64,000 bases of DNA from Pseudomonas sp. ML2-2023-3 (GTDB lineage: Bacteria > Pseudomonadota > Gammaproteobacteria > Pseudomonadales > Pseudomonadaceae): the NCBI RefSeq assembly GCF_037055275.1, contig NZ_CP146343.1, positions 2,700,501-2,764,500 on the forward strand, read 5' to 3'. The stretch's first letter is position 1. The number at the start of each line of letters is the position of its first letter. Position numbers and translations under genes: made by a program. Positions 1-64,000 of the stretch are shown one piece after another. The notes beneath the pieces are model-generated. The model made no database searches and was not told the origin of the DNA. It saw nothing but the letters and a program-made list of their open reading frames with translations.

Positions 1-1
1 A

Positions 2-241
2 TGGCAGCGTCGGGGCATCGGCATGCGCCTGATGAGCGCGGCACTGGAGCAGGCCAGAGGTGAAGCCGTGACCGTCAGTGCATCGCTGTCTTCGGTAACC
101 GCCTACGAAAGCTACGGATTCAGCCTCGCAGGGGATGTGGGTGAGTTCGCCGGGCTGGTCTATCAGCCGATGGAGAAGCGCCTGCCCGAAACGAAAAGCG
201 CTAACCGCCCCTGTGTCACTCAGACCCAACTCACGCCGTGA
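2..241 (+). CDS. GNAT N-acetyltransferase, C-terminal part (cut by window edge)
   Basis: The reading frame is open from the window edge and begins with WQRRGIGMRL, which fits the acetyl-CoA pyrophosphate-binding Q/RxxGxG/A loop of GNAT enzymes, followed by a helix. YESYGF then matches the usual end of the fold (Y-x-x-x-GF). The start lies upstream of the window, so substrate and full length cannot be judged. The last 20 or so residues after MEKRL look like an unstructured tail. It converges with the tcu cluster on the other strand. Confidence 0.7.
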   Translation, partial: WQRRGIGMRLMSAALEQARGEAVTVSASLSSVTAYESYGFSLAGDVGEFAGLVYQPMEKRLPETKSANRPCVTQTQLTP

Positions 242-266
242 ATGAGTGACACGTAGCGAGCCTCTG

Positions 267-1568
267 TTATACGGCGCTGACCGCTAGGGTTTTTTGCCGA
301 CGATACAGAATCGTTGTCGCAGTAAATCCGCACACTGCCGCGAACATCAGCCAGTACGCAGGGGAAGCTTTATCCCCGGTGGCCTGGACAAGCAGAGTCG
401 AGATTGCCGGGGTGAAGCCGCCAAATACCGCGGTCGCCAGACTGAAGGCCAGGGAGAACCCCACCACACGCACATTTTGCGGCATCACTTCGGTCAGTGC
501 CGCGACCATGGCGCCGTTGTAAATACCGAAGAAGAATGAGAAGTACAGCAGAACGGCAAGCAGTCGTTCGAAGCTGGCGGCTTCTGCCAGCCAGTGCATG
601 GCCGGGTAGGCTGTGAAGATGCACAGTAAGGAAATCGCCAGCAACAGAGGCCGACGACCGATACGGTCAGACAGTGCGCCACCGATAGGCAGCCAGAAGA
701 AGTTGCTGATGCCGACCAGCAGAGTCACCACCAGGCTGTCAGTGGTGCTCAGGTTCAGTACGGTTCTGCCAAACGTAGGGGTGTAAACCGTGATCAGGTA
801 GAACGTGGTTGTGGTCATGGACGCCAGCAAACCGCCTGCCAGCACGGTGCGCCAGTTATCACGCATCGAGCGAAAAACCTCGCGGGTCGTTGGACGATGG
901 TGGCGTGCCGTGAAGGCTTCGGTTTCTTCCAGTGAGCGGCGAATAATGAAAATGAACGGGATGATCACGCAGCCAATGAAGAACGGAATACGCCAGCCCC
1001 AGTCGGCGATTTCAGCGGCTTGCATGGTGGCGTTGATGGTGTAGCCCAACGCAGCTGCGACGACGATTAGAACTTGCTGACTGGCGGATTGCCAACTGGT
1101 GTAAAAACCGGTGTGACCGGGTGTGGCAATTTCCGCGAGGTACACAGAAACGCCACCCATTTCCGCACCGGCGGAGAAGCCCTGCAGCAGCCTGCCCAAC
1201 AGCACCAGAATCGGTGCCGCTATGCCAATGCTGGCATAGCCCGGCACCAGGGCGATCAATACGGTACCGGCTGCCATGATCGACAACGTCACGATGAGCC
1301 CTTTGCGCCGGCCAACCTTGTCGATGTAAGCCCCCAGCACAATCGCACCCAGCGGACGCATCAGGAAGCCGGAGCCGAACACGGCAAAAGTCATCATGAG
1401 CGAGGCGAATTCGCTGGTGGCGGGAAAGAACGTCCGGGAGATGTAGGTCGCATAAAACCCGAACAAGAAGAAGTCGAACTGTTCGAGAAAGTTGCCGCTG
1501 GTGACCCGCAAGATGGCGCCCAGTTTGGACCCCTTGGCGCGGGGTGTTGTCGTTGTAGTTTTCATCAT
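267..1568 (-). CDS. tcuC: MFS tricarballylate/citrate:proton symporter TcuC
   Basis: Major facilitator protein of about 433 residues with 12 predicted membrane helices. It carries the loop motif [12 protein letters not shown] between helices 2 and 3 and the metabolite:H+ symporter signature [14 protein letters not shown]. In the family (CitA/TcuC) such proteins import citrate or tricarballylate with protons. It is the last gene of tcuABC, about 50 bp after tcuB, so it probably feeds the dehydrogenase encoded upstream. The start is uncertain: an in-frame GTG at 1586 and ATGs at 1568 and 1565 are all possible, and none has a strong ribosome site; 1568 is chosen because homologues begin near there. 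Confidence 0.88.
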
Positions 1569-1615
1569 GGCTACCGTTGTGCTCACTATTGTTATTGGAA
1601 TGAGTGACCTGACCG

Positions 1616-2773
1616 TCAGTCGCTGCCGGCGTTAATCGGGTTGGGTTGACGCTTTTCGATGGCGTGTTTGAGCAGTGCTGCGCTGCGGAAAATTCCATGG
1701 GCGAACTTGCTGTAGGGCATGGTCAGGAAAAACGCCATGACCAGTCCGAGATGGATAGCCAGCGTCAGGCCCAGTGCGCTGGTTTCGCGCAACGCCAGGA
1801 GCGCCAGGCCGCTTGCGCTGACCAGAAACAGCAGGGCGATGAAGCCCAGGTCCATGGGTTTTTGATTCACGTCGCCGTGGGCCGGATTGCGGCGCAGGTT
1901 CAACCAAAGCAGGCCTGCGGGGCCGATCAGCAGACCTATGCCGCCGGCAATGCCCAGCATCACGGGCAGGCTGGACACCGGATAAGGCGCCGACCACTTC
2001 AGCAGATAGTGATAAAGCGTGGCGACACCGGTTGCTGCGAAGCACAGCAGGAAGCCGTAGAAAGTGAGGTGGTGAAACCGGCGGCGCCACAGGGTGAATT
2101 TATCGTCGGCGTTGTTGCAGCCTTGGCCATGGCCGCCGTCCAGGTATTTGAGTTGTGCAACGTTGGCCGTCGCCTCCAGCGCCGCAGAGGTTTTTAACGG
2201 CAGGGAGGCTGCGGGTGGTGAGATGTTGTGCCAGAAGCGCCTTACACCCAGGGTCAGCGCAAGTACCGCAAAGCCGAACACCGCGCCAAACATCAACGCC
2301 AGGGTGTTGTGCGGGAAAATCCCGTAGAAGTTACCTCCAGGAATGGCGGTGAACAGGTTGCCCATGAGCATCAGGGTCAGGCATAGAAAGAGTGCCAGGC
2401 CCGCTCCCGACGCCAGTGCCAGTGTCAGACCGTTGCGCTGATACAACTTGCCCATCGCGCGTGGCCACGCGTATTCGGCGTAGGTATCAAGGCGTACCTT
2501 GGCCATGGCTTTCGGGACATTGACCTCGAATTCATGGGGGGCAGCGTACTGACAGGCGTGCAGGCATGCGCCGCAGTTATGGCACAGGTTCGCCAGATAA
2601 TGGATGTCTGCCTGGGTGAACTCCAGGCGGCGTGTCATTGCCGGGAAAACCGCGCAGAAGCCCTCGCAATAACGACAGGCATTACAAATGCTCATCTGCC
2701 GCTGGACTTCACTTTCGTCAAGGTTCAGGACCGGGATCAGACCGCCCGACGCCGTGGGATCAAACAGTTGCAT
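1616..2773 (-). CDS. tcuB: Tricarballylate utilization Fe-S/membrane protein TcuB
   Basis: The N-terminal third holds two ferredoxin-like cysteine clusters, [11 protein letters not shown] and [11 protein letters not shown], and the rest is a membrane domain of about six helices with histidines that could bind heme. TcuB is known to take electrons from the FADH2 of TcuA and pass them to the membrane, which regenerates the dehydrogenase. The frame is open further upstream to 2833, but the ATG at 2773 has a GGAG sequence eight bases before it. That start overlaps the end of tcuA by 14 bp, consistent with translational coupling. About 385 residues, near the family length. Confidence 0.9.
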
Positions 2774-4214
2774 GTCGAGACTCCGTGTTCGCAGATAAAG
2801 CGCCAAAGCCCACCGAGGCAGCCGCTTGTGCACCGGCTATACGGCCGAATGCAGTGCCAATGGCCATGCCTATGCCGGCGGTGTATCCCTTGCCCAGTAC
2901 ATTGCCGGCCATCATTTCTCCGGCCACGAACAGGTTGGGGCTCGCCTTGCCGTTGAAATGCACGGCGGCGGTGTGGTCGGTTGCAAGGCCCAGGTAGGTG
3001 AACGTGACACCCGGTTTCAGCGGGTAGGCATAAAAAGGGGGTTTGACCAACGGCCGGGCCCAATGGGTCTTGGCAGGTGTCAGCCCCTGGGTGTGACAGT
3101 CGTCCAGCGCGGTGTGGTCGAAAGTGCCGACGCGACAGGCGTTGTTGTAGTCCTCGACGGTCTTGACGAATTGATCCTGAGGCAGTTTCAGCTGGCGGGC
3201 CAGGTCCTGCAGGGTATTGGCCGTGGTTCCGGGGAAGACGGGCGGCATGAAGCGTCCGATGGCCTGCTGATCGATGATGGAGTACGCCTGCTGACCCGGT
3301 TGTCCGGCGACCAGGCGCCCCCAGATCGCATAGCGCTTGGGCCAGAAATCCTCGCCCTCGTCATAGAAGCGTTCGCCCTCGCGATTGACCACCACCCCCA
3401 GCGAAACGCAGTCGATGCGTGTGCAGATGCCGCCGTCATACAGGGGCGCGCGGGCATCAATTGCCACCATGTGGGCCTGGGTCGGATCACCGATGACATC
3501 GGCGCCGAGATCAAGCATGCGCCGCAGCACAATGCCGGTATTGAATCGGGTCCCGCGGATCAGGAAGTTATCGGACGGCCATTCACCGCGTTCGTTCTGC
3601 CCCCACGCTTCGCGGAGCCACTCACGGTTGGACTCGAAACCGCCGCTGGCCAACACGCAGGCCCGGGCTTCAATACGTTCAGCCGCCACAGGCTGGCCAT
3701 CCACTTCGTGCTCGCCAATGTGGGCGGCGACGAATTTATCGTCGTCCAGCTCAATGTCGGTGACTTGGGCGTTGTAGCGGATTTTTACACCGAGGCGTTC
3801 GGCGCTGCGGTAATACGCATTGATCAATGCTTTGCCGCCACCCATGAAAAAAGCATTGGTCCGCGCCACGTGCAGTGCGCCGGACAGGGGGGGCTGAAAA
3901 TGCACGCCGTGGGAGCGCATCCAGTCGCGGCAGGTGGATGATGCACGGATAGCGATGCGCGCGAGTTTCTCATCCGTAATGCCGCCGGTGACCTTCAAAA
4001 GATCTTGCCAGTACTCTTCTTCCGGATAGGCATCGATCAGCACGTCCTGAGGCTCGTCGTGCATGCAGCGCAGGTTGCGGGTGTGTTGGGAGTTGCCCCC
4101 GCGCCAGATTTTCGCCGAGGCTTCCAGCAGCATCACGCTGGCGCCAGCTTCTCGCGCCATCAGAGCGGCGCACAAGGCTGCGTTACCACCCCCCACGATT
4201 AATACATCGATCAT
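2760..4214 (-). CDS. tcuA: FAD-dependent tricarballylate dehydrogenase TcuA
   Basis: Flavoprotein of 484 residues in the fumarate reductase/succinate dehydrogenase superfamily. It opens with the dinucleotide fold [14 protein letters not shown] and ends with the FAD-contact stretch [19 protein letters not shown]. TcuA oxidises tricarballylate to cis-aconitate, which then enters the TCA cycle. AGGAG lies seven bases before the ATG. It is the first structural gene after tcuR, with tcuB overlapping its end. Family members also include other 3-ketosteroid- or fumarate-type dehydrogenases, but the tcuB and tcuC neighbours settle the call. Confidence 0.92.
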
Positions 4215-4382
4215 TATCGCTCCTCGATTTGCAAGGAAGCGGGAACGAGGTGCTCCTTGCGAGTTGAGGGCACGATAGAGGCGAGGGTGGAGGGCCGAAA
4301 GGCTGCTTTTGGCGCGGGGTGTTCAGTTTTTCTAAAGACTTACCGGTGCACGATGCCGCTCAGCTCGAGGTTGAACGGGGAA

Positions 4383-5318
4383 TCAAGGGTCCTGTTCCTC
4401 AATCCACGTTGCGCCTGGCCACTGTTTGTCGACCACCAGTTGTCGCGCCACGTCGACGATGACCAACCGGGTTGCCAGCGCGGCTGGGGACAATTCGTCT
4501 TCAGCCAGTGTGGCCAGAAGGTTGCGTCGCCCCACATGGGGATCGGAAATTCTGACCAGTGAGAGTCCAGACTCGTCTTTCAATGCGGCGGCGGCGCCCG
4601 GTTGTATGGTTGCAGCATGACCGGCCCGGACGGCGTTCATCAGGACGGCAAGACCGTCCACTTCCATGATGACATTGGGTGTTAGCCCGAGCCGCTCGAA
4701 CGCGTTCACCAAGCCTGAACGCAAGCCGTGCTGTGCACTGGGCATTACCAGCGGCAAGCTACCGAGGTCTGCCAACTGCACGCTGTCACCACACGGAGCC
4801 TGGGGCAGAGTGGGGGAGGCAATGACGAACAGCTTTTCGTCCAGAAGGGGTGTCACACTCCAGCGTTTCCCGCCTTCGAGCTGGAACAGAATGGCCAGGT
4901 CGATTTGTCTGGCGTTGAGCTGTGCAGCCAGGTGCCCGGATAGCATTTCTACCAGATGCAGCTGTATGTCCGGATACCGGGCACGCATTGCGTTGATCAA
5001 CGGCAAGGCAAGAACGGTTGCGGTGGTGGGCGGCAGGCCCACGCTCACGTAGCCACTCATTCGCCCGCGATGGGCGGCCATGATGGCGTTTTGCGCTTGG
5101 CGCAGTGTCAGTTGGGCGTGGTGTAAAAACCCGAGGCCGGCGCTTGTCGGCGTCACGCCAGTGGTGGTGCGATTCAGAAGGCGGGTGCACAGCTCGCTTT
5201 CCAGCTTGGAGATCTGCTGGCTGAGGGCTGACACCCCAACGTCCAGTTCCAGTGCCGCCCGCCCGAGGCTGCCATGCTCGATGATTTTGACGAAATAGCG
5301 CAGCTGTCTTAATTCCAA
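4383..5318 (-). CDS. tcuR: LysR-type regulator TcuR
   Basis: A 311-residue LysR protein. The N-terminal winged helix-turn-helix is clear (LRQLRYFVKIIEHGSLGRAA, then VGVSALSQQISKLE), followed by the periplasmic-binding-like effector domain. It lies directly upstream of tcuA on the same strand, 168 bp away, as in Salmonella where TcuR activates tcuABC. The predicted start is TTG (TTG GAA TTA); the preceding GGGACTC is only a fair ribosome site, so expression may be weak, which is normal for regulators. The effector is presumably tricarballylate by family analogy. Confidence 0.85.
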   Translation of the reverse strand: MELRQLRYFVKIIEHGSLGRAALELDVGVSALSQQISKLESELCTRLLNRTTTGVTPTSAGLGFLHHAQLTLRQAQNAIMAAHRGRMSGYVSVGLPPTTATVLALPLINAMRARYPDIQLHLVEMLSGHLAAQLNARQIDLAILFQLEGGKRWSVTPLLDEKLFVIASPTLPQAPCGDSVQLADLGSLPLVMPSAQHGLRSGLVNAFERLGLTPNVIMEVDGLAVLMNAVRAGHAATIQPGAAAALKDESGLSLVRISDPHVGRRNLLATLAEDELSPAALATRLVIVDVARQLVVDKQWPGATWIEEQDP

Positions 5319-5373
5319 TGTCAGAGTCCCGCGAAACAGTTATTTGAATCCTGATCGTTTGCTGGCGCACAGG

Positions 5374-5835
5374 TCAGATCGAGTCTGGAAGCGTGAGCAG
5401 CTTTTCGAAATAGACGCGCTTGAATCCGTCTTCAGTGCGTTGCCCAACGTTTACATACCCGAGCTTGGGGTAGATCAGGAGATTGTCGGCCATCATCACA
5501 TTGGTATAAAGCTGCACGGCCTGCATGCCGCGCTCGCGGCCGGCGCTTTCACAAAAGGCAATGAGCGATTTGCCCACGCCGCGTCCGGTTGCGCTGGGCA
5601 GGACGGCCACATTCTCCAGAAGGATATGCTCCTCCCTGGCATGAAACACAACGAACCCTTGAAAGGTGCAGTGCTCATCCGTCGCGACGTAGACAGCGCC
5701 AGCTGCAATCTGCGCGGCAAAATCAGCAACCATGGGCGCAGGTTTGCGCCCAATCGCTGGTACATAGCGCGCGTAAGCCTGTTCGGCGCAGTCCCGGATG
5801 TTGGGTTCATCGTGTGCTTCAGCTAGCCGGATCAT
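5374..5835 (-). CDS. GNAT family N-acetyltransferase
   Basis: About 153 residues with the full GNAT fold: strand 4 LLENVAVLP, the acetyl-CoA loop ATGRGVGKSLI, and the terminal LLIYPKLGYVNVGQ. The frame is open back to 5880, but the ATG at 5835 (MIRLAEAHD) is the typical GNAT beginning and follows AGAGAGACC. The target amine cannot be predicted. It sits 55 bp from tcuR on the same strand and is probably transcribed separately from it. Confidence 0.82.
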   Translation of the reverse strand: MIRLAEAHDEPNIRDCAEQAYARYVPAIGRKPAPMVADFAAQIAAGAVYVATDEHCTFQGFVVFHAREEHILLENVAVLPSATGRGVGKSLIAFCESAGRERGMQAVQLYTNVMMADNLLIYPKLGYVNVGQRTEDGFKRVYFEKLLTLPDSI

Positions 5836-5911
5836 GGCGGTCTCTCTGGTTGCCGGAATCTGATACTTCCCGACGGGCATCTGTGTCGCAACACGTTAGC
5901 CTACTTCCAGG

Positions 5912-6063
5912 GTCGTTATCCTGCCCCAGGGCCACCCGCTGGCGGCCATGGAGGATTTTCGCGGCGTGGCCTTCTCAACCTCGCGGGTCAGGACATCTAT
6001 CGTCAGACCCTCGATGAGCACTTTCGCCAGGCCGGGAGCGACTGGCGCAGTGAAGCGGCGGGA
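5912..6063 (+). pseudogene. Frameshifted remnant of a LysR-type effector domain
   Basis: Two overlapping frames together read like part of a LysR effector domain. The first (from 5912) gives VVILPQGHPLAAMEDFRGV. After about 5971, the frame one base over continues with LNLAGQDIYRQTLDEHFRQ. Joining them needs one missing base near 5971-5974. No DNA-binding domain precedes it, and the 93-residue gene on the other strand begins at its end. It looks like a relic of a deleted regulator gene; the call rests on residue pattern only. Confidence 0.45.
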
Positions 6064-6066
6064 GAA

Positions 6067-6348
6067 TCAATGTGGCTTGAGGTCGGTCAGATAGCTGGCG
6101 ATGTCTTCGCCGCGCTGCGCGAACTCTTCGACATCGTTTTCGTATGACGTGACGTCCCTCGGTCGGTACTCATGCAGGCAAAGCACAATGGCCTGCTGAA
6201 AGTCATCTGAGCTGATGTGTACGCCAAATTCATCGAATGCGCTTTTTAACGCCAGGTGAAAGCGTTGATCGTCCACTTGATCTCCGCTGTGCCATGTCTC
6301 TGCTGAGAGCCAGGGTTTCAACAACGTCTTGAGTTTTTCCGTATCCAT
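6067..6348 (-). CDS. Small acidic protein of unknown function
   Basis: 93 residues with no signal peptide or membrane segment and a mostly helical, acidic composition. I do not recognise the family. A strong GAAGGAAAA ribosome site lies just before the ATG, which supports translation. Repeated short segments of the SSDDFQQAIVLCLHEYRP kind suggest a compact helical domain. It stands alone between the LysR remnant and a region of about 340 bp without genes. Confidence 0.6.
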   Translation of the reverse strand: MDTEKLKTLLKPWLSAETWHSGDQVDDQRFHLALKSAFDEFGVHISSDDFQQAIVLCLHEYRPRDVTSYENDVEEFAQRGEDIASYLTDLKPH

Positions 6349-6688
6349 GATGCTTTTCCTTCAATTGCCGAAATCGATGGCAAGTCTCTGCACATTCTTG
6401 CGCTGATCACCAAGGTTCTACCGGACTCTGGCGGTTATGCAATAGCACCTGGCCATGGAAATAAAATCCGTGTGACACGTATCGCGCTGGCAAGCCAGGG
6501 GAGGGCTCAGCGCCAACCCTGTTTAACCGCTCAAACCTGCGTCGAAGCGAGCAGCCTGTCTGGTGAGGTTTCAGTGTCATTCGATATAGCTCGAAGCGAG
6601 GTTTTTATTCCATAAAACAAGTACAAATGAGATTTATAGTACGTTTTAATCTATTCAAATGACTTTGAAATGATTGGAGTATTGGTCT
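6349..6688. other. Intergenic region before the ABC/monooxygenase operon
   Basis: No convincing gene. The right half (about 6590-6670) is AT-rich, with runs such as TTTTTATTCCATAAAAC, and should hold the promoter of the downstream operon. I could not place a clear -35/-10 pair or a sigma-54 site. The left half is GC-normal with no obvious structure. Confidence 0.5.
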
Positions 6689-7510
6689 TTGAAAACATCG
6701 GCGCTCTTACCTTTCGGCCTCGCTCTGCTCGCGACCTGTGCAACGGCTTTTGCGGGCCCCACCCTGGATCGCGTAACCCAAAAAGGGGAGATGACGGGCG
6801 TGCTGATGGAGAGCTATCCGCCATTCTCCTTTCTCAACGATCAGAACCAGCTGGACGGCTTTGACGTTGACGTCGCCAAGGCCGTGGCGCAGCGCCTGGG
6901 GGTCAAGCTCAAGCTGGAAACACCGTCCTGGGATGTCATCGCCGCAGGCCGCTGGAGCGGGCGTTACGATATCTGCGTGTGCTCGATGACCCCGAGTAAG
7001 GCCCGGGCTGAAGTGTTCGACTTTCCGGTCGAGTATTACCAGTCGCCGGCAGTGATCGTGGTGAACGCTAAGGATAACCACATCGTTGAAGGCAAGGATT
7101 TGTCCGGGAAAAAAGTGGGCGTGATCAGCGCGTCCACCTATGAAGCCTATCTGAACAAGGACCTGGTGATTGAAGGCGCCGAAGACAAGCCGTTGAGCTA
7201 CCCGTTCGAGAATGTCCAGATTGCCCCGTACGACAATGAAACCGTGGCGTTCCAGGACCTGGCCTTGGGCAGCGGGGTGCGTCTGGATGCGATGGTCACC
7301 AATCTGATCACGGCCCGTGAGCGGATTGCCCAGGATCCGCGCTTCAAGATCGCTGGCCCCGCGCTGTACGCAGAACCCAACGTGGTGGCGATTGAAAAGG
7401 GCGATCCGCAGTGGAGTGCCAAGGTGACTGAAGCCATTGCCGGGCTGAAGGCCGACGGAACCCTGAGCAAGATTTCACAGAAGTGGATCGGTTCCGATAT
7501 CAGCCAATGA
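6689..7510 (+). CDS. Polar amino acid-type ABC transporter, periplasmic binding protein
   Basis: About 273 residues with a signal peptide (KTSALLPFGLALLATCATAFA) and the solute-binding fold of the HisJ/FliY family: GVLMESYPPFSF, LDGFDVDVAKAVAQRLG, and CSMTPSKARAEVFDF. It binds a small, probably amino-acid-like or sulfur-containing ligand in the periplasm. An in-frame TTG at 6674 is possible, but TTG at 6689 has GGAG at the right distance and gives a proper signal peptide, so it is preferred. The permease gene overlaps its stop codon. The monooxygenase downstream suggests the ligand is its substrate. Confidence 0.85.
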   Translation: MKTSALLPFGLALLATCATAFAGPTLDRVTQKGEMTGVLMESYPPFSFLNDQNQLDGFDVDVAKAVAQRLGVKLKLETPSWDVIAAGRWSGRYDICVCSMTPSKARAEVFDFPVEYYQSPAVIVVNAKDNHIVEGKDLSGKKVGVISASTYEAYLNKDLVIEGAEDKPLSYPFENVQIAPYDNETVAFQDLALGSGVRLDAMVTNLITARERIAQDPRFKIAGPALYAEPNVVAIEKGDPQWSAKVTEAIAGLKADGTLSKISQKWIGSDISQ

Positions 7511-8352
7511 CAGCCCACAATCCACACCCCGCCAAGACACATTCACTCGCCAAGACCGAACCCCGTCGCTTGAGCCAGCTGTTTGGCTTTCGCACCCGGC
7601 TCTATCTGACGTGGGCGGTGCTGTTCGCTTTGTGCGTCATGTTCTTCATGAGCTTCGACCTGAAGCTGTCGATCATCCTGGATAAGTTGCCGAACCTGAT
7701 GGGCCTGCACCTGGGCCCCAACGGCTTTCTGCAAGGCGCGGCGCTGACGTTGTTCCTGTGCTTTTGTTCGATCTGGTTGTCCTTGCTGCTCGGTTTTGTG
7801 ACGGCGCTTGCGCGCCTTTCACGCAGCGCCGTGGCCTTTGGGATCGCGAGCTTCTACGCGTCATTTTTTCGCGGGACGCCGCTGCTGATCCAGATCCTGC
7901 TGATCTACCTGGGCCTGCCCCAGATCGGCATTGTTCCGGGGGCAATCAGCGCGGGCATCATTGCGTTGTCGCTCAATTACGGTGCCTACCTCAGCGAGAT
8001 TTTTCGCGCCGGGATCATGGCCGTGGCCCCCGGGCAACGCCAGGCAGCGATGGCGCTGGGGCTGTCGCCGACGGCGACATTCCTGCACATCATCCTGCCG
8101 CAAGCCATGCGCACGATTTTGCCGCCGACCACCAGCCAGTTCATTTCAATGCTCAAGGACTCCTCGCTGATTTCGGTGATGGGCGTGTGGGAAGTGATGT
8201 TCCTGGCGCAGTCCTACGGGCGTTCGTCGTATCGCTACATCGAAATGCTCACCACCGCCGCCGTTATCTATTGGTTGATGTCGATCGGGCTCGAACTGGT
8301 GCAGAACCGCCTCGAGCGCCACTACGGCAAAGGGTTCATAAGTCAGCGGTAA
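7507..8352 (+). CDS. Polar amino acid-type ABC transporter permease
   Basis: About 281 residues. Membrane helices follow a hydrophilic N-terminus of about 40 residues, and the EAA-type loop that contacts the ATPase is recognisable in GIMAVAPGQRQAAMALGLS. The ATG at 7507 overlaps the stop of the binding-protein gene as ATGA, so the two are coupled. No ATP-binding subunit gene follows; the next gene is an oxidoreductase. The transporter would need an ATPase encoded elsewhere. Confidence 0.88.
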   Translation: MTAHNPHPAKTHSLAKTEPRRLSQLFGFRTRLYLTWAVLFALCVMFFMSFDLKLSIILDKLPNLMGLHLGPNGFLQGAALTLFLCFCSIWLSLLLGFVTALARLSRSAVAFGIASFYASFFRGTPLLIQILLIYLGLPQIGIVPGAISAGIIALSLNYGAYLSEIFRAGIMAVAPGQRQAAMALGLSPTATFLHIILPQAMRTILPPTTSQFISMLKDSSLISVMGVWEVMFLAQSYGRSSYRYIEMLTTAAVIYWLMSIGLELVQNRLERHYGKGFISQR

Positions 8353-8387
8353 CGCCATCCTCTTAATTATTCTTCTCAGGTATCAAG

Positions 8388-9770
8388 ATGTCCGATCCAA
8401 AACCTCTGTTGTTTGCGCTCTACGAGCAAGCGAGTGTTGGCTGTGGTGGCGCGCCAAGCCTGTGGACGCACCCGGCTGACGAGCGATTGAGCATCAATTC
8501 GCTCGGCTATTGGTCAAATCTGGCGCGTATTGCCGATCAGGCGCACATGGATATGCTGTTTTTCGGAGATGTTCTGGGCTTCTACGATGTATTTGGCGGC
8601 AATGCCGAGGCGGCCATGAAATGGGCCGTGGAAGCGCCGGCAAATGACCCGCTGATGATCATCCCGGCACTGGCTGCGGTAACTGAAAACCTGGCCTTTG
8701 GCGTCACGGTGACCACCAGCTACGAGCATCCCTTTACCCATGCCCGGCGCTTCAGCACATTGGACCATCTGACGGATGGCCGGATAGGGTGGAACATCGT
8801 CACTTCATACCTGTCCAGTGCTGCCCGAAACTTCGGGCTGGAGCAGATGATCAAGCACGATGATCGCTATGAGCGTGCCGAGGAATTTCTCGATGTGGCC
8901 TATAAGCTTTGGGAGGGCAGTTGGGCCGATGATGCCGTGGTTGCCGACAAGACGCGCCAGCTGTATGCCCGTGGTGATCGGGTTCGGCCGATCAACCATG
9001 CAGGCGAACATTATCGGGTGGCGGGTCCGCATTTGACGTCCCCGTCGCCGCAGCGAACGCCTCTGCTGATCCAGGCTGGCTGGTCAGGCCGTGGCCGGGC
9101 ATTTGCAGCCAAGCACGCCGAGTTGATCTTTGTTGCCAAGTCCGACCCCCATGAGATTCGTCAGGGGCTGGAGGAAATCTGGGCCCAGGCCCAGGCGCTC
9201 GGTCGCCCGGCCGAAGATGTGAAGTCGCTGACAGTGCTGCGTATTGTGACCGCCAAAACGGAAATCGATGCTCAGCGCAAATATGACGAGCTGCAAAGCA
9301 ATTATCACTTGCAGGCGCAACTGGTCAGTTATGCGGGTGATACCGGAATCGACATTAGCCGTTACGCCGACAGTGATGCTCTGTCTACTCACACCGAAGG
9401 CATGACGTCCTATGTGATGCGTGCAGATGGGAGTGGCAAGCCCCTGACGGCCGGTGACGTCAAACAGCGCTTTGCCAACGTCACACGTGGCAGTGACCTG
9501 ATTCTGGTAGGCACCCCGCAACAGGTGGCAGACCGGATCGAAGAACACGCTCGCATCAGCGGTACCAGCGGCTACATGCTCAATCCGCTGATCAGCCCTG
9601 GCAGCCTTGAAGACTTTGTGGAGCTGATTATTCCCGAGTTGCAGAAACGTGGCTTGTATCGCACCGAACCTCAGCGCGGTACGTTCCGTTCACGGCTGCG
9701 GGCCGACGGCGCCAGTCATTTACCGGCGTCAGCGTATGGAGCTTCGTTCCGTTTTGATCAAGGGCGTTAG
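8388..9770 (+). CDS. FMNH2-dependent monooxygenase of the NtaA/SnaA/DszA type
   Basis: A 460-residue luciferase-like flavin-dependent oxidoreductase. Characteristic stretches are DMLFFGDVLGFYDVFGG, TVTTSYEHPFTHARRFSTLD and GRIGWNIVTSYLSSAARNFG, all typical of the branch that includes nitrilotriacetate and dibenzothiophene-sulfone monooxygenases. Such enzymes use reduced FMN from a separate reductase and split C-N or C-S bonds. Being 35 bp after an ABC permease, it likely acts on the imported compound, possibly an organosulfur source. No flavin reductase is encoded nearby. Confidence 0.86.
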   Translation: MSDPKPLLFALYEQASVGCGGAPSLWTHPADERLSINSLGYWSNLARIADQAHMDMLFFGDVLGFYDVFGGNAEAAMKWAVEAPANDPLMIIPALAAVTENLAFGVTVTTSYEHPFTHARRFSTLDHLTDGRIGWNIVTSYLSSAARNFGLEQMIKHDDRYERAEEFLDVAYKLWEGSWADDAVVADKTRQLYARGDRVRPINHAGEHYRVAGPHLTSPSPQRTPLLIQAGWSGRGRAFAAKHAELIFVAKSDPHEIRQGLEEIWAQAQALGRPAEDVKSLTVLRIVTAKTEIDAQRKYDELQSNYHLQAQLVSYAGDTGIDISRYADSDALSTHTEGMTSYVMRADGSGKPLTAGDVKQRFANVTRGSDLILVGTPQQVADRIEEHARISGTSGYMLNPLISPGSLEDFVELIIPELQKRGLYRTEPQRGTFRSRLRADGASHLPASAYGASFRFDQGR

Positions 9771-9805
9771 GTCAGCCGTTGTTGATTTGCGCGAGCGAAG
9801 TCCCT

Positions 9806-9830
9806 GTGGGAGCGGGCTTGCTCGCGATGC
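9806..9830. repeat. REP-like sequence (GTGGGAGCGGGCTTGCTCGC)
   Basis: This short stretch between the monooxygenase gene and gltP matches the common Pseudomonas REP core in which GTGGGAGC is followed by GGCTTGCTCGC. A GCGAGC at 9791-9796 can pair with GCTCGC at 9820-9825. A related copy lies at 11811-11836. Confidence 0.6.
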
Positions 9831-9886
9831 CGACGGTATGGTTTTTCAGGTACGTCGAAGTGATGCCAGCGCATTCAAGCCAGTTC

Positions 9887-9919
9887 CCTCAGGTTTTGTG
9901 AAGCTCACAAAACCTGAGG
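9887..9919. terminator. Bidirectional hairpin between the monooxygenase gene and gltP
   Basis: A perfect 15-bp stem, CCTCAGGTTTTGTGA paired with its complement, with a three-base loop. It sits 10 bp past the gltP stop codon and about 115 bp past the monooxygenase gene. On the plus strand it is followed by ATCACTTTTTC, a modest T-tract, so it can end the plus-strand transcript and protect the 3' end of the gltP transcript. Confidence 0.75.
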
Positions 9920-9928
9920 ATCACTTTT

Positions 9929-11260
9929 TCAGGTGTTCGACACTTCCCCGGCCGGCAGCTGTTCCTTGCTGCGCCAGTGCGGCAGCGAGTTCCAGTAGCG
10001 CTCGCCCTTGGCGTCGTCGTACATGCCTTCCCAACGGGAAATTACCAGTACCGCCAGGGCGTTACCGATCACGTTCAGGGCCGTACGGGCCATGTCCATC
10101 ACACGGTCAACACCGGCGATAAAGGCCAGACCTTCCAGCGGGATACCCACGCTGCCCAGCGTGGCCAGCAGCACCACGAAGGACACGCCCGGCACACCGG
10201 CGATGCCTTTGGAGGTGACCATCAGGGTCAATACCAGCAGCAGTTGCTGGCTGAGCGACAGGTCGATGCCATACAGCTGAGCGATAAAGATTGCCGCGAT
10301 GCTCTGGTACAGGGTCGAACCGTCAAGGTTGAACGAGTAGCCGGTCGGTACCACAAAGCTGCAAATCGCTTTCGGTGCGCCGTAGGCTTCCATCTTCTCG
10401 ATCACGCGCGGCAGCACGGTTTCGGAGCTGGCGGTGGAGTAAGCCAGTACCAGTTCGTCCTTGAAGATGCGCATCAGCTTGATCACGGAGAAGCCGAACA
10501 GCTTGGCGATCAGGCCCAGTACCGCAAAGGCGAAGAACAGGATGGCCGCGTAAACCAGCACCACCAGCTTGGCCAGTGGCACCAGGGAGGCGAAGCCGAA
10601 GTTGGCGACAGTCACGGCGATCAGGGCAAACACACCGATTGGCGCGTAGTTCATGATCATGTGAGTGACTTTGAACATCGACTCGGACACGCCCTGGAAG
10701 GTTTTCACCAGCGGGTCGCGCAGTTCGGCGTTCAGGCTCGACAAACCGAGACCGAAGAGCACCGAGAAGAAGATGATCGGCAGCATCTCACCGCGAGCCA
10801 TGGCCGCGAAGATGTTGGATGGGATCAGGTTGAGGATGGTCTCGATGAACGCATGTTCATGGGTGACCTCAGCCGCCGTGGCCGCATACTTCGAGATATC
10901 GACTGTGCTCAGGGTGCTCATGTCGATCCCGGCACCTGGCTGGAACACGTTGGCCAGCACCAGGCCGACCAAAATCGCAATGGTGGTGACCACCTCGAAG
11001 TAAATGATGGTTTTAAAACCGATACGACCGAGTTTCTTCGCATCTCCCACGCCTGCAATCCCGACAACCAGTGAAGAAATCACGATTGGGATTACGATCA
11101 TCTTGATCAGACGGATAAAGATATCGCCGGCAGGTTGCAGAACGTTACTGATCCACCAGGCCTTTTCAGCACTGAAATGGTTGAGCAGCGCGCCGATTGC
11201 AATCCCGAGGACCAGACCAATCAGGATCTGCCAGGCGAGGCTAAGTTTTGCCTTCTTCAT
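9929..11260 (-). CDS. gltP: Glutamate/aspartate:proton symporter GltP
   Basis: 443-residue member of the dicarboxylate/amino acid:cation symporter family (SLC1 type), close to E. coli GltP along its whole length. Signature elements are the serine-rich AYSTASSETVLPRV (hairpin 1), the transport motif NLDGSTLYQ, and the second re-entrant loop SKGIAGVPGVSFVVL. It imports glutamate and aspartate with protons across the inner membrane. DctA is related, but the N-terminus (SLAWQILIGLVLGI) and C-terminus favour GltP. It is monocistronic, with a strong hairpin after its stop. Confidence 0.93.
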   Translation of the reverse strand: MKKAKLSLAWQILIGLVLGIAIGALLNHFSAEKAWWISNVLQPAGDIFIRLIKMIVIPIVISSLVVGIAGVGDAKKLGRIGFKTIIYFEVVTTIAILVGLVLANVFQPGAGIDMSTLSTVDISKYAATAAEVTHEHAFIETILNLIPSNIFAAMARGEMLPIIFFSVLFGLGLSSLNAELRDPLVKTFQGVSESMFKVTHMIMNYAPIGVFALIAVTVANFGFASLVPLAKLVVLVYAAILFFAFAVLGLIAKLFGFSVIKLMRIFKDELVLAYSTASSETVLPRVIEKMEAYGAPKAICSFVVPTGYSFNLDGSTLYQSIAAIFIAQLYGIDLSLSQQLLLVLTLMVTSKGIAGVPGVSFVVLLATLGSVGIPLEGLAFIAGVDRVMDMARTALNVIGNALAVLVISRWEGMYDDAKGERYWNSLPHWRSKEQLPAGEVSNT

Positions 11261-11867
11261 ATTATTTTTTTTCTACCTTTACTTCAGTTTGATGTAGGTA
11301 ATTGCCTGAACAGGAACGTTCATTTACCGAAAAATCTGTGTAAATAGCCGGGATAGATCGCTTGGAAGTGGTGCTTGTCGCTCACTGGCAGACCGCTCAG
11401 GCGGCGCGACTATTCCAATGCCGGAGGGCGCCGTCTAATGCTGTAAATGCCTACCCTATGCTCAATGTGCATGGCATTAATCAAAAAAACGCATGGTTTA
11501 AAGCTGTTCGAATACGCCATTTCGGGAGGCATAAGTGCCGTGCACCGGCCCTTGCAGAAGACGTGACGCGTTTTTTGGCAGGAGAAATGAAGGGCTGGAT
11601 CCAGGGGGTGTTTGAGCAAGCAACCTCGGCATAAAGGCGCAATTTATTCTGGTCGGATTTCGACGGGCTGGCGTGCATTCGCCACCTGAAGCCATCAAGG
11701 AGAGGGTTTTGCTATCTGGAGGTGCATGAGGAATGGGTGAAGCATCAGGAGCACTTTGAAAAAGCCTGACACTGAGTTGCAAAGTTGTGACTTAAGCGAT
11801 TCCTGACTTTGTGGGAGCGAGCAAGGTCGCTCCCACACTTGAACAGCATTGCGACATTGAGCCTGGT
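11261..11867. other. Long intergenic region between gltP and the glycine-zipper gene
   Basis: About 600 bp. The left part carries the gltP promoter region: AT-rich, with ATATTATTTTTTTTC just upstream of its start. The middle has only weakly coding-like open frames with no ribosome site or recognisable protein. The right end contains a REP hairpin (11811-11836). I see no RNA gene. Confidence 0.5.
11811..11836. repeat. REP hairpin downstream of the glycine-zipper gene
   Basis: GTGGGAGCGA and TCGCTCCCAC form a perfect 10-bp stem around the loop GCAAGG. This is the common Pseudomonas REP core. It lies 32 bp past the stop codon of the minus-strand gene and has no T-tract there, so it more likely stabilises the mRNA end than terminates it. 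Confidence 0.7.
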
Positions 11868-12296
11868 TTATCGGCGGTGCTTGTTCTTCTTGTTTTTGTT
11901 TTTCTTGTGATGCTTGCCACCGGAGTTGTGCTTGCTGCCATCGTCGGCAAGATTGTTGCCTATCGCCCCGCCAGCGGCACCGCCAAGACCCGCGCCGATG
12001 GTGGAGCCAGTAGAGCCTCCCAGTCTGTTGCCGATGACCGATCCGCCGGCCGATCCGAGACCGCCACCAATGGCGGCTTCGGTTTTGCTGCCTCGTGGCG
12101 CGCCGATAGCACTCCCTGCAGCGCCACCGACCCCGGCACCAACGGCGGCCCCCGTGGACCCCCCCAGCTGTTGGCCCACGATATTACCCAACGCGCCGCC
12201 AACACCGCCTCCGACAGCGGCGGTTCCGTCACCGGCAGCCATTGCTCCTTGTGCAAACAAAAGGCCCAGAACTAGCGCAGGTAGTGTCATTCGCAT
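11868..12296 (-). CDS. Exported glycine-zipper protein with a basic tail
   Basis: 142 residues. A signal peptide (LPALVLGLLFAQGAMA) is followed by about 90 residues in which glycine recurs every few positions, for example VGGGVGGALGNIVGQQLGG and GGGLGSAGGSVIGNRLGG. This glycine-zipper pattern favours close helix packing in membranes. The last 25 residues are rich in Lys, His and Asn (GGKHHKKNKNKKNKHRR). Similar proteins are common in Pseudomonas, but their role is not established. It is probably periplasmic or outer-membrane associated; function unknown. Confidence 0.72.
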   Translation of the reverse strand: MRMTLPALVLGLLFAQGAMAAGDGTAAVGGGVGGALGNIVGQQLGGSTGAAVGAGVGGAAGSAIGAPRGSKTEAAIGGGLGSAGGSVIGNRLGGSTGSTIGAGLGGAAGGAIGNNLADDGSKHNSGGKHHKKNKNKKNKHRR

Positions 12297-12523
12297 CTTA
12301 TATACCTCAATGGGCAGTAATCAGTGCACCCGCTACATTAGGGATGCCTGAGAATATAGACGGGGCGATAACCCCCAAGTTCTATGTTGGCAACCACTGT
12401 GGCTGATAAAGCTGTAACAAGCTATTGCGGCGACAGGTTCCAGTCTTTGTGGCAGCGTTGCTCTTGAGTGAACAGCAATAGCGCAAGGTGAGGGATTTAT
12501 GTCAGCCGTATGAAAGCCTCCCT

Positions 12524-12730
12524 TCACTTGACCTCAAGTGCGGCCTGAATCTGATCAGCATACTTGCTCAGCCGATTGAGCTCTGATTGAAGCTGCCCGG
12601 CACTGCTTGAATTTAGAACCTTGGACTGGATCAAGGTTAAAGCCGCGGCAACAGCCAGTTCTCGTTGGCTCTGCGGGCTTGCGGCGCCAAAGGGGGTATC
12701 TCCCCTCAGGCCTTTGAAGTGCTCAGACAT
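12524..12730 (-). CDS. Small helical protein of unknown function
   Basis: 68 residues starting at MSEHFKGLRGD, chosen over an in-frame start at 12757 because AAGGAGAA lies just before the ATG at 12730. The second half is helical and amphipathic (LQSELNRLSKYADQIQAALE). No signal peptide or membrane segment. I do not recognise the family. Confidence 0.62.
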   Translation of the reverse strand: MSEHFKGLRGDTPFGAASPQSQRELAVAAALTLIQSKVLNSSSAGQLQSELNRLSKYADQIQAALEVK

Positions 12731-13081
12731 ACTGTTCTCCTTATTTCTGATCCGCATTTCACTTTTTCCGACAACTTTATCCAGTGTAGAAGGATCGGTG
12801 CCCGCGTGAAGTGCTCAGAACCCGGATCCCGGTCCATCCGTCTGCCTGCACCAGGCCGGGGCAGTCGGGTCGGAGTATTGGTGATTTACACAGCGTCAGC
12901 AGCGCCAAATATAAATCCTGATTCGCGTCAATTAAATGGCTAATAAGTTTATTTGTTACGTGTTTACCAAGATACTAATCCTATTTCGTTCAATTTATTG
13001 ACGATGCCATTGTGATGGCTTATTTTGGCGCGCTGCGGCTGGTCATGGGTCGTTAACAGTCAGAAAGCAGGAAGCCTTCCT
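12731..13081. other. Regulatory region upstream of the cellulose operon
   Basis: About 350 bp with no gene. It becomes AT-rich from about 12900 and holds the likely wss promoter at 12998-13026. In P. fluorescens SBW25 this region is bound by regulators such as FleQ and AmrZ; I could not assign their sites here by eye. Confidence 0.5.
12998..13026 (+). promoter_or_regulatory. Candidate sigma-70 promoter of wssA
   Basis: TTGACG (12998-13003), a 17-bp spacer, and TATTTT (13021-13026). The expected transcript start near 13033 would leave a leader of about 50 bases before the wssA ATG at 13082. The -35 is close to consensus and the -10 is weak, which fits a regulated promoter. Confidence 0.45.
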
Positions 13082-14287
13082 ATGAGCCACAAAGACGACA
13101 TATCAAATCTATTCAGTAGATTTGGCGCGACTTCAGACAGCTATCACGAGTTCGAAACCCCGTTCGACTACCCGTGCGCAGCACCGCAAAAGATGCCGCT
13201 GCCTGCCGAGCCAGCGCCTTTGCCTGAAGTTGTGGCTCAAGTAATCGAGAACATGGCGGCCGAGCCGAAAATTGAACAGGCGCCATTCCGGTCGTTACCG
13301 TTTTCGGTGGTTACGCCGGGAGCGCAACCCGTCATGCAATCTGCAATGCCAGTCGTTGAGTCAGCGCGCCCCCAGCCTGAAGCACCATTGATGACCTCCG
13401 GGGACGTTGCAACCCCGTTGCGTAATCTGCTCGCCGAAGTCGCCCTTGCCCGCCAGGCCGAGATGCACGCCCAGGCACAGCTTGGGGCTCGTGTGCCGAA
13501 GTGCAAGGCACATATCGTGGCGCTGGTTTCGGCCAAGGGTGGCGTAGGCAAGTCAACTCTGGGCGCCGGGTTGGCCAGCAGCTTGTGTCTGGACGCATGC
13601 AAAGCCATCGCCATCGATCTTGACCCGCAAAATGCGTTGCACTACCACCTCGGGATTGAATCCGGTGTGAGGGGCATGGGCACTACGAGCGAGGATGGCA
13701 CCACCTGGGCCGACAAACTTCAGCAGGGTTTCGACGGTGCTCAAGTGCTGCCGTACGGCGTATTGAGCGATGACGAACGTTGTGCCCTGGAACGGGACAT
13801 GAGCCATGATCGCCATTGGTTGGCCCGGCAGCTGGCTCGCCTGAATCTGGATGAAAACGACGTGGTGATTCTGGACACACCGACCGGCCGTTCGATGTAT
13901 CTGGAGCAAGCGCTGGATGTGGCTGATCAAGTGATCGTAGTCACCACCGCCGACGCTGCCAGCTTTGTTGCCCTGGATCAGATGGATCGCCTGATGGGCT
14001 CCGTCCCCACCCGTCCTGAGTCCCCGGCCTGCAACTACGTGGTCAATCAGTTCGATGCCACCCGCGAGTTTTCGCGGGACATGCTTGAGGTCCTCAAACG
14101 TCGTTTGGGCGGGCAGATGCTCGGAGTCGTTGCACTGGATAACACCCTGGGCGAGTCGCTGGCCTATGGTCGTAACCCGCTGGCTTCACCGAACGCATCT
14201 GCAGCCTGCCAGGATATGGCATGGCTGGGTAAACAACTCAAGGCCGGGTTTGAGAACGGCTCTGCTACAGCGATGTCCGCGCTGTGA
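13082..14287 (+). CDS. wssA: Cellulose synthesis ATPase WssA (BcsQ/MinD-like) with BcsP/BcsR-like N-terminus
   Basis: 401 residues. Residues 1-20 (MSHKDDISNLFSRFGATSDS) resemble the short BcsP/BcsR-type segment. A low-complexity linker of about 120 residues rich in Pro, Ala and Glu follows, then a ParA/MinD ATPase with the deviant Walker A motif SAKGGVGKST near residue 150 and VVILDTPTG as Walker B. BcsQ-type ATPases help assemble or localise the cellulose synthase at the pole. ATG at 13082 is preceded by AGGAAG. wssB starts at its stop codon (GTGA). Confidence 0.88.
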   Translation: MSHKDDISNLFSRFGATSDSYHEFETPFDYPCAAPQKMPLPAEPAPLPEVVAQVIENMAAEPKIEQAPFRSLPFSVVTPGAQPVMQSAMPVVESARPQPEAPLMTSGDVATPLRNLLAEVALARQAEMHAQAQLGARVPKCKAHIVALVSAKGGVGKSTLGAGLASSLCLDACKAIAIDLDPQNALHYHLGIESGVRGMGTTSEDGTTWADKLQQGFDGAQVLPYGVLSDDERCALERDMSHDRHWLARQLARLNLDENDVVILDTPTGRSMYLEQALDVADQVIVVTTADAASFVALDQMDRLMGSVPTRPESPACNYVVNQFDATREFSRDMLEVLKRRLGGQMLGVVALDNTLGESLAYGRNPLASPNASAACQDMAWLGKQLKAGFENGSATAMSAL

Positions 14288-16506
14288 TCAAGACCAGCAC
14301 TGAGCCGCCCGTTGTACAAAACCGTCTGCAACGTTGGGCGCAGTCCGTGGCTGATCGTATTGAACGATGGCCCGTTGTGGCACGCCGCGCGCTGACCATT
14401 GGCACGATAGCGTTCTGCACGCTTGTGGGCTTATTGATCGTCACCGCCCCGTTTGATTTCTATGCCCAGTGCATCTTTGCACTCGGTTGCTTTGGTGCGG
14501 CGCTGATATTGCGCAGGATCCCTGGCCGGCTGACCATCCTGATCATGATCTGCCTGTCGCTGACTGCTTCGCTGCGCTACATGTACTGGCGTCTGACGGC
14601 GACCCTGGACTTCGATGAGTGGATCGACATCGCGTTCGGCTACGGCCTGGTACTGGCCGAGCTTTATGCCTTGGTGGTGCTGATCTTCGGTTACTTGCAG
14701 ACGGCATGGCCGCTGCGCCGCCAACCGGTATTGCTCAAAAGCCCGCCCAGCGAGTGGCCGGTAGTTGACGTGTTCATCCCGTCCTACAACGAAGCCCTCG
14801 ATATTGTGAAGTTGACTGTCTTTGCCGCCCAGGCCATGGACTGGCCGCAGGACAAGCTGCGGGTCCACGTGCTCGATGACGGGCGTCGCGAAGACTTTCG
14901 CGAGTTCTGCGAGCAGATCAATGTCAACTACATCACCCGTGACAACAACCGGCATGCGAAGGCCGGGAATCTCAACGAAGCGTTGCAGATCACCAGCGGT
15001 GAGTTCGTGGCGTTTTTCGATGCCGATCACGTGCCGACCCGTTCGTTTTTGCAAGTGAGCATTGGCTGGTTTCTGAAAGACCCGAAGCTGGCGATGCTGC
15101 AAACGCCGCACTTTTTCTTTTCCCCGGACCCGTTCGAAAAGAACCTCGATACCTTCCGCTCGGTACCGAACGAAGGCGAGTTGTTCTATGGCCTGGTCTA
15201 GGACGGCAATGACCTGTGGAACGCCACATTCTTCTGTGGCTCATGTGCTGTGATCCGGCGCAAGCCGCTGATGGAAATTGGCGGGGTCGCAGTAGAAACC
15301 GTGACCGAAGATGCCCACACCGCGCTCAAACTCAATCGCGCCGGCTACAACACGGCGTATCTGGCCATTCCCCAGGCGGCGGGCCTGGCGACGGAAAGTC
15401 TGTCGAGCCACATCAGCCAGCGCATTCGCTGGGCCCGGGGCATGGCGCAGATTTTCCGCACCGACAATCCGTTGTTCGGCAAGGGTCTGAACCTGGGGCA
15501 GCGCCTGTGCTACCTCAACGCGATGCTGCACTTCTTCTATGGTTTGCCGCGCCTGGTATTTCTGACGGCGCCGCTGGCCTTCCTGTTTTTCGACGCGCAG
15601 ATTTTCCACGCCGCGGGGTTGATGATCATGGCCTATGCATTGCCCCATATCTTCCATGCCAGCCTGACCAACTCCACCATTCAGGGGCGCTTCCGCCACT
15701 CGTTCTGGAACGAGGTCTACGAGACCGTACTGGCCTGGTACATCATGGGGCCGGTGCTGGTGGCGCTGGTCGATCCCAAGCATGGTGGTTTCAACGTGAC
15801 CGACAAGGGCGGGATCATCGACGAGAAATTCTTCGACTGGAAACTCGCCCGCCCATACATCGTGCTGTTGACCCTCAACCTCGCGGGCATGGCCTACGGG
15901 ATCGCGCGGCTGGCAATGGGGGAGGAGGGCGCCACAACCACGGTGCTGATCAACCTGATGTGGACGCTCTACAACGTCATCATCACCAGTGCTGCAGTGG
16001 CAGTGGCCAGCGAAACCCGACAGGTACGTGCTGAGCCGCGGGTAGCAGCCAAATTGCCTGTGCGCCTGACCTGTGCCGATGGCCGTGTGATAGAGGGTGT
16101 AACCCAGGACTTTTCGCAAAAAGGCATGGGTTTGATTTTGCCGGAAGGCGTCAGCTTGCCTCAGGGTGAGCAGGTACAGATTTCCCTGTTTCGCAATCAA
16201 CACTCGAGTGTGTTCCCGGCAGTGGTCGTGTTCAGTCGCGGCGAGTTGGCGGGCGTGCAGTTTGATGCCCTGACCTTGCGTCAGCAGAGTGACCTGGTAC
16301 GCCTTACATTCTCCCGCGCCGACACCTGGGCTTCGACCTGGGGCAGCGGGCAGGTCGATACCCCGCTTGTCGCCTTGCGTGAGGTCGGTCGTATCGGCCT
16401 GCGCGGTATCCACGAACTTTTCAAAGCCTCGGCCATGGAAGTGCGCAGCTTGCTGCGCCGTCGCCGCGTCACCCCTTCCACGCTAGACAATGTCCTGGAC
16501 AAGTGA
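14284..16506 (+). pseudogene. wssB: Cellulose synthase catalytic subunit WssB (BcsA), interrupted by an in-frame TAG
   Basis: Read through codon 306, this is a 740-residue BcsA: N-terminal membrane helices, a family 2 glycosyltransferase domain with FFDADHVP (UDP-glucose/metal site, about residue 244), TED (about 340) and QRIRW (about 379), further helices, and a C-terminal PilZ domain for c-di-GMP (RQVRAEPR and DFSQKG, about 580). The TAG at 15199-15201 falls in FYGLV*DGNDLWNATFFCG, where relatives have Gln (CAG), so one C-to-T change explains it. The frame is otherwise intact on both sides. The truncated product would lack TED, QxxRW and PilZ and should be inactive. GTG start overlaps wssA. 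Confidence 0.9.
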
Positions 16507-18773
16507 TGAATTCAACGTCTTCAGCCTTCGCCGCCTTGCGCGATCTGCGCCGCGCGCTGGCCCGCCTGACGTGCGCCTTGCTGGCTTTCAGCGCTGGCGC
16601 TGCCAGTGCCCAAACCCTGTCTGCGGCCACGGCGCCCGGAGCGAAAAGCTACACCGTTACCCTCAAGCAATTGGGCCGCAATTATCCGATGAACCTGCGT
16701 GGAGTGGAGGCGACAGACAGCGTCAGCTTCGATGTGCGGGCCGACTCGATCGTCACCGGCGCCAGGCTGAACCTGCAGTACTCCTACTCCCCGGCGCTGC
16801 TGGCGGAGCTGTCGCAAATCAACGTGCTGGTCAACGATGAAGTGGCCGCAAGCCTGCCATTGCCCAAGGACAAGGCCGGGCAACTGCAGCAACAGGTTGT
16901 AGAGATCCCGGCTCATCTGATTACCGAGTTCAACCGCCTGAGCCTGCAATTTATCGGGCACTACACCATGAGCTGCGAGGACCCCCAGCACTCCAGCCTG
17001 TGGGCCAAGATCAGCAATGCTTCGGAGTTGGGCATCGACGTATCGCCGCTGGCCTTGCCTGACGACCTGTCGATTATCCCGCTGCCGTTTTTTGATCGTC
17101 GCGATGCCCGTCCCCTGGACTTGCCGTTCGTGTTCGCCGCTGCGCCCGACAATGCCACGCTGGAAGCCGCCGGAGCCCTGTCGTCGTGGTTGGGTGCCCA
17201 GGCCAGCTATCGTGGTGCGCGGTTCTCATCGGGTTACAACCGGATTCCGGCCAGCGGCAATGCCGTGGTGCTGGTCAGTGGCCCGGATGCCCTTCAGATC
17301 GACAGCCTGAGCCTGCCGCCCGCCAAGGGCCCGACCCTGACCGTAATGACCAACCCCAATGACGCCAATGGCAAGTTGCTGGTCGTCAGCGGTCGCGACG
17401 GAGCTGAGCTCAAGCGCGCAGCAACGGCGTTGGTGCTGGGCAATCAGGCCTTGTCGGGCAATAGCGTTGTCATCGACCGCCTGGATGTGGTGCAGCCACG
17501 CAAACCCTATGACGCACCGAACTGGTTGCCCAGTGATCGCCCGGTAAAACTGGGTGAGTTGTTGCCAGCCAAGGAACTGGCGGTGTCCGGCTACAACCCG
17601 GGCGACATTACCGTACCGCTCAACTTTGCCCCGGACCTGTTTACCTGGCGCGAAGGCGGTGCGCCGTTGAACCTCAAGTACCGTTACACGCCTCAAGAGA
17701 AGTCCAACAACTCATCGTTCATCATCAGTTTCAACGATGCGCTGATTCAGTCGCAGAACCTGCCGTCCCAGGACAAGCTTCCGAGCGGCGTACTCAGCGC
17801 GCTGAAGTCCGACGACAGCCTTGGCCGCGAAACCACCGTGATGCTGGCGTTGAACTCGACTGCCCTGCAGTCACGGCTGCAGCTGCGATACATGTTCGAT
17901 TACATCAAGCAGGGGGAATGTAACGACATCATCATCGACAACATGCGTGGGGCCATTGACCCCGAGTCGACCATCGATGTGAGCGGCTACGACCACTTTA
18001 TCGCCATGCCCAACCTTGGCGTGTTCAAGGATGCCGGATTCCCGTTCACCCGCCTGGCCGACTTGTCGCAAACAGCCGTGGTGTTGCCGGATAACGCAGG
18101 CACCGCGGACCTGGATGCCTACCTGACTGTACTTGGTCGTTTCGGCAGCTCCACGGGTTACCCGGCCACCGGCGTACAGGTGATCCAGGCCGCGCAGGTT
18201 GGGAGCGCTGCGGACAAGGACTTGCTTGTGCTGGCATCCGGTGCCAATCAGCCGTTGCTGACGCAATGGGCTGATCGTCTGCCCGCTGCCGATGGCGAAG
18301 GACTGCAGAGTTTTCATCTGTCCGACCTGCCAATGCGGGTACGTGACTGGTTCAGCCCCGACCCTGAAGCCAATCTGCGCAGAACCCGGCTGGCGATGGC
18401 ATTTTCCGGTGGTGCGCGCAGTACCTACCTCACCGGATTCGAGTCACCGCTCAAAAACGGTCGCAGCGTCGTGGTGATCGCCAGTGGTCAGCCCCAGGGC
18501 CTGGCCGACGCGACCAATGCCCTGATCGGTGGTGAGGATTACACCCAGTCGATCCAGGGCAGCCTGGTGGTGGTACGCGGTAAAAATATCGAGCCACTGG
18601 TTGCGGACGAGCAGTACTACGTCGGTAGCCTGGGCCCGATCAAATACCTGCAATGGCTGATGTCGCGCCACGTGGTACTGGCGCTGATACTGACCGGCCT
18701 GGGTGTGATCCTGCTCAGCGGTCTGGCCTATCTGGCATTGCGCGCGCGTGCCAACAAGCGTCTGGGCGGCTGA
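16506..18773 (+). CDS. wssC: Cellulose synthase regulatory/periplasmic subunit WssC (BcsB)
   Basis: About 755 residues. Signal peptide (ALLAFSAGAASAQ), a long periplasmic region made of alternating carbohydrate-binding and flavodoxin-like domains, and a single C-terminal membrane helix (VVLALILTGLGVILLSGLAYLAL) that anchors it next to the synthase. BcsB guides the nascent glucan through the periplasm. The ATG at 16506 overlaps the wssB stop (TGATG); a GTG one codon earlier is possible. The gene looks intact despite the stop in wssB. Confidence 0.9.
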   Translation: MNSTSSAFAALRDLRRALARLTCALLAFSAGAASAQTLSAATAPGAKSYTVTLKQLGRNYPMNLRGVEATDSVSFDVRADSIVTGARLNLQYSYSPALLAELSQINVLVNDEVAASLPLPKDKAGQLQQQVVEIPAHLITEFNRLSLQFIGHYTMSCEDPQHSSLWAKISNASELGIDVSPLALPDDLSIIPLPFFDRRDARPLDLPFVFAAAPDNATLEAAGALSSWLGAQASYRGARFSSGYNRIPASGNAVVLVSGPDALQIDSLSLPPAKGPTLTVMTNPNDANGKLLVVSGRDGAELKRAATALVLGNQALSGNSVVIDRLDVVQPRKPYDAPNWLPSDRPVKLGELLPAKELAVSGYNPGDITVPLNFAPDLFTWREGGAPLNLKYRYTPQEKSNNSSFIISFNDALIQSQNLPSQDKLPSGVLSALKSDDSLGRETTVMLALNSTALQSRLQLRYMFDYIKQGECNDIIIDNMRGAIDPESTIDVSGYDHFIAMPNLGVFKDAGFPFTRLADLSQTAVVLPDNAGTADLDAYLTVLGRFGSSTGYPATGVQVIQAAQVGSAADKDLLVLASGANQPLLTQWADRLPAADGEGLQSFHLSDLPMRVRDWFSPDPEANLRRTRLAMAFSGGARSTYLTGFESPLKNGRSVVVIASGQPQGLADATNALIGGEDYTQSIQGSLVVVRGKNIEPLVADEQYYVGSLGPIKYLQWLMSRHVVLALILTGLGVILLSGLAYLALRARANKRLGG

Positions 18774-18779
18774 CAGGGC

Positions 18780-20018
18780 ATGAGTTTCTTCGCGATCTTT
18801 CGCAATAAAACCTCAACGAGGCGCCTGCATACGGCGCTTCGTTTGCTTGCCTGTGCTTTCGTAACGTTCACGCTGACGCCTGCGGTGGCTCAAGACGAGG
18901 CGTGCAAAAATGCTCAGTGGCCGCTTTGGCAGACCTATGCCTCGCATTTTGTGCAGGCTGACGGCCGGATGCTGGAGTCCAGTGCGCAGGTCAATCAAAG
19001 CTCTTCCGAAGGCCAATCCTACGGGATGCTTTTCGCACTGATAGGCAACGATCAGGCGCGCTTTGAAAAGCTGTGGCAATGGACCTTGGCCAACATGGCA
19101 GGTGCCGATGTGAGCAAGCGCCTGCCGGGCTGGCTGTGGGGGCAGGGCAAGGACGGCACATGGCAATTGCAGGACGCGAACTCGGCGTCCGATTCGGATT
19201 TGTGGATCGCTTATTCGCTGCTGGAGGCAGCGCGTTTGTGGCAGCGGCCGGACTATCGCGAAGCTGCGTTGCAGCTGCTTGCAAACATAGAAACCCAACT
19301 GATAGTGAGCTTGCCCGGTTTGGGCAAAATGGTGTTGCCGGGGCCACAGGGTTTCGTGCAGCCCGACCACCTGTGGCGGTTGAATCCCAGCTACCTGCCA
19401 TTGCCGCTGCTGCGTCGACTGGCCAAGGAGTCACCGGCCGGACCTTGGAAAGAAATAGCCGAAAACACGGTGAAAATGATCAAGGCTTCCAGCCCCAAAG
19501 GCTATGTGGCCGACTGGGTTGGTTACCGTGCCACCGGGCCGAAAGCCGGTTTGTTCGTGGTTGATCCGATCACAGGCGAGCAGGGCAGTTATGACGCGAT
19601 TCGCGTGTACCTGTGGGCAGGCATGACGCCCAAGTCCGATCCACTGGCAGCCCCCTTGCTGGCGATGCTGGACGGTATGTCAAACAGTACTGCGTCCACC
19701 GGTATTCCACCGGAAAAAGTCCAGGTCATCAGCGGTGCACTCGAGGGTCAGGGACCGTTCGGGTTCTCGGCTGCGCTGATCCCGTACTTCCAGACCAAAG
19801 GTCAGCCCTGGCTGGCACAGGCCCAGCAACGTCGAACCGTACAAGCGTTGGACAAGGCACTGGCCACTGTCGGCGGCGAGCGTACCGAACCTTTGTATTA
19901 CAACCTCATGCTCAGCTTGTTCGCACTCGGCTGGGCTGAAAATCGTTTTCAGTTTCGTGATGACGGAACACTCAAATTGTCTTGGGAGACGTCATGCGTC
20001 CGCACCGCCACTCGCTAG
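18780..20018 (+). CDS. wssD: Periplasmic endo-1,4-beta-glucanase WssD (BcsZ, GH8)
   Basis: 412 residues with a signal peptide (LLACAFVTFTLTPAVA). The glycoside hydrolase family 8 catalytic acid is the Glu of NQSSSEGQSYGML (about residue 76), and the Asp of NSASDSDLWIAYSLLEAARLW supplies the other catalytic residue. BcsZ trims cellulose in the periplasm and affects its amount and texture. It lies seven bases after wssC. The 3' end overlaps the start of wssE. Confidence 0.92.
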   Translation: MSFFAIFRNKTSTRRLHTALRLLACAFVTFTLTPAVAQDEACKNAQWPLWQTYASHFVQADGRMLESSAQVNQSSSEGQSYGMLFALIGNDQARFEKLWQWTLANMAGADVSKRLPGWLWGQGKDGTWQLQDANSASDSDLWIAYSLLEAARLWQRPDYREAALQLLANIETQLIVSLPGLGKMVLPGPQGFVQPDHLWRLNPSYLPLPLLRRLAKESPAGPWKEIAENTVKMIKASSPKGYVADWVGYRATGPKAGLFVVDPITGEQGSYDAIRVYLWAGMTPKSDPLAAPLLAMLDGMSNSTASTGIPPEKVQVISGALEGQGPFGFSAALIPYFQTKGQPWLAQAQQRRTVQALDKALATVGGERTEPLYYNLMLSLFALGWAENRFQFRDDGTLKLSWETSCVRTATR

Positions 20019-23000
20019 CCATAGGTTTTTTAACCGCCATGATCAGCACTGCCGTCCACGCCGACACAAGGGACGTGCAATCGCAGTTGGTCGAGCAGGG
20101 CCAGTACTGGCAGGGCCGTGACAATTCACTACGAGCTGCTGAAGCTTGGGAAAAAGTGTTGCGTCTGGACCCCAATCAAGTCGACGCCCTTTACGGTATG
20201 GGCCTTGCCAGCATCAAGCAGAAAAAGTCTGCGCAAGCCAGGCAATACCTGGAACGCCTGCAGGCTTTGTCGCCCCGCCCTTGGTTGGCTGCGCAGCTGG
20301 AACAGGACCTGGCCCTTACCGAGCCGCAGAACATCGCGCTTCAAGCCGAGGCTCGCCGTCTGGTCGATAGCGACCAGCGTGACCAGGCGACTCAGGTGTT
20401 TCGCAAACTCTTTGCCGGGCGCACACCGTCAGGCACTTTAGGCCGAGAGTATTACAACAACCTTGCATTCAACCCTGCAGGCTGGCCGGAAGCTCGCAAA
20501 GGCATGGAGCGTTTGCTGCACGAAACGCCGAATGACTCGATTCTGGCGCTGTTTCTTGCCAAGCAATTGGTTCGTCACGAAGACACTCGTCCCGAAGGTA
20601 TTCGTGCCCTGGCCAAACTGTCGACGCGGCCCGACATCGGTGGTGACGCTGACGAGAGCTGGCGTCTGGCGCTGGTGTGGTCCGGTCCTCCGAGCGCTGC
20701 CCAGGCACCTTTGTTCGAAGCTTTTTTGAAGGCTCATCCGGATGATCAGGAAATACGCGATCTACTGAACAAAGGTAAATCGAAAGCCAGCACTGCTGGC
20801 CGGGTAGCGAGCTGGCAACCAGATCCACTGGTAGAACGTGGATTGCAAGCCCTTGAAAAAGGCGATCAGGCAGGTGCCGAGCAAGCTTTCGCCGCACGCC
20901 TGAAAAACAAGGCCAATGACCCTGATGCACTGGGTGGTCTTGGTGTTGTGCGCCAACAACAGAATCGTCTGGTTGAGGCTGAGCAGTTGCTCAACCGTGC
21001 CATTGGCAATGGGGGGGCGCGATGGAAGCCCGCATTGGACAACGTGCGCTACTGGGCCTTGCTGCAACAGGCGCGCAACCAGGCCAAGGCTCAACCCGAC
21101 AAGGCCCGGCAGAACATTGCACAGGCCATGCGTCTTAACCCTAAAGGCGTCGAAGCGCGCCTGGCCCTGGCAGATCTCCAGGCCCAGAACGGTCAACTGG
21201 ATGAAGCCCAGGCCAGTTATCGCCAAGTATTGAGTGTGCAGCGAGATAATGCGCAGGCCGTACAAGGGCTTGTGAATGTGCTGTCGCAATCGGGGCAGGC
21301 CGATGAGGCATTGCGCTTGCTCGATACCCTGACTGCAGCCCAGCAGGCCGAAATGGGCGGCGGTGGTCGGTTGCGTGCGCTGCGCTCCACCCAGGCGGCT
21401 GCATTGGCCGAACAGCGGGGTGATACCCGTGGTGCGCAACAGGCGTTGGTGCAAGCCGTCAAGGACGACCCGGATAACGTTTGGACCCGTTTTGACCTCT
21501 CCCGCCTTTACCTCAAGACCGGCGAGCCACAAAAAGCCCGAGACCTGATCGACAGCTACCTCAAGGCGCATCCGACCGACGTTGACGCGCTTTACACCAG
21601 CGCTTTGCTCTCGGTGGAAATGGAGCAGTGGGACGCTGCCCAGGCCGCCATCAGTCGCATTCCTGCGGGCCGCCGCACCGCCGATATGAGCGAGCTGGCC
21701 GACCAGATTACCCTGACGGTGCAAGTCAAACTCGCCGCTACCATGGCCAAGCGCGGCCAGCGTCAGGAAGCCCTGGCCCTGCTTGATCGTTTGCAACCGA
21801 TGGCCAGCCGCAGCCCGGACCGGATGGCGACGCTGGCGTCGGCCTATGTTGACACCGGTGACGCCACACGTGCGTTGACCATGATGCGCGACGTCATTAA
21901 CCAGACACCGACACCGTCCGCCGACCTGATGTTGCAGTACGCCAATCTGCTGTTGAAGACGGGCAATGATGCTCAGGTCAATTCGATTCTGCGGGGCCTG
22001 CAAAATCAGCCAATGAGCCTTGCTACACGCAAGCGCTTCGATGATCTGCTTTACCAGTATCGTATTCGTCAGGCAGACCTGCTGCGTGAAGGCGGTGATC
22101 TGGCAGGCGCTTATGACACGTTGGCACCGGCGCTGGCGTCACGCCCCGGGGATGCGGGTGCGGTTTCGGCACTGGCGCGCATGTATGTCAGCAGCGGTGA
22201 CAATGCCAAGGCATTCGAGCTGTACAAACCCTTGCTGCAGCGTCAGCCAAACGACCCGCAGATCTTGCTCAATGCAGCGGACGCCGCCGTTCTGGCCCGT
22301 GATAACGGCTACGCCGAACGTGCGCTGGAGCAGTTCGTGAAGCTGCAAAACTACGACCCGCAGTCCTTGACCGAAGCGGCACGGATCTACCGCAGCATGG
22401 GCAAGTCTGCTCAAGCCACCCACCTGTTGCGCAAGGCCGTAGACATCGAGCAGACCGAGAAAAAACGCAGCCTGGCGACGCAGGCTGCCGGTACGGGCGC
22501 GGCGCCCAACCCTTTTGCAGGTTTGTCGGGGCCGGGTAATCAGGTTGGCCGCGGGGCGATCGACGGGATTCCTGCTCCGGCGCAAGCCGTGCTGGATTCG
22601 GCATCGTATAGCGCAGGCAGCAATTCGTTATTGCCTCAAGACGTCTATCCAGGTCAGCAACAAGCCCGCGTGGCAGCCGCAATCCCGAGCCGTGCGGCCG
22701 TGCCCTCCGGGCGATTTGGCAATGCCGGGGCCAATCCTTTCGCGCCGCAAGGCACGGTCAATGTAGCGGTAGATCAGGCCAGTTCTGCCCAGCGTGCACT
22801 GGACAGCATCCTTCAGGAACGCAGTGCTTACGTGACTCAGGGTGTGACCGTGCGCACCAATGACAGCGAGCCGGGCCTGGGCAAGATGACCGATATCGAG
22901 ACGCCGCTGGAGATTAATTTCCCGGCAGGTGACAACCGTCTCGCTGTGCGTGTGACGCCGGTATCCCTGAACGCAGGACGGGTGGGTGTGTATGCCGCTG

Positions 23001-23926
23001 AACGCTTCGGCAGTGGCAACGCGTCAACCGAAGGTATTGGTGCCCAGCGTGAAAGTGGTGTGGGTGTGAGCGTTGGCTTCGCTCGTCCGGATGAAGGCAT
23101 CAAGGCTGACATCGGCACTACGCCAATCGGCTTTCAATACAGCACCGTCGCCGGTGGTGTGAGTGTGGATCGCCCGCTCGCCAGCAATTCCAATGTGCGC
23201 TATGGCGTCAACGTCTCGCGCCGTCCGGTAATCGACAGCGTGACGTCGTTCGCCGGTACTACCGATGAACGTAGCGGGCAGTCGTGGGGCGGTGTGACGG
23301 CTAACGGCGGTCGTGGCCAACTGAGCTACGACGACCAGGCGATTGGCGCCTATGGCTACGGCGCGTGGCACAAGCTGTTGGGCCATAACGTAGAGTCCAA
23401 CAGCCGTGCCGAACTGGGCGCCGGTGTTTACTGGTATCTGCAAAATGATGAAGACAGCAAGCTGACCCTCGGCCTGAGCGCCACTGGCATGAGCTTCGAC
23501 AATAACCAGAACTTCTTTACCTACGGTCACGGCGGCTATTTCAGCCCGCAAAGCTACTTTGCCCTTGGGGTGCCGGTGGCCTGGTCGCAGCGCACCGAGC
23601 GCCTCAGCTATCAGGTCAAGGGTTCGGTGGGTGTCCAGTACTCCCATCAGGCGGGTGCGGACTACTTCCCTGGCGACAGCACGCTGCAAGCTGAAAACGA
23701 CCAGCGCTACTCCAGCGAGAGCAAGGCTGGGGTTGGTTACAGTCTCTCCGCAGCCGGTGAGTACAAGTTTGGTTCAAACTTTTTTCTGGGGGCCAATCTT
23801 GGTCTGGACAATGCCCAGGACTACCAGCAAGTCACGGGTGCCATGTACTTGCGTTACATGTTTGAGGACATGAACGGCCCGATGGCGCTGCCCGTCAGCC
23901 CTTACAGTTCCCCTTATTCCAATTGA
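19994..23926 (+). CDS. wssE: Cellulose export protein WssE (BcsC: TPR scaffold and outer-membrane barrel)
   Basis: About 1310 residues. A signal peptide (FLTAMISTAVHA) is followed by roughly 750 residues of tetratricopeptide repeats (for example DPNQVDALYGMGLASIKQKK and NAQAVQGLVNVLSQSGQADEA), a linker, and a C-terminal beta-barrel ending YLRYMFEDMNG of the BCSC_C type. It forms the outer-membrane channel for cellulose. The ATG at 19994 follows GGGAG; a TTG 12 bases upstream is less likely. It overlaps the wssD end by 25 bp. Confidence 0.92.
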   Translation: MRPHRHSLAIGFLTAMISTAVHADTRDVQSQLVEQGQYWQGRDNSLRAAEAWEKVLRLDPNQVDALYGMGLASIKQKKSAQARQYLERLQALSPRPWLAAQLEQDLALTEPQNIALQAEARRLVDSDQRDQATQVFRKLFAGRTPSGTLGREYYNNLAFNPAGWPEARKGMERLLHETPNDSILALFLAKQLVRHEDTRPEGIRALAKLSTRPDIGGDADESWRLALVWSGPPSAAQAPLFEAFLKAHPDDQEIRDLLNKGKSKASTAGRVASWQPDPLVERGLQALEKGDQAGAEQAFAARLKNKANDPDALGGLGVVRQQQNRLVEAEQLLNRAIGNGGARWKPALDNVRYWALLQQARNQAKAQPDKARQNIAQAMRLNPKGVEARLALADLQAQNGQLDEAQASYRQVLSVQRDNAQAVQGLVNVLSQSGQADEALRLLDTLTAAQQAEMGGGGRLRALRSTQAAALAEQRGDTRGAQQALVQAVKDDPDNVWTRFDLSRLYLKTGEPQKARDLIDSYLKAHPTDVDALYTSALLSVEMEQWDAAQAAISRIPAGRRTADMSELADQITLTVQVKLAATMAKRGQRQEALALLDRLQPMASRSPDRMATLASAYVDTGDATRALTMMRDVINQTPTPSADLMLQYANLLLKTGNDAQVNSILRGLQNQPMSLATRKRFDDLLYQYRIRQADLLREGGDLAGAYDTLAPALASRPGDAGAVSALARMYVSSGDNAKAFELYKPLLQRQPNDPQILLNAADAAVLARDNGYAERALEQFVKLQNYDPQSLTEAARIYRSMGKSAQATHLLRKAVDIEQTEKKRSLATQAAGTGAAPNPFAGLSGPGNQVGRGAIDGIPAPAQAVLDSASYSAGSNSLLPQDVYPGQQQARVAAAIPSRAAVPSGRFGNAGANPFAPQGTVNVAVDQASSAQRALDSILQERSAYVTQGVTVRTNDSEPGLGKMTDIETPLEINFPAGDNRLAVRVTPVSLNAGRVGVYAAERFGSGNASTEGIGAQRESGVGVSVGFARPDEGIKADIGTTPIGFQYSTVAGGVSVDRPLASNSNVRYGVNVSRRPVIDSVTSFAGTTDERSGQSWGGVTANGGRGQLSYDDQAIGAYGYGAWHKLLGHNVESNSRAELGAGVYWYLQNDEDSKLTLGLSATGMSFDNNQNFFTYGHGGYFSPQSYFALGVPVAWSQRTERLSYQVKGSVGVQYSHQAGADYFPGDSTLQAENDQRYSSESKAGVGYSLSAAGEYKFGSNFFLGANLGLDNAQDYQQVTGAMYLRYMFEDMNGPMALPVSPYSSPYSN

Positions 23927-23943
23927 TGTCCTGGAGACTTTAA

Positions 23944-24612
23944 ATGCCTTCATCTGTTCTAGCCGGTATGACCCTTCTTGTTCTTGGGGAGAGTCACATG
24001 AGCCTGGCCAATCACCTGATGGAACCACTGCACGCCAACTTGACCCAGCAAGGCGCGAATGTGCATTCGATTGGCGCGTGCGGGGCCAGCGCTGGCGATT
24101 GGCTTATCACCAAAAAAGTCGATTGTGGGGCTGAAAAAAAAGGCAACGGCAAGATTGTGATCAAGGGGCGTGATGCGACTACAACCCCAATCAAGGACTT
24201 GATTGCCGCCGACAAGCCGGACCTGGTGGTGCTTGTGATTGCCGACACCATGGCCTCGTACGACAAGCCGGTATTTCCCAAGGCCTGGGCGTGGCAGAAC
24301 GTGTCTGCACTGGCCAAGGAAATCACCGCCAACGGTGCCAAATGCGCATGGGTAGGCCCGGCGTGGGGCAAAGAAGGCGGCATGTACAAGAAAAACGATG
24401 CGCGCACCAAACTGATATCCGCGTTTTTGGCAACCAACGTCGCGCCTTGTACCTACATCGACTCCCTGGAGTTCTCCAAGCCCGGGCAGTGGGTGACCAC
24501 TGACGGCCAGCATTTTACTGTTGCGGGCTACAAGTCCTGGGCCAATGCCATCGGCAATGCGTTGGGCAAACTGCCACCTGAAGCGGTCAGCGCCAAGGGA
24601 GAGAAGAAGTGA
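23944..24612 (+). CDS. wssF: SGNH-like cellulose acetylation protein WssF
   Basis: 222 residues. The N-terminus LLVLGESHMS fits the first block of SGNH hydrolases (GxSx with variation), and DGQHFTVAGY near the C-terminus fits the last block with its Asp-x-x-His pair. In SBW25, WssF works with WssGHI to acetylate cellulose, probably presenting acyl groups or transferring them in the periplasm. No obvious cleavable signal peptide is seen. It follows wssE by 17 bp, and wssG overlaps its stop. Confidence 0.85.
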   Translation: MPSSVLAGMTLLVLGESHMSLANHLMEPLHANLTQQGANVHSIGACGASAGDWLITKKVDCGAEKKGNGKIVIKGRDATTTPIKDLIAADKPDLVVLVIADTMASYDKPVFPKAWAWQNVSALAKEITANGAKCAWVGPAWGKEGGMYKKNDARTKLISAFLATNVAPCTYIDSLEFSKPGQWVTTDGQHFTVAGYKSWANAIGNALGKLPPEAVSAKGEKK

Positions 24613-25271
24613 TTCGTCCACTGACGGGTGCGATGACACTGTTATGTAGCATGTGCACCCTGGCTGCCGATTTTGCCCTGTATCCCACCGGCCCCAGCCA
24701 GGACGCAGCCTTCATCCGCTTCGTCAACGCCACCACGGCGCCCCTGGACGTCATCGGCCAGGCAGGACAGCCGCCGTTGCGCCTTGAAGTGGCGCAGCCG
24801 GCGTCGCTATTGTTCCCGGTGGACTCGACCAGTCCGGTCAAGGGTTCTCTGGTCAGTGGCGGGCAACAGCTGGCGCTGGATCTCAAGGTTGAGCCCGGGG
24901 AGTTCGCGACGATTGTTGTCGTGTCGCAGGGTGCGGGTATCGAGCAAGTCGCCGTGCGTGAGACACCTGACGATTTCAACGGCCTCAAGGCTTCGCTGGC
25001 GTTCGTTAACGTCGATAAATCCTGCAGCGATGCCAGTCTGCGTCCTGCCGGGCGCAGCGCCGATCTGTTCAAGGCGGTGCCCGTCGCCAGCCTGCAACGG
25101 CGCTCGATCAATCCGGTGAACCTTTCGGTGCAACTGGTGTGCGCCAACGCCAATGTGGGTGCTGCGCTGGATTTGGGCATGCTCAAGGCGGGGGAACGCT
25201 ACAGCGTGCTGCTGGTGCCTTCTGCCAGCGGGCCACGTCTTTTGAGCGCAACGGACACTCTGTCCCACTGA
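24609..25271 (+). CDS. wssG: Periplasmic cellulose acetylation protein WssG (AlgF-like)
   Basis: 220 residues with a signal peptide (TGAMTLLCSMCTLAAD) and two similar beta-rich halves, as in the alginate acetylation protein AlgF. By analogy it relays acetyl groups between the membrane acetyltransferase and the polymer. The GTG start overlaps the wssF stop codon (GTGA). Confidence 0.85.
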   Translation: MIRPLTGAMTLLCSMCTLAADFALYPTGPSQDAAFIRFVNATTAPLDVIGQAGQPPLRLEVAQPASLLFPVDSTSPVKGSLVSGGQQLALDLKVEPGEFATIVVVSQGAGIEQVAVRETPDDFNGLKASLAFVNVDKSCSDASLRPAGRSADLFKAVPVASLQRRSINPVNLSVQLVCANANVGAALDLGMLKAGERYSVLLVPSASGPRLLSATDTLSH

Positions 25272-25289
25272 TCGGATTCTGCCGCTGCC

Positions 25290-26705
25290 ATGGTCTTCGC
25301 CTCACTCGAGTTCCTGACGCTGTTTCTGCCAGCCTTCATGCTGATTTACGCCCTGGGCAAGCCCCAGTGGCGTAACGTCATTCTGTTGATCGGCAGCTGG
25401 TTGTTCTATGGCTGGCTGAACCCGATGTTCCTCGCGTTGCACGTGGCGTTGACCATCGTTGCCTGGGTCGGCGGGCTGCTGATTGATCGCTCCCGCGAAG
25501 ACTCAAAGGGCAGGGTGCGGCTGTTGATTGCGCTGATCGTGTTCAACACCGCAGTGCTGTGCTGGTACAAGTACGCCAATATCCTGGCTGCAACCTGGAT
25601 GGAATGGATTACCTGGCCGGGCGCGATGCCCCTGGAGTGGCAGCGGGTGGCGCTGCCGGCAGGGCTGTCGTTTATCGTGCTGCAGGCCATTTCCTATCTG
25701 GTGGATGTGCACCGCCATACGGTGCCGGTGGAGCGCAGCTTCATCAACTACGCCACCTATATTTCGATGTTCGGCCACTCCATAGCAGGTCCGATCATTC
25801 GCTATGACTGGGTGCGTCGTGAGCTGACCCGGCGCTATTTCGACTGGCAGAATTTTTCTCTGGGCGCACGCCGTTTCATGGTCGGCATGTGCATGAAAGT
25901 GCTGGTGGCAGATACTCTGTCGCCATTGGTGGATGTGGCGTTCCATCTGGATAATCCGTCCTTTGTCGACGCCTGGATCGGTTGCCTGGCCTACTCGTTG
26001 CAACTGTTTTTCGACTTCGCGGGCTACAGCGCCATGGCCATCGGCCTCGGCCTGATGCTGGGCTTTCACTTTCCGGAAAACTTCAACCAGCCTTACCTGG
26101 CCAGCAGCATTCAGGATTTCTGGCGGCGCTGGCACATGTCCTTGTCCAGCTGGTTGCGCGACTACCTGTATATCGCCCTGGGCGGTAACCGTAACGGGGC
26201 CTGGAAGACCTATCGCAATCTGTTCCTGACCATGGCCATTGCCGGGCTTTGGCATGGCGGCGATAGCTGGAATTACCTGCTGTGGGGGGCCGCTCACGGG
26301 GTGGCGCTGTGTGTGGACCGGTTGTGGTCGCGATCGAACCTGCCGAGTATTCCTCCACTGTTCTCCCATACCCTGACACTGCTGTTTGTGTTCATGGCCT
26401 GGACCCTGTTCCGTGCGCCGGATTTTGCATCGGCCCTGACTATGTATGCCGGCCAGTTCGGTTTGCACGGGTTTGCCTTGGGCGACGCGTTGGCCGTGAC
26501 GCTGCGCTCGGCTCACGGCCTGGCGGCGCTGCTCGGCGTGGCATGCATTATCGCGCCGCTGTTCAAGGACCGTGTTGAGCAGCGTTTTGGTACTCAAGTG
26601 TGGTTTGTTCCTATAGCGGCCCTGTGGCCGGTGGCGGGTTTTCTGCTCTCGTTCGCGTTGATCGCGAGCCGCGAGGCGGTGCCCTTCCTCTACTTCCAGT
26701 TCTGA
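25290..26705 (+). CDS. wssH: MBOAT acetyltransferase WssH (AlgI-like)
   Basis: 471 residues with about ten membrane helices. The MBOAT signature is clear: SIQDFWRRWHMSLSSWLRDY followed by the conserved histidine in MAIAGLWHGGDSWNYLLWG. AlgI-type proteins move an acetyl group across the inner membrane for polymer O-acetylation. It starts 18 bp after wssG with a weak ribosome site, so coupling to upstream translation is likely, and wssI overlaps its stop (TGATG). Confidence 0.92.
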   Translation: MVFASLEFLTLFLPAFMLIYALGKPQWRNVILLIGSWLFYGWLNPMFLALHVALTIVAWVGGLLIDRSREDSKGRVRLLIALIVFNTAVLCWYKYANILAATWMEWITWPGAMPLEWQRVALPAGLSFIVLQAISYLVDVHRHTVPVERSFINYATYISMFGHSIAGPIIRYDWVRRELTRRYFDWQNFSLGARRFMVGMCMKVLVADTLSPLVDVAFHLDNPSFVDAWIGCLAYSLQLFFDFAGYSAMAIGLGLMLGFHFPENFNQPYLASSIQDFWRRWHMSLSSWLRDYLYIALGGNRNGAWKTYRNLFLTMAIAGLWHGGDSWNYLLWGAAHGVALCVDRLWSRSNLPSIPPLFSHTLTLLFVFMAWTLFRAPDFASALTMYAGQFGLHGFALGDALAVTLRSAHGLAALLGVACIIAPLFKDRVEQRFGTQVWFVPIAALWPVAGFLLSFALIASREAVPFLYFQF

Positions 26706-27856
26706 TGGCCGCGCCCATGTCTTCTTCAACGCCCCAACCGGCTGTACCGACTGAACTCACCGCCCGTGTCAGCAGGTTGGGCGGCGTTGTGTTTGTCGTA
26801 TTTCTGGCCGTCAGTTTTGCCTCGTCGCTCTGGCTGTTGATCAGCGGCAAGGTCCAGATGCTGCCCCCCGACCTGACCCGCGACGCGGTGCTGCATGGCG
26901 AGGTCACCCACAAGATCGCCAAGCAGTTGTCAGAGGCTGGGGTGCCGCGAAAGGCGGCAGATCTGGAACGCGGCGCGAGCTGGCTGATGCTGCACGACAC
27001 CGGCGCACGGGTCCGTCCGGGATGTGATGGCTGGTTGTTCTTGACCGATGAAATGCGCATCAACCGTCATGCTCAGGCCAATGCACAGATCAAGGCGGCG
27101 GCGGTGCGTGATATCCAGCAGCAACTGTCGTTGCGAGGCATCCGCTTGCTGGTGGCCGTGGTGCCGGACAAGAGCCGTATTGCCAGCGGGCAGCTGTGCG
27201 ATTTGCGTCGGCCGGTGCAGTTGCACAATCGCGCAGTGGCCTGGGTTGAAGCGCTGAACAAGGCAGGGGTAAGTGCTTTGGATCTGGCGCCAGCCCTGCA
27301 ATCACTGGGCAGCGAAGCTTACCTGCGCACCGACACCCACTGGAGTGAGGCGGGCGCCTCGGCGGCGGCCAAGGCCATCGCTGTGCGGGTACAGGCGATG
27401 GGGATCACTGCCACACCCCACAAGGATTATGAAACGGCACTGCAAGACCCGGCGCGTCGCCCGGGAGATCTGGTTCGCCTGGCCGGTCTTGAATGGTTGC
27501 CAGCAGGATTGCAACCCGCAGCCGAGTCTGTGGCGGCGAGCCGGTTCAGTGAGAAAGCCGGGGAATCGCAGGGTGATGCAGACAGTCTGGATGACCTGTT
27601 TGGCGACGATAACCTGCCGAATGTGGCACTGATTGGCACTTCGTTTTCTCGCAACTCCAATTTCGCCGGGTTTATGCAACAGGCCCTGGGTGCGCCGATT
27701 GGTGACTTTGCCAAGGATGGAGGCGAGTTTTCCGGTGGTGCCAACAACTACTTCAATAACCCGGCATTCAAACAGACGCCCCCTGCGCTTGTGATCTGGG
27801 AAATCCCCGAACGTGATTTGCAAACGCCTTACAGCGACGTGATCAGGCTGTTGTAA
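26705..27856 (+). CDS. wssI: Periplasmic cellulose O-acetyltransferase-like protein WssI (AlgJ/AlgX-like)
   Basis: 383 residues with one N-terminal membrane anchor (VVFVVFLAVSFASSLWLLI). The SGNH-like features of the AlgJ/AlgX family are present: VVPDKSRI, the Asp-x-His motif in RTDTHWSEAGA, and the nucleophile region LIGTSFSRNSNF. It should transfer acetyl groups to the exported glucan. The frame opens earlier, but the ATG at 26705 overlapping the wssH stop is favoured. This is the last operon gene here; a second MinD-like gene (wssJ of SBW25) does not follow. Confidence 0.88.
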   Translation: MAAPMSSSTPQPAVPTELTARVSRLGGVVFVVFLAVSFASSLWLLISGKVQMLPPDLTRDAVLHGEVTHKIAKQLSEAGVPRKAADLERGASWLMLHDTGARVRPGCDGWLFLTDEMRINRHAQANAQIKAAAVRDIQQQLSLRGIRLLVAVVPDKSRIASGQLCDLRRPVQLHNRAVAWVEALNKAGVSALDLAPALQSLGSEAYLRTDTHWSEAGASAAAKAIAVRVQAMGITATPHKDYETALQDPARRPGDLVRLAGLEWLPAGLQPAAESVAASRFSEKAGESQGDADSLDDLFGDDNLPNVALIGTSFSRNSNFAGFMQQALGAPIGDFAKDGGEFSGGANNYFNNPAFKQTPPALVIWEIPERDLQTPYSDVIRLL

Positions 27857-27865
27857 ATCGCCGGT

Positions 27866-28582
27866 CTGTAGTCGCTGACGAGCCGTGCGAGGCTGCGTCA
27901 GGTTTGGTGCGCCACTGCGACGCAGCAGTCGTAAAGTCAGCCTCTTCGGTTTTTCAGGCACACCGCGTGTTCCGGTTTTGCGACCGCTTCGCGATCGATC
28001 GCAGCCTCGTTCTACTCGTCAGCGACTACAACAAGAGTTGGTGGCGAATCTGTAGTCGCTGACGAGCCGTGCGAGGCTGCGTCAGGTTTGGCGCGCCACT
28101 GAGACGCAGCAGTCGTAAAGTCAGCCTCCTCGGTTTTTCAGGCACACCGCGTGTTCCGGTTTTGCGACCGCTTCGCGATCGATCGCAGCCTCGTTCAACT
28201 CGTCAGCGACTACAACAAGAGTTGGTGGCGAATCTGTAGTCGCTGACGAGCCGTGCGAGGCTGCGTCAGGTTTGGTGCGCCACTGCGACGCAGCAGTCGT
28301 AAAGTCAGCCTCCTCGATTTTTCAGGCACACCGCATGTTCCGGTTTTGCGACCGCTTTGCGATCGATCGCAGCCTCGTTCAACTCGTCAGCGACTACAAC
28401 AAGAGTTGGTGGCGAATCTGTAGTCGCTGACGAGCCGTGCGAGGCTGCGTCAGGTTTGGTGCGCCACTGAGACGCAGCAGTCGTAAAGTCAGCCTCTTCG
28501 GTTTTTCAGGCACACCGCGTGTTCCGGTTTTGCGACCGCTTCGCGATCAATCGCAGCCACGCTACGCTCCTCAGCGACTACA
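27866..28582. repeat. Four tandem copies of a 184-bp unit with inverted-repeat ends
   Basis: Units begin at 27866, 28050, 28234 and 28418, exactly 184 bp apart, and differ at only a few positions. Each begins with TGTAGTCGCTGACGAG and, before an 18-base linker, ends with CTCGTCAGCGACTACA, so each unit can fold into a large hairpin. The fourth copy ends early and its right arm switches to the variant CTCCTCAGCGACTACA, matching the separate repeats at 60932 and 63395. There is no credible gene inside. The array fills the space between wssI and the converging TetR gene. Confidence 0.9.
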
Positions 28583-29156
28583 AGTCGCGGGGGCCCATGG
28601 GGCCGAGAATCTGCTTGCGGCAAACCTCGAGAATTTCATCTGCCAGCGCGCTGTTATCAGGGCAGGCCCGGGACAGCACGATCGCACCAATGGCATGGGC
28701 CATGGTGTCTATTATCCTGGCCCGCATGTCCTGTGGCTCAACGCCGGCGAACGTGGCACCTGAGCGCTCAACGGCGGCCAGCATGTTTTCGAGCCCTTGG
28801 GCAAAGGTTGTCTTGACCTCTTCAGGCTGTCGCGCTGCGTCCCCGCACAAGGCCGCCAGGGTGCAACCCTCTCCCGGCGCATCACGGTGCTGGCGGGAGA
28901 GGTACTGGTCAAAGAACCCGGCAATATCGTGCTCTGCGCTTTTTTCCAGCGAGCTTGCCAGTCCGCACGCGGCAGCTTCAGCCATCAGGTCAGCCTTTGA
29001 GCCAAAGTGCTTGTAGAACCCGCCATGGGTAAAGCCGGCCGCGGCCATGAGATCCGCCACCCCCACACCGTCATAGCCACGCTCGCGAAACAGCCTGGAA
29101 GCCGTTTCGACGATGTGTGCCCGGTTCGCCTGCGCCTGTGCTTTTGTGACCCTCAT
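28578..29156 (-). CDS. TetR/AcrR family transcriptional regulator
   Basis: 192 residues with a typical N-terminal helix-turn-helix (IVETASRLFRERGYDGVGVADLMAAAG FTHGGFYKHF, split here for length). The C-terminal domain carries a cysteine pair (CTLAALCGDA) often seen in regulators of this subgroup. It diverges from a short-chain dehydrogenase gene 164 bp away and probably represses it and itself. Its TAG stop codon is provided by the outer arm of the adjacent repeat array. Confidence 0.85.
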   Translation of the reverse strand: MRVTKAQAQANRAHIVETASRLFRERGYDGVGVADLMAAAGFTHGGFYKHFGSKADLMAEAAACGLASSLEKSAEHDIAGFFDQYLSRQHRDAPGEGCTLAALCGDAARQPEEVKTTFAQGLENMLAAVERSGATFAGVEPQDMRARIIDTMAHAIGAIVLSRACPDNSALADEILEVCRKQILGPMGPRDL

Positions 29157-29242
29157 CGCTTTATGCCTCGTTCAAACCACTGACAATCAAGCGCCCAATA
29201 TACATGGATGTCGACCATCATCAAAATAGTTGACGATTTAGA

Positions 29243-29260
29243 TTATGATAATCATCATAA
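29243..29260. promoter_or_regulatory. Candidate TetR operator
   Basis: TTATGAT and ATCATAA form a perfect 7-bp inverted repeat with a four-base centre, in the AT-rich gap between the divergent TetR and dehydrogenase genes. The position suits autoregulation plus control of the dehydrogenase. Assignment is by position and symmetry only. Confidence 0.4.
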
Positions 29261-29320
29261 AGCCTCTTCGATCGACAGGCCGCATCCCGCGGCTGGATTT
29301 ATTCTTGAGAGAGCGCCTCC

Positions 29321-30103
29321 ATGACTACTCATTCCTCAGTCCTTATCACGGGCGCTTCCAGCGGTATCGGGGCGACCTATGCCGAGCGCTTTGCTCGCCG
29401 TGGCCACGATCTGGTGCTGGTTGCCCGCGACAAGGCGCGACTGGAAGCCCTGGCGACACACTTGCGCCAGCAATACCGTGTTGCCGTCGATGTGTTGCAG
29501 GCAGACCTGACCCAATCCAGTGATCTGGAGGTGGTTGAAGCGCGGCTGCGTTACGACTCCAGCATAGGCATCCTGATCAACAATGCGGGCATTGCCCAGT
29601 CGGGCGGTTTTCTGGAGCAGACAGCACAGAGCCTCACGACAATTATTGCGCTCAACACTGTTGCGCTGACGCGACTGGCCAGCGCGATTGCGCCACGGCT
29701 GGTGCAGGCCGGTGAGGGGGCGATCGTCAATATAGGTTCGGTCGTAGGCCTGGCGCCTGAGTTCGGCCAGTCGGTCTACGCTGCAACCAAGGCGTTTGTG
29801 CAGTTGCTGTCACAAGGGTTGAGTCACGAGTTGTCGCCCAAGGGGGTTTATGTCCAGGCGGTTTTGCCTGCCGCAACCCGCACCGAAATCTGGGAGCGCG
29901 CAGGTATCGATATCAACGTCCTGCCTGAGGTGATGGCGGTGGGTGAGTTGGTCGATGCCGCGCTGGTCGGTTTCGACCGCCGTGAGCGAGTGACCATTCC
30001 GCCTTTGCATGACGCTGCCCGTTGGGATGCGCTGGATGGCGCCCGTCAGGCGCTGCTGGGGGATCTGCGGATGGCCCATGCTGCCGATCGCTATAAAAAC
30101 TGA
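29321..30103 (+). CDS. Short-chain dehydrogenase/reductase
   Basis: 260 residues. The NAD(P)-binding motif TGASSGIG and the catalytic YAATK (with the Ser of NIGSVVGLAP) are in place, as is the NNAG motif. The NADP/NAD preference and substrate are not evident. Paired with the oxidoreductase 64 bp downstream and divergent from TetR, it probably belongs to a small redox or detoxification unit under that regulator. Confidence 0.87.
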   Translation: MTTHSSVLITGASSGIGATYAERFARRGHDLVLVARDKARLEALATHLRQQYRVAVDVLQADLTQSSDLEVVEARLRYDSSIGILINNAGIAQSGGFLEQTAQSLTTIIALNTVALTRLASAIAPRLVQAGEGAIVNIGSVVGLAPEFGQSVYAATKAFVQLLSQGLSHELSPKGVYVQAVLPAATRTEIWERAGIDINVLPEVMAVGELVDAALVGFDRRERVTIPPLHDAARWDALDGARQALLGDLRMAHAADRYKN

Positions 30104-30167
30104 TTGATGCGGGGTTGCCGCACCGGGGGCAGTTGCCGCTCGGTGCCTCAACCCGGAGCCGCCTGCT

Positions 30168-31166
30168 ATGAAAGCTTTTTTTATCGATGGATATGGCAAG
30201 GACACTGGACGGATAGGGCACTTGCCCGACCCTGACGTTGGACCCGACGAAGTACTGGTCAAGGTGCATGCCGCCAGCGTCAATCTGCTGGACTCCAAAA
30301 TCCGCAAGGGCGAGTTCAAACTGATCCTGCCCTATCGGTTTCCACTGGTTCTGGGTAACGATCTGGCGGGCGTGGTGCTGCGTGTGGGCGACAATGTTCG
30401 CCAGTTCAAGCCGGGAGACGAGGTCTATGGACGTCCCAGCGAGGACAGCATGGGGACTTTCGCTGAGCTTATTGCGGTGTCCCGGGATGCGCTTGCGCTT
30501 AAACCCGTCAACCTCGACATGGCGCAGGCAGCGTCCATCCCTTTGGTCGCGCTGACGGCCTGGCAGGTGCTGGTAGAAACCGCGCAACTGAAAAAAGGGC
30601 AGAAGGTGCTCATTCACGCAGGTTCCGGCGGGGTGGGCAGTATTGCCATTCAGTTGGCCAGGCACTTGGGCGCTTTAGTGGCCACGACCACCAGCACCCG
30701 CAACGTTGAATGGGTGAAGGCCCTCGGGGCCGATGTTGTGATCGACTACAAGCAGCAGCACTTCGACACGTTACTGCACGACTACGACGTGGTGCTGAAC
30801 AGCCTTGACGCTGGCACCCTCGAAAAATCCCTCAAGGTGCTGAAACCGGGAGGCAGGCTGATTTCGATCTCCGGCCCACCTACTGCGCAGTTTGCCAAGG
30901 CTCAGGGGCTGAACTGGGGGTTGCAGCAGGTCATGGGCCTTCTGAGCTATGGCATCCGCCGCAAAGCCCGCAAGCAGGGTGTGAGTTATTCATTTGTTTT
31001 CATGCGGGCCAATGGCGAGCAGTTGCGTGAAATCAGCGCGCTGATTGAGTCTGGTGTGATCAAACCAGTGGTTGACCGGATGTTTGAGTTCAACGACACA
31101 GCGCAGGCGTTGAGTTATGTCGAGCAAGGCCGGGCCAAAGGCAAGGTTGTCATTCGTGTGACCTAG
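30168..31166 (+). CDS. Zinc-independent medium-chain NADP-dependent oxidoreductase
   Basis: 332 residues of the quinone oxidoreductase/RTN4IP1-like branch of medium-chain dehydrogenases. The N-terminal GroES-like domain (LVLGNDLAGVVLRVG) lacks the cysteines that bind structural zinc. The cofactor loop is VLIHAGSGGVGSIAIQLA. Likely reduces quinones or enones with NADPH. It probably shares a transcript with the short-chain dehydrogenase. Confidence 0.85.
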   Translation: MKAFFIDGYGKDTGRIGHLPDPDVGPDEVLVKVHAASVNLLDSKIRKGEFKLILPYRFPLVLGNDLAGVVLRVGDNVRQFKPGDEVYGRPSEDSMGTFAELIAVSRDALALKPVNLDMAQAASIPLVALTAWQVLVETAQLKKGQKVLIHAGSGGVGSIAIQLARHLGALVATTTSTRNVEWVKALGADVVIDYKQQHFDTLLHDYDVVLNSLDAGTLEKSLKVLKPGGRLISISGPPTAQFAKAQGLNWGLQQVMGLLSYGIRRKARKQGVSYSFVFMRANGEQLREISALIESGVIKPVVDRMFEFNDTAQALSYVEQGRAKGKVVIRVT

Positions 31167-31200
31167 CTTCAAGTGCTAGGCTGGCAGGCAGACAAAGGCC

Positions 31201-32094
31201 GTGAAATCCATCGTGGCCCATGATCTTCCCGGTCCCGATACCATGCCCGCAAGCAATCAGGTCAGTACCCTTGCCGTCGATCCAGGCTGCGCAACTCCGA
31301 AATTCTGGAGGGATGCGCAGTTGCCTTTTATCGAGGCGCGCTCAATCGCCGATGGCCGCAAGGTCTGCTATGCGCGGCACTCTCACGAGATATTTTCAAT
31401 CGGTGCAATCACTTCAGGTTGCTGCAATTACCTGCATGAAAAAACCTCCCACACCATCAGCGCAGGTACGGTGGTGCTGATGAATCCGGGGGATGTTCAT
31501 GCCTGTAATCCGGTCGAGGATCAGCTGTGGTCATACGTGATGTTGTATGTCGATGCCCACTGGCTGGCAGGTATTCAGCACGGTTTTGAGGCGGATGCCA
31601 GCGGGGTGTTTCATCCCGTCGCGGCCACTCACACCCAATCCCCAGCATTGTTCAACGGCCTGACCGCCCTCTATGCACAACTGGTCGACCCTCGGCTAGA
31701 GGTGCTGGCCAAGCATGAGGCGGCGATCCTGTTTTTTTCGTCGATGCAGCAAGAGCTGGGCGGTTCGGTGGCGCTGCGCAAGAGCGCCAATGTGCGGGTG
31801 GAGCGGGCCGCCGACTATATTGATGCGCATTTCCTGCGCACGATTCGACTGCAGGACATCTGTGAAGCTGCCAGCCTGTCAGAGGCTTACCTGATTCGCG
31901 CATTCGAGCAGCGTTTCCACATGACGCCCCACGCCTATCTGATCAACCGGCGGATTCAACATGCGCAGACGCAGTTGCGCGAAGGTGCGTTGATCGCCGA
32001 TATCGCTCATCAGACCGGCTTTGCCGATCAGGCGCATTTTCAGCGGGTATTCAAAAAATATCTCGCCGCCACGCCCGGCCAGTACAAGACTTAA
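31201..32094 (+). CDS. AraC family transcriptional regulator
   Basis: 297 residues: an N-terminal cupin-like ligand domain (HSHEIFSIGAITSGC and LMNPGDVHACNP) and a C-terminal double helix-turn-helix (RLQDICEAASLSEAYLIRAF and LIADIAHQTGFADQAHFQRVFKKY, the AraC signature). The start is a GTG at 31201 with no strong ribosome site; an ATG at 31243 is the alternative. It converges with, and overlaps by 4 bp, a LysE exporter gene. This AraC/LysE pairing is common in Pseudomonas and suggests that it senses the exported amino acid. Confidence 0.85.
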   Translation: MKSIVAHDLPGPDTMPASNQVSTLAVDPGCATPKFWRDAQLPFIEARSIADGRKVCYARHSHEIFSIGAITSGCCNYLHEKTSHTISAGTVVLMNPGDVHACNPVEDQLWSYVMLYVDAHWLAGIQHGFEADASGVFHPVAATHTQSPALFNGLTALYAQLVDPRLEVLAKHEAAILFFSSMQQELGGSVALRKSANVRVERAADYIDAHFLRTIRLQDICEAASLSEAYLIRAFEQRFHMTPHAYLINRRIQHAQTQLREGALIADIAHQTGFADQAHFQRVFKKYLAATPGQYKT

Positions 32095-32678
32095 AACCAC
32101 AGCAAAGAGACCGCACAGCCCGCCAGCATGGCCGCCATGCTGCGGTTGAACAGGCGAATGCGCCTGGCGCTGCGCAGATAACGGCTCAGGAATGCCCCGG
32201 TGCAGGCCCAGCAAGCCACGGACGCGTAGCAGACGACAAAGTAGATCAGCGCGAACGACCAGATCAGCACGGCCTCACCGCCGGCGACAAAGGCGCCCAT
32301 GCCCGCAACAGCAGCCAGCCAGGCCTTGGGGTTGAGCCACTGCATGGCCGCGCCTTTTAAAAATGAGGGGTGTTGCGTGTCACCCTCGAACTCGATCCGG
32401 CCGTTATCCATCGCCAGCTTCCAGGCCAGGTAAAGCAGGAAGGCCATGCCTGCCCAGCGAATCAGGTCGGTCAGTATCGGCCACTGCTTGAGCACTTCAT
32501 GCAGGCCGAAACCGGTAAACAGCAGCAGCACGACAAAACCGACCGTTGCGCCCAGCACATGGCGCAGGCTGGGGCCCAGGCCAAACTGCATGCCGGAACT
32601 CAGGGCGACGACATTGACCGGTCCGGGTGAGATGGATGCTGCCAGGGCAAACGCCGCCATCGAAATCAACACGCTCAT
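32091..32678 (-). CDS. LysE/RhtB family amino acid exporter
   Basis: 195 residues with about six membrane helices. The family N-terminal motif SISPGPVNVVALSSGMQFG and the WLNPKAWL stretch are clear. Members export amino acids or homoserine lactones. The substrate is unknown; the convergent AraC gene may be its regulator. It diverges from the XRE-cupin gene across about 180 bp that hold repeated TGAAATT motifs. Confidence 0.85.
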   Translation of the reverse strand: MSVLISMAAFALAASISPGPVNVVALSSGMQFGLGPSLRHVLGATVGFVVLLLFTGFGLHEVLKQWPILTDLIRWAGMAFLLYLAWKLAMDNGRIEFEGDTQHPSFLKGAAMQWLNPKAWLAAVAGMGAFVAGGEAVLIWSFALIYFVVCYASVACWACTGAFLSRYLRSARRIRLFNRSMAAMLAGCAVSLLWF

Positions 32679-32798
32679 CGTTACTGTGCTCCGTTCAGGG
32701 GTGTGCCAGAAGGTTAATGGGCGGGCACTTTGGCGTATTGAACAAAACTCCCCTGTGAAGACGTTGGCGGATGCGAGCAGAGCAACTGCCTTGCACTT

Positions 32799-32848
32799 GT
32801 GAAATTTAACCTGTAGTTTTTCATGAAATTAAATTACTAAAATTTCAC
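32799..32848. promoter_or_regulatory. Candidate operator with repeated TGAAATT motifs
   Basis: GTGAAATTT (32799-32807) and its exact complement AAATTTCAC (32840-32848) flank a third half-site ATGAAATT (32823-32830), immediately upstream of the XRE-cupin gene at 32860. The spacing suits a repressor that controls its own gene and possibly the divergent exporter. Confidence 0.42.
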
Positions 32849-32859
32849 GGCGGCCCGGG

Positions 32860-33417
32860 ATGAACAAGCAAGAAGAGATGGCCGCGTTGGCGATCCTTAT
32901 CCACGACCTGCGCAAACACAAGAAATACACCCTCAAGGAACTGGCGGACAAAATCGGCCGCTCGGTGGGTTTTTTGTCCCAGGTCGAACGCGGGATATCG
33001 CAGCCGACAGTGGCTGACCTGACAGCGATCAGCGAAACCCTGGGCGTGCCGACTACCTATTTCTACAGCTTGCCAAAACCCAAGCAGTTGCCCTGGGTGA
33101 CCCGTCCCGATGAGCGCCGCACGTTGTATCTGGGCAACGGAATTACCGACATTCTGGTCTCGCCAAAAATCCGCGCCTCGTTCTCCATGCTCGAGAGTTT
33201 GCTGGAAGCTGGCGCCAACAGCGGCGAGCGGCATATGACGGACAGCTCGGAGCAGGGCGGTTACGTGATCGAAGGTCAATTGACCCTGTGGCTGGGCGAC
33301 GATGATGAGCCCGCCACCCTGTACGCCGGGGACAGTTTTCAGTTCGACAGCCACACGCGCTGTCGCTACGCCAACCTGACATCGCAGCTCACGCGAGTGC
33401 TGTGGGTCTACACCTGA
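32860..33417 (+). CDS. XRE family regulator with cupin domain
   Basis: 185 residues. A lambda-repressor-type helix-turn-helix (TLKELADKIGRSVGFLSQVERGISQPTVADL, given in two parts: TLKELADKIGRS and VGFLSQVERGISQP) precedes a cupin_2 domain (GGYVIEGQLTLWLG, LYAGDSFQFD). PuuR-type proteins of this build repress polyamine catabolic genes. It lies 19 bp before a glutamine-synthetase-like gene, probably its target and operon partner. Confidence 0.88.
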   Translation: MNKQEEMAALAILIHDLRKHKKYTLKELADKIGRSVGFLSQVERGISQPTVADLTAISETLGVPTTYFYSLPKPKQLPWVTRPDERRTLYLGNGITDILVSPKIRASFSMLESLLEAGANSGERHMTDSSEQGGYVIEGQLTLWLGDDDEPATLYAGDSFQFDSHTRCRYANLTSQLTRVLWVYT

Positions 33418-33436
33418 TAACAATAAAGGAACTCCC

Positions 33437-34786
33437 ATGATGGATGCTGCATGCTCCGATTTGCTGGCCGAAGTGCGTGCCTTTCGCCAGCACAACCCCG
33501 AGGTGCGTTATGTCGATCTGATTTCCCTGGATATTCCCGGGCATTTCTACGGCAAGCGCTACCCCATCGACATGCTTGAAAAAGTGGCGGCGGGCAGCGT
33601 GCTCAAATTGCCGCAAAACTGCGTGTTACTGGGTGTACAGGGCGGGCTGTTCAAAATTGGCGACTACTGCTTCAACGACGGCGACCCGGATGCCGTCCGA
33701 CGCCTGGTGCCAGGCACGCTCAAGCCGGTGACCTGGGAAGGCAAGCCGCTGGGCCAGATGCTGATTACCTCCGATGGCACCGAAAAACCGATTGTCTTCG
33801 AGCCCCGGGAAGTCCTCGCCCAGGTGTTGGCCCGACTGGCGCGAAAGGGCATTCACCCGGTGGTGGCGTTCGAGCTGGAGTTTTACCTGTTCGACAAGCA
33901 ACTGCGTGAGGGTCTGGTGCAGTTTCCTCGTGATCCGTTGAGCGACGATGCCGATGACCAGCCCAATATGCACATCGAACGCTTGTCGCGCTTTTCTCCA
34001 GTGCTTGATGACATGGTCGATGCGGCGCAGGCCCAAGGGATCGAAGCAACCGTGATCACGGCCGAACTGGGGCCGGGGCAATTCGAAATCAATTTTGGTC
34101 ATCTCGACGACGGTTTACGTGCGGCGGACTGGGCGGCCCTGTTTTGTCGCAGCACCCGGGGCGTTGCCCTCAAGCACGGCTATCGCGCCAGCTTTATGGC
34201 CAAGCCCTATCTGCAGCATCCTGGCAGCGGCATGCATGTGCATGTCAGCCTGTATGACGCTGACGGCAACAACCTGTTGGCACTCAATCAGCAGCAGCCG
34301 CTGCGGCATGCCGTTGCGGGTTGCCTGGCATTATTGCCCGCGAGCATGCCGATTTTTGCTCCCAACCAGAACGCGTTTCGCCGACTGGGCGGCACGACCA
34401 ATATCGCTACCCAGGCCAGTTGGGGTTATGAAGACCGGGATGCCTGCTTGCGGATTCCGGAGTCTGATGCAAAAAACCTGCGGATCGAATATCGCCTTGC
34501 GGGCGCCGATGCCAACCCCTATCTGGTGCTGGCGGCGATTCTGGTCGGGTTGGAGCATGGGCTTGAGGCGGGTAAAGAGCCGATTTTGCCGCTTAACGAA
34601 GACCGCAACAGCGGTATCGCTTTCCCGCTTGAGATGCTTGAAGCCGTGCGGGGCATGCAGCACCAGCCTCAGTTGCGCGAAGGCTTGGGCGGCGAATTTG
34701 TCGATGTTTACTGCGAGAACAAGCGTCAGGACCATCTGGCTTTCATGCAAGAAATCAGTGCCCGGGAATATCGCTGGTTTTTGTAA
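33437..34786 (+). CDS. Glutamine synthetase family protein, likely gamma-glutamylpolyamine synthetase
   Basis: 449 residues with the glutamine synthetase fold: FELEFYLFD (metal-binding Glu), ELGPGQFEINFG, GSGMHVHVSLYD (ATP/metal His) and NAFRRLGG. PuuA/SpuI-type enzymes ligate glutamate to putrescine or other amines as the first step of catabolism; true assimilatory GlnA is longer and has the adenylylation loop, missing here. The upstream XRE-cupin regulator strengthens the polyamine reading. The precise amine cannot be told from sequence. AAAGGA precedes the start. Confidence 0.87.
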   Translation: MMDAACSDLLAEVRAFRQHNPEVRYVDLISLDIPGHFYGKRYPIDMLEKVAAGSVLKLPQNCVLLGVQGGLFKIGDYCFNDGDPDAVRRLVPGTLKPVTWEGKPLGQMLITSDGTEKPIVFEPREVLAQVLARLARKGIHPVVAFELEFYLFDKQLREGLVQFPRDPLSDDADDQPNMHIERLSRFSPVLDDMVDAAQAQGIEATVITAELGPGQFEINFGHLDDGLRAADWAALFCRSTRGVALKHGYRASFMAKPYLQHPGSGMHVHVSLYDADGNNLLALNQQQPLRHAVAGCLALLPASMPIFAPNQNAFRRLGGTTNIATQASWGYEDRDACLRIPESDAKNLRIEYRLAGADANPYLVLAAILVGLEHGLEAGKEPILPLNEDRNSGIAFPLEMLEAVRGMQHQPQLREGLGGEFVDVYCENKRQDHLAFMQEISAREYRWFL

Positions 34787-34900
34787 ATGCCTTATGGGGT
34801 AAAGACTTATTGGCGCCGGCAATGACTGCACCTGACAGCAGATTTTCAGGGGATACCTGCTATACCTACTGGTTGAATCCATGACCGGTTAATCAGGGCA

Positions 34901-35716
34901 ATGAGAAAACAGACTGTCAGATGTGCGTCTGCGGCGTTGCCGCTGGTGTTTTTCCTGCAGATGGCGCAAGGGAGTGAGTCGCCAGCAACCACCAATACCC
35001 GTGACTCGGAATGGTTGTTGTTGGCGAGCCCCTTTGTGTGGGCTCCGTCAATGACCGGGCAAGCGGCGCTTGGCGGGGTCAATACAAAAGTGGATGTACC
35101 GTTCTCGGATGTGATGGAAAATTTGAGTTCGGTTTTCATGGGTAATCTGGAACTGACCAATCGCACGCTGGGGTTTTATGTCGATGGCGTGTATGCGAAA
35201 ACCCACCAGTCCGAGAGGGTGTTCGGGCGCAAGGTAGGTCTGGCAATCGCCCAAAGCACCCTTGCGGTGGGTGCGTATTACCGTGTCTATGAGTATGAGT
35301 TTGGCGGCTCCACGATTTTTGGCGAACCTCGCGCCTGGCGCGTCGAGCCCACGGTCGGTGTGCGCTGGACCAAGCTGTCGACAAAACTGAGCGTCGACTC
35401 TGTGGGTTTCAGCACCAAGAAAAAAACTGAGTGGACAGACCCGTTCGTGGGCTTGCGCATGCAGGCCGACCTGACGGACCGCTGGCTGCTCTCCGGCGAA
35501 GCCGACACCGGCGGGCTGGATACGTCTTCCAAAAAAACCTGGAACGCCCAAGGGTATCTGGGTTACCGGATGTTCCTGGCGGATCACCCCACGATCATTC
35601 GTGTCGGTTATCGGGTGCTGGCTCAGGACTATCGAACCACCGACTTTACCGGCAACAAGTTCAAGTACGACGTGACCCAGCGCGGCCCGGTACTTGGCTT
35701 GTCCATGCGCTTCTAA
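34901..35716 (+). CDS. Putative outer-membrane beta-barrel protein
   Basis: 271 residues with a signal peptide (ALPLVFFLQMAQGSE) and alternating hydrophobic strands. It ends LGLSMRF, with the terminal Phe that is typical of barrel proteins recognised by the Bam complex. I do not recognise a named family. It is followed after 23 bp by an exported amide hydrolase and likely shares a transcript with it, so it might pass substrate or product across the outer membrane. Confidence 0.68.
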   Translation: MRKQTVRCASAALPLVFFLQMAQGSESPATTNTRDSEWLLLASPFVWAPSMTGQAALGGVNTKVDVPFSDVMENLSSVFMGNLELTNRTLGFYVDGVYAKTHQSERVFGRKVGLAIAQSTLAVGAYYRVYEYEFGGSTIFGEPRAWRVEPTVGVRWTKLSTKLSVDSVGFSTKKKTEWTDPFVGLRMQADLTDRWLLSGEADTGGLDTSSKKTWNAQGYLGYRMFLADHPTIIRVGYRVLAQDYRTTDFTGNKFKYDVTQRGPVLGLSMRF

Positions 35717-35739
35717 ACCCGTATTGAGGATTCAAGTGA

Positions 35740-36798
35740 ATGAAGTTGCTCAAACACACCCAACATCTGACGTTGGCACTGGCAGGCTTCATGCTCGCGT
35801 TGCCGGTCGCCAATGCCTGCACCCGTCTGGTTTATCTGGGTGACAACGACACGGTGATCACGGCGCGGTCCATGGACTGGAAGACAGACGTGGCAACCAA
35901 TCTGTGGATCTTCCCCCAGGGTATGCAGCGCACCGGGGAGGCAGGGCCGGGCTCGCTGAAGTGGACGTCCAGATACGGCAGTGTGATTGCCACGGGCTAC
36001 GACATTTCAACCACTGACGGGGTCAACGAAGCCGGGTTGTCGGCAAACCTGCTGTGGCTGGTGGAGTCTGAATATCCGCCGGTCAATAAAGACAAACCCG
36101 GGTTGAGCATTTCTGCCTGGGCCCAGTATGTCCTGGACAACTTCAGCACCGTTGCCGAAGCGGTCGATGTACTCAAGACCGAACCCTTCACCGTTGTCAC
36201 CGCCAATGTGCCGGGTGAAAGTCGTTTGGCAACGCTGCACCTCTCAATGTCCGATGCCTCGGGCGACAGCGCGATCATTGAGTTTATCGATGGCAAGCAA
36301 GTGATTCACCACGACCGCAGCTATCAGGTCATGACCAACTCCCCTGCGTTCGATGCGCAGTTGGCAATGAATGCGTATTGGCAATCCATTGGCGGGACGG
36401 TGATGCTCCCCGGCACCAATCGTTCTGCAGACCGCTTTGCCCGGGCGTCTTTTTACGTCAATGCGGTGCCAAAGAATCAGGACGCGCGCTTGTCACTGGC
36501 CAGCGTATTCAGCGTGATCCGCAACGTTTCAGTACCGTACGGCATTACCACGCCCGGCGAGCCGAACATATCCTCGACCCGCTGGCGCTCTGTGATCGAT
36601 CACAAGCAGGGGTTGTACTTTTTCGAATCGGCCGTCACCCCGAACACGTTTTGGGTGGACTTGAACAAGGTCGATTTTTCAAAGGCAACGGGCACCGTCA
36701 AAAAGCTGAACCTGGGCCCGGACCAAAGCACCATTTACTCCGGAGAGGTCTCAAGCCGCTTTCAGGTCACTCCGGCGTTCAAGTTTGAGGGGGTTTAA
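35740..36798 (+). CDS. Exported linear amide C-N hydrolase (choloylglycine hydrolase family)
   Basis: 352 residues. Signal peptidase cleavage after LPVANA would expose the Cys of CTRLVYLGD as the N-terminal nucleophile, the defining feature of this Ntn family. Other family residues visible are ARSMDW (Arg/Asp after the nucleophile), GVNEAGLSANLLWL, and MTNSPAFDAQL (Asn of the oxyanion hole). Members cleave bile-salt conjugates, penicillin V or N-acyl homoserine lactones. A signal peptide places it in the periplasm or outside. Substrate unknown. Confidence 0.87.
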   Translation: MKLLKHTQHLTLALAGFMLALPVANACTRLVYLGDNDTVITARSMDWKTDVATNLWIFPQGMQRTGEAGPGSLKWTSRYGSVIATGYDISTTDGVNEAGLSANLLWLVESEYPPVNKDKPGLSISAWAQYVLDNFSTVAEAVDVLKTEPFTVVTANVPGESRLATLHLSMSDASGDSAIIEFIDGKQVIHHDRSYQVMTNSPAFDAQLAMNAYWQSIGGTVMLPGTNRSADRFARASFYVNAVPKNQDARLSLASVFSVIRNVSVPYGITTPGEPNISSTRWRSVIDHKQGLYFFESAVTPNTFWVDLNKVDFSKATGTVKKLNLGPDQSTIYSGEVSSRFQVTPAFKFEGV

Positions 36799-36866
36799 TA
36801 ATGCGCGGCGGCCTGAGGGCAGAAATCACCTGGGTCCGCACTGCCTGATATCGCGGAACTACGTGT

Positions 36867-36970
36867 TGTAGTCGCTGACGAGGTACGAGGCTGCGATGGA
36901 CCGCGAAGTGTCCCGGCTTTTGAAGGCCCTGCGGTCCTTATCGCAGCCTCGTACCTCGTCAGCGGCTACA
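36867..36970. repeat. Inverted repeat of the TGTAGTCGCTG family
   Basis: Arms of 31 bases (36867-36897 and 36940-36970) are complementary with one mismatch and enclose a 42-base centre. They share TGTAGTCGCTGACGAGG and the GAGGCTGCGA end with the 184-bp array. It lies between two converging genes and can fold in transcripts from either strand. Confidence 0.88.
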
Positions 36971-37042
36971 AATTGATCTTTAGATGAAATTACATTGCCT
37001 GACGGACCTGTACGCAGGGCCCCATTACGGGGCCCGCGCAGA

Positions 37043-38629
37043 TCAGCTGGCCAGTGCGTCGCGGCTGTGCTTGCCGTCAAGCAAGCGCTGGATACCCAGC
37101 GGGTTGGCATTTTTAAGCGCGTCCGGCAAAAGGCTGTCCGGATAGTTCTGGTAGCACACCGGGCGCAGGAAGCGGTCGATGGCCAGCGAGCCCACCGAGG
37201 TGCCACGGGCATCGGATGTCGCCGGATAAGGCCCGCCGTGAACCATCGCATCGCACACCTCGACGCCGGTCGGGTAACCGTTGAGCAGTAACCGTCCGGC
37301 CTTGTGTTCAAGCACCGGCACGACCTCGGCGAACGCCTGCAAGTCAGCGGGCTCGGCAATCAGCGTGGCGGTCAGTTGGCCATGCAAGCTATGCAATGCC
37401 TGCATCAACTGCGCCTTGTCCGCGACTTCGACCACCAGGGTGGTCGGTCCGAAGACCTCTTCCTGCAACACCTCGGCGCCATCGATCAGCAGGCTGGCAT
37501 TGGCCTGGAACAACTGCGGGCTGGCCTGATTGCCTTGTTGCGGCGCGCCTGCAAGGTGGCGGATACCATCGACCCCTGCCAGGCGCTGGATACCTTTGCT
37601 GTAACTGACCAGGCCCCCGGCATTGAGCAGTGTCTGTGGGGCCTGAGCGTTGAAGAACTGGCTGAGTGCCTGGACAAAGGCACTGAACCCGGGTGAGCGG
37701 ATACCCAGCACCAGGCCCGGGCTGGTGCAGAACTGGCCTGCGCCCAGCATCACCGAACCGCCCAGCTCCCGTGCAATCTGCTCGCCGCGGGCAAGCAGCG
37801 CCTGAGGCAAGACCAGCACCGGGTTGATGCTCGACATCTCGGCAAAAACCGGGATCGGCTGGGGTCTTGCTGCGGCCATGTCGCACAGGGCACGGCCTCC
37901 GGACAGGGAACCGGTAAAGCCGACAGCGTGAATCGCGGGATGCTTGACCAGCACAGCGCCCACCCCCGCACCGTAGATCATGTTGAACACACCGCCAGGC
38001 ATGCCGGTGCGCTCGGCGGCGCGCACAATGGCAAGCGCCACCCATTCAGCGGTTGCCATGTGCCCGCTGTGAGCCTTGAACACCACCGGGCAACCGGCCG
38101 CGAGTGCCGAAGCGGTATCACCGCCAGCCGTGGAGAAGGCCAGCGGGAAGTTACTGGCCCCGAACACGGCCACCGGCCCTACGCCCATTCGGCACTGACG
38201 CAGATCTGCACGGGGCAAAGGCTGGCGGTCAGGCAGCGCCTGATCGATGCGCGCGCCGTAAAAATCACCACGGCGCAGCACGTTGGCAAACAGGCGCATT
38301 TGCCCGCTGGTGCGCCCGCGTTCGCCCTGGATGCGCGCAGCTGGCAAGGCAGTCTCGCGGCAGACAATGGCGATGAAATCGTCGCCCAGCCCGTCAATTT
38401 CTTCGGCAATGGCCTCCAGGAACTCGGCCCGTCGGGTGGCGGGCAATCTGCGAAAAGCTGGAAACGCGGCGCTGGCCGCACTGACAGCGGCATCCACTTC
38501 GGATTCGGTGGCCTGGATAAAGTGGTAGGGCAGCGCTTCGCCGGTGCTGGCATCCACGCTTTGCAGGTGCACGGTGCCAGCACCGCTGCGGTGTCCGCCA
38601 ATAAAGTTCTGTCCGGTGATGCGTGTCAT
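37043..38629 (-). CDS. NADP-type aldehyde dehydrogenase, likely 2-oxoglutarate semialdehyde dehydrogenase
   Basis: 528 residues of the aldehyde dehydrogenase superfamily. The catalytic Cys is in GAGQFCTSPGLV and the general-base Glu in FAEMSSINPV; GFTGSLSGGRAL is the cofactor loop. These variants are typical of the branch that oxidises 2,5-dioxopentanoate in pentose, glucarate or hydroxyproline catabolism. No sugar-acid genes are adjacent, so the pathway is unclear. Its start faces the sfnB operon across about 370 bp. Confidence 0.84.
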   Translation of the reverse strand: MTRITGQNFIGGHRSGAGTVHLQSVDASTGEALPYHFIQATESEVDAAVSAASAAFPAFRRLPATRRAEFLEAIAEEIDGLGDDFIAIVCRETALPAARIQGERGRTSGQMRLFANVLRRGDFYGARIDQALPDRQPLPRADLRQCRMGVGPVAVFGASNFPLAFSTAGGDTASALAAGCPVVFKAHSGHMATAEWVALAIVRAAERTGMPGGVFNMIYGAGVGAVLVKHPAIHAVGFTGSLSGGRALCDMAAARPQPIPVFAEMSSINPVLVLPQALLARGEQIARELGGSVMLGAGQFCTSPGLVLGIRSPGFSAFVQALSQFFNAQAPQTLLNAGGLVSYSKGIQRLAGVDGIRHLAGAPQQGNQASPQLFQANASLLIDGAEVLQEEVFGPTTLVVEVADKAQLMQALHSLHGQLTATLIAEPADLQAFAEVVPVLEHKAGRLLLNGYPTGVEVCDAMVHGGPYPATSDARGTSVGSLAIDRFLRPVCYQNYPDSLLPDALKNANPLGIQRLLDGKHSRDALAS

Positions 38630-38822
38630 ATCAATGTCCCTTCAGGCCAGTGCTACAAGATTTTTGTGCCAGCTGCGAATCAGGTAATCGCGCCGCAGGT
38701 CTCTCAAAAGGGAACCCTCAAGGCTCCTTCAGGCGGCCACTGTAGTTTTTGTCGAAGTGGCTGCCCAATGACGAATGTGGATTGGGCGATAACCATTGGT
38801 CATACCTTGACCCCGCCAAGGG

Positions 38823-38867
38823 TGTTGGCCAGGCAACAGTTGCAACACAGACTGTTGCCCTGGCAAC
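38823..38867. promoter_or_regulatory. Candidate enhancer (activator) sites for the sfnB promoter
   Basis: GTTGGCCAGGCAACAGT and ACTGTTGCCCTGGCAAC are near-complementary 17-base arms (three mismatches) separated by ten bases, and the elements AACAGTTGCAACA and TGTTGC recur inside. They lie some 55-95 bp upstream of the sigma-54 -24 element, the usual range for an NtrC-type activator. SfnR is the likely protein by family knowledge; assignment of these bases is inference. Confidence 0.45.
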
Positions 38868-38919
38868 TCCGGATGTTTCTGGTTTTTCGTAAGCAATTGA
38901 TTTTTATATAGAAAATAGA

Positions 38920-38935
38920 TGGCATGGTTTCTGCT
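38920..38935 (+). promoter_or_regulatory. Sigma-54 promoter upstream of sfnB
   Basis: TGGCATGGTTTCTGCT matches the -24/-12 consensus TGGCAYR-N4-TTGCW, with GG and GC exactly ten bases apart and one deviation in the -12 element. The transcript would start near 38946, 50 bases before the sfnB ATG. Sulfone-utilisation genes sfn are known to be sigma-54 dependent, which fits. Confidence 0.75.
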
Positions 38936-38995
38936 CTCACTCATTTAACGGTCGCTCCTGCTGGCGACCCATTATGAGTAACGAGTGAGAAGTCC

Positions 38996-40219
38996 ATGTC
39001 GTACGCCCCTGCCGATGCCCCGTACCCCCTTTCTGTTGCCAATGCCCATGTCATCCGCACGGATGCTGAAGCCATCGACGTCGCCCATAAAGTCGCGGCG
39101 TTTCTGCTGGAGGGTGATGCTGAACGTGATCGGCTGCGCCAGGTGCCTGCCGAGGTGGTGGATGTGTTCTCCAACAGTGGCTTGTGGGGCATCACCGTGC
39201 CCGGGGAGTACGGCGGCGCGCAGGTGTCATACGCCACGCTGGCCGAAGTGATCACCATTATTTCCGCTGCGGATGCTTCCCTCGGGCAGATCCCGCAGAA
39301 CCATTACTGCCTGCTTGAAGATATCCGCCTGCAAGGGACGCCAGAACAAAAGGCTTTCTTTTTTGACCTGGCGCTCAAGGGCAATCGTTTTGCCAATGCC
39401 ATCTCGGAGACCGGCGGCAAGACGGTGCAGGACATCCAGACGCGCTTTGTCCGTGACGGCGATGAGGTGCTTGTCAACGGTCGCAAGGGTTACTGCACCG
39501 GTTCTTTGTATGCTCACTGGCTGGGTGTGCTGGCGCTGGATGACGAAGACAGGGCGCATCTGGCCTTTGTGCCGCGCAACAGCCCGGGACTCACTGTGGT
39601 GGATGACTGGTCGAGCATCGGCCAGCGCAACACCGCCAGTGGCACGGTGCTGGTGCAGGATCTGCGGGTGCCCGGGTTCAATGTCTTCAAAACCTACCGC
39701 TCCTATGAAAACCCGACCCTGGCCGGTCCTTTTGCCCAGATCACCACGGCCGCCATTGACGCCGGGATTGCCCGTGCGGCGTTGCGCGACACTCTGGTTT
39801 TTGTCCGCGAACACGCCAGGCCCTGGATCGACTCGGGGCTGGAAAAGGCCAGTGATGATCCACTGACCATCATCCAGATCGGCCGGCTGAGCATCCAGCT
39901 GGATGCCTCTGAAGCCTTGCTCGAACGCGCAGGCAAAGTGATGGACAGCGTACGGGCGGCGCCCGATGAAGACGGTGTGGCGCGTGCCTCGGTGGCGGTG
40001 GCCAAGGCCAAGGTACTGACCACCGAAATTGCCCTGGAAGCCAGTACCCGCCTGTTTGAACTGGGCGGTACGCGCTCTTCGCTGGCCCGCCATAACCACG
40101 ACCGTCACTGGCGCAATGCTCGCGTACATACCCTGCATGACCCGGTGCGCTGGAAGTACCACGTGGTGGGTAACTGGCTGCTGAACGGGATCAACCCTCC
40201 ACGTCACGACTGGTCATGA
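38996..40219 (+). CDS. sfnB: SfnB family acyl-CoA-dehydrogenase-like sulfur acquisition oxidoreductase
   Basis: 407 residues in the flavin-binding acyl-CoA dehydrogenase/DszC superfamily. Typical SfnB stretches are GLWGITVPGEYGGAQVSYATLAEV and NRFANAISETGGK. SfnB is required for using dimethyl sulfone and related sulfur sources under sulfate limitation, although its exact reaction is unsettled. It follows a sigma-54 promoter, and its stop overlaps the ATG of a MetI-type permease, placing oxidation and uptake in one operon. Confidence 0.9.
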   Translation: MSYAPADAPYPLSVANAHVIRTDAEAIDVAHKVAAFLLEGDAERDRLRQVPAEVVDVFSNSGLWGITVPGEYGGAQVSYATLAEVITIISAADASLGQIPQNHYCLLEDIRLQGTPEQKAFFFDLALKGNRFANAISETGGKTVQDIQTRFVRDGDEVLVNGRKGYCTGSLYAHWLGVLALDDEDRAHLAFVPRNSPGLTVVDDWSSIGQRNTASGTVLVQDLRVPGFNVFKTYRSYENPTLAGPFAQITTAAIDAGIARAALRDTLVFVREHARPWIDSGLEKASDDPLTIIQIGRLSIQLDASEALLERAGKVMDSVRAAPDEDGVARASVAVAKAKVLTTEIALEASTRLFELGGTRSSLARHNHDRHWRNARVHTLHDPVRWKYHVVGNWLLNGINPPRHDWS

Positions 40220-40887
40220 GCATGGTCGAGCTGCTGGTCAGCCTCAACTGGCCGGAAATCGGCCAGGCCTGCATTGCCACGCTGAGCATGCTTGGCGTGG
40301 CGCTGGTTTTTACCGCTCTGCTTGGCCTGCCCCTGGGGGTCTTGATGTTCCTGACCGGCAAACAGCAACTTCACGCCAAACCCGGTGTGTACCGGGTGCT
40401 GTCGATGCTGGTGAACATGTTCCGCTCCCTGCCGTTCATTATTTTGCTGATTGCGCTGATCCCCCTGACCGCTTTTCTCATGGGCACCTCTTTGGGGGTG
40501 AAGGGGGCCATTCCACCGTTGGTGGTGGGTTGCACGCCGTTCTTTGCACGGCTGGTTGAAACCGCCCTGCGTGAGGTCGACCACGGGGTGGTGGAGGCCA
40601 CCCAGGCAATGGGCGCCAGTACCTGGCAAGTGGTGCGGCACACCTTGTTGCCCGAAGCGCGCGGCGGGCTGATTGCAGCTATCACCGTTACCGCCATTGT
40701 TCTGGTCGACTGCACCGCGATGGCGGGGGTGATCGGTGGTGGCGGGCTGGGGGATCTGGCGATTCGTTTCGGCTATCAGCGTTTTCAGACTGACGTGATG
40801 GTGATCACTGTGGCGCTGCTGGTCCTGCTGGTTCAGGGCCTGCAAGTCAGCGGTGACCGTCTGGTTCTGCACTACAGCCGTCGCTGA
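40216..40887 (+). CDS. metI: Methionine-type ABC transporter permease MetI
   Basis: 223 residues with five membrane helices and the EAA loop EATQAMGASTWQVVRHTLLPEA that contacts the ATPase. The sequence MFRSLPFIILLIALIPLT is typical of MetI. It overlaps sfnB by 4 bp (ATGA). No metN (ATPase) gene is present beside it; normally metN precedes metI. It would import methionine or a related sulfur compound. Confidence 0.88.
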   Translation: MSMVELLVSLNWPEIGQACIATLSMLGVALVFTALLGLPLGVLMFLTGKQQLHAKPGVYRVLSMLVNMFRSLPFIILLIALIPLTAFLMGTSLGVKGAIPPLVVGCTPFFARLVETALREVDHGVVEATQAMGASTWQVVRHTLLPEARGGLIAAITVTAIVLVDCTAMAGVIGGGGLGDLAIRFGYQRFQTDVMVITVALLVLLVQGLQVSGDRLVLHYSRR

Positions 40888-40919
40888 GACGGCCCATTTA
40901 TATTGTGCGGAGTTCTGCC

Positions 40920-41690
40920 ATGAAAAAGCTTGTTGCCCTTGCGGCTGTTTTTGCTGCCCTCACGGCTCACGCCGGTGAAAAGCTGGTGGTGGGCGCCAGC
41001 CCGGTGCCCCACGCCGAGATTCTTGAGTTCGTTAAGCCCGAGCTGGCCAAGCAAGGCGTTGATCTGGATATCAAGGTATTCAGCGACTTTATCCAGCCAA
41101 ACGTGCAACTGGCCGAGAAAAATATCGACGCCAACTACTACCAGTATCGACCGTTCCTGGATGAGTTCAACAAGACCCGTCACACCGATCTGGTACCAGT
41201 GATTGGTGTGCACATCGAGCCTTTCGGCGCTTACTCGACGAAGATCAAACAGATCTCCGAGTTGAAGGATGGTGCGTCGGTGGCCATCCCCAATGACCCG
41301 GTCAATGCGGGCCGTGCCCTGGTGCTGCTGGATGATGCGGGGCTGATCAAACTCAAGGATCCGGGCAACTCTCTGTCGACGACCCGGGATATTGCCGAGA
41401 ATCCCAAGCACCTGAAAATCCGCGAACTGGAAGGCGCGTTGCTGGCGAGGTCGGTGAATCAGGTTGATCTGGCGTTTGTGTTTGCCAACTACGCCCTGGA
41501 AGCGGGCATCGATACCAACAGTGCGTTGATTGTGGAGAAGGGCAAGGATCTGTACGTCGAGTATCTGGTCGCACGCCCGGACAACATTCAAAGCCCGGCC
41601 ATCCAGAAACTGGCCCGGGCACTGAACTCGCCGCAAGTGCGCGAGTTCATCCTGACCCGTTACAAAGGCCAGATCGTGCCGGGGTTTTGA
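40920..41690 (+). CDS. metQ: MetQ/NlpA-type substrate-binding protein
   Basis: 256 residues with the NlpA lipoprotein-9 fold: VVGASPVPHAEILEFVKPEL, NYYQYRPFLDEFN and VAIPNDPVNAGRALVLL. The signal peptide (VALAAVFAALTAHAG) has no lipobox Cys, so this is a soluble periplasmic protein instead of the usual lipoprotein. ATG at 40920 is preceded by GGAG; a longer frame from 40905 is less likely. Third gene of the sfnB operon. Confidence 0.9.
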   Translation: MKKLVALAAVFAALTAHAGEKLVVGASPVPHAEILEFVKPELAKQGVDLDIKVFSDFIQPNVQLAEKNIDANYYQYRPFLDEFNKTRHTDLVPVIGVHIEPFGAYSTKIKQISELKDGASVAIPNDPVNAGRALVLLDDAGLIKLKDPGNSLSTTRDIAENPKHLKIRELEGALLARSVNQVDLAFVFANYALEAGIDTNSALIVEKGKDLYVEYLVARPDNIQSPAIQKLARALNSPQVREFILTRYKGQIVPGF

Positions 41691-41696
41691 GGGTTG

Positions 41697-42335
41697 TCAG
41701 CTGATCTGACCGCCGCTTTCCCGTACATCGTGGAAGGTGTCCAGCGCCGTGATCACCGCGATGCGCAGCCCCTCGGTCTGGATTGAGAGTGCCATGGATG
41801 GTCCGCCGCATTGCTCCGCCTGTTCCGGCAGTGCAGGCACATGGATAAACCCTGCGCGCACCGCAGACCCGGCCAGTGCATGTTGCAGGCAATAGAACAC
41901 CTGATTGCAGACAAAGGTGCCCGCCGTGTGCGACACCGAAGACGCAATGCCAGCCTCCTTTAACGCCCGAACCATTGCCTTGATGGGCAGGGTGCTGAAG
42001 TAGGCGGCCGGGCCGTCCGGTACCACGGGTGTGTCGATTGGCTGCGCGCCCAGGTTATCGGGAATGCGGGCGTCGTTGATGTTGATTGCCACCCGCTCGA
42101 TGCAGATGTCAGCGCGGCCGGGCCCCAGCCCGACTGCGATCACCAGCTCTGGCTCAAACTCTTCCAGTAACTGGTGCAGCCGTGCGGGTGCCAGGGCAAA
42201 CGCGCAGGGCAACTGGCGGCCGACGATGCGCACATCGCCATGGGAGGTGCCGTCCAGAAGGCGCACGGCCTCCCAGGACGGGTTTACGGTGTCTTGGTCG
42301 AACGGTTCGAAGCCGGTCAGCAGTACAGTGCGCAT
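41697..42335 (-). CDS. pcp: Pyroglutamyl-peptidase I (pyrrolidone-carboxylate peptidase)
   Basis: 212 residues of peptidase family C15. The catalytic triad is visible: Glu in GRADICIERVAINI, Cys in TAGTFVCNQVFY and His in AGFIHVPALP; the start LLTGFEPFDQDTVNPSW is diagnostic. It removes N-terminal 5-oxoproline from peptides. GAGGACTGT precedes the ATG. It ends the operon with the DUF979 and DUF969 membrane genes, with gaps of a few bases, suggesting joint uptake and processing of pyroglutamyl compounds. Confidence 0.93.
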   Translation of the reverse strand: MRTVLLTGFEPFDQDTVNPSWEAVRLLDGTSHGDVRIVGRQLPCAFALAPARLHQLLEEFEPELVIAVGLGPGRADICIERVAININDARIPDNLGAQPIDTPVVPDGPAAYFSTLPIKAMVRALKEAGIASSVSHTAGTFVCNQVFYCLQHALAGSAVRAGFIHVPALPEQAEQCGGPSMALSIQTEGLRIAVITALDTFHDVRESGGQIS

Positions 42336-42342
42336 ACAGTCC

Positions 42343-43293
42343 TCACATCAGCACGTAAAGAAGCACGATATTGACCACCAGCATCATCAGCGCGGTGGGC
42401 ATTTGCGCCTTGATCACGGCGTATTTGTCCGGCAGTTCCAGCAGGGCAACGGGCACGATATTGAAGTTGGCCGCCATCGGCGTCATCAGGGTACCGCAGT
42501 AGCCGGAAAACATGCCGATTGCAGCCATGACCGCCGGGTTTGCATCGTAGATGCCCACCAGTACCGGTACGCCGACACCGCCGGTCATCACCGGGAATGC
42601 GGCAAAACCGTTGCCCATGATCACGGTAAACAGCGCCATGCCCAGGACGTAGACCATCACCGCAACCAGGCGATAATCCATGTTGATGTACGCGGTGGTG
42701 ACATGGGCAACAGCGGTGCCCACACCTGCGTCGTTAAATAACAGACCAAGCATGGCCAGCATTTGCGGCAACACCATGGTCCAGCCCAGGGTTTCGGTCA
42801 GGCGTCGTGATTCACGCAAGCCTTGCAGCGGAGTGTCGCGGGTCAGGATGCACGCCAGGACCAGTGCCACCACGCAGCCGATGCCCAGTGACACGAACGT
42901 GGTGTTTTTTGGGTCGAGCAGCGGCACGCCACCGATCTGGGTGTTTTTCAGCAGGATGGAACCAATCACCGTCACCAGCGGAATCGACAGGGCCGGAATG
43001 AACAGTTTGTGGCCCAGGCGCCCGGCACTGGCCCGCGCAGCCTTGATATGCAACTCGGCGTGAGTGCCACGGCCTACGCCACCGATGCCTGCAATGGCGG
43101 CCATGACCAGAACGCCAACGCCGACCACAAACGGTGACAGACGATCGCCAATCAGGAACACCAAGGCGAACAACGCCCAGAACAGGCCGCTGGTCCAGCG
43201 TTTCGGATGGGTACGGTCACACACGATCATGCCCGCAGTGATCATCAACAGCACACCGGCCAGCCAGTAGAAGTACTCGATAGAGATAATCAT
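42343..43293 (-). CDS. DUF979 family membrane protein
   Basis: 316 residues with about nine membrane helices and conserved TAAFPVMTGGVG-type and FSGYCGTLMTPMAANFN loops. DUF979 proteins almost always occur with DUF969 and a pyroglutamyl peptidase. The two halves resemble parts of ion-transporter superfamily carriers, so the pair is thought to be a transporter, substrate not proven. Its start overlaps the DUF969 stop by 4 bp. Confidence 0.82.
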   Translation of the reverse strand: MIISIEYFYWLAGVLLMITAGMIVCDRTHPKRWTSGLFWALFALVFLIGDRLSPFVVGVGVLVMAAIAGIGGVGRGTHAELHIKAARASAGRLGHKLFIPALSIPLVTVIGSILLKNTQIGGVPLLDPKNTTFVSLGIGCVVALVLACILTRDTPLQGLRESRRLTETLGWTMVLPQMLAMLGLLFNDAGVGTAVAHVTTAYINMDYRLVAVMVYVLGMALFTVIMGNGFAAFPVMTGGVGVPVLVGIYDANPAVMAAIGMFSGYCGTLMTPMAANFNIVPVALLELPDKYAVIKAQMPTALMMLVVNIVLLYVLM

Positions 43294-44021
43294 CGTGCCA
43301 GCTCCCGGGTTGCGTCAGCTTCTTCGCGGGCAACTTCGTCCATGCTGCGTGACAGCATCAGGTCGAAGCGGTACAGGCGCAGTGCGTGCACGATAAAGGC
43401 ACAAATGGCGGTCGGGATGCCCCAGAACGCAATGTGCAGCGGCTCGACATCAAGCCCCGAACCCAGCAGGAAGGTGTGCATCAGTGCGATTGCACCAAAG
43501 GCGACGAACACGTCTTCGCCAAAGAACAAGCCGATGTTGTCGGTGGCCGCGCACATGGCCAGGACTTTTTGCCGTACCGGGGCAGGTAGCTTTCCGTACT
43601 TGTTTTCAGCGGCGCCCTCGGCCATCGGTGCCAGCAGCGGACGGACCATTTGCGGATGCCCGCCCAGACTGGTCAGGCCTACTGCTGCCGTGGTCTCGCG
43701 CACAAACAGATACATGATCAGCAGACGCCCGACGGTGGCACGCTGGAAGCTGGCGATCCAGTTTTGCGCATGCAGGCGCAACCCGTGGCGTTCGAGCAGG
43801 CCGATCACGGCCAGAGGCAACAGCAGAATCAATTGCAGGGCGCGGGTTTGCAGGAAGCCTTCACCCATTTCGCTGATGATTTTTTCCAGCGGGAAGTTGG
43901 CGGCAAGGCCGGTGACGATGGCTGCCGCGCTGACCACCAGCAGTGGATTGAAGCGCAGCACAAAGCCAATGATGATGACGAACACGCCAATCAAGGGCCA
44001 TAGATTTACGACGGTTTGCAT
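43290..44021 (-). CDS. DUF969 family membrane protein
   Basis: 243 residues with about six membrane helices; loops VRETTAAVGLTSLGGHPQMV and CAATDNIGLFFGEDVFVAFG are family hallmarks. First gene of the DUF969-DUF979-pcp operon. A LysR gene lies divergently 306 bp upstream and probably regulates it. Confidence 0.82.
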   Translation of the reverse strand: MQTVVNLWPLIGVFVIIIGFVLRFNPLLVVSAAAIVTGLAANFPLEKIISEMGEGFLQTRALQLILLLPLAVIGLLERHGLRLHAQNWIASFQRATVGRLLIMYLFVRETTAAVGLTSLGGHPQMVRPLLAPMAEGAAENKYGKLPAPVRQKVLAMCAATDNIGLFFGEDVFVAFGAIALMHTFLLGSGLDVEPLHIAFWGIPTAICAFIVHALRLYRFDLMLSRSMDEVAREEADATRELAR

Positions 44022-44327
44022 GAGGGGGGAATCCCTTTAGCTGATTGCCGCTGCACCAGGGCAGGCTGGTGAGAGCAAGTCGAAAGCGGTCAGGCACACT
44101 TTCGAAAAATCGGTACGCTGCCGGACTCAGCGTGTTTTTTTATTTTTGACGCCCGATGAGCGTCATTGGCCGATATGGTTGGTGGCTTTGGGTTGTGCGT
44201 CCAGTCAATAAAAGTTGTCACCGCTGAACAAAAAAGTTTTACCAATCACCGACTTAAGCCGACTGGCTTGCGGCTGCGGCAAGGGTTTACAGTACGGCCC
44301 TGGTTTTGATTGGGTGAGGCGTCCTAA
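44022..44327. other. Divergent intergenic region of the pcp operon and its LysR gene
   Basis: About 300 bp holding both promoters; AT-rich runs such as GTTTTTTTATTTTTGACG lie near 44131-44150. LysR T-N11-A boxes are too degenerate to assign by eye. No other gene seen. Confidence 0.5.
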
Positions 44328-45248
44328 ATGAACATGCGATTTCTTCTGACATTCGTCTGGGTGGCGCGCCTTGGCAGCTTTCGACTCACGGCCGAAAAAC
44401 TCTCAAGCACTCAGGCGGCCATATCGAGTCGCATTTCAGTCCTCGAAACCGAGCTTGGCGTGCAGTTGTTTCAGCGCGATTCCCGTGGGGTCAATCTGAC
44501 CCGTGAAGGCCATCAAGTGCTGGGTTATGCCGAGGAAATGCTGGCCACCCAGCAGCGCCTGTTTCAATCCCTGGGACAGGCAGACAGCTTCGCCGGGCGC
44601 TTGCGTATCGGGGTGATGGACACCGTCATCCACAGTTGGCTGGGGGATCTGATCAGCGCGCTGAGCCGCGATTACCCGCAGGTCGAGGTCGAATTGACGG
44701 CCGATACGGCGCTGAACCTGAATGAGCAACTGCTCAAGGGGCAGCTGGATCTGATCTTTCAAACAGACCTGCTGCGCGCCGATGGCGTACGCAATGTGAA
44801 GTTGGCCAGTTATCCCCTGAGCTGGATCGTTGCCAAGGATGCTGCCCTGGATCGCAATTACGAGAGCCTGGCTGATTTGTGTCAGGAGCGGCTGCTGACC
44901 TTCTCTCGCCTGTCACGGCCACATCAGGACATGCTCAATTTTTTGCATCAGCACGACATTGTGGCCCCGCGCATCAGTTGCATCAACTCGGTGGCGGCCA
45001 TTATCAAACTGGTGGCCGACGGGTTCGGCATCGGTGCCTTGCCACCGGTGCTGGTCAGCCGCGAGCTGCAAAGCGGCGCGATGATCGCCCTGGGGATCGA
45101 AACTGCACCGGGCTTTGCGGTGTACGCCAGCTGGCGGGCAGGGGCGGGGCTGGAATTGAATGAAGCGGTGGTGAGCCTCAGTCAGGCTGTGGTGGCCGAG
45201 TATCAGCGCAGCGTTGTCCCTGAACACTTTGTTTTACCCGGCATCTGA
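44328..45248 (+). CDS. LysR family transcriptional regulator
   Basis: 306 residues: N-terminal helix-turn-helix (ARLGSFRLTAEKLSSTQAAISSRISVLE, i.e. the usual LTAEKLSSTQAAISSRI) and an effector-binding domain. Divergent from the DUF969-DUF979-pcp operon, so likely its regulator, possibly sensing 5-oxoproline or peptides. ATG at 44328 begins MNMRFLLTFVWVARLGSF, which aligns with the standard LysR start. Confidence 0.83.
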   Translation: MNMRFLLTFVWVARLGSFRLTAEKLSSTQAAISSRISVLETELGVQLFQRDSRGVNLTREGHQVLGYAEEMLATQQRLFQSLGQADSFAGRLRIGVMDTVIHSWLGDLISALSRDYPQVEVELTADTALNLNEQLLKGQLDLIFQTDLLRADGVRNVKLASYPLSWIVAKDAALDRNYESLADLCQERLLTFSRLSRPHQDMLNFLHQHDIVAPRISCINSVAAIIKLVADGFGIGALPPVLVSRELQSGAMIALGIETAPGFAVYASWRAGAGLELNEAVVSLSQAVVAEYQRSVVPEHFVLPGI

Positions 45249-45413
45249 TCCGTATTTTTTTGCGTTATCTGCGACTGTTATGTATGCAGTTTGCGGCGCA
45301 AAATTCCCGTCAACCTTTCGAGACAGACGAGGACGTGAGTACACAGCAACACTCGCGTGTGGTCGGCTGATGTTCTGCGCCTGTTTTATTACGAACGTTT
45401 GACGGGGAATTTC

Positions 45414-45497
45414 ATGAACAAAATGGCATGGTTTTTGGGCGGCTTTCTGGTGCTGACCATCGGTATTGGCATTTTGGCGACGATTCCGCCGGGTTAA
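45414..45497 (+). CDS. Possible 27-residue single-helix membrane protein
   Basis: A short frame beginning ATG AAC AAA ATG and ending TAA encodes MNKMAWFLGGFLVLTIGIGI plus LATIPPG. Nearly all of it is one hydrophobic helix, and GGGGAA precedes the ATG at a good distance. It lies in a 300-bp gap between the LysR gene and methionine gamma-lyase. Neither homologues nor expression can be shown here; such tiny proteins often escape annotation. Confidence 0.4.
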   Translation: MNKMAWFLGGFLVLTIGIGILATIPPG

Positions 45498-45550
45498 TGG
45501 GGTGCTCATCTCGAATGTACCTTGCTGGCGTCTGATTACATTGTGCGAGC

Positions 45551-46750
45551 TCAAGCATTGATTTTCAGCGCCTGCTCTATATCCGCCAGCAGATCGGCAA
45601 CATCCTCAAGCCCCACGGCCAGTCGTACCAGCCCCTCGGAAATACCGTGTCGTGCCCGCTCTTCAAGGGTGTAAGTGGAGTGGGTCATGCTCGCAGGGTG
45701 CTGCGCCAGTGATTCGGCACCTCCCAGGCTGACTGCACGGCTGAACAGTTGCAGGGCATTCATGAACCGCTGACCTGCGGCCATACCGCCTTTGAGTTCA
45801 AAGGCAATCATGCCCCCCGGCAGTTTCATTTGCCGGGATGCCAGGGCGTATTGTGGGAAAGAGGGCAGGCCGGGGTAGGCAACCCATTCCACGGCGGGGT
45901 GATCCTCCAACATCTGCGCGATGATCCGGGCACTGCTGCAATGGCGCTCCATGCGCAACGCCAGGGTTTTGATGCCTCGCATCAGCAGGTGCGCATCATT
46001 GGGCGACAGGACCGCGCCCGTCAGGTCCTTCAGTCCCTGCAGGCGAATCCGGTCGGCCAGGTGTTGGCGGGTGACCACCATCCCTGCAGTGATATCGCTA
46101 TGCCCGCTCAGGTACTTGGTGGCCGAGTGCACCACTACGTCTGCCCCCATTTCCAGGGGGCGCTGCAAGTACGGGGTGCAGTAGGTGTTGTCGATCACCA
46201 CGAGCAGGTCGTTGTGTGCATGGGCGATGGTTGAAATCGCAGCAATGTCCACCAGCTGCATGTTCGGGTTGGCCGGGGTTTCGAAGTAGATCATGCGCGT
46301 TGCAGGGCTGATGGCCGCTTCGAGGTCGGCCGGGTTGGACATGTCCACGTGCTTGACCACGATCCCGAACTCTCCGATGCCGTGATGCAGCAGCGCAAAC
46401 GTGCAGCCATACAGCGTGCGGTTGACGATGATTTCATCGCCAGGCCTGAGCAAGGTCCAGAACGTTGCCGCAATCGCCCCCATGCCGGAGCTGAATGCCA
46501 CGCCCGCTTCGCCGTTTTCCAGCGCCGCCATGCGCGACTCAAGCAGGGCCAGGGTCGGGTTGGAAATACGGGTATAGAAATGCCCGTTCTCTTCACCGGC
46601 AAAACAGGCCGCGCCGTATTCCACCGATGCAAAAGCAAAGGTCGACGTCAGGTAAACAGGGGGGATCAGTGCACCGTGGTTCTCCAGTGCGTTGTACCCG
46701 TGATGGATTGCGCGGGTAGAAAAGCCGAAGTTGTTGTTTTTATCGTTCAT
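45551..46750 (-). CDS. mdeA: L-methionine gamma-lyase
   Basis: 399 residues of the Cys/Met metabolism PLP-dependent family, very similar throughout to P. putida MdeA. The gamma-lyase-specific Cys in RTLYGCTFALLHHG and the PLP-binding Lys in HSATKYLSGHSDITAG are present. It splits methionine into methanethiol, 2-oxobutyrate and ammonia. The divergent Lrp-type gene corresponds to mdeR. Cystathionine gamma-synthase or -lyase are alternatives, but the Cys and N-terminus argue for the methionine enzyme. Confidence 0.93.
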   Translation of the reverse strand: MNDKNNNFGFSTRAIHHGYNALENHGALIPPVYLTSTFAFASVEYGAACFAGEENGHFYTRISNPTLALLESRMAALENGEAGVAFSSGMGAIAATFWTLLRPGDEIIVNRTLYGCTFALLHHGIGEFGIVVKHVDMSNPADLEAAISPATRMIYFETPANPNMQLVDIAAISTIAHAHNDLLVVIDNTYCTPYLQRPLEMGADVVVHSATKYLSGHSDITAGMVVTRQHLADRIRLQGLKDLTGAVLSPNDAHLLMRGIKTLALRMERHCSSARIIAQMLEDHPAVEWVAYPGLPSFPQYALASRQMKLPGGMIAFELKGGMAAGQRFMNALQLFSRAVSLGGAESLAQHPASMTHSTYTLEERARHGISEGLVRLAVGLEDVADLLADIEQALKINA

Positions 46751-46874
46751 GCTGAACTCTCCGATATTTCCTACAATGCTATGCTTTAAATAGACGTGAA
46801 AAATTCCAAATTTACCTGCAAATACTGAATGGATTAGAACAAAACCCAGTCAAAGTTATATTTAGAGGCACAAC

Positions 46875-47345
46875 ATGCCAACAACTCTGGATCGAACGGA
46901 TAAAGCCCTTCTCGCGGCACTGCAAGGTAATGCTCGACTCACCGTCGCCGAGTTGGCCGAGAGCGTTTCGCTGACGACTTCGCCCTGTTGGCGTCGGGTA
47001 AAAATACTGGAAGAAAGCGGGATTATTACGGGTTATCAGGCTGTTCTTTCGCCCAAGGAACTGGGTTACGGAGTCACGGCTTTTGTCAGCGTGATGATGG
47101 AGTCCCATTCACAAGAGGTGGCCAGGAATTTTGAGCAGCGCTTGCTGGAAATCCCTGAAATCATTGCCTGTCATAACGTTTCGGGGCGTTATGACTTTTT
47201 GTTGGAAGTTGTGGCCAAAGACCTGGAGTCCTTCGGCGAATTTGCCCGTGAGGTCCTGCAAGCCTTGCCTGCGGTCAAGGAGATTTATTCGAGCTTTTCC
47301 TATAAGTCGGTCAAGCCGCGGCGAGTGGTCCCCGTCATTGGTTGA
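46875..47345 (+). CDS. mdeR: Lrp/AsnC family regulator, MdeR-like
   Basis: 156 residues: helix-turn-helix (LTVAELAESVSLTTSPCWRR) and a C-terminal ligand domain (ACHNVSGRYDFLLEVVAKDL). It is divergent from the methionine gamma-lyase gene across about 125 bp. In P. putida, MdeR in this position activates mdeA in response to methionine-derived signals. Confidence 0.86.
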   Translation: MPTTLDRTDKALLAALQGNARLTVAELAESVSLTTSPCWRRVKILEESGIITGYQAVLSPKELGYGVTAFVSVMMESHSQEVARNFEQRLLEIPEIIACHNVSGRYDFLLEVVAKDLESFGEFAREVLQALPAVKEIYSSFSYKSVKPRRVVPVIG

Positions 47346-47518
47346 GGACGGTTATTGAGTGTAAAACTGTGAAGTATGCGAACTTTTCATCCGCCATATT
47401 ATGGAGCTGTAGATGTGTTCTGAAAAAGGTGTAGCCCTGGTCTTGTGGTAGTTATTTGGCAGGCGGTAAAAGTTTTAAATGGTTCACTTTTAATTTCATT
47501 TATTAAGAGTAAGTAGCC

Positions 47519-48202
47519 ATGTTGACCCGTGAAATCATGTTGCAGGTTTTTCCAAAAAGCGCTGCATTTGTTGATGTGTATATGCCTTTTTTACAGGCGA
47601 TGACTCGCCAGCGGCAGATCAATACTCCCAGGCGCATGGCCGCCTTTTTAGCTCAGGTCGGGCATGAAAGTGCAGGTTTCACCGTCCTTGTCGAAAACCT
47701 CAATTACAGCGCTGATGGTCTGGCCGCGACCTGGGGTTCACGTTTCGCGCAGAAAAATTCGGCTGGCCAATACCTCACCGTGATGGACGGCGGCCGTGCA
47801 CGGCGGCTGCCCAATAGTGACGCGCAGAAGCTGCATCGCAGGCCAGAAGCAATCGCCAACCGGGTCTACAGTGACCGCCTGGGCAATGGCTCCGAGGCGT
47901 CGGGAGATGGTTGGCGGTATCGTGGTCGGGGGCTGATCCAGGTCACGGGCAAGAGCAACTATCAACAATGCAGCCTTGGACTGTTCGGCGATGAACGATT
48001 ACTGGCCACCCCGCAACAATTGCAGGAGTGGCACTGGGCAGTTGAGTCCGCAGGCTGGTACTGGAACTCGCGCAACGTGAATGCCCTGGCGGACGGGGAT
48101 GACTTCGAGCGGGTCACGAAGGCTATCAATGGCGGGCTCAATGGCCAGGTGCATCGTGTTGCGCTGTACCGCCAGGCACTGAGTTTATTGCAGACGGCCT
48201 GA
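47519..48202 (+). CDS. Family 19 chitinase-like glycoside hydrolase / endolysin
   Basis: 227 residues with GH19 features: the catalytic Glu in QVGHESAGFTVLVENL and the substrate stretch GDGWRYRGRGLIQVTGKSNY. Proteins this short without a chitin-binding domain are usually phage-type endolysins that cut peptidoglycan. No signal peptide and no other phage genes nearby (no holin, tail or integrase), so it is either a domesticated lysin or a remnant. AAGAGTAAG precedes the ATG. Confidence 0.83.
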   Translation: MLTREIMLQVFPKSAAFVDVYMPFLQAMTRQRQINTPRRMAAFLAQVGHESAGFTVLVENLNYSADGLAATWGSRFAQKNSAGQYLTVMDGGRARRLPNSDAQKLHRRPEAIANRVYSDRLGNGSEASGDGWRYRGRGLIQVTGKSNYQQCSLGLFGDERLLATPQQLQEWHWAVESAGWYWNSRNVNALADGDDFERVTKAINGGLNGQVHRVALYRQALSLLQTA

Positions 48203-48288
48203 CCGGTTTTATTTCAGTCAGCCAGACAGCGATATCGGTCCATAATGCCCGCGCACTTTGCCCTTAGCCATGTTGGAGTCATAGATCA

Positions 48289-48825
48289 GTGATGTTTGAA
48301 TTACAGCCGATGAACCCCGAGATTTATCGTCAGCAAACCCGGCGTAGCACCCTGTACATCGTGCTGACGTTTGTCGCGCTGTCGTTGCTGTTGTCCGGGC
48401 TGGCGGTCATGGTGCTGGGCGTTGCAGGCGGCGATAATTTTCGCTTGAACCTGGCGGGAGTCATTGTGGCCCTGATCACGACCATTGTGCTGGTGCGCTA
48501 CCTCTTCTGGTCACAGCCCTGGATGCGGCCTGCCGCGTACGGCTGGCAGCTCAAGCGCAGCCTGATGAAAGTGACCAACGTCATGCATCACGTAACGGCA
48601 GGGGTGATGGCTGGGGATAGTGCGGCGATGAAGTTGCTGCGTTTTTATCATCTTGGGGTGAGCCAGATGTACCAACTGGACGCCAACTCCAGTGCGTTGA
48701 GCCAGATGGTTCTCGAGATGGATCTGCACAAGGCGCGCCTTGAAGCGCTGGGTATCGACCCCGAGCAGACCCGGCTGGATCCTGCCTGGATTGAGGCCGT
48801 GAAAAAACATGCACCCTTGACGTGA
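48289..48825 (+). CDS. DUF3087 family inner-membrane protein
   Basis: 178 residues with two membrane helices (YIVLTFVALSLLLSGLAVMV and LAGVIVALITTIVLVRYLF) followed by a cytoplasmic helical domain (MKLLRFYHLGVSQMYQLD). This matches the DUF3087 proteins of gamma-proteobacteria, whose role is unknown. Probably monocistronic. Confidence 0.78.
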   Translation: MMFELQPMNPEIYRQQTRRSTLYIVLTFVALSLLLSGLAVMVLGVAGGDNFRLNLAGVIVALITTIVLVRYLFWSQPWMRPAAYGWQLKRSLMKVTNVMHHVTAGVMAGDSAAMKLLRFYHLGVSQMYQLDANSSALSQMVLEMDLHKARLEALGIDPEQTRLDPAWIEAVKKHAPLT

Positions 48826-48899
48826 TTCCTCTGCGGGCATGCCAGGCGATGTGCGTGATGACGCTACGCGTTCGCTTGGCAGGCCCTTGAGGATGGGTG

Positions 48900-50273
48900 T
48901 TAGCTTACGACTCGATAGCACGGCTCATAGGCCGCACCGCCTGGCAGTTTCATGCGGTGTTGCTCGACAAATGCCTGCAGCAGTTTGTCCAGCGGCTTCA
49001 TGATGGCCGCGTCGCCGTGGATTTCGTACGGGCCATACTGCTCGATCAGGTGGATACCTTTCTCTTTTACGTTACCCGACACAATCCCGGAAAAAGCCTG
49101 GCGCAGATTGATTGCCAGTTCGTGGGGCGGCATGTCGCGGCGCAGTTGCAGGCTGGCCATGTTGGCGTGGGTCGGGTCGAACGGACGCTGAAATCCTTCA
49201 TCGATTTTCAGTAGCCAGTTGAAGTGGAATGCGTCATTGCGCTCGCGACGGAACTGCTTCACTGCCTTGAGCCCGGCAGTCATTTGCCGCGCAACTTCGG
49301 CCGGGTTGTCGATGATGATCTGGTAGTGCTCTTGGGCTTCTTCACCCAGGGTAGCCCCGACAAACTCATGGAGTTGCTGCAGGTAGGGTGCGGCTTCTTT
49401 GGGGCCGGTCAAAATCACCGGGAACGGCACATCGCTGTTTTCCGGGTGCATCAGAATCCCGAGCAGGTACAGGAACTCTTCGGCGGTCCCGGCTCCGCCC
49501 GGGAAAATGATCACGCCGTGGCCAACACGGACAAAGGCTTCAAGACGCTTTTCGATATCCGGCAGGATCACCAGTTCGTTGACGATAGGGTTCGGCGCTT
49601 CGGCTGCAATGATGCCCGGCTCGGTAAGCCCCAAATAACGGCCACCGGTCAGGCGTTGTTTGGCGTGGGAAATAGTGGCGCCCTTCATCGGGCCCTTCAT
49701 CACGCCGGGACCGCAGCCGGTACAGATATCCAGGCTGCGCAGCCCCAGTTCGTGGCCCACCTTCTTGGTGTACTTGTACTCTTCGGTGTTGATCGAGTGA
49801 CCACCCCAGCACACCACGATTTTTGGCTCGACGCCCGGACGCAGCGTGCGGGCGTTGCGCAGCAGGTGGAACACGTAATCGGTGATGCCGGCCGAACTGC
49901 TCAGGTCGATACGCGGGCTGTCGAGGCCGCTCTGGGTATAGACGATATCGCGCAGGGCGCTGAACAGCATTTCACGTGTACTGGCGATCATTTCGCCATC
50001 GACGAACGCATCGGCGGGAGCGTTTAACAGTTCAAGGCGCACGCCACGGTCTTGCTGATGAATTCGAACCTCGAAGTCCAGGTAGGCTTCAAGGATGGTT
50101 TTTGCGTTATCGACGTGAGCGCCGGTGTTCAGAATAGCCAGAACGCACTGGCGAAACAGCGTGTAGCTGGTGCCTGAGCCAACTTCGCTCAGCTGTTGTA
50201 CTTCGCGTTGAGAGAGTGTTTCCAGGCTGCCCTTAGGGCTGACTGAAGCGTTGATGACTTGTCTTTGGACCAT
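48900..50273 (-). CDS. ppnN: Pyrimidine/purine nucleotide 5'-monophosphate nucleosidase PpnN
   Basis: 457 residues of the LOG-domain family. The Rossmann-like LOG core carries GVIIFPGGAGTAEEFLYLLG, flanked by N- and C-terminal regions specific for PpnN (YgdH). The enzyme cleaves the N-glycosidic bond of nucleoside monophosphates and is stimulated by (p)ppGpp in E. coli. AAGGAAG lies before the ATG. Transcribed alone. Confidence 0.93.
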   Translation of the reverse strand: MVQRQVINASVSPKGSLETLSQREVQQLSEVGSGTSYTLFRQCVLAILNTGAHVDNAKTILEAYLDFEVRIHQQDRGVRLELLNAPADAFVDGEMIASTREMLFSALRDIVYTQSGLDSPRIDLSSSAGITDYVFHLLRNARTLRPGVEPKIVVCWGGHSINTEEYKYTKKVGHELGLRSLDICTGCGPGVMKGPMKGATISHAKQRLTGGRYLGLTEPGIIAAEAPNPIVNELVILPDIEKRLEAFVRVGHGVIIFPGGAGTAEEFLYLLGILMHPENSDVPFPVILTGPKEAAPYLQQLHEFVGATLGEEAQEHYQIIIDNPAEVARQMTAGLKAVKQFRRERNDAFHFNWLLKIDEGFQRPFDPTHANMASLQLRRDMPPHELAINLRQAFSGIVSGNVKEKGIHLIEQYGPYEIHGDAAIMKPLDKLLQAFVEQHRMKLPGGAAYEPCYRVVS

Positions 50274-50523
50274 TGCGGGCTTCCTTGAGCGGGGTCGAAA
50301 AGTTGCTTGGCGCAGCCATTGAGTTCATGTCAGCAGTGCAGATTTGCCGAGCGAGGCGTCCCAACTCTTACGTCTTTAGATTCATCTGCTTTAAGCATAG
50401 TAGCCTTTGGTCATGTATTTAGAAGAGCCTGCCGTTCACCCTGGCTACAGTAGCAGCAGTGATCGGGACAGCGATAAGGTAACCTTTCAAGTCACTGAAA
50501 CAGAAAAGGAAAAGGGCGGGCTG

Positions 50524-50844
50524 ATGATTATTACCACCACTCATAGCATTGATGGCCGAAAAATTACGGAATACGTGGGCGTTGTCAGCGCCGAGTCGGT
50601 TCACGGGATCAACGTGGTGCGAGATTTTTTTACCGGTGTGCGCGACTTTTTTGGCGGGCGCTCTCAGACGCTGGAGCGAGCCCTGAAGGAAGCGCGGGCA
50701 GAGGTCACGGATGAAATCCGTGACAGGGCAAGAGCCATGGGGGCCGATGCCATTGTGGGACTGGATTTTGAAATCAGCATGCCGTCAGGTCGAGGCGGGA
50801 TGCTGGTGGTGTTTGCCACTGGCACCGCAGTGCGCTTGAACTGA
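50524..50844 (+). CDS. YbjQ family (DUF74) heavy-metal-binding-like protein
   Basis: About 106 residues. It begins MIITTTHSIDGRKITEYVGV and contains the conserved ARAMGADAIVGLDFEI; both are typical of the pentameric YbjQ fold. The frame continues upstream to 50407, but homologues start at the ATG at 50524, and the extension shows no conservation-like pattern. Function unknown in spite of the family name. Confidence 0.85.
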   Translation: MIITTTHSIDGRKITEYVGVVSAESVHGINVVRDFFTGVRDFFGGRSQTLERALKEARAEVTDEIRDRARAMGADAIVGLDFEISMPSGRGGMLVVFATGTAVRLN

Positions 50845-50852
50845 GGGGCAAG

Positions 50853-50879
50853 CATTCGACCGCGCAACGCGGTCGAATG
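50853..50879. terminator. Bidirectional hairpin between two converging genes
   Basis: CATTCGACCGCG pairs perfectly with CGCGGTCGAATG around CAA, a 12-bp stem. It lies directly between the YbjQ gene and the converging DUF1269 gene. No T-tract follows on either side, so it may be a weak or Rho-aided terminator. Confidence 0.65.
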
Positions 50880-50892
50880 GGGCGGTGCAGGT

Positions 50893-51438
50893 TTAAATCG
50901 TTTTGGTCAAAGTGGCGCCGGAAGTGGTTTTGGACAGTGCGTCCTGCAACTTCTGCTCTTGTTCAGGAGACAGGGAAGTGCGCAATACCTTGCCCTTGAA
51001 GTCCGAGTCTTCCAGTTCCTTCAGGACTTTTTCAGGCTGGAACTTGCGCAGCAGGACGAACAGGGCCGAGGAATCGTTGGGGATCGTTTCGCTCAGCGAC
51101 TTGATAAAATCGTCATCAATCCCGTAATCGCTCAGCGAGCCCGAGAGGGCACCGGTGCCAGCGCCCAGCGCGCCACCGATGGCAAAGCCTGCCAGCGGGT
51201 TTAGAAACAGCAGACCTACCAATGCGCCCCACAGGCCGCCGGTGACCAGGCCGGATGTCGCCCCAATGGCTGTCAGGTTCACGCTTTGCTTGATGTGGAT
51301 TTTGCCTTCGGCATTGCGCACAACAATGACCGCATCTTCCAGCTCTACCAGGTGCTCTTTACTCAGCGAGACCATCTTGGTGAGGGCGCGATCTGCTTTT
51401 TCGGTGTCTGAAAATCCCACTACGATTAAATCGGACAT
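50893..51438 (-). CDS. DUF1269 family membrane-associated protein
   Basis: 181 residues. The N-terminus DLIVVGFSDTEKADRALTKM and a glycine-rich hydrophobic middle (LVTGGLWGALVGLLFLNPLAGFAIGGALGAGTGALSG, i.e. one hairpin of two helices) are typical of DUF1269. The start is set at 51438, nine bases after AAGGA; the frame extends to 51519 without a better site. Often linked with stress responses in Pseudomonas; the molecular role is unknown. Confidence 0.82.
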   Translation of the reverse strand: MSDLIVVGFSDTEKADRALTKMVSLSKEHLVELEDAVIVVRNAEGKIHIKQSVNLTAIGATSGLVTGGLWGALVGLLFLNPLAGFAIGGALGAGTGALSGSLSDYGIDDDFIKSLSETIPNDSSALFVLLRKFQPEKVLKELEDSDFKGKVLRTSLSPEQEQKLQDALSKTTSGATLTKTI

Positions 51439-51737
51439 GTCTTTCATTCCTTGACGGTACAGGTCCAGCCCGGTGACGGGCTGAATTGAGGAGGAGTTTC
51501 TCAAGGCGTCACAACGCAAACGCCCTGGCGCGCAGTGGTTCAGATGTGAGCCTTCTGCGAGGAGTGAGCGTGGTCGCTAACCTTGAAACGGTCAAGTCGA
51601 CAGGACATATCTCTTGGCAATGAGAGAGGTCTGCAGGGAAGAGGGGTGATGCTTTGGCAGGCGCACGTATCGGATGATTTGAGGAGGGCTGGCTGAGCAG
51701 CCCTGACACTCAAGCCTAGGGCTGAAACCTCACAGGC

Positions 51738-51932
51738 TTACGGCTGATCGTTCTTTTCAGGGGCATTCAATCCAGCCTGGATACGTTGGTAAATTTCTTC
51801 ACGGTGAACGGCCACATCTTTCGGCGCGTTGATGCCGATTCTGACCTGTTGTCCGCTGACACCTAAAATAGTGATCGTAATATCGTCACCGATGTTTATG
51901 CTTTCACCAACTTTACGGGTGAGTATCAGCAT
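51738..51932 (-). CDS. csrA: CsrA/RsmA family post-transcriptional regulator (RsmE-like)
   Basis: 64 residues with the complete CsrA fold: [39 protein letters not shown] including the RNA-contacting Arg of VHREEI. The lack of an inserted residue after IGD and the tail [12 protein letters not shown] resemble RsmE of fluorescent pseudomonads. It binds GGA motifs in mRNA leaders and is antagonised by Rsm small RNAs. CAAGGAGAAAA before the ATG contains a GGA, allowing autoregulation, and a hairpin lies further upstream (51961-51975). Confidence 0.93.
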
Positions 51933-51960
51933 TTTTTTCTCCTTGATGGCTTTGTAAGGC

Positions 51961-51975
51961 CCGTCTCTGAGACGG
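51961..51975 (-). promoter_or_regulatory. Leader hairpin upstream of csrA
   Basis: CCGTCTCTGAGACGG is a perfect 7-bp inverted repeat with a single central base, placed about 30 bases before the csrA start. In the mRNA it can form a small stem-loop. A structural or protein-binding role is possible but unproven. Confidence 0.35.
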
Positions 51976-52184
51976 TGCGGCTTCGGTCATGACTACAGAA
52001 TACTGCTTAGTGCGTATAAATGCGCCGCTCATTACAGACGACATGGCCAGATGTTTGATTCCCTATAAGGGGAAAATTCTTGCGCATGTACCATAAATTG
52101 GGGCGTTTTGGATTTGTTCAAGGAGAGCAAAGGCCGCTGTCCCAGTGATAAAATCTACCCATTCAAACAGACAGGGGAAACGCA

Positions 52185-52541
52185 GTGCGTAAAGTCATCG
52201 TGATGACAGCAATATTGGCCTTGACGGCTTGCGGTCAGGAGTCTAACGATAAAATCCAGCGGGCTAAAGCAGCTTCTGAAGCAACAGTGGTCCAGGCGCC
52301 TGTTGCGCAATGGGCGCTCGAGATCACTGAAGGCCAGAGAGCGACAATTCCCGACACCACTGGAAGGCTTCTTGACAACGGTTTTACTCCTTACATTTTC
52401 GAGAATGGCGGTGTTCAGCACTTCCTCATCGGGCCGTTTACTTCTGAGGCTCAAGCACTTGAAGCCCAGGAAAAAATGAAACTCAAGCCCAAACTCGACG
52501 GTATTGAAACCAATGTGATCGAGTTGCCCGCTGCCCAATAA
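52185..52541 (+). CDS. Small lipoprotein with SPOR-like C-terminus
   Basis: 118 residues. Lipobox LALTAC at residues 12-17 predicts lipid attachment at the Cys. The C-terminal part (QHFLIGPFTSEAQALEAQEKM) has the Ile-Gly-Pro-Phe-x-x-x-x-x-A pattern of SPOR domains, which bind denuded glycan strands of peptidoglycan. Start is GTG after AGGGGAAA. No operon partner is evident. Confidence 0.7.
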   Translation: MRKVIVMTAILALTACGQESNDKIQRAKAASEATVVQAPVAQWALEITEGQRATIPDTTGRLLDNGFTPYIFENGGVQHFLIGPFTSEAQALEAQEKMKLKPKLDGIETNVIELPAAQ

Positions 52542-52549
52542 ACGGGTTC

Positions 52550-52599
52550 AGCGTCGCGTATTCGCCTAAGCGTAGCTGCCGTAGGCGTTATTCGACGCT
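52550..52599 (+). terminator. Possible terminator after the lipoprotein gene
   Basis: AGCGTCG and CGCCTA pair with TAGGCG and CGACGCT to give a two-part stem with an internal loop, starting nine bases past the stop codon and followed by TTTGT. A short T-run makes it only a moderate candidate. Confidence 0.4.
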
Positions 52600-52663
52600 T
52601 TGTGCAGGAAATATTTGCTCATTCGGCGTACATCAAAGAAGCACGACGGCAAGGGCACCAGGC

Positions 52664-53284
52664 ATGAGCAATCACAAGATCGAAATTCGGCGTAGCAATG
52701 TCGAAAAAATCCTCCTCGGGGCCGAAAAGATTTTTGCCGAAAAAGGATTTGCCGGAACGGCAATGGCGGACATCGCGGCGCAAGTCCAGCTGCCACGCTC
52801 AAACCTGCACTACTACTTCAGTACTAAAACCGAGCTCTACAGTGCCGTATTGCTGGGGTTGCTCGAGGTGTGGAAGCAGGATGCGCTGTGTTTTGAAACC
52901 TACGACGACCCTCGGCTTGTGCTCAGCAGCTATATCCGCGCCAAAATGAACCACTCGCGCACACGGCCCCATGGCTCGAAGGTCTGGGCCAATGAAATGA
53001 TCCACGGTGCTCCGACTCTGGGCCTGGCGCTGGATGCCAGTCTGTATGACTGGGCGAAGATGAAAGAAGCCAAAATCCGTCAATGGGTGCAGGACAAGCG
53101 AATCCTGCCTGTGGAACCGTCCAGCCTGCTGTACATGATCTGGGCTTCCACCCAGCATTACGCCGACTTCGACCATCAAGTGATGATCATCAACGATCAC
53201 CAGCCATTGTCCGACATTCAGTTTGAGCGGGCGCTGCAGACCGTTACCAGCGTGATCCTTAGGGGGATCGGGCTGGAGCCTTGA
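52664..53284 (+). CDS. TetR family regulator, likely of pyrimidine catabolism (RutR-like)
   Basis: 206 residues: helix-turn-helix (GFAGTAMADIAAQVQLPRSNLHYYF) and a RutR-type C-terminal domain (MIWASTQHYADFDHQV). The ASTQHYADF stretch is shared with regulators of the rut and pyd clusters that bind uracil or similar ligands. It converges on preA at the end of the dihydropyrimidine dehydrogenase operon, so control of that pathway is a fair inference. Confidence 0.82.
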   Translation: MSNHKIEIRRSNVEKILLGAEKIFAEKGFAGTAMADIAAQVQLPRSNLHYYFSTKTELYSAVLLGLLEVWKQDALCFETYDDPRLVLSSYIRAKMNHSRTRPHGSKVWANEMIHGAPTLGLALDASLYDWAKMKEAKIRQWVQDKRILPVEPSSLLYMIWASTQHYADFDHQVMIINDHQPLSDIQFERALQTVTSVILRGIGLEP

Positions 53285-53295
53285 AACACCTGGTT

Positions 53296-53377
53296 CGTAG
53301 TCGCTGCCGAGGCACGAAGGCTGCGAGCCTTTTGCAAGACAAGAGCTCGCAGCCTTCGTGCCTCGGCAGCGACTACG
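53296..53377. repeat. Perfect 33-bp inverted repeat of the GTAGTCGCTG family
   Basis: Left arm 53296-53328 and right arm 53345-53377 are exact complements with a 16-base loop. The arms begin CGTAGTCGCTGCCGAGGCAC, a variant of the repeat in the 184-bp array. Located between the TetR gene and converging preA, it would fold in both transcripts. Confidence 0.9.
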
Positions 53378-53383
53378 AGCTAA

Positions 53384-54658
53384 CTATGAAGCCACGCAGT
53401 ACGGGTTACGCGGGTCATGGTTCCAGTCCAGAAACGGCAGGCCGTTGTTGTGCTGGACCATCTCGATACATGCCTCGACCGGGCAGGTGATCTGACACAG
53501 GTTGCAGCCTACGCACTCATCCTCGATCACTTCATAACGGTGTGTCCCGTCAGGCTGTTTCAAGCTGGCGATGGCCTGGTGCGAGGTGTCTTCGCACGCA
53601 ATATGGCAGCGCCCGCAGCCGATACAGGCGTCCTGATCGATTTTGGCAATGACCTGATAATTTATGTCCAGATACTTCCAGTCGGTGGTATTGCCTACAG
53701 CGCGTCCAGAGAAATCGTCCAGGCTTGTGTAGCCTTGGCTGTCCATCCAGCGCGACAAACCATCTTTCATCTCGTCCACAATCCGAAAACCGTGGAGCAT
53801 TGCCGCAGTACAGACTTGAACCGCCCCACAGCCCAGAGCAATAAACTCTGCTGCATCACGCCAACTGCCAATGCCGCCGATCCCACAAATAGGCAAGCCC
53901 TTGGTCAGCGGGTCGCGAGCAATTTCTGCCACCATATTCAGAGCAATCGGCTTGACCGCCGAACCGCAATAACCCCCGTGTGTGCTTTGGTTGCCCACCA
54001 TCGGCAAGGCGACCATACGCTCCAGGTCGACGCTGGTGATCGAGTTGATGGTGTTGATCAACGACACCGCATCGGCACCACCGCGATGGGCTGCGCGGGC
54101 GCTGAGGCGCACGTCGGTAATGTTGGGCGTCAGCTTGACGATGACCGGCAGCGAGCAATAGGTCTTGCACCAGCGCGTGACCATTTCTACGTACTCGGGA
54201 ACCTGGCCCACCGCCGCGCCCATGCCGCGCTCCGGCATGCCGTGGGGGCAGCCGAAATTCAGCTCAATACCATCGGCCCCCGTGGCTTCCACCAGCGGCA
54301 GGATGAACTTCCATGACGCCTCTTCGCAGGGCACCATCAGGGACACGATCAAGGCACGGTCCGGCCAGTCCTTTTTGACCTGAGTGATTTCCCGCAAGTT
54401 GATTTCGAGGGAGCGGTCGGTGATCAACTCGATATTGTTGATGCCCATGACTTCACGGTTAGGCCCGAAATGCGCCGAGTAGCGCGACGATACGTTGACC
54501 GCCGCCGGGTCTTCCCCCAGGGTTTTCCAGACCACCCCACCCCAGCCGGCCTCATAGGCGCGCACTACGTTGTAGGCCTTGTCGGTGGGTGGCGCAGACG
54601 CCAGCCAAAAAGGGTTGGGCGCTTTGATACCGGCGAAAACAATCGAGAGATCGGCCAT
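53384..54658 (-). CDS. preA: NAD-dependent dihydropyrimidine dehydrogenase, catalytic subunit PreA
   Basis: 424 residues. A dihydroorotate-dehydrogenase-like FMN domain with ELNFGCPHGMPERGMG and GIGGIGSWRDA is followed by two ferredoxin clusters, CIGCGRCHIAC and CVGCNLCQITC. With PreT it reduces uracil and thymine in the first step of the reductive pathway. The stop of preT and the ATG of preA abut directly. Confidence 0.93.
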   Translation of the reverse strand: MADLSIVFAGIKAPNPFWLASAPPTDKAYNVVRAYEAGWGGVVWKTLGEDPAAVNVSSRYSAHFGPNREVMGINNIELITDRSLEINLREITQVKKDWPDRALIVSLMVPCEEASWKFILPLVEATGADGIELNFGCPHGMPERGMGAAVGQVPEYVEMVTRWCKTYCSLPVIVKLTPNITDVRLSARAAHRGGADAVSLINTINSITSVDLERMVALPMVGNQSTHGGYCGSAVKPIALNMVAEIARDPLTKGLPICGIGGIGSWRDAAEFIALGCGAVQVCTAAMLHGFRIVDEMKDGLSRWMDSQGYTSLDDFSGRAVGNTTDWKYLDINYQVIAKIDQDACIGCGRCHIACEDTSHQAIASLKQPDGTHRYEVIEDECVGCNLCQITCPVEACIEMVQHNNGLPFLDWNHDPRNPYCVAS

Positions 54659-56026
54659 TTACGCAGCCTCCTGATCAAGCATGAGTTGGGCATGCATGGC
54701 TTCTGCGGCCAGCTTGCCGTGTTGCACGGCCTGTACGGTCAGGTCCTGCCCCAGGGAGGTGCAATCGCCCCCGGCATAGACTCCGGGAATGCTGGTGCGC
54801 AGGTGCTCGTCCACCTCAATCCGGTCGCCCACCCGTTTAAGCTTCTGCGCCAGGGGATCGCCCAGGGCCCCATCATCAAAGGTCTGGCCGATAGCCTTGA
54901 ACACCGCGTCAGCCGCCAGTTCGAAGCTTTCACCGGTACTCACCAGGCGCCCTTCCTCGAGGCGGGTGCGGGCAAGGCGCATACCGCGTACGCGGCCCTG
55001 CTCATCCAGCAACACCTCTTGTGGTTGGGCCCAGGTCATCAGTCGCACTTGATTGGCCTTGGCAATGTCCTGTTCGTGCCCGGTGGCGCCCATGTCTTCG
55101 AGCCCCCGGCGATACACCAGACTGACCTCGCGGGCACCCAGGCGGGCCATCTGCACGGCCATGTCGATCGCGGTATTGCCCGCGCCCAGCACAATGCAAC
55201 GTTCGGCCAGGGGGAGTTGGGTCAGGTCATCGCTTTGGCGCAGCTCGCGGATGTAGTCAGTGGCGGCCAGCAGTCCAGGTGCATCTTCGTTGGGCAGGCC
55301 GAGCAACCGGCTGGCGGCCAGGCCCAACCCCAGAAACACCGAATCAAATTGCTGATGCAGTTCGCTCAAGGTCAGGTTGTCGCCCAGGCGCTGACCGTGG
55401 CGCACCTCGATGCCGCCGATCTGCAAGACGAATTCCACTTCGCGCTGGGCGAAGTCATCCACCAGTTTGTACTTGGCAATCCCGTACTCATTGAGCCCGC
55501 CGGATTTTTCCCGAGCTTCGAAAATCACCACCTCATGGCCGTGCAGCGCCAGGCGATGGGCGCAGGCCAGACCGGCTGGGCCTGCACCGACCACGGCGAT
55601 GCGCTTGCCCGTGGGTGCAGCCCGCGTGAAGGGGTGCTCGCTGAACTGCCCGTTGTCGACCGCATAACGCTGTAACAAACCGATCAGCACCGGGGCGCAT
55701 TCCTGGCTGTTATTGCGCACGCAGGCTTGCTGGCACAGCACCTCGGTAGGGCAAACCCGGGCACAACTGCCGCCGAGGATGTTGGCCGAGAGAATCTTCT
55801 GCGCAGCACCCTGGACGTTTTCCTGCTGGATGTTGCGAATAAACGACGGGATATCGATGTCGCTGGGGCACGCATTGACACAGGGTGCGTCGTAGCAATA
55901 CAGGCAGCGCGAGCTCTCCAGTATGGCTTGGCGGGCACTCAGGGGGGGCGCCAGATCGGTAAAGTGACTCGCCAGCACCTGCGCATTTTCATGGGGGTGC
56001 GGTAAATGATTCAGGGACTTGATCAC
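54659..56026 (-). CDS. preT: NAD-dependent dihydropyrimidine dehydrogenase, flavoprotein subunit PreT
   Basis: About 455 residues, similar to the small chain of glutamate synthase: N-terminal Fe-S cysteines (CLYCYDAPCVNACP and CARVCPTEVLCQQAC), the FAD motif VVGAGPAGLACAHRLA and the NAD motif VLGAGNTAIDMAVQMARLG, ending GGDCTSLGQDLTVQAVQHGK. It passes electrons from NADH to PreA. The frame continues to an ATG at 56083; GTG at 56026 with GTGAGGCAA before it matches homologue N-termini better. Confidence 0.9.
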   Translation of the reverse strand: MIKSLNHLPHPHENAQVLASHFTDLAPPLSARQAILESSRCLYCYDAPCVNACPSDIDIPSFIRNIQQENVQGAAQKILSANILGGSCARVCPTEVLCQQACVRNNSQECAPVLIGLLQRYAVDNGQFSEHPFTRAAPTGKRIAVVGAGPAGLACAHRLALHGHEVVIFEAREKSGGLNEYGIAKYKLVDDFAQREVEFVLQIGGIEVRHGQRLGDNLTLSELHQQFDSVFLGLGLAASRLLGLPNEDAPGLLAATDYIRELRQSDDLTQLPLAERCIVLGAGNTAIDMAVQMARLGAREVSLVYRRGLEDMGATGHEQDIAKANQVRLMTWAQPQEVLLDEQGRVRGMRLARTRLEEGRLVSTGESFELAADAVFKAIGQTFDDGALGDPLAQKLKRVGDRIEVDEHLRTSIPGVYAGGDCTSLGQDLTVQAVQHGKLAAEAMHAQLMLDQEAA

Positions 56027-56084
56027 GGTGATTGCCTCACGGTTGTGGGGGGCGTCCTGCCTCTGTCGGGCAGTGGTTTGCAAC

Positions 56085-58143
<2,059 letters not shown>

Positions 58144-59631
58144 ATGCAACCGAGCAGATCCCGAGTCACCGAACGTAACGGTTTGTACGAATTGGACGCT
58201 GGTCCTGAGGTCCTCGATAGCCCCCGGTACAACCACGATATTGCCCCCACCAAAGTTCACGAACGCACCTGGAACAAATGGCATATCACGGCCTTGTGGG
58301 TCGGTATGTCCATTTGTGTACCCACTTACACCTTGGGCGGGGTACTGACCGCCTACTTCGGACTTTCGGTCGGCGAGGCGCTGCTGGCGATTTTGCTGGC
58401 CAATATCGTGGTGCTGATCCCGCTGACCCTCAACGCGTTTGCGGGCACCAAGTACGGCATTCCCTTTCCTGTTTTACTGCGGTCTTCCTTCGGCATCATC
58501 GGCTCAAACGTCCCCTGCCTGATCCGTGCCCTGGTGGCCTGCGGCTGGTTCGGTATCCAGACGCTGTTTGGCGGCCTGGCGATTCACCTGTTTCTGGGCT
58601 CTGTGTTCGAGGGCTGGAAAAGCCTGGGCGGCACCGGAGAAGTCATCGGCTTTATGGTGTTCTGGGCACTGAACCTGTGGGTGGTATTGCGCGGTGCCGA
58701 GTCGATCAAATGGCTTGAAACCCTGTCTGCTCCCTTGCTGGTACTGGTCGGCCTGGGCCTCCTGGTGTGGGCATTGCCCAATGTGTCGATGACCGAACTG
58801 CTGGCCCAGCCACCCAAGCGTCCCGAAGGCGCCAGCGTGTATGGCTACTTCTTTGCCGGTTTGACCGCGATGGTCGGATTCTGGGCCACCTTGTCCCTGA
58901 ACATTCCTGACTTCAGCCGCTACGCAAAAAGCCAGAAGGACCAGATACAGGGGCAGATTTTTGGCCTGCCGCTGACCATGTTCCTGTTTGCGGCCCTGGG
59001 TGTGGTGATGACCGCCGCGTCGGAAAAACTGGTGGGTGTCACGGTGTCCGATCCGGTCAGCCTGATCGGTCATATTCAAAGCCCGGGCTGGGTGGCGCTG
59101 GCGATGGCGCTGATCATCATCGCAACCCTGTCGACCAATACCGCCGCCAACATCGTGTCGCCTACCAATGACTTCCAGAACATAGCGCCCAAGCTGATCA
59201 ACCGCACCAAGGCGGTGATGCTGACCGGCCTCGTGGGGCTTGCGCTGATGGCCCACGAACTGCTCAAAAAACTGGGTTTGCTGGTGTCGGATGTGAGCCT
59301 GGAAACCGTGTACTCCAACTGGCTGCTGGGCTACTCCAGCCTGCTGGGGCCGATTGCCGGGATCATGGTGGTCGACTATTTCATTATCCGTCGGCAAAAA
59401 CTCGATCTTGCAGGGCTTTACCAGGACGGGGTGTACCCGGCGTGGCACTGGAACGGCTTTATCGCGTTTGGCGTGCCGGTGGTGCTGACCTTGCTGTCGT
59501 TGGGTAGCAGCGCCTTCAGCTGGTTCTACGACTTTGGCTGGTTCACCGGGTCATTGCTCGGCGCCGGCATTTATTACGGGCTGCATCGCTTGGGCAGCCA
59601 GCAAACAGAGACCGTCAAAGGCACGGTTTAA
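58144..59631 (+). CDS. NCS1 family nucleobase:cation symporter
   Basis: 495 residues with about 12 membrane helices. NCS1 hallmarks: the start YNHDIAPTKVHERTWNKWHI, VGMSICVPTYTLGGVL, ALVACGWFGIQTLFGG, SLNIPDFSRYAKSQKDQ and STNTAANIVSPTNDF. Probably imports uracil, dihydrouracil, hydantoin or allantoin. Its place between the dihydropyrimidinase and the amidohydrolase genes points to pyrimidines. Confidence 0.9.
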   Translation: MQPSRSRVTERNGLYELDAGPEVLDSPRYNHDIAPTKVHERTWNKWHITALWVGMSICVPTYTLGGVLTAYFGLSVGEALLAILLANIVVLIPLTLNAFAGTKYGIPFPVLLRSSFGIIGSNVPCLIRALVACGWFGIQTLFGGLAIHLFLGSVFEGWKSLGGTGEVIGFMVFWALNLWVVLRGAESIKWLETLSAPLLVLVGLGLLVWALPNVSMTELLAQPPKRPEGASVYGYFFAGLTAMVGFWATLSLNIPDFSRYAKSQKDQIQGQIFGLPLTMFLFAALGVVMTAASEKLVGVTVSDPVSLIGHIQSPGWVALAMALIIIATLSTNTAANIVSPTNDFQNIAPKLINRTKAVMLTGLVGLALMAHELLKKLGLLVSDVSLETVYSNWLLGYSSLLGPIAGIMVVDYFIIRRQKLDLAGLYQDGVYPAWHWNGFIAFGVPVVLTLLSLGSSAFSWFYDFGWFTGSLLGAGIYYGLHRLGSQQTETVKGTV

Positions 59632-59666
59632 AAACGACTCTTATAAAACTGCCTGGGGAAAACACC

Positions 59667-60926
59667 ATGAACGCATCGCACGACCTTCAGCAGCAACCCT
59701 TGCAATCGATCAACGGCGACCGCCTGTGGGCTTCGCTGATGGAAATGGCACAGCTTGGCGCTACGGTAAAAGGCGGCGTGTGTCGCCTGGCCCTGACTGA
59801 CCTGGACCGTCAGGCACGTGACCTGTTCGTTCGCTGGTGCGAAGACGCGGGCTGCACCGTCAGCGTGGATGGGGTGGGCAATATTTTTGCCCGCCGCCCC
59901 GGCCTCAATCCCGACTTGCCGCCCGTGATGACCGGCAGCCATATCGACACCCAACCCACGGGTGGCAAGTTCGACGGCTGCTTCGGCGTACTTGCCGGGG
60001 TAGAAGTGATGCGAACGCTCAACGACCTCAATATCCAGACCCAGGCCCCCTTGGAGGTCGTGGTCTGGACCAACGAAGAAGGCTCGCGTTTTGCGCCGTG
60101 CATGATGGGTTCGGGGGTCTTTGCAGAGAAATTCACCCTTGAAGAAACCCTGGCCAAAACCGATGCCCAGGGAGTGACCGTCGGCGAAGCCTTGACTGCC
60201 ATTGGTTATGCGGGCAGCCGCAAAGTCAGCGGTCATCCGGTGGGGGCTTACTTCGAAGCCCATATCGAGCAGGGTCCGATTCTTGAGGACGAGCGCAAAA
60301 CCATTGGTGTAGTGCTGGGCGCCCTGGGGCAGAAATGGTTCGACCTCAACCTGCGCGGCGTCGAGGCCCACGCCGGGCCGACCCCCATGCACTTGCGTAA
60401 AGACGCACTGGTCGGTGCGGCTGCCGTGGTTGCAGCGGTCAATCACGCCGCTCTTGGCCATCAACCCCACGCCTGCGGCACGGTAGGCTGCCTGCAGGCA
60501 TACCCGGGATCGCGAAACGTGATCCCCGGAGAAGTGCGCATGACCCTGGACTTCAGGCATCTGCTGCCTGAGCGACTGGACTCGATGATTGAACAGGTTC
60601 GCGGGGTGATTGAAGCCACGTGCCAGCAACATGGCCTGAGCTTCGAGCTCACCCCTACGGCGGATTTCCCGCCGCTGTACTTCAACCCTGATTGCGTCAA
60701 CGCCGTGCGTGAGGCGGCCAACGAACTGGGCTTGTCCAACATGGATATTGTCAGTGGGGCAGGGCATGACGCCATATTCCTTGCCGAACTTGGGCCAGCG
60801 GGCATGATTTTTGTGCCATGCGAAGGTGGCATCAGCCACAACGAAATCGAAAACGCCGACCCCGGGGATCTGGCAGCGGGGTGCGCGGTCCTGCTTAAAG
60901 CCATGTTGGCGGCTTCGAACAAATAG
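59667..60926 (+). CDS. Zn-dependent hydrolase, likely N-carbamoyl-beta-alanine amidohydrolase
   Basis: 419 residues of the M20-like amidase/hydantoinase-carbamoylase family. Metal ligands: His of TGSHIDTQPTGGKFDG, Asp of the same stretch, and the Glu pair of VVWTNEEGSRF. The pathway context (third step, giving beta-alanine, CO2 and ammonia) favours beta-ureidopropionase over allantoate amidohydrolase, though sequence alone cannot decide. It lies 35 bp after the transporter gene. Confidence 0.86.
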   Translation: MNASHDLQQQPLQSINGDRLWASLMEMAQLGATVKGGVCRLALTDLDRQARDLFVRWCEDAGCTVSVDGVGNIFARRPGLNPDLPPVMTGSHIDTQPTGGKFDGCFGVLAGVEVMRTLNDLNIQTQAPLEVVVWTNEEGSRFAPCMMGSGVFAEKFTLEETLAKTDAQGVTVGEALTAIGYAGSRKVSGHPVGAYFEAHIEQGPILEDERKTIGVVLGALGQKWFDLNLRGVEAHAGPTPMHLRKDALVGAAAVVAAVNHAALGHQPHACGTVGCLQAYPGSRNVIPGEVRMTLDFRHLLPERLDSMIEQVRGVIEATCQQHGLSFELTPTADFPPLYFNPDCVNAVREAANELGLSNMDIVSGAGHDAIFLAELGPAGMIFVPCEGGISHNEIENADPGDLAAGCAVLLKAMLAASNK

Positions 60927-60931
60927 TTTTT

Positions 60932-61051
60932 TGTAGTCGCTGAGGAGCGTAGCGAGGCTGCGACGGGTTGCGCAGCAACCCTTTTCCTTGACCAAAAGAG
61001 AAGGCCCTGCGGCCCTTGTCGCAGCGGCTTGGTTTCGTCGTCAGCTGCTAC
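60932..61051. repeat. Repeat of the TGTAGTCGCTG family (GAGGAGCGTAGC variant)
   Basis: TGTAGTCGCTGAGGAGCGTA leads into AGGCTGCGAC, then a central hairpin, and a degenerate right arm ends about 61051. A second copy of the same arrangement lies at 63395-63485 on the other side of the group II intron, with matching internal text such as CCTTGACCAAAAG and GAAGGCCCTGCGG. Confidence 0.82.
60965..60985 (+). terminator. Intrinsic terminator after the amidohydrolase gene
   Basis: GGGTTGC-GCA-GCAACCC forms a 7-bp stem followed at once by TTTT. It lies inside the repeat and 38 bp past the stop codon, so the repeat seems to provide the terminator for the NCS1-amidohydrolase transcript. Confidence 0.62.
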
Positions 61052-61150
61052 GGATCGCGAGTAGCACCCACCAGGCCGGTCGGCCGCCTCGGTGCGCAAT
61101 CTTCGAGGGGCAAGCCTTTTTGGGTGCATTTTCGCGTCTGGAACAAGTGC

Positions 61151-61302
61151 TTCGCCGTAAGGGCGAACCCCGTAGAAAGTCGTGACACATCGAATGGATA
61201 TGTACTCGGCATAGGTGTGGGGCATCGCAAAACAACTGGCACACGGGGTACATATCCGGCATTCGCGGTTAACTGAAATGATGGTTTCGCCCTTACGGCG
61301 AG
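61151..61302. repeat. Pseudomonas repeat element bounded by TTCGCCGTAAGGGCGAA
   Basis: TTCGCCGTAAGGGCGAA at 61151 recurs in reverse as TTCGCCCTTACGGCGA at 61286. Between them, GGATATGTACTC and GGGTACATATCC are also inverted. It continues after the intron, at 63140, with TTGTCAAACAGCCACAAAAG; together they resemble a longer sequence I recall as frequent in Pseudomonas genomes. Confidence 0.65.
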
Positions 61303-61308
61303 GCCCTT

Positions 61309-63139
61309 GTGCGCCCAGCATGGGCGCCATCCTAGAGGTGAAAGTCCTCTCTTGAGCTGGCCACAGCGAATGAAGCGAAGCGCAACTGCATGAGGGTGAC
61401 CAAGTGTGGGAAGGAAGCGTGGAGCATAAACCGCGAGCCGAGGTACACAAACCGCATCTGAGGCATCTCTGGTCAGGGCGAGCAGGCAAGTGACTGCGAA
61501 GCTCTTGTGGCCAAAGCACCGGGGATGTAAATGCGGCGGTTGTGCGGTGAAGGATGGCGTTCTTACCTGGGGAGATCTCGCCTCATGCCTGAAAGGGCGA
61601 CGGCGCAAGCCGGAGCGAGAAGTCAGCAGAGGCCGTAGTAGCTGCGTTGCAGTGAAGGGCCAAACGAGAAGGAGTGAGGTTCACCATGGCGATACAGCAG
61701 GCCTTGCATCAGATGCCCGGGAAACCGGGGCGGGACGGAGCTGCGACGGGTGAAACCCGACGCGAAGCGTCCAGCGATGAAGCCGGCGGTCCGCGTCATG
61801 ACCCGAACCACATGGGGTCAGGACTTCTGCAAGAAGCCCTGACCAGAGAAAACCTGCAATTAGCGCTCAAGCGAGTCCGGTCAAATAAAGGTGCTGCGGG
61901 CGTCGACGGTCTTGGGATCGATGAGACGGTCGAGCATCTGTTAACGGCCTGGCCCGTGATACGGGCGCAGTTGCTGGCGGGAACGTACCGGCCAAGTCCG
62001 GTGCGTAGAGTTCTGATTCCCAAACCCGACGGAGGCGAGCGCAAGCTGGGCATCCCAACGGTGACGGACAGATTGATTCAACAGGCGCTATTACAAGTTT
62101 TGCAGCCTCTGTTGGACCCGGTATTCAGTGATCATAGCTATGGTTTTCGTCCCGGTCGCAGCGCTCATCAAGCGGTATTGGCAGCGCAGCAATATATTGA
62201 TTCGGGGCGGGACACTGTGGTGGACGTTGATCTGGAGCAGTTCTTTGATCGCGTTGATCATGACCTGTTGATCGCTCGACTGAGCAGAAGGGTAACCGAC
62301 CGAGGCGTTCTGCGTCTGGTCCGGGCCTACCTGAACAGCGGGACGTTGATCGACGGCATAGTGGTAGCCAGTAAACGAGGGACGCCGCAAGGCGGCCCAC
62401 TCTCACCATTACTGGCCAATGTATTGCTGGACGAGGTGGACAAGGAGCTGGAGCGACGAGGCCATTGCTTCGTCAGGTACGCGGACGATGCGAACGTTTA
62501 CGTACGCAGCCTGAAGGCCGGTCAACGGGTAATGGCAGTGCTCCGTCGCCTTTATGATCGACTTAGACTGCAAGTGAACGAGAGCAAGAGTGCGATTGCC
62601 AGTGCGTTTGGCCGCAAGTTTCTGGGCTACGGCTTTTGGCTGTCTGCTCAAGGCGAGGTCAAACGCTGGGTGGCAAGCAAAGCGCTACAGGCGTTCAAAA
62701 GCCGCATCCGTCAGCTGACTTCTCGTAATGGAGGACGAAGCATGTCGCAGGTGGTGGAAGGTCTGAGACTGTACCTGCTGGGTTGGAAAGCGTACTTCGG
62801 TTTATCGCAAACGCCTCGCCTCTGGCACCGGTTCGATGAATGGATCCGCCGACGACTCAGGGCTATCCAGCTCAAACAATGGAGAACCGGAAGGAGGACG
62901 TACCGTGAGCTACGCAAACTTGGAGCAGGACCTGACTTGGCAGCGGCGATAGCCAGCAACAGCCACAGGTTCTGGCACAACAGTGTCGGTCTGATCCATG
63001 GAGTGCTTACGGTGGCGTGGTCCGACCGGTTGGGTCTACCTCGACTCTGCTGACCTCAACTTCTCGAACCGCCCGGTGCGGACCCGCATGCCGGGTGGTG
63101 TGGCAGGGGCGCGGCCAGATGGCCGTCCCCTATGCCGAT
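61309..63139 (+). mobile_element. Group II intron (class C-like) with encoded reverse transcriptase
   Basis: The left end GTGCGCCCAGCATGGGC matches the GUGCG start of bacterial group II introns. The right end carries domain V (63068-63101, beginning ACCGCCCGGTGCGGACCC, with a CGC-type triad) and domain VI, ending CCTATGCCGAT. A small hairpin TCGCC-CTTAC-GGCGA sits seven bases before the left boundary, as in class C introns that insert after stem-loops. Removing it joins GGCGAGGCCCTT to TTGTCAAACAGCC. Boundaries are inferred to within a base or two. Confidence 0.85.
61686..63053 (+). CDS. ltrA: Group II intron reverse transcriptase/maturase
   Basis: About 455 residues. Reverse transcriptase blocks are in order: RVLIPKPDGGERKLGIPTV, DVDLEQFFDRVDHDLL, GTPQGGPLSPLLANV and the catalytic FVRYADDANVY; an X/maturase domain follows (LYLLGWKAYFGL). 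There is no HNH endonuclease domain, as expected for class C. ATG at 61686 follows AGAAGGAG; an in-frame GTG at 61674 is less likely. It helps splicing and retrohoming of its intron. Confidence 0.93.
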   Translation: MAIQQALHQMPGKPGRDGAATGETRREASSDEAGGPRHDPNHMGSGLLQEALTRENLQLALKRVRSNKGAAGVDGLGIDETVEHLLTAWPVIRAQLLAGTYRPSPVRRVLIPKPDGGERKLGIPTVTDRLIQQALLQVLQPLLDPVFSDHSYGFRPGRSAHQAVLAAQQYIDSGRDTVVDVDLEQFFDRVDHDLLIARLSRRVTDRGVLRLVRAYLNSGTLIDGIVVASKRGTPQGGPLSPLLANVLLDEVDKELERRGHCFVRYADDANVYVRSLKAGQRVMAVLRRLYDRLRLQVNESKSAIASAFGRKFLGYGFWLSAQGEVKRWVASKALQAFKSRIRQLTSRNGGRSMSQVVEGLRLYLLGWKAYFGLSQTPRLWHRFDEWIRRRLRAIQLKQWRTGRRTYRELRKLGAGPDLAAAIASNSHRFWHNSVGLIHGVLTVAWSDRLGLPRLC

Positions 63140-63394
63140 TTGTCAAACAGCCACAAAAGGAACCAAAAAGGCCTTGCCCTGGCGTACGGCCCTCGCTGCG
63201 CTCAGGTTCCCTCGTTCCGGCCCCGCTCCGTGGGCCCGCCGTGACGGGCCATCCATGGCCCAACACGGCTCTCCCGGCATCCATGCCGGTCGACCCACTA
63301 CGCAGCACCTCCTCTCGGCCTCCCGAGGGGCGGGTAGATCAAAATCCCGCCGAGGCGGCCGACCTGTTTGGTGCGCATCTACTGCGCCATCTTG
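63140..63394. repeat. Right part of the intron-split repeat, with ATCCAT palindromes
   Basis: Noncoding, starting TTGTCAAACAGCCACAAAAG. It contains two perfect palindrome-like hairpins with the same core: GGGCCATCCATGGCCC (63246-63261) and CCGGCATCCATGCCGG (63274-63289). Open frames across it show no recognisable protein. Confidence 0.65.
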
Positions 63395-63485
63395 TGTAGC
63401 CGCTCAGGAGCGTAGCGAGGCTGCGACGGGTTGCGCAGAACCCTTCTCCTTGACCAAAAGCGAAGGCCCTGCGGCAGCGGTTACA
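63395..63485. repeat. Second copy of the GAGGAGCGTAGC repeat variant
   Basis: TGTAGCCGCTCAGGAGCGTA followed by GCGAGGCTGCGACGGGTTGC matches 60932-60975 closely; the right end GCAGCGGTTACA is complementary to the left arm with mismatches. Its central hairpin has lost bases (GGGTTGCGCAGAACCC), so it is a poorer terminator than the first copy. Confidence 0.8.
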
Positions 63486-63556
63486 GGTTTGGTGATGACT
63501 GATCCCAATCACCCGGTTGAGGGCAACTGTTTGGGTGTGCTCGGCAGTTTCTGTTA

Positions 63557-64000
63557 GGGAAACTCTGAAAAAGACTTCCATCTCTGGTGAAATACACGCC
63601 TCACACGAACTGAACGGCTGAGCCCCGATGAAACAGATGTCCTTCGCCGATGCCGAGTACGCCGGCAAACGTAAGCAGACCCGCCGCGAGCGTTTCCTGA
63701 TCGAGATGGATCAGGTCGTGCCCTGGAAGGGTTTGATTGCCTTGATCGAGCCGCATTATCCGAAGGGCGACGGTGGTCGTCCGGCGTATCCGTTGATGGC
63801 CATGCTGCGGGTTCATCTGATGCAGAACTGGTTCGGCTACAGCGATCCGGCGATGGAAGAAGCACTTTACGAGACGACGATTTTGCGCCAGTTTTCGGGG
63901 CTGCATCTGGATCGGATTCCTGACGAAACCACGATCCTTAACTTCCGACGTCTGTTGGAAAAACATGAGCTGGCCGGCGGGATTTTGCAGGTCATCAACG
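63557..64000 (+). mobile_element. Left end of an IS5-family insertion sequence (cut by window edge)
   Basis: The transposase at 63628 is preceded by about 70 bp that begin GGGAAACTCTGAAAAAG, a plausible left terminal inverted repeat. TTAG at 63554-63557 fits the YTAR target of IS5 elements. The right end is outside the window, so the inverted repeat and duplication cannot be confirmed. Confidence 0.7.
63628..64000 (+). CDS. IS5 family transposase, N-terminal part
   Basis: 124 codons are visible: MKQMSFADAEYAGKRKQTRR, PHYPKGDGGRPAYPLMAML, QNWFGYSDPAMEEALYETT and DETTILNFRRLLEKHELAGG, all typical of the IS5 subgroup N-terminal domain. The first catalytic Asp and the rest lie beyond the window. 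Start ATG follows a weak ribosome site. Confidence 0.9.
   Translation, partial: MKQMSFADAEYAGKRKQTRRERFLIEMDQVVPWKGLIALIEPHYPKGDGGRPAYPLMAMLRVHLMQNWFGYSDPAMEEALYETTILRQFSGLHLDRIPDETTILNFRRLLEKHELAGGILQVIN

What the first reader, a model, noticed from the sequence alone, without database searches (positions are those of the whole stretch)
15199..15201. In-frame amber codon in the cellulose synthase gene of an otherwise intact wss operon
The frame of wssB is continuous from 14284 to 16506 except for one TAG at codon 306, in a stretch (FYGLV*DGNDLWNATFFCG) where BcsA proteins have Gln. All other wss genes look intact. Either this strain recently lost cellulose synthesis by one C-to-T change, or the codon is suppressed, or it is a sequencing error. 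A truncated product would keep the UDP-glucose DxD site but lose TED, QxxRW and PilZ.
Basis: partly seen in the sequence, partly recalled or inferred. Interest (0 to 1): 0.78.

Follow-up and report, generated by a model that had tools for sequence, protein, structure and literature searches.

The report
Strain-specific stop codon in cellulose synthase
One of two cellulose-making gene sets in this Pseudomonas carries a single strain-specific stop codon that should switch that set off, while a second, different cellulose gene set in the same genome looks complete, so this is most likely an ordinary recent gene loss rather than a new coding rule.

Summary
The wssB frame (14284-16506) is open except for one TAG at 15199-15201, codon 306. 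A sibling strain, Pseudomonas sp. NKUCC02_KPG, 99.5-99.7% identical here, has the gene uninterrupted. None of 80 named loci has a stop at this codon. Of 132 near-full-length BcsA-type matches listed for 398 genomes of the genus, this wssB alone has an internal stop. Among 207 single-base differences from the sibling over 50.4 kb, it is the only nonsense change I assign to a real gene. No amber-suppressor tRNA was found. Best reading: a very recent, strain-level loss of the acetylated-cellulose synthase. A base-call error cannot be excluded without reads.

A second, E. coli-type operon (bcsE, G, Q, A, B, Z, C) lies at about 3.47 Mb, these frames all open. Close relatives carry both synthases, only bcs, or only wss, so the amber fits repeated loss of one of two partly redundant systems. 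Nonsense changes in cellulose operons are well known (E. coli K-12, ST95). Ordinary, low interest.

The parts
13025..14287 (+). wssA (BcsQ/MinD-like ATPase); 420 aa from the first TTG, true start probably further downstream
   Evidence: TIGR03371 202.9 bits, above cut-off; PF06564
14284..15201 (+). wssB, part before the amber: 305 codons with DDG and DxD of the glycosyltransferase, then TAG
   Evidence: PF00535; motifs
15199..15201 (+). in-frame amber codon, codon 306 of wssB, seen in this strain only
   Evidence: absent from the sibling strain and from 80 of 80 named loci
15202..16506 (+). wssB, part after the amber: TED, QxxRW and PilZ domain; first in-frame start codon listed is GTG 15250
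   Evidence: PF07238, PF13632; motifs
16503..18773 (+). wssC (BcsB-like); likely start ATG at 16506 overlapping the wssB stop (TGATG), which suggests translational coupling
   Evidence: NF008330 1077.6 bits; junction read
18780..20018 (+). wssD (BcsZ endoglucanase)
   Evidence: NF008305 480.9 bits
19982..23926 (+). wssE (BcsC-like TPR / outer-membrane protein)
   Evidence: NF008520 442.2 bits, below its cut-off of 858
23944..24612 (+). wssF, by position and by similarity to the gene at the same place in relatives; no family hit
   Evidence: no hit; found between wssE and wssG (or at the end of the stretch held, L040) in 13 of 13 loci looked at
24609..25271 (+). wssG (AlgF-like)
   Evidence: PF11182 43.3 bits
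25290..26705 (+). wssH (MBOAT O-acyltransferase family)
   Evidence: PF03062 99.4 bits
26600..27856 (+). wssI (AlgX-like O-acetyltransferase); the frame opens inside wssH, true start probably further downstream
   Evidence: PF16822 267.3 bits

Best explanation
wssB of this strain is a newly made pseudogene allele. One substitution turned codon 306 of the acetylated-cellulose synthase into an amber stop. Translation should end after 305 residues, before TED, QxxRW, the second membrane region and PilZ, so the fragment should not make or export the chain (inferred). The wssB-wssC junction overlaps (TGATG) and the stop is early in a nine-gene operon, so lower wssC-wssI expression by lost coupling or polarity is likely (inferred). 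The strain probably keeps cellulose synthesis through a separate E. coli-type bcs operon, whose product would carry phosphoethanolamine, since bcsG is present, rather than acetyl groups (inferred). With two partly redundant operons, loss of one is probably tolerated, as in close relatives that hold only one.
For: Stop confirmed. The sibling strain, 99.67% identical with no gap over 15,636 bases, has an open wssB. Outgroup P. fragi D12 puts the change on the window's own branch. 80 of 80 named loci have no stop at this codon; 131 of 132 listed near-full-length BcsA-type matches have no internal stop. Across wssA-wssH the two strains differ by 35 synonymous, 11 non-synonymous and 1 nonsense change, a rough dN/dS of 0.14, so the operon was under constraint until recently. 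No CTA-anticodon tRNA found. Second operon: BcsA of 867 aa, 1386.7 bits against a cut-off of 992, with BcsE, G, Q, B, Z and C each above the cut-off of at least one model. Of the 9 close genomes looked at, 6 have both synthase genes, 2 bcsA only, 1 wssB only.
Against: Only one sibling strain was available, so the frequency in the species is unknown. No reads, so an assembly or base-call error is not excluded. No expression or phenotype data. There is no second lesion in the operon; a lone stop is what both a very recent loss and an error look like. wssA alone shows as many non-synonymous as synonymous changes or more (4 to 3), too few to read.
Confidence: 0.8

Rival explanations
1. Sequencing or consensus error in this one assembly; the living strain has an intact wssB.
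For: The stop is in one assembly only and absent from the relatives examined. It is the sole nonsense change I assign to a real gene in 50.4 kb. No near-identical truncated protein is among the 120 listed of 495 hits to the 305-residue piece, the best identity being 95%; P0001, P0002 and P0004, read in full, each run on past the site.
Against: In the two long aligned blocks against the sibling (10868-28399 and 28049-61311) there is no single-base indel and one indel in all, of 16 bp; the 207 differences are 137 transitions and 70 transversions, as natural polymorphism would give. The genome is in 4 contigs and 100% complete by the tool's estimate.
Confidence: 0.13
2. The amber is read through: a suppressor or a near-cognate glutamine tRNA inserts an amino acid and enough full-length synthase is made.
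For: The rest of the gene is still conserved. Two tRNA-Gln(UUG) genes exist; misreading of UAG by near-cognate tRNAs is recalled knowledge, not tested here.
Against: 64 of 64 RF00005 matches got a non-CTA anticodon. A CTA anticodon-arm pattern gave 51 hits; 6 of the 50 chromosomal ones lie in tRNA genes already found, with other anticodons, the rest outside any (the hit on contig 3 is likewise in no RF00005 match). No relative examined keeps a stop here. The tRNA scan scored 150 of 160 candidates and shows no Ala(TGC) or Ile(GAT), so it is not exhaustive.
Confidence: 0.05
3. Gene fission: the two halves are made as separate polypeptides and work together.
For: An in-frame GTG at 15250 opens a 418-aa frame.
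Against: The halves would split the glycosyltransferase between DxD and TED/QxxRW; no relative examined shows a stop in between; no clear ribosome-binding site was seen before 15250 (by eye).
Confidence: 0.02

Closest known systems
Premature stop in bcsQ of Escherichia coli K-12 (PMC5944007, passages seen)
   Same: A single-nucleotide change makes a TAG in a cellulose operon that otherwise holds all its genes; placed in one lineage (the K-12 ancestor); a polar effect is considered.
   Different: There it is in bcsQ; here it is in the synthase gene itself, and a second cellulose operon is present (that E. coli K-12 has only one is recalled).
Repeated loss-of-function changes in bcs genes of E. 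coli ST95 and other lineages (PMC10881479, abstract and passages seen)
   Same: Truncating changes in cellulose synthase and partner genes within one species.
   Different: Clinical E. coli with many genomes and reported convergence; here one genome of a species near P. fragi and no evidence of selection.
wss operon of P. syringae DC3000 (PMC6478803, start of abstract; PMC11631409, passages)
   Same: wssABCDEFGHI for acetylated cellulose; insertions in wssB and other wss genes returned wrinkly mutants to the ancestral colony form; deleting wss did not reduce fitness of such mutants in the assays used.
   Different: Those were laboratory mutants; here the lesion is in a deposited genome, and a bcs operon is present as well.

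Membership tests
wss acetylated-cellulose operon | Synthase, BcsB-like, endoglucanase and BcsC-like core followed by alginate-type acetylation genes (AlgF-, MBOAT-, AlgX-like) | tested here: met
wss acetylated-cellulose operon | Uninterrupted synthase gene | tested here: not met
   TAG at codon 306
Recent nonsense pseudogene | Intact orthologue in sibling strain and relatives, stop derived on this branch | tested here: met
Recent nonsense pseudogene | Loss of the product in the living strain | not testable with these tools
   no reads, expression or phenotype
Amber recoding / suppression | tRNA with CUA anticodon | tested here: not met
   scan scored 150 of 160 candidates
Amber recoding / suppression | Stop conserved among relatives | tested here: not met
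   0 of 80 named loci
E. coli-type bcs operon (second copy) | bcsE, bcsG, bcsQ, bcsA, bcsB, bcsZ, bcsC present and open | tested here: met
   L165; no stop in bcsA
E. coli-type bcs operon (second copy) | small genes bcsF and bcsR | not tested
   not looked for

The most novel reading that the evidence does not exclude
Species of the P. fragi group inherited two chemically different cellulose operons (acetylated wss and phosphoethanolamine bcs) and are dropping one or the other in parallel; this amber catches such a loss at its first base, in one strain of a species whose sibling strain still has both.
Probability: 0.3. Interest if true: 0.42.

Novelty: new member of a known kind. Interest (0 to 1): 0.2.

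Why it matters
It is a clean example of a matrix gene lost by one change while a second cellulose system remains, so the strain and its sibling form a natural pair for asking what acetylated cellulose adds when another cellulose is present. It also warns against reading a broken wssB as 'cellulose-negative'. It does not point to any new coding rule.

Tried and rejected
Suppressor tRNA: RF00005 over the own genome gave 64 matches (150 of 160 candidates scored), all assigned by ARAGORN to other anticodons. A CTA anticodon-arm pattern gave 51 hits against 299 for the backward control pattern; 6 of 50 chromosomal hits lie in tRNA genes already found, with other anticodons.

Other copies of the truncated allele: a protein search with the 305-residue piece gave 495 hits, 120 listed, best identity 95%; only three were read in full and each continues past the site.

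Empty site in a relative without wss (G198): of the 20 kb fetched upstream of the shared downstream gene, one stretch matches the window (31302-32680) and tblastn found no wss gene; the other flank was not found, so the mode of loss there is open. The upstream symporter did not serve as a flank marker because relatives carry near copies elsewhere.

Plasmid collection: no match. Papers: no term hit for NKUCC02 in the three listed titles (the search matched either term, so it is weak), one unhelpful title for P. fragi with cellulose and bcsA (listing only). One search listed 9 papers; none of the titles is about a natural nonsense change in wssB; of these I looked into PMC11631409 and PMC13101516 (passages: its nonsense changes are in wspF and yfiR, and 'wss' does not occur).

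Three of 80 loci showed a '*' in the alignment (L088, L089, L094); two are near the C-terminal end (query residues 727 and 724 of 740), one at query residue 22 in a poorly matching stretch before a likely start. I did not count these as interrupted; none is at codon 306.

Full report
Observation. The frame from GTG 14284 to TGA 16506 has exactly one internal stop, TAG at 15199-15201, codon 306. The two halves match consecutive parts of the same cellulose synthase models (NF008558 positions 137-419 and 421-840; TIGR03030 5-295 and 297-709), so this is one BcsA-type gene with a stop. The neighbours read as wssA, wssC, wssD, wssE, wssF, wssG, wssH and wssI, each one open frame.

Is it confined to this strain? 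A scan of named genomes returned Pseudomonas sp. NKUCC02_KPG (L034), 15,636 bases of which align to the window without a gap at 99.67%. Its wssB is uninterrupted. Three of the 80 had a '*' somewhere else in the alignment: two near the C-terminal end, one in a poorly matching N-terminal stretch before a likely start. Searching 398 genomes of the genus with the sibling's natural protein, the output lists 132 matches with E of 1.5e-238 or better (85 at E = 0, 47 between 1.5e-238 and 8.9e-262; recounted), each covering about 660 residues or more of 740. Only the window's own wssB has a stop inside. That search scored at most two candidates per genome, holds one genome per species, and its list does not tell frameshifts.

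How recent, and is the sequence trustworthy? Against the sibling the window has 207 single-base differences in 50,428 compared bases (137 transitions, 70 transversions). The two long aligned blocks hold one indel, of 16 bp. Besides these there are repeat-number differences at 27865-28583 and a stretch, 61312-63138, that is missing from the 53.2 kb of the sibling compared and encodes a group II intron type reverse transcriptase. Comparing open frames of 150 codons or more, 12 frame differences besides wssB remain: 6 lie on the strand opposite wss genes, 2 opposite an aldehyde dehydrogenase, 2 opposite a DUF979 gene and 1 opposite an acyl-CoA dehydrogenase gene; the frames on the other strand that I tested (37697-38908 and 42004-42738) have no Pfam hit. 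The last, 43353-44003, overlaps another frame without a Pfam hit and is not settled; it is a frame open in the sibling and not in the window. With P. fragi D12 as outgroup the wssB stop falls on the window's branch. In wssA-wssH the two strains differ by 35 synonymous and 11 non-synonymous changes, about 0.14 of the neutral ratio under a rough transition-weighted count, so the operon was under constraint until very recently; on the window's own branch the polarised changes in the whole operon are 6 synonymous, 4 non-synonymous and the stop, against 11 and 4 on the sibling's, with 21 not polarised, too few to show relaxation. This fits a fresh loss, and also a single error; only reads decide.

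Suppression. No tRNA lies in the window. Of 64 RF00005 matches in the genome (150 of 160 first-look candidates scored), 64 got an anticodon, none CTA, TTA or TCA. Ala(TGC) and Ile(GAT) were not among them, so the scan is not complete. A CTA anticodon-arm pattern found no tRNA with that anticodon.

A second cellulose operon. The genome's other strong match to WssB (G000:C1:3472457-3474520, 52%) is an uninterrupted 867-aa BcsA. The 19 kb around it (L165) holds, in order, BcsE, BcsG, BcsQ, BcsA, BcsB, BcsZ and BcsC, each open and each above the curated cut-off of at least one model. The sibling has the same region at 99.4% over 15,024 bases, with two small gaps, both before bcsE. That bcs makes phosphoethanolamine cellulose is inferred from bcsG.

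Relatives. I compared rpoB in 14 genomes of my own choice, not a census. Nine are at 94% or more: G244, G256, G399 (P. fragi D12), G344, G196, G132, G198, G400 (P. psychrophila HA-4) and G401 (P. helleri). Six of these nine (G244, G256, G344, G132, G399, G400) hold both synthase genes; G196 and G198 hold only bcsA; G401 only wssB. Presence was judged by the synthase gene alone; G196, G400 and G401 are in many contigs. Loss of one of two cellulose operons thus seems to have happened more than once in this group, and the amber may be one more case. A published survey notes whole-operon duplications of cellulose operons, put down to transfer of distinct operon lineages (PMC7112194, passages).

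Mechanism. Shown: position of the stop, its absence from the relatives examined, motifs before and after it, the overlapping TGATG junction between wssB and wssC. Inferred: a 305-residue fragment without activity, reduced downstream expression, continued cellulose from bcs.

Known precedents. E. coli K-12 has a premature TAG in bcsQ by one substitution (PMC5944007, passages); ST95 and other E. coli lineages carry truncating changes in several bcs genes (PMC10881479, passages). In P. syringae wrinkly mutants, deleting wss did not reduce fitness in the assays used (PMC11631409, passages). The finding is a new instance of a known kind.

Verdict: confirmed observation, most likely a very recent strain-level wssB pseudogene in a genome with a second cellulose operon; low interest.

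Noticed in passing
window 61312-63138, frame 61674-63053 (+): A stretch encoding a group II intron type reverse transcriptase/maturase (PF00078, PF08388) is absent from the 53.2 kb of the sibling strain compared; copies of a repeat of about 350-430 bp lie on both sides (60929-61311, 63139-63560).
   Followed up: partly
L035 (P. fragi D12) 11302-18408: wssD was not found between wssC and wssE (150 bases apart), and wssE and wssF are only 46% and 57% identical to the window's while wssB, C, G and H are 87-94%. P. psychrophila (L037) and P. endophytica (L040) also have divergent wssD-wssF (46-54%), against 72-92% in L036, L038, L039 and L041. This looks like a swapped middle module of the operon.
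   Followed up: partly
window 27865-28583: Tandem repeat of 184 bp, 3.9 copies, just downstream of wssI; the alignment suggests fewer copies in the sibling strain.
   Followed up: partly
window about 36819: A 16-bp length difference between the two strains, the only indel in the long aligned blocks.
   Followed up: no
window 10868: The sibling's contig 3 starts here, inside the symporter gene 9929-11260; 9 of 9 close relatives searched carry a gene 90-95% identical to it, mostly far from wss.
   Followed up: no
genome G000 tRNA set: Ala(TGC) and Ile(GAT) were absent from the 64 tRNA matches; perhaps unscored candidates or withheld rRNA operons.
   Followed up: no
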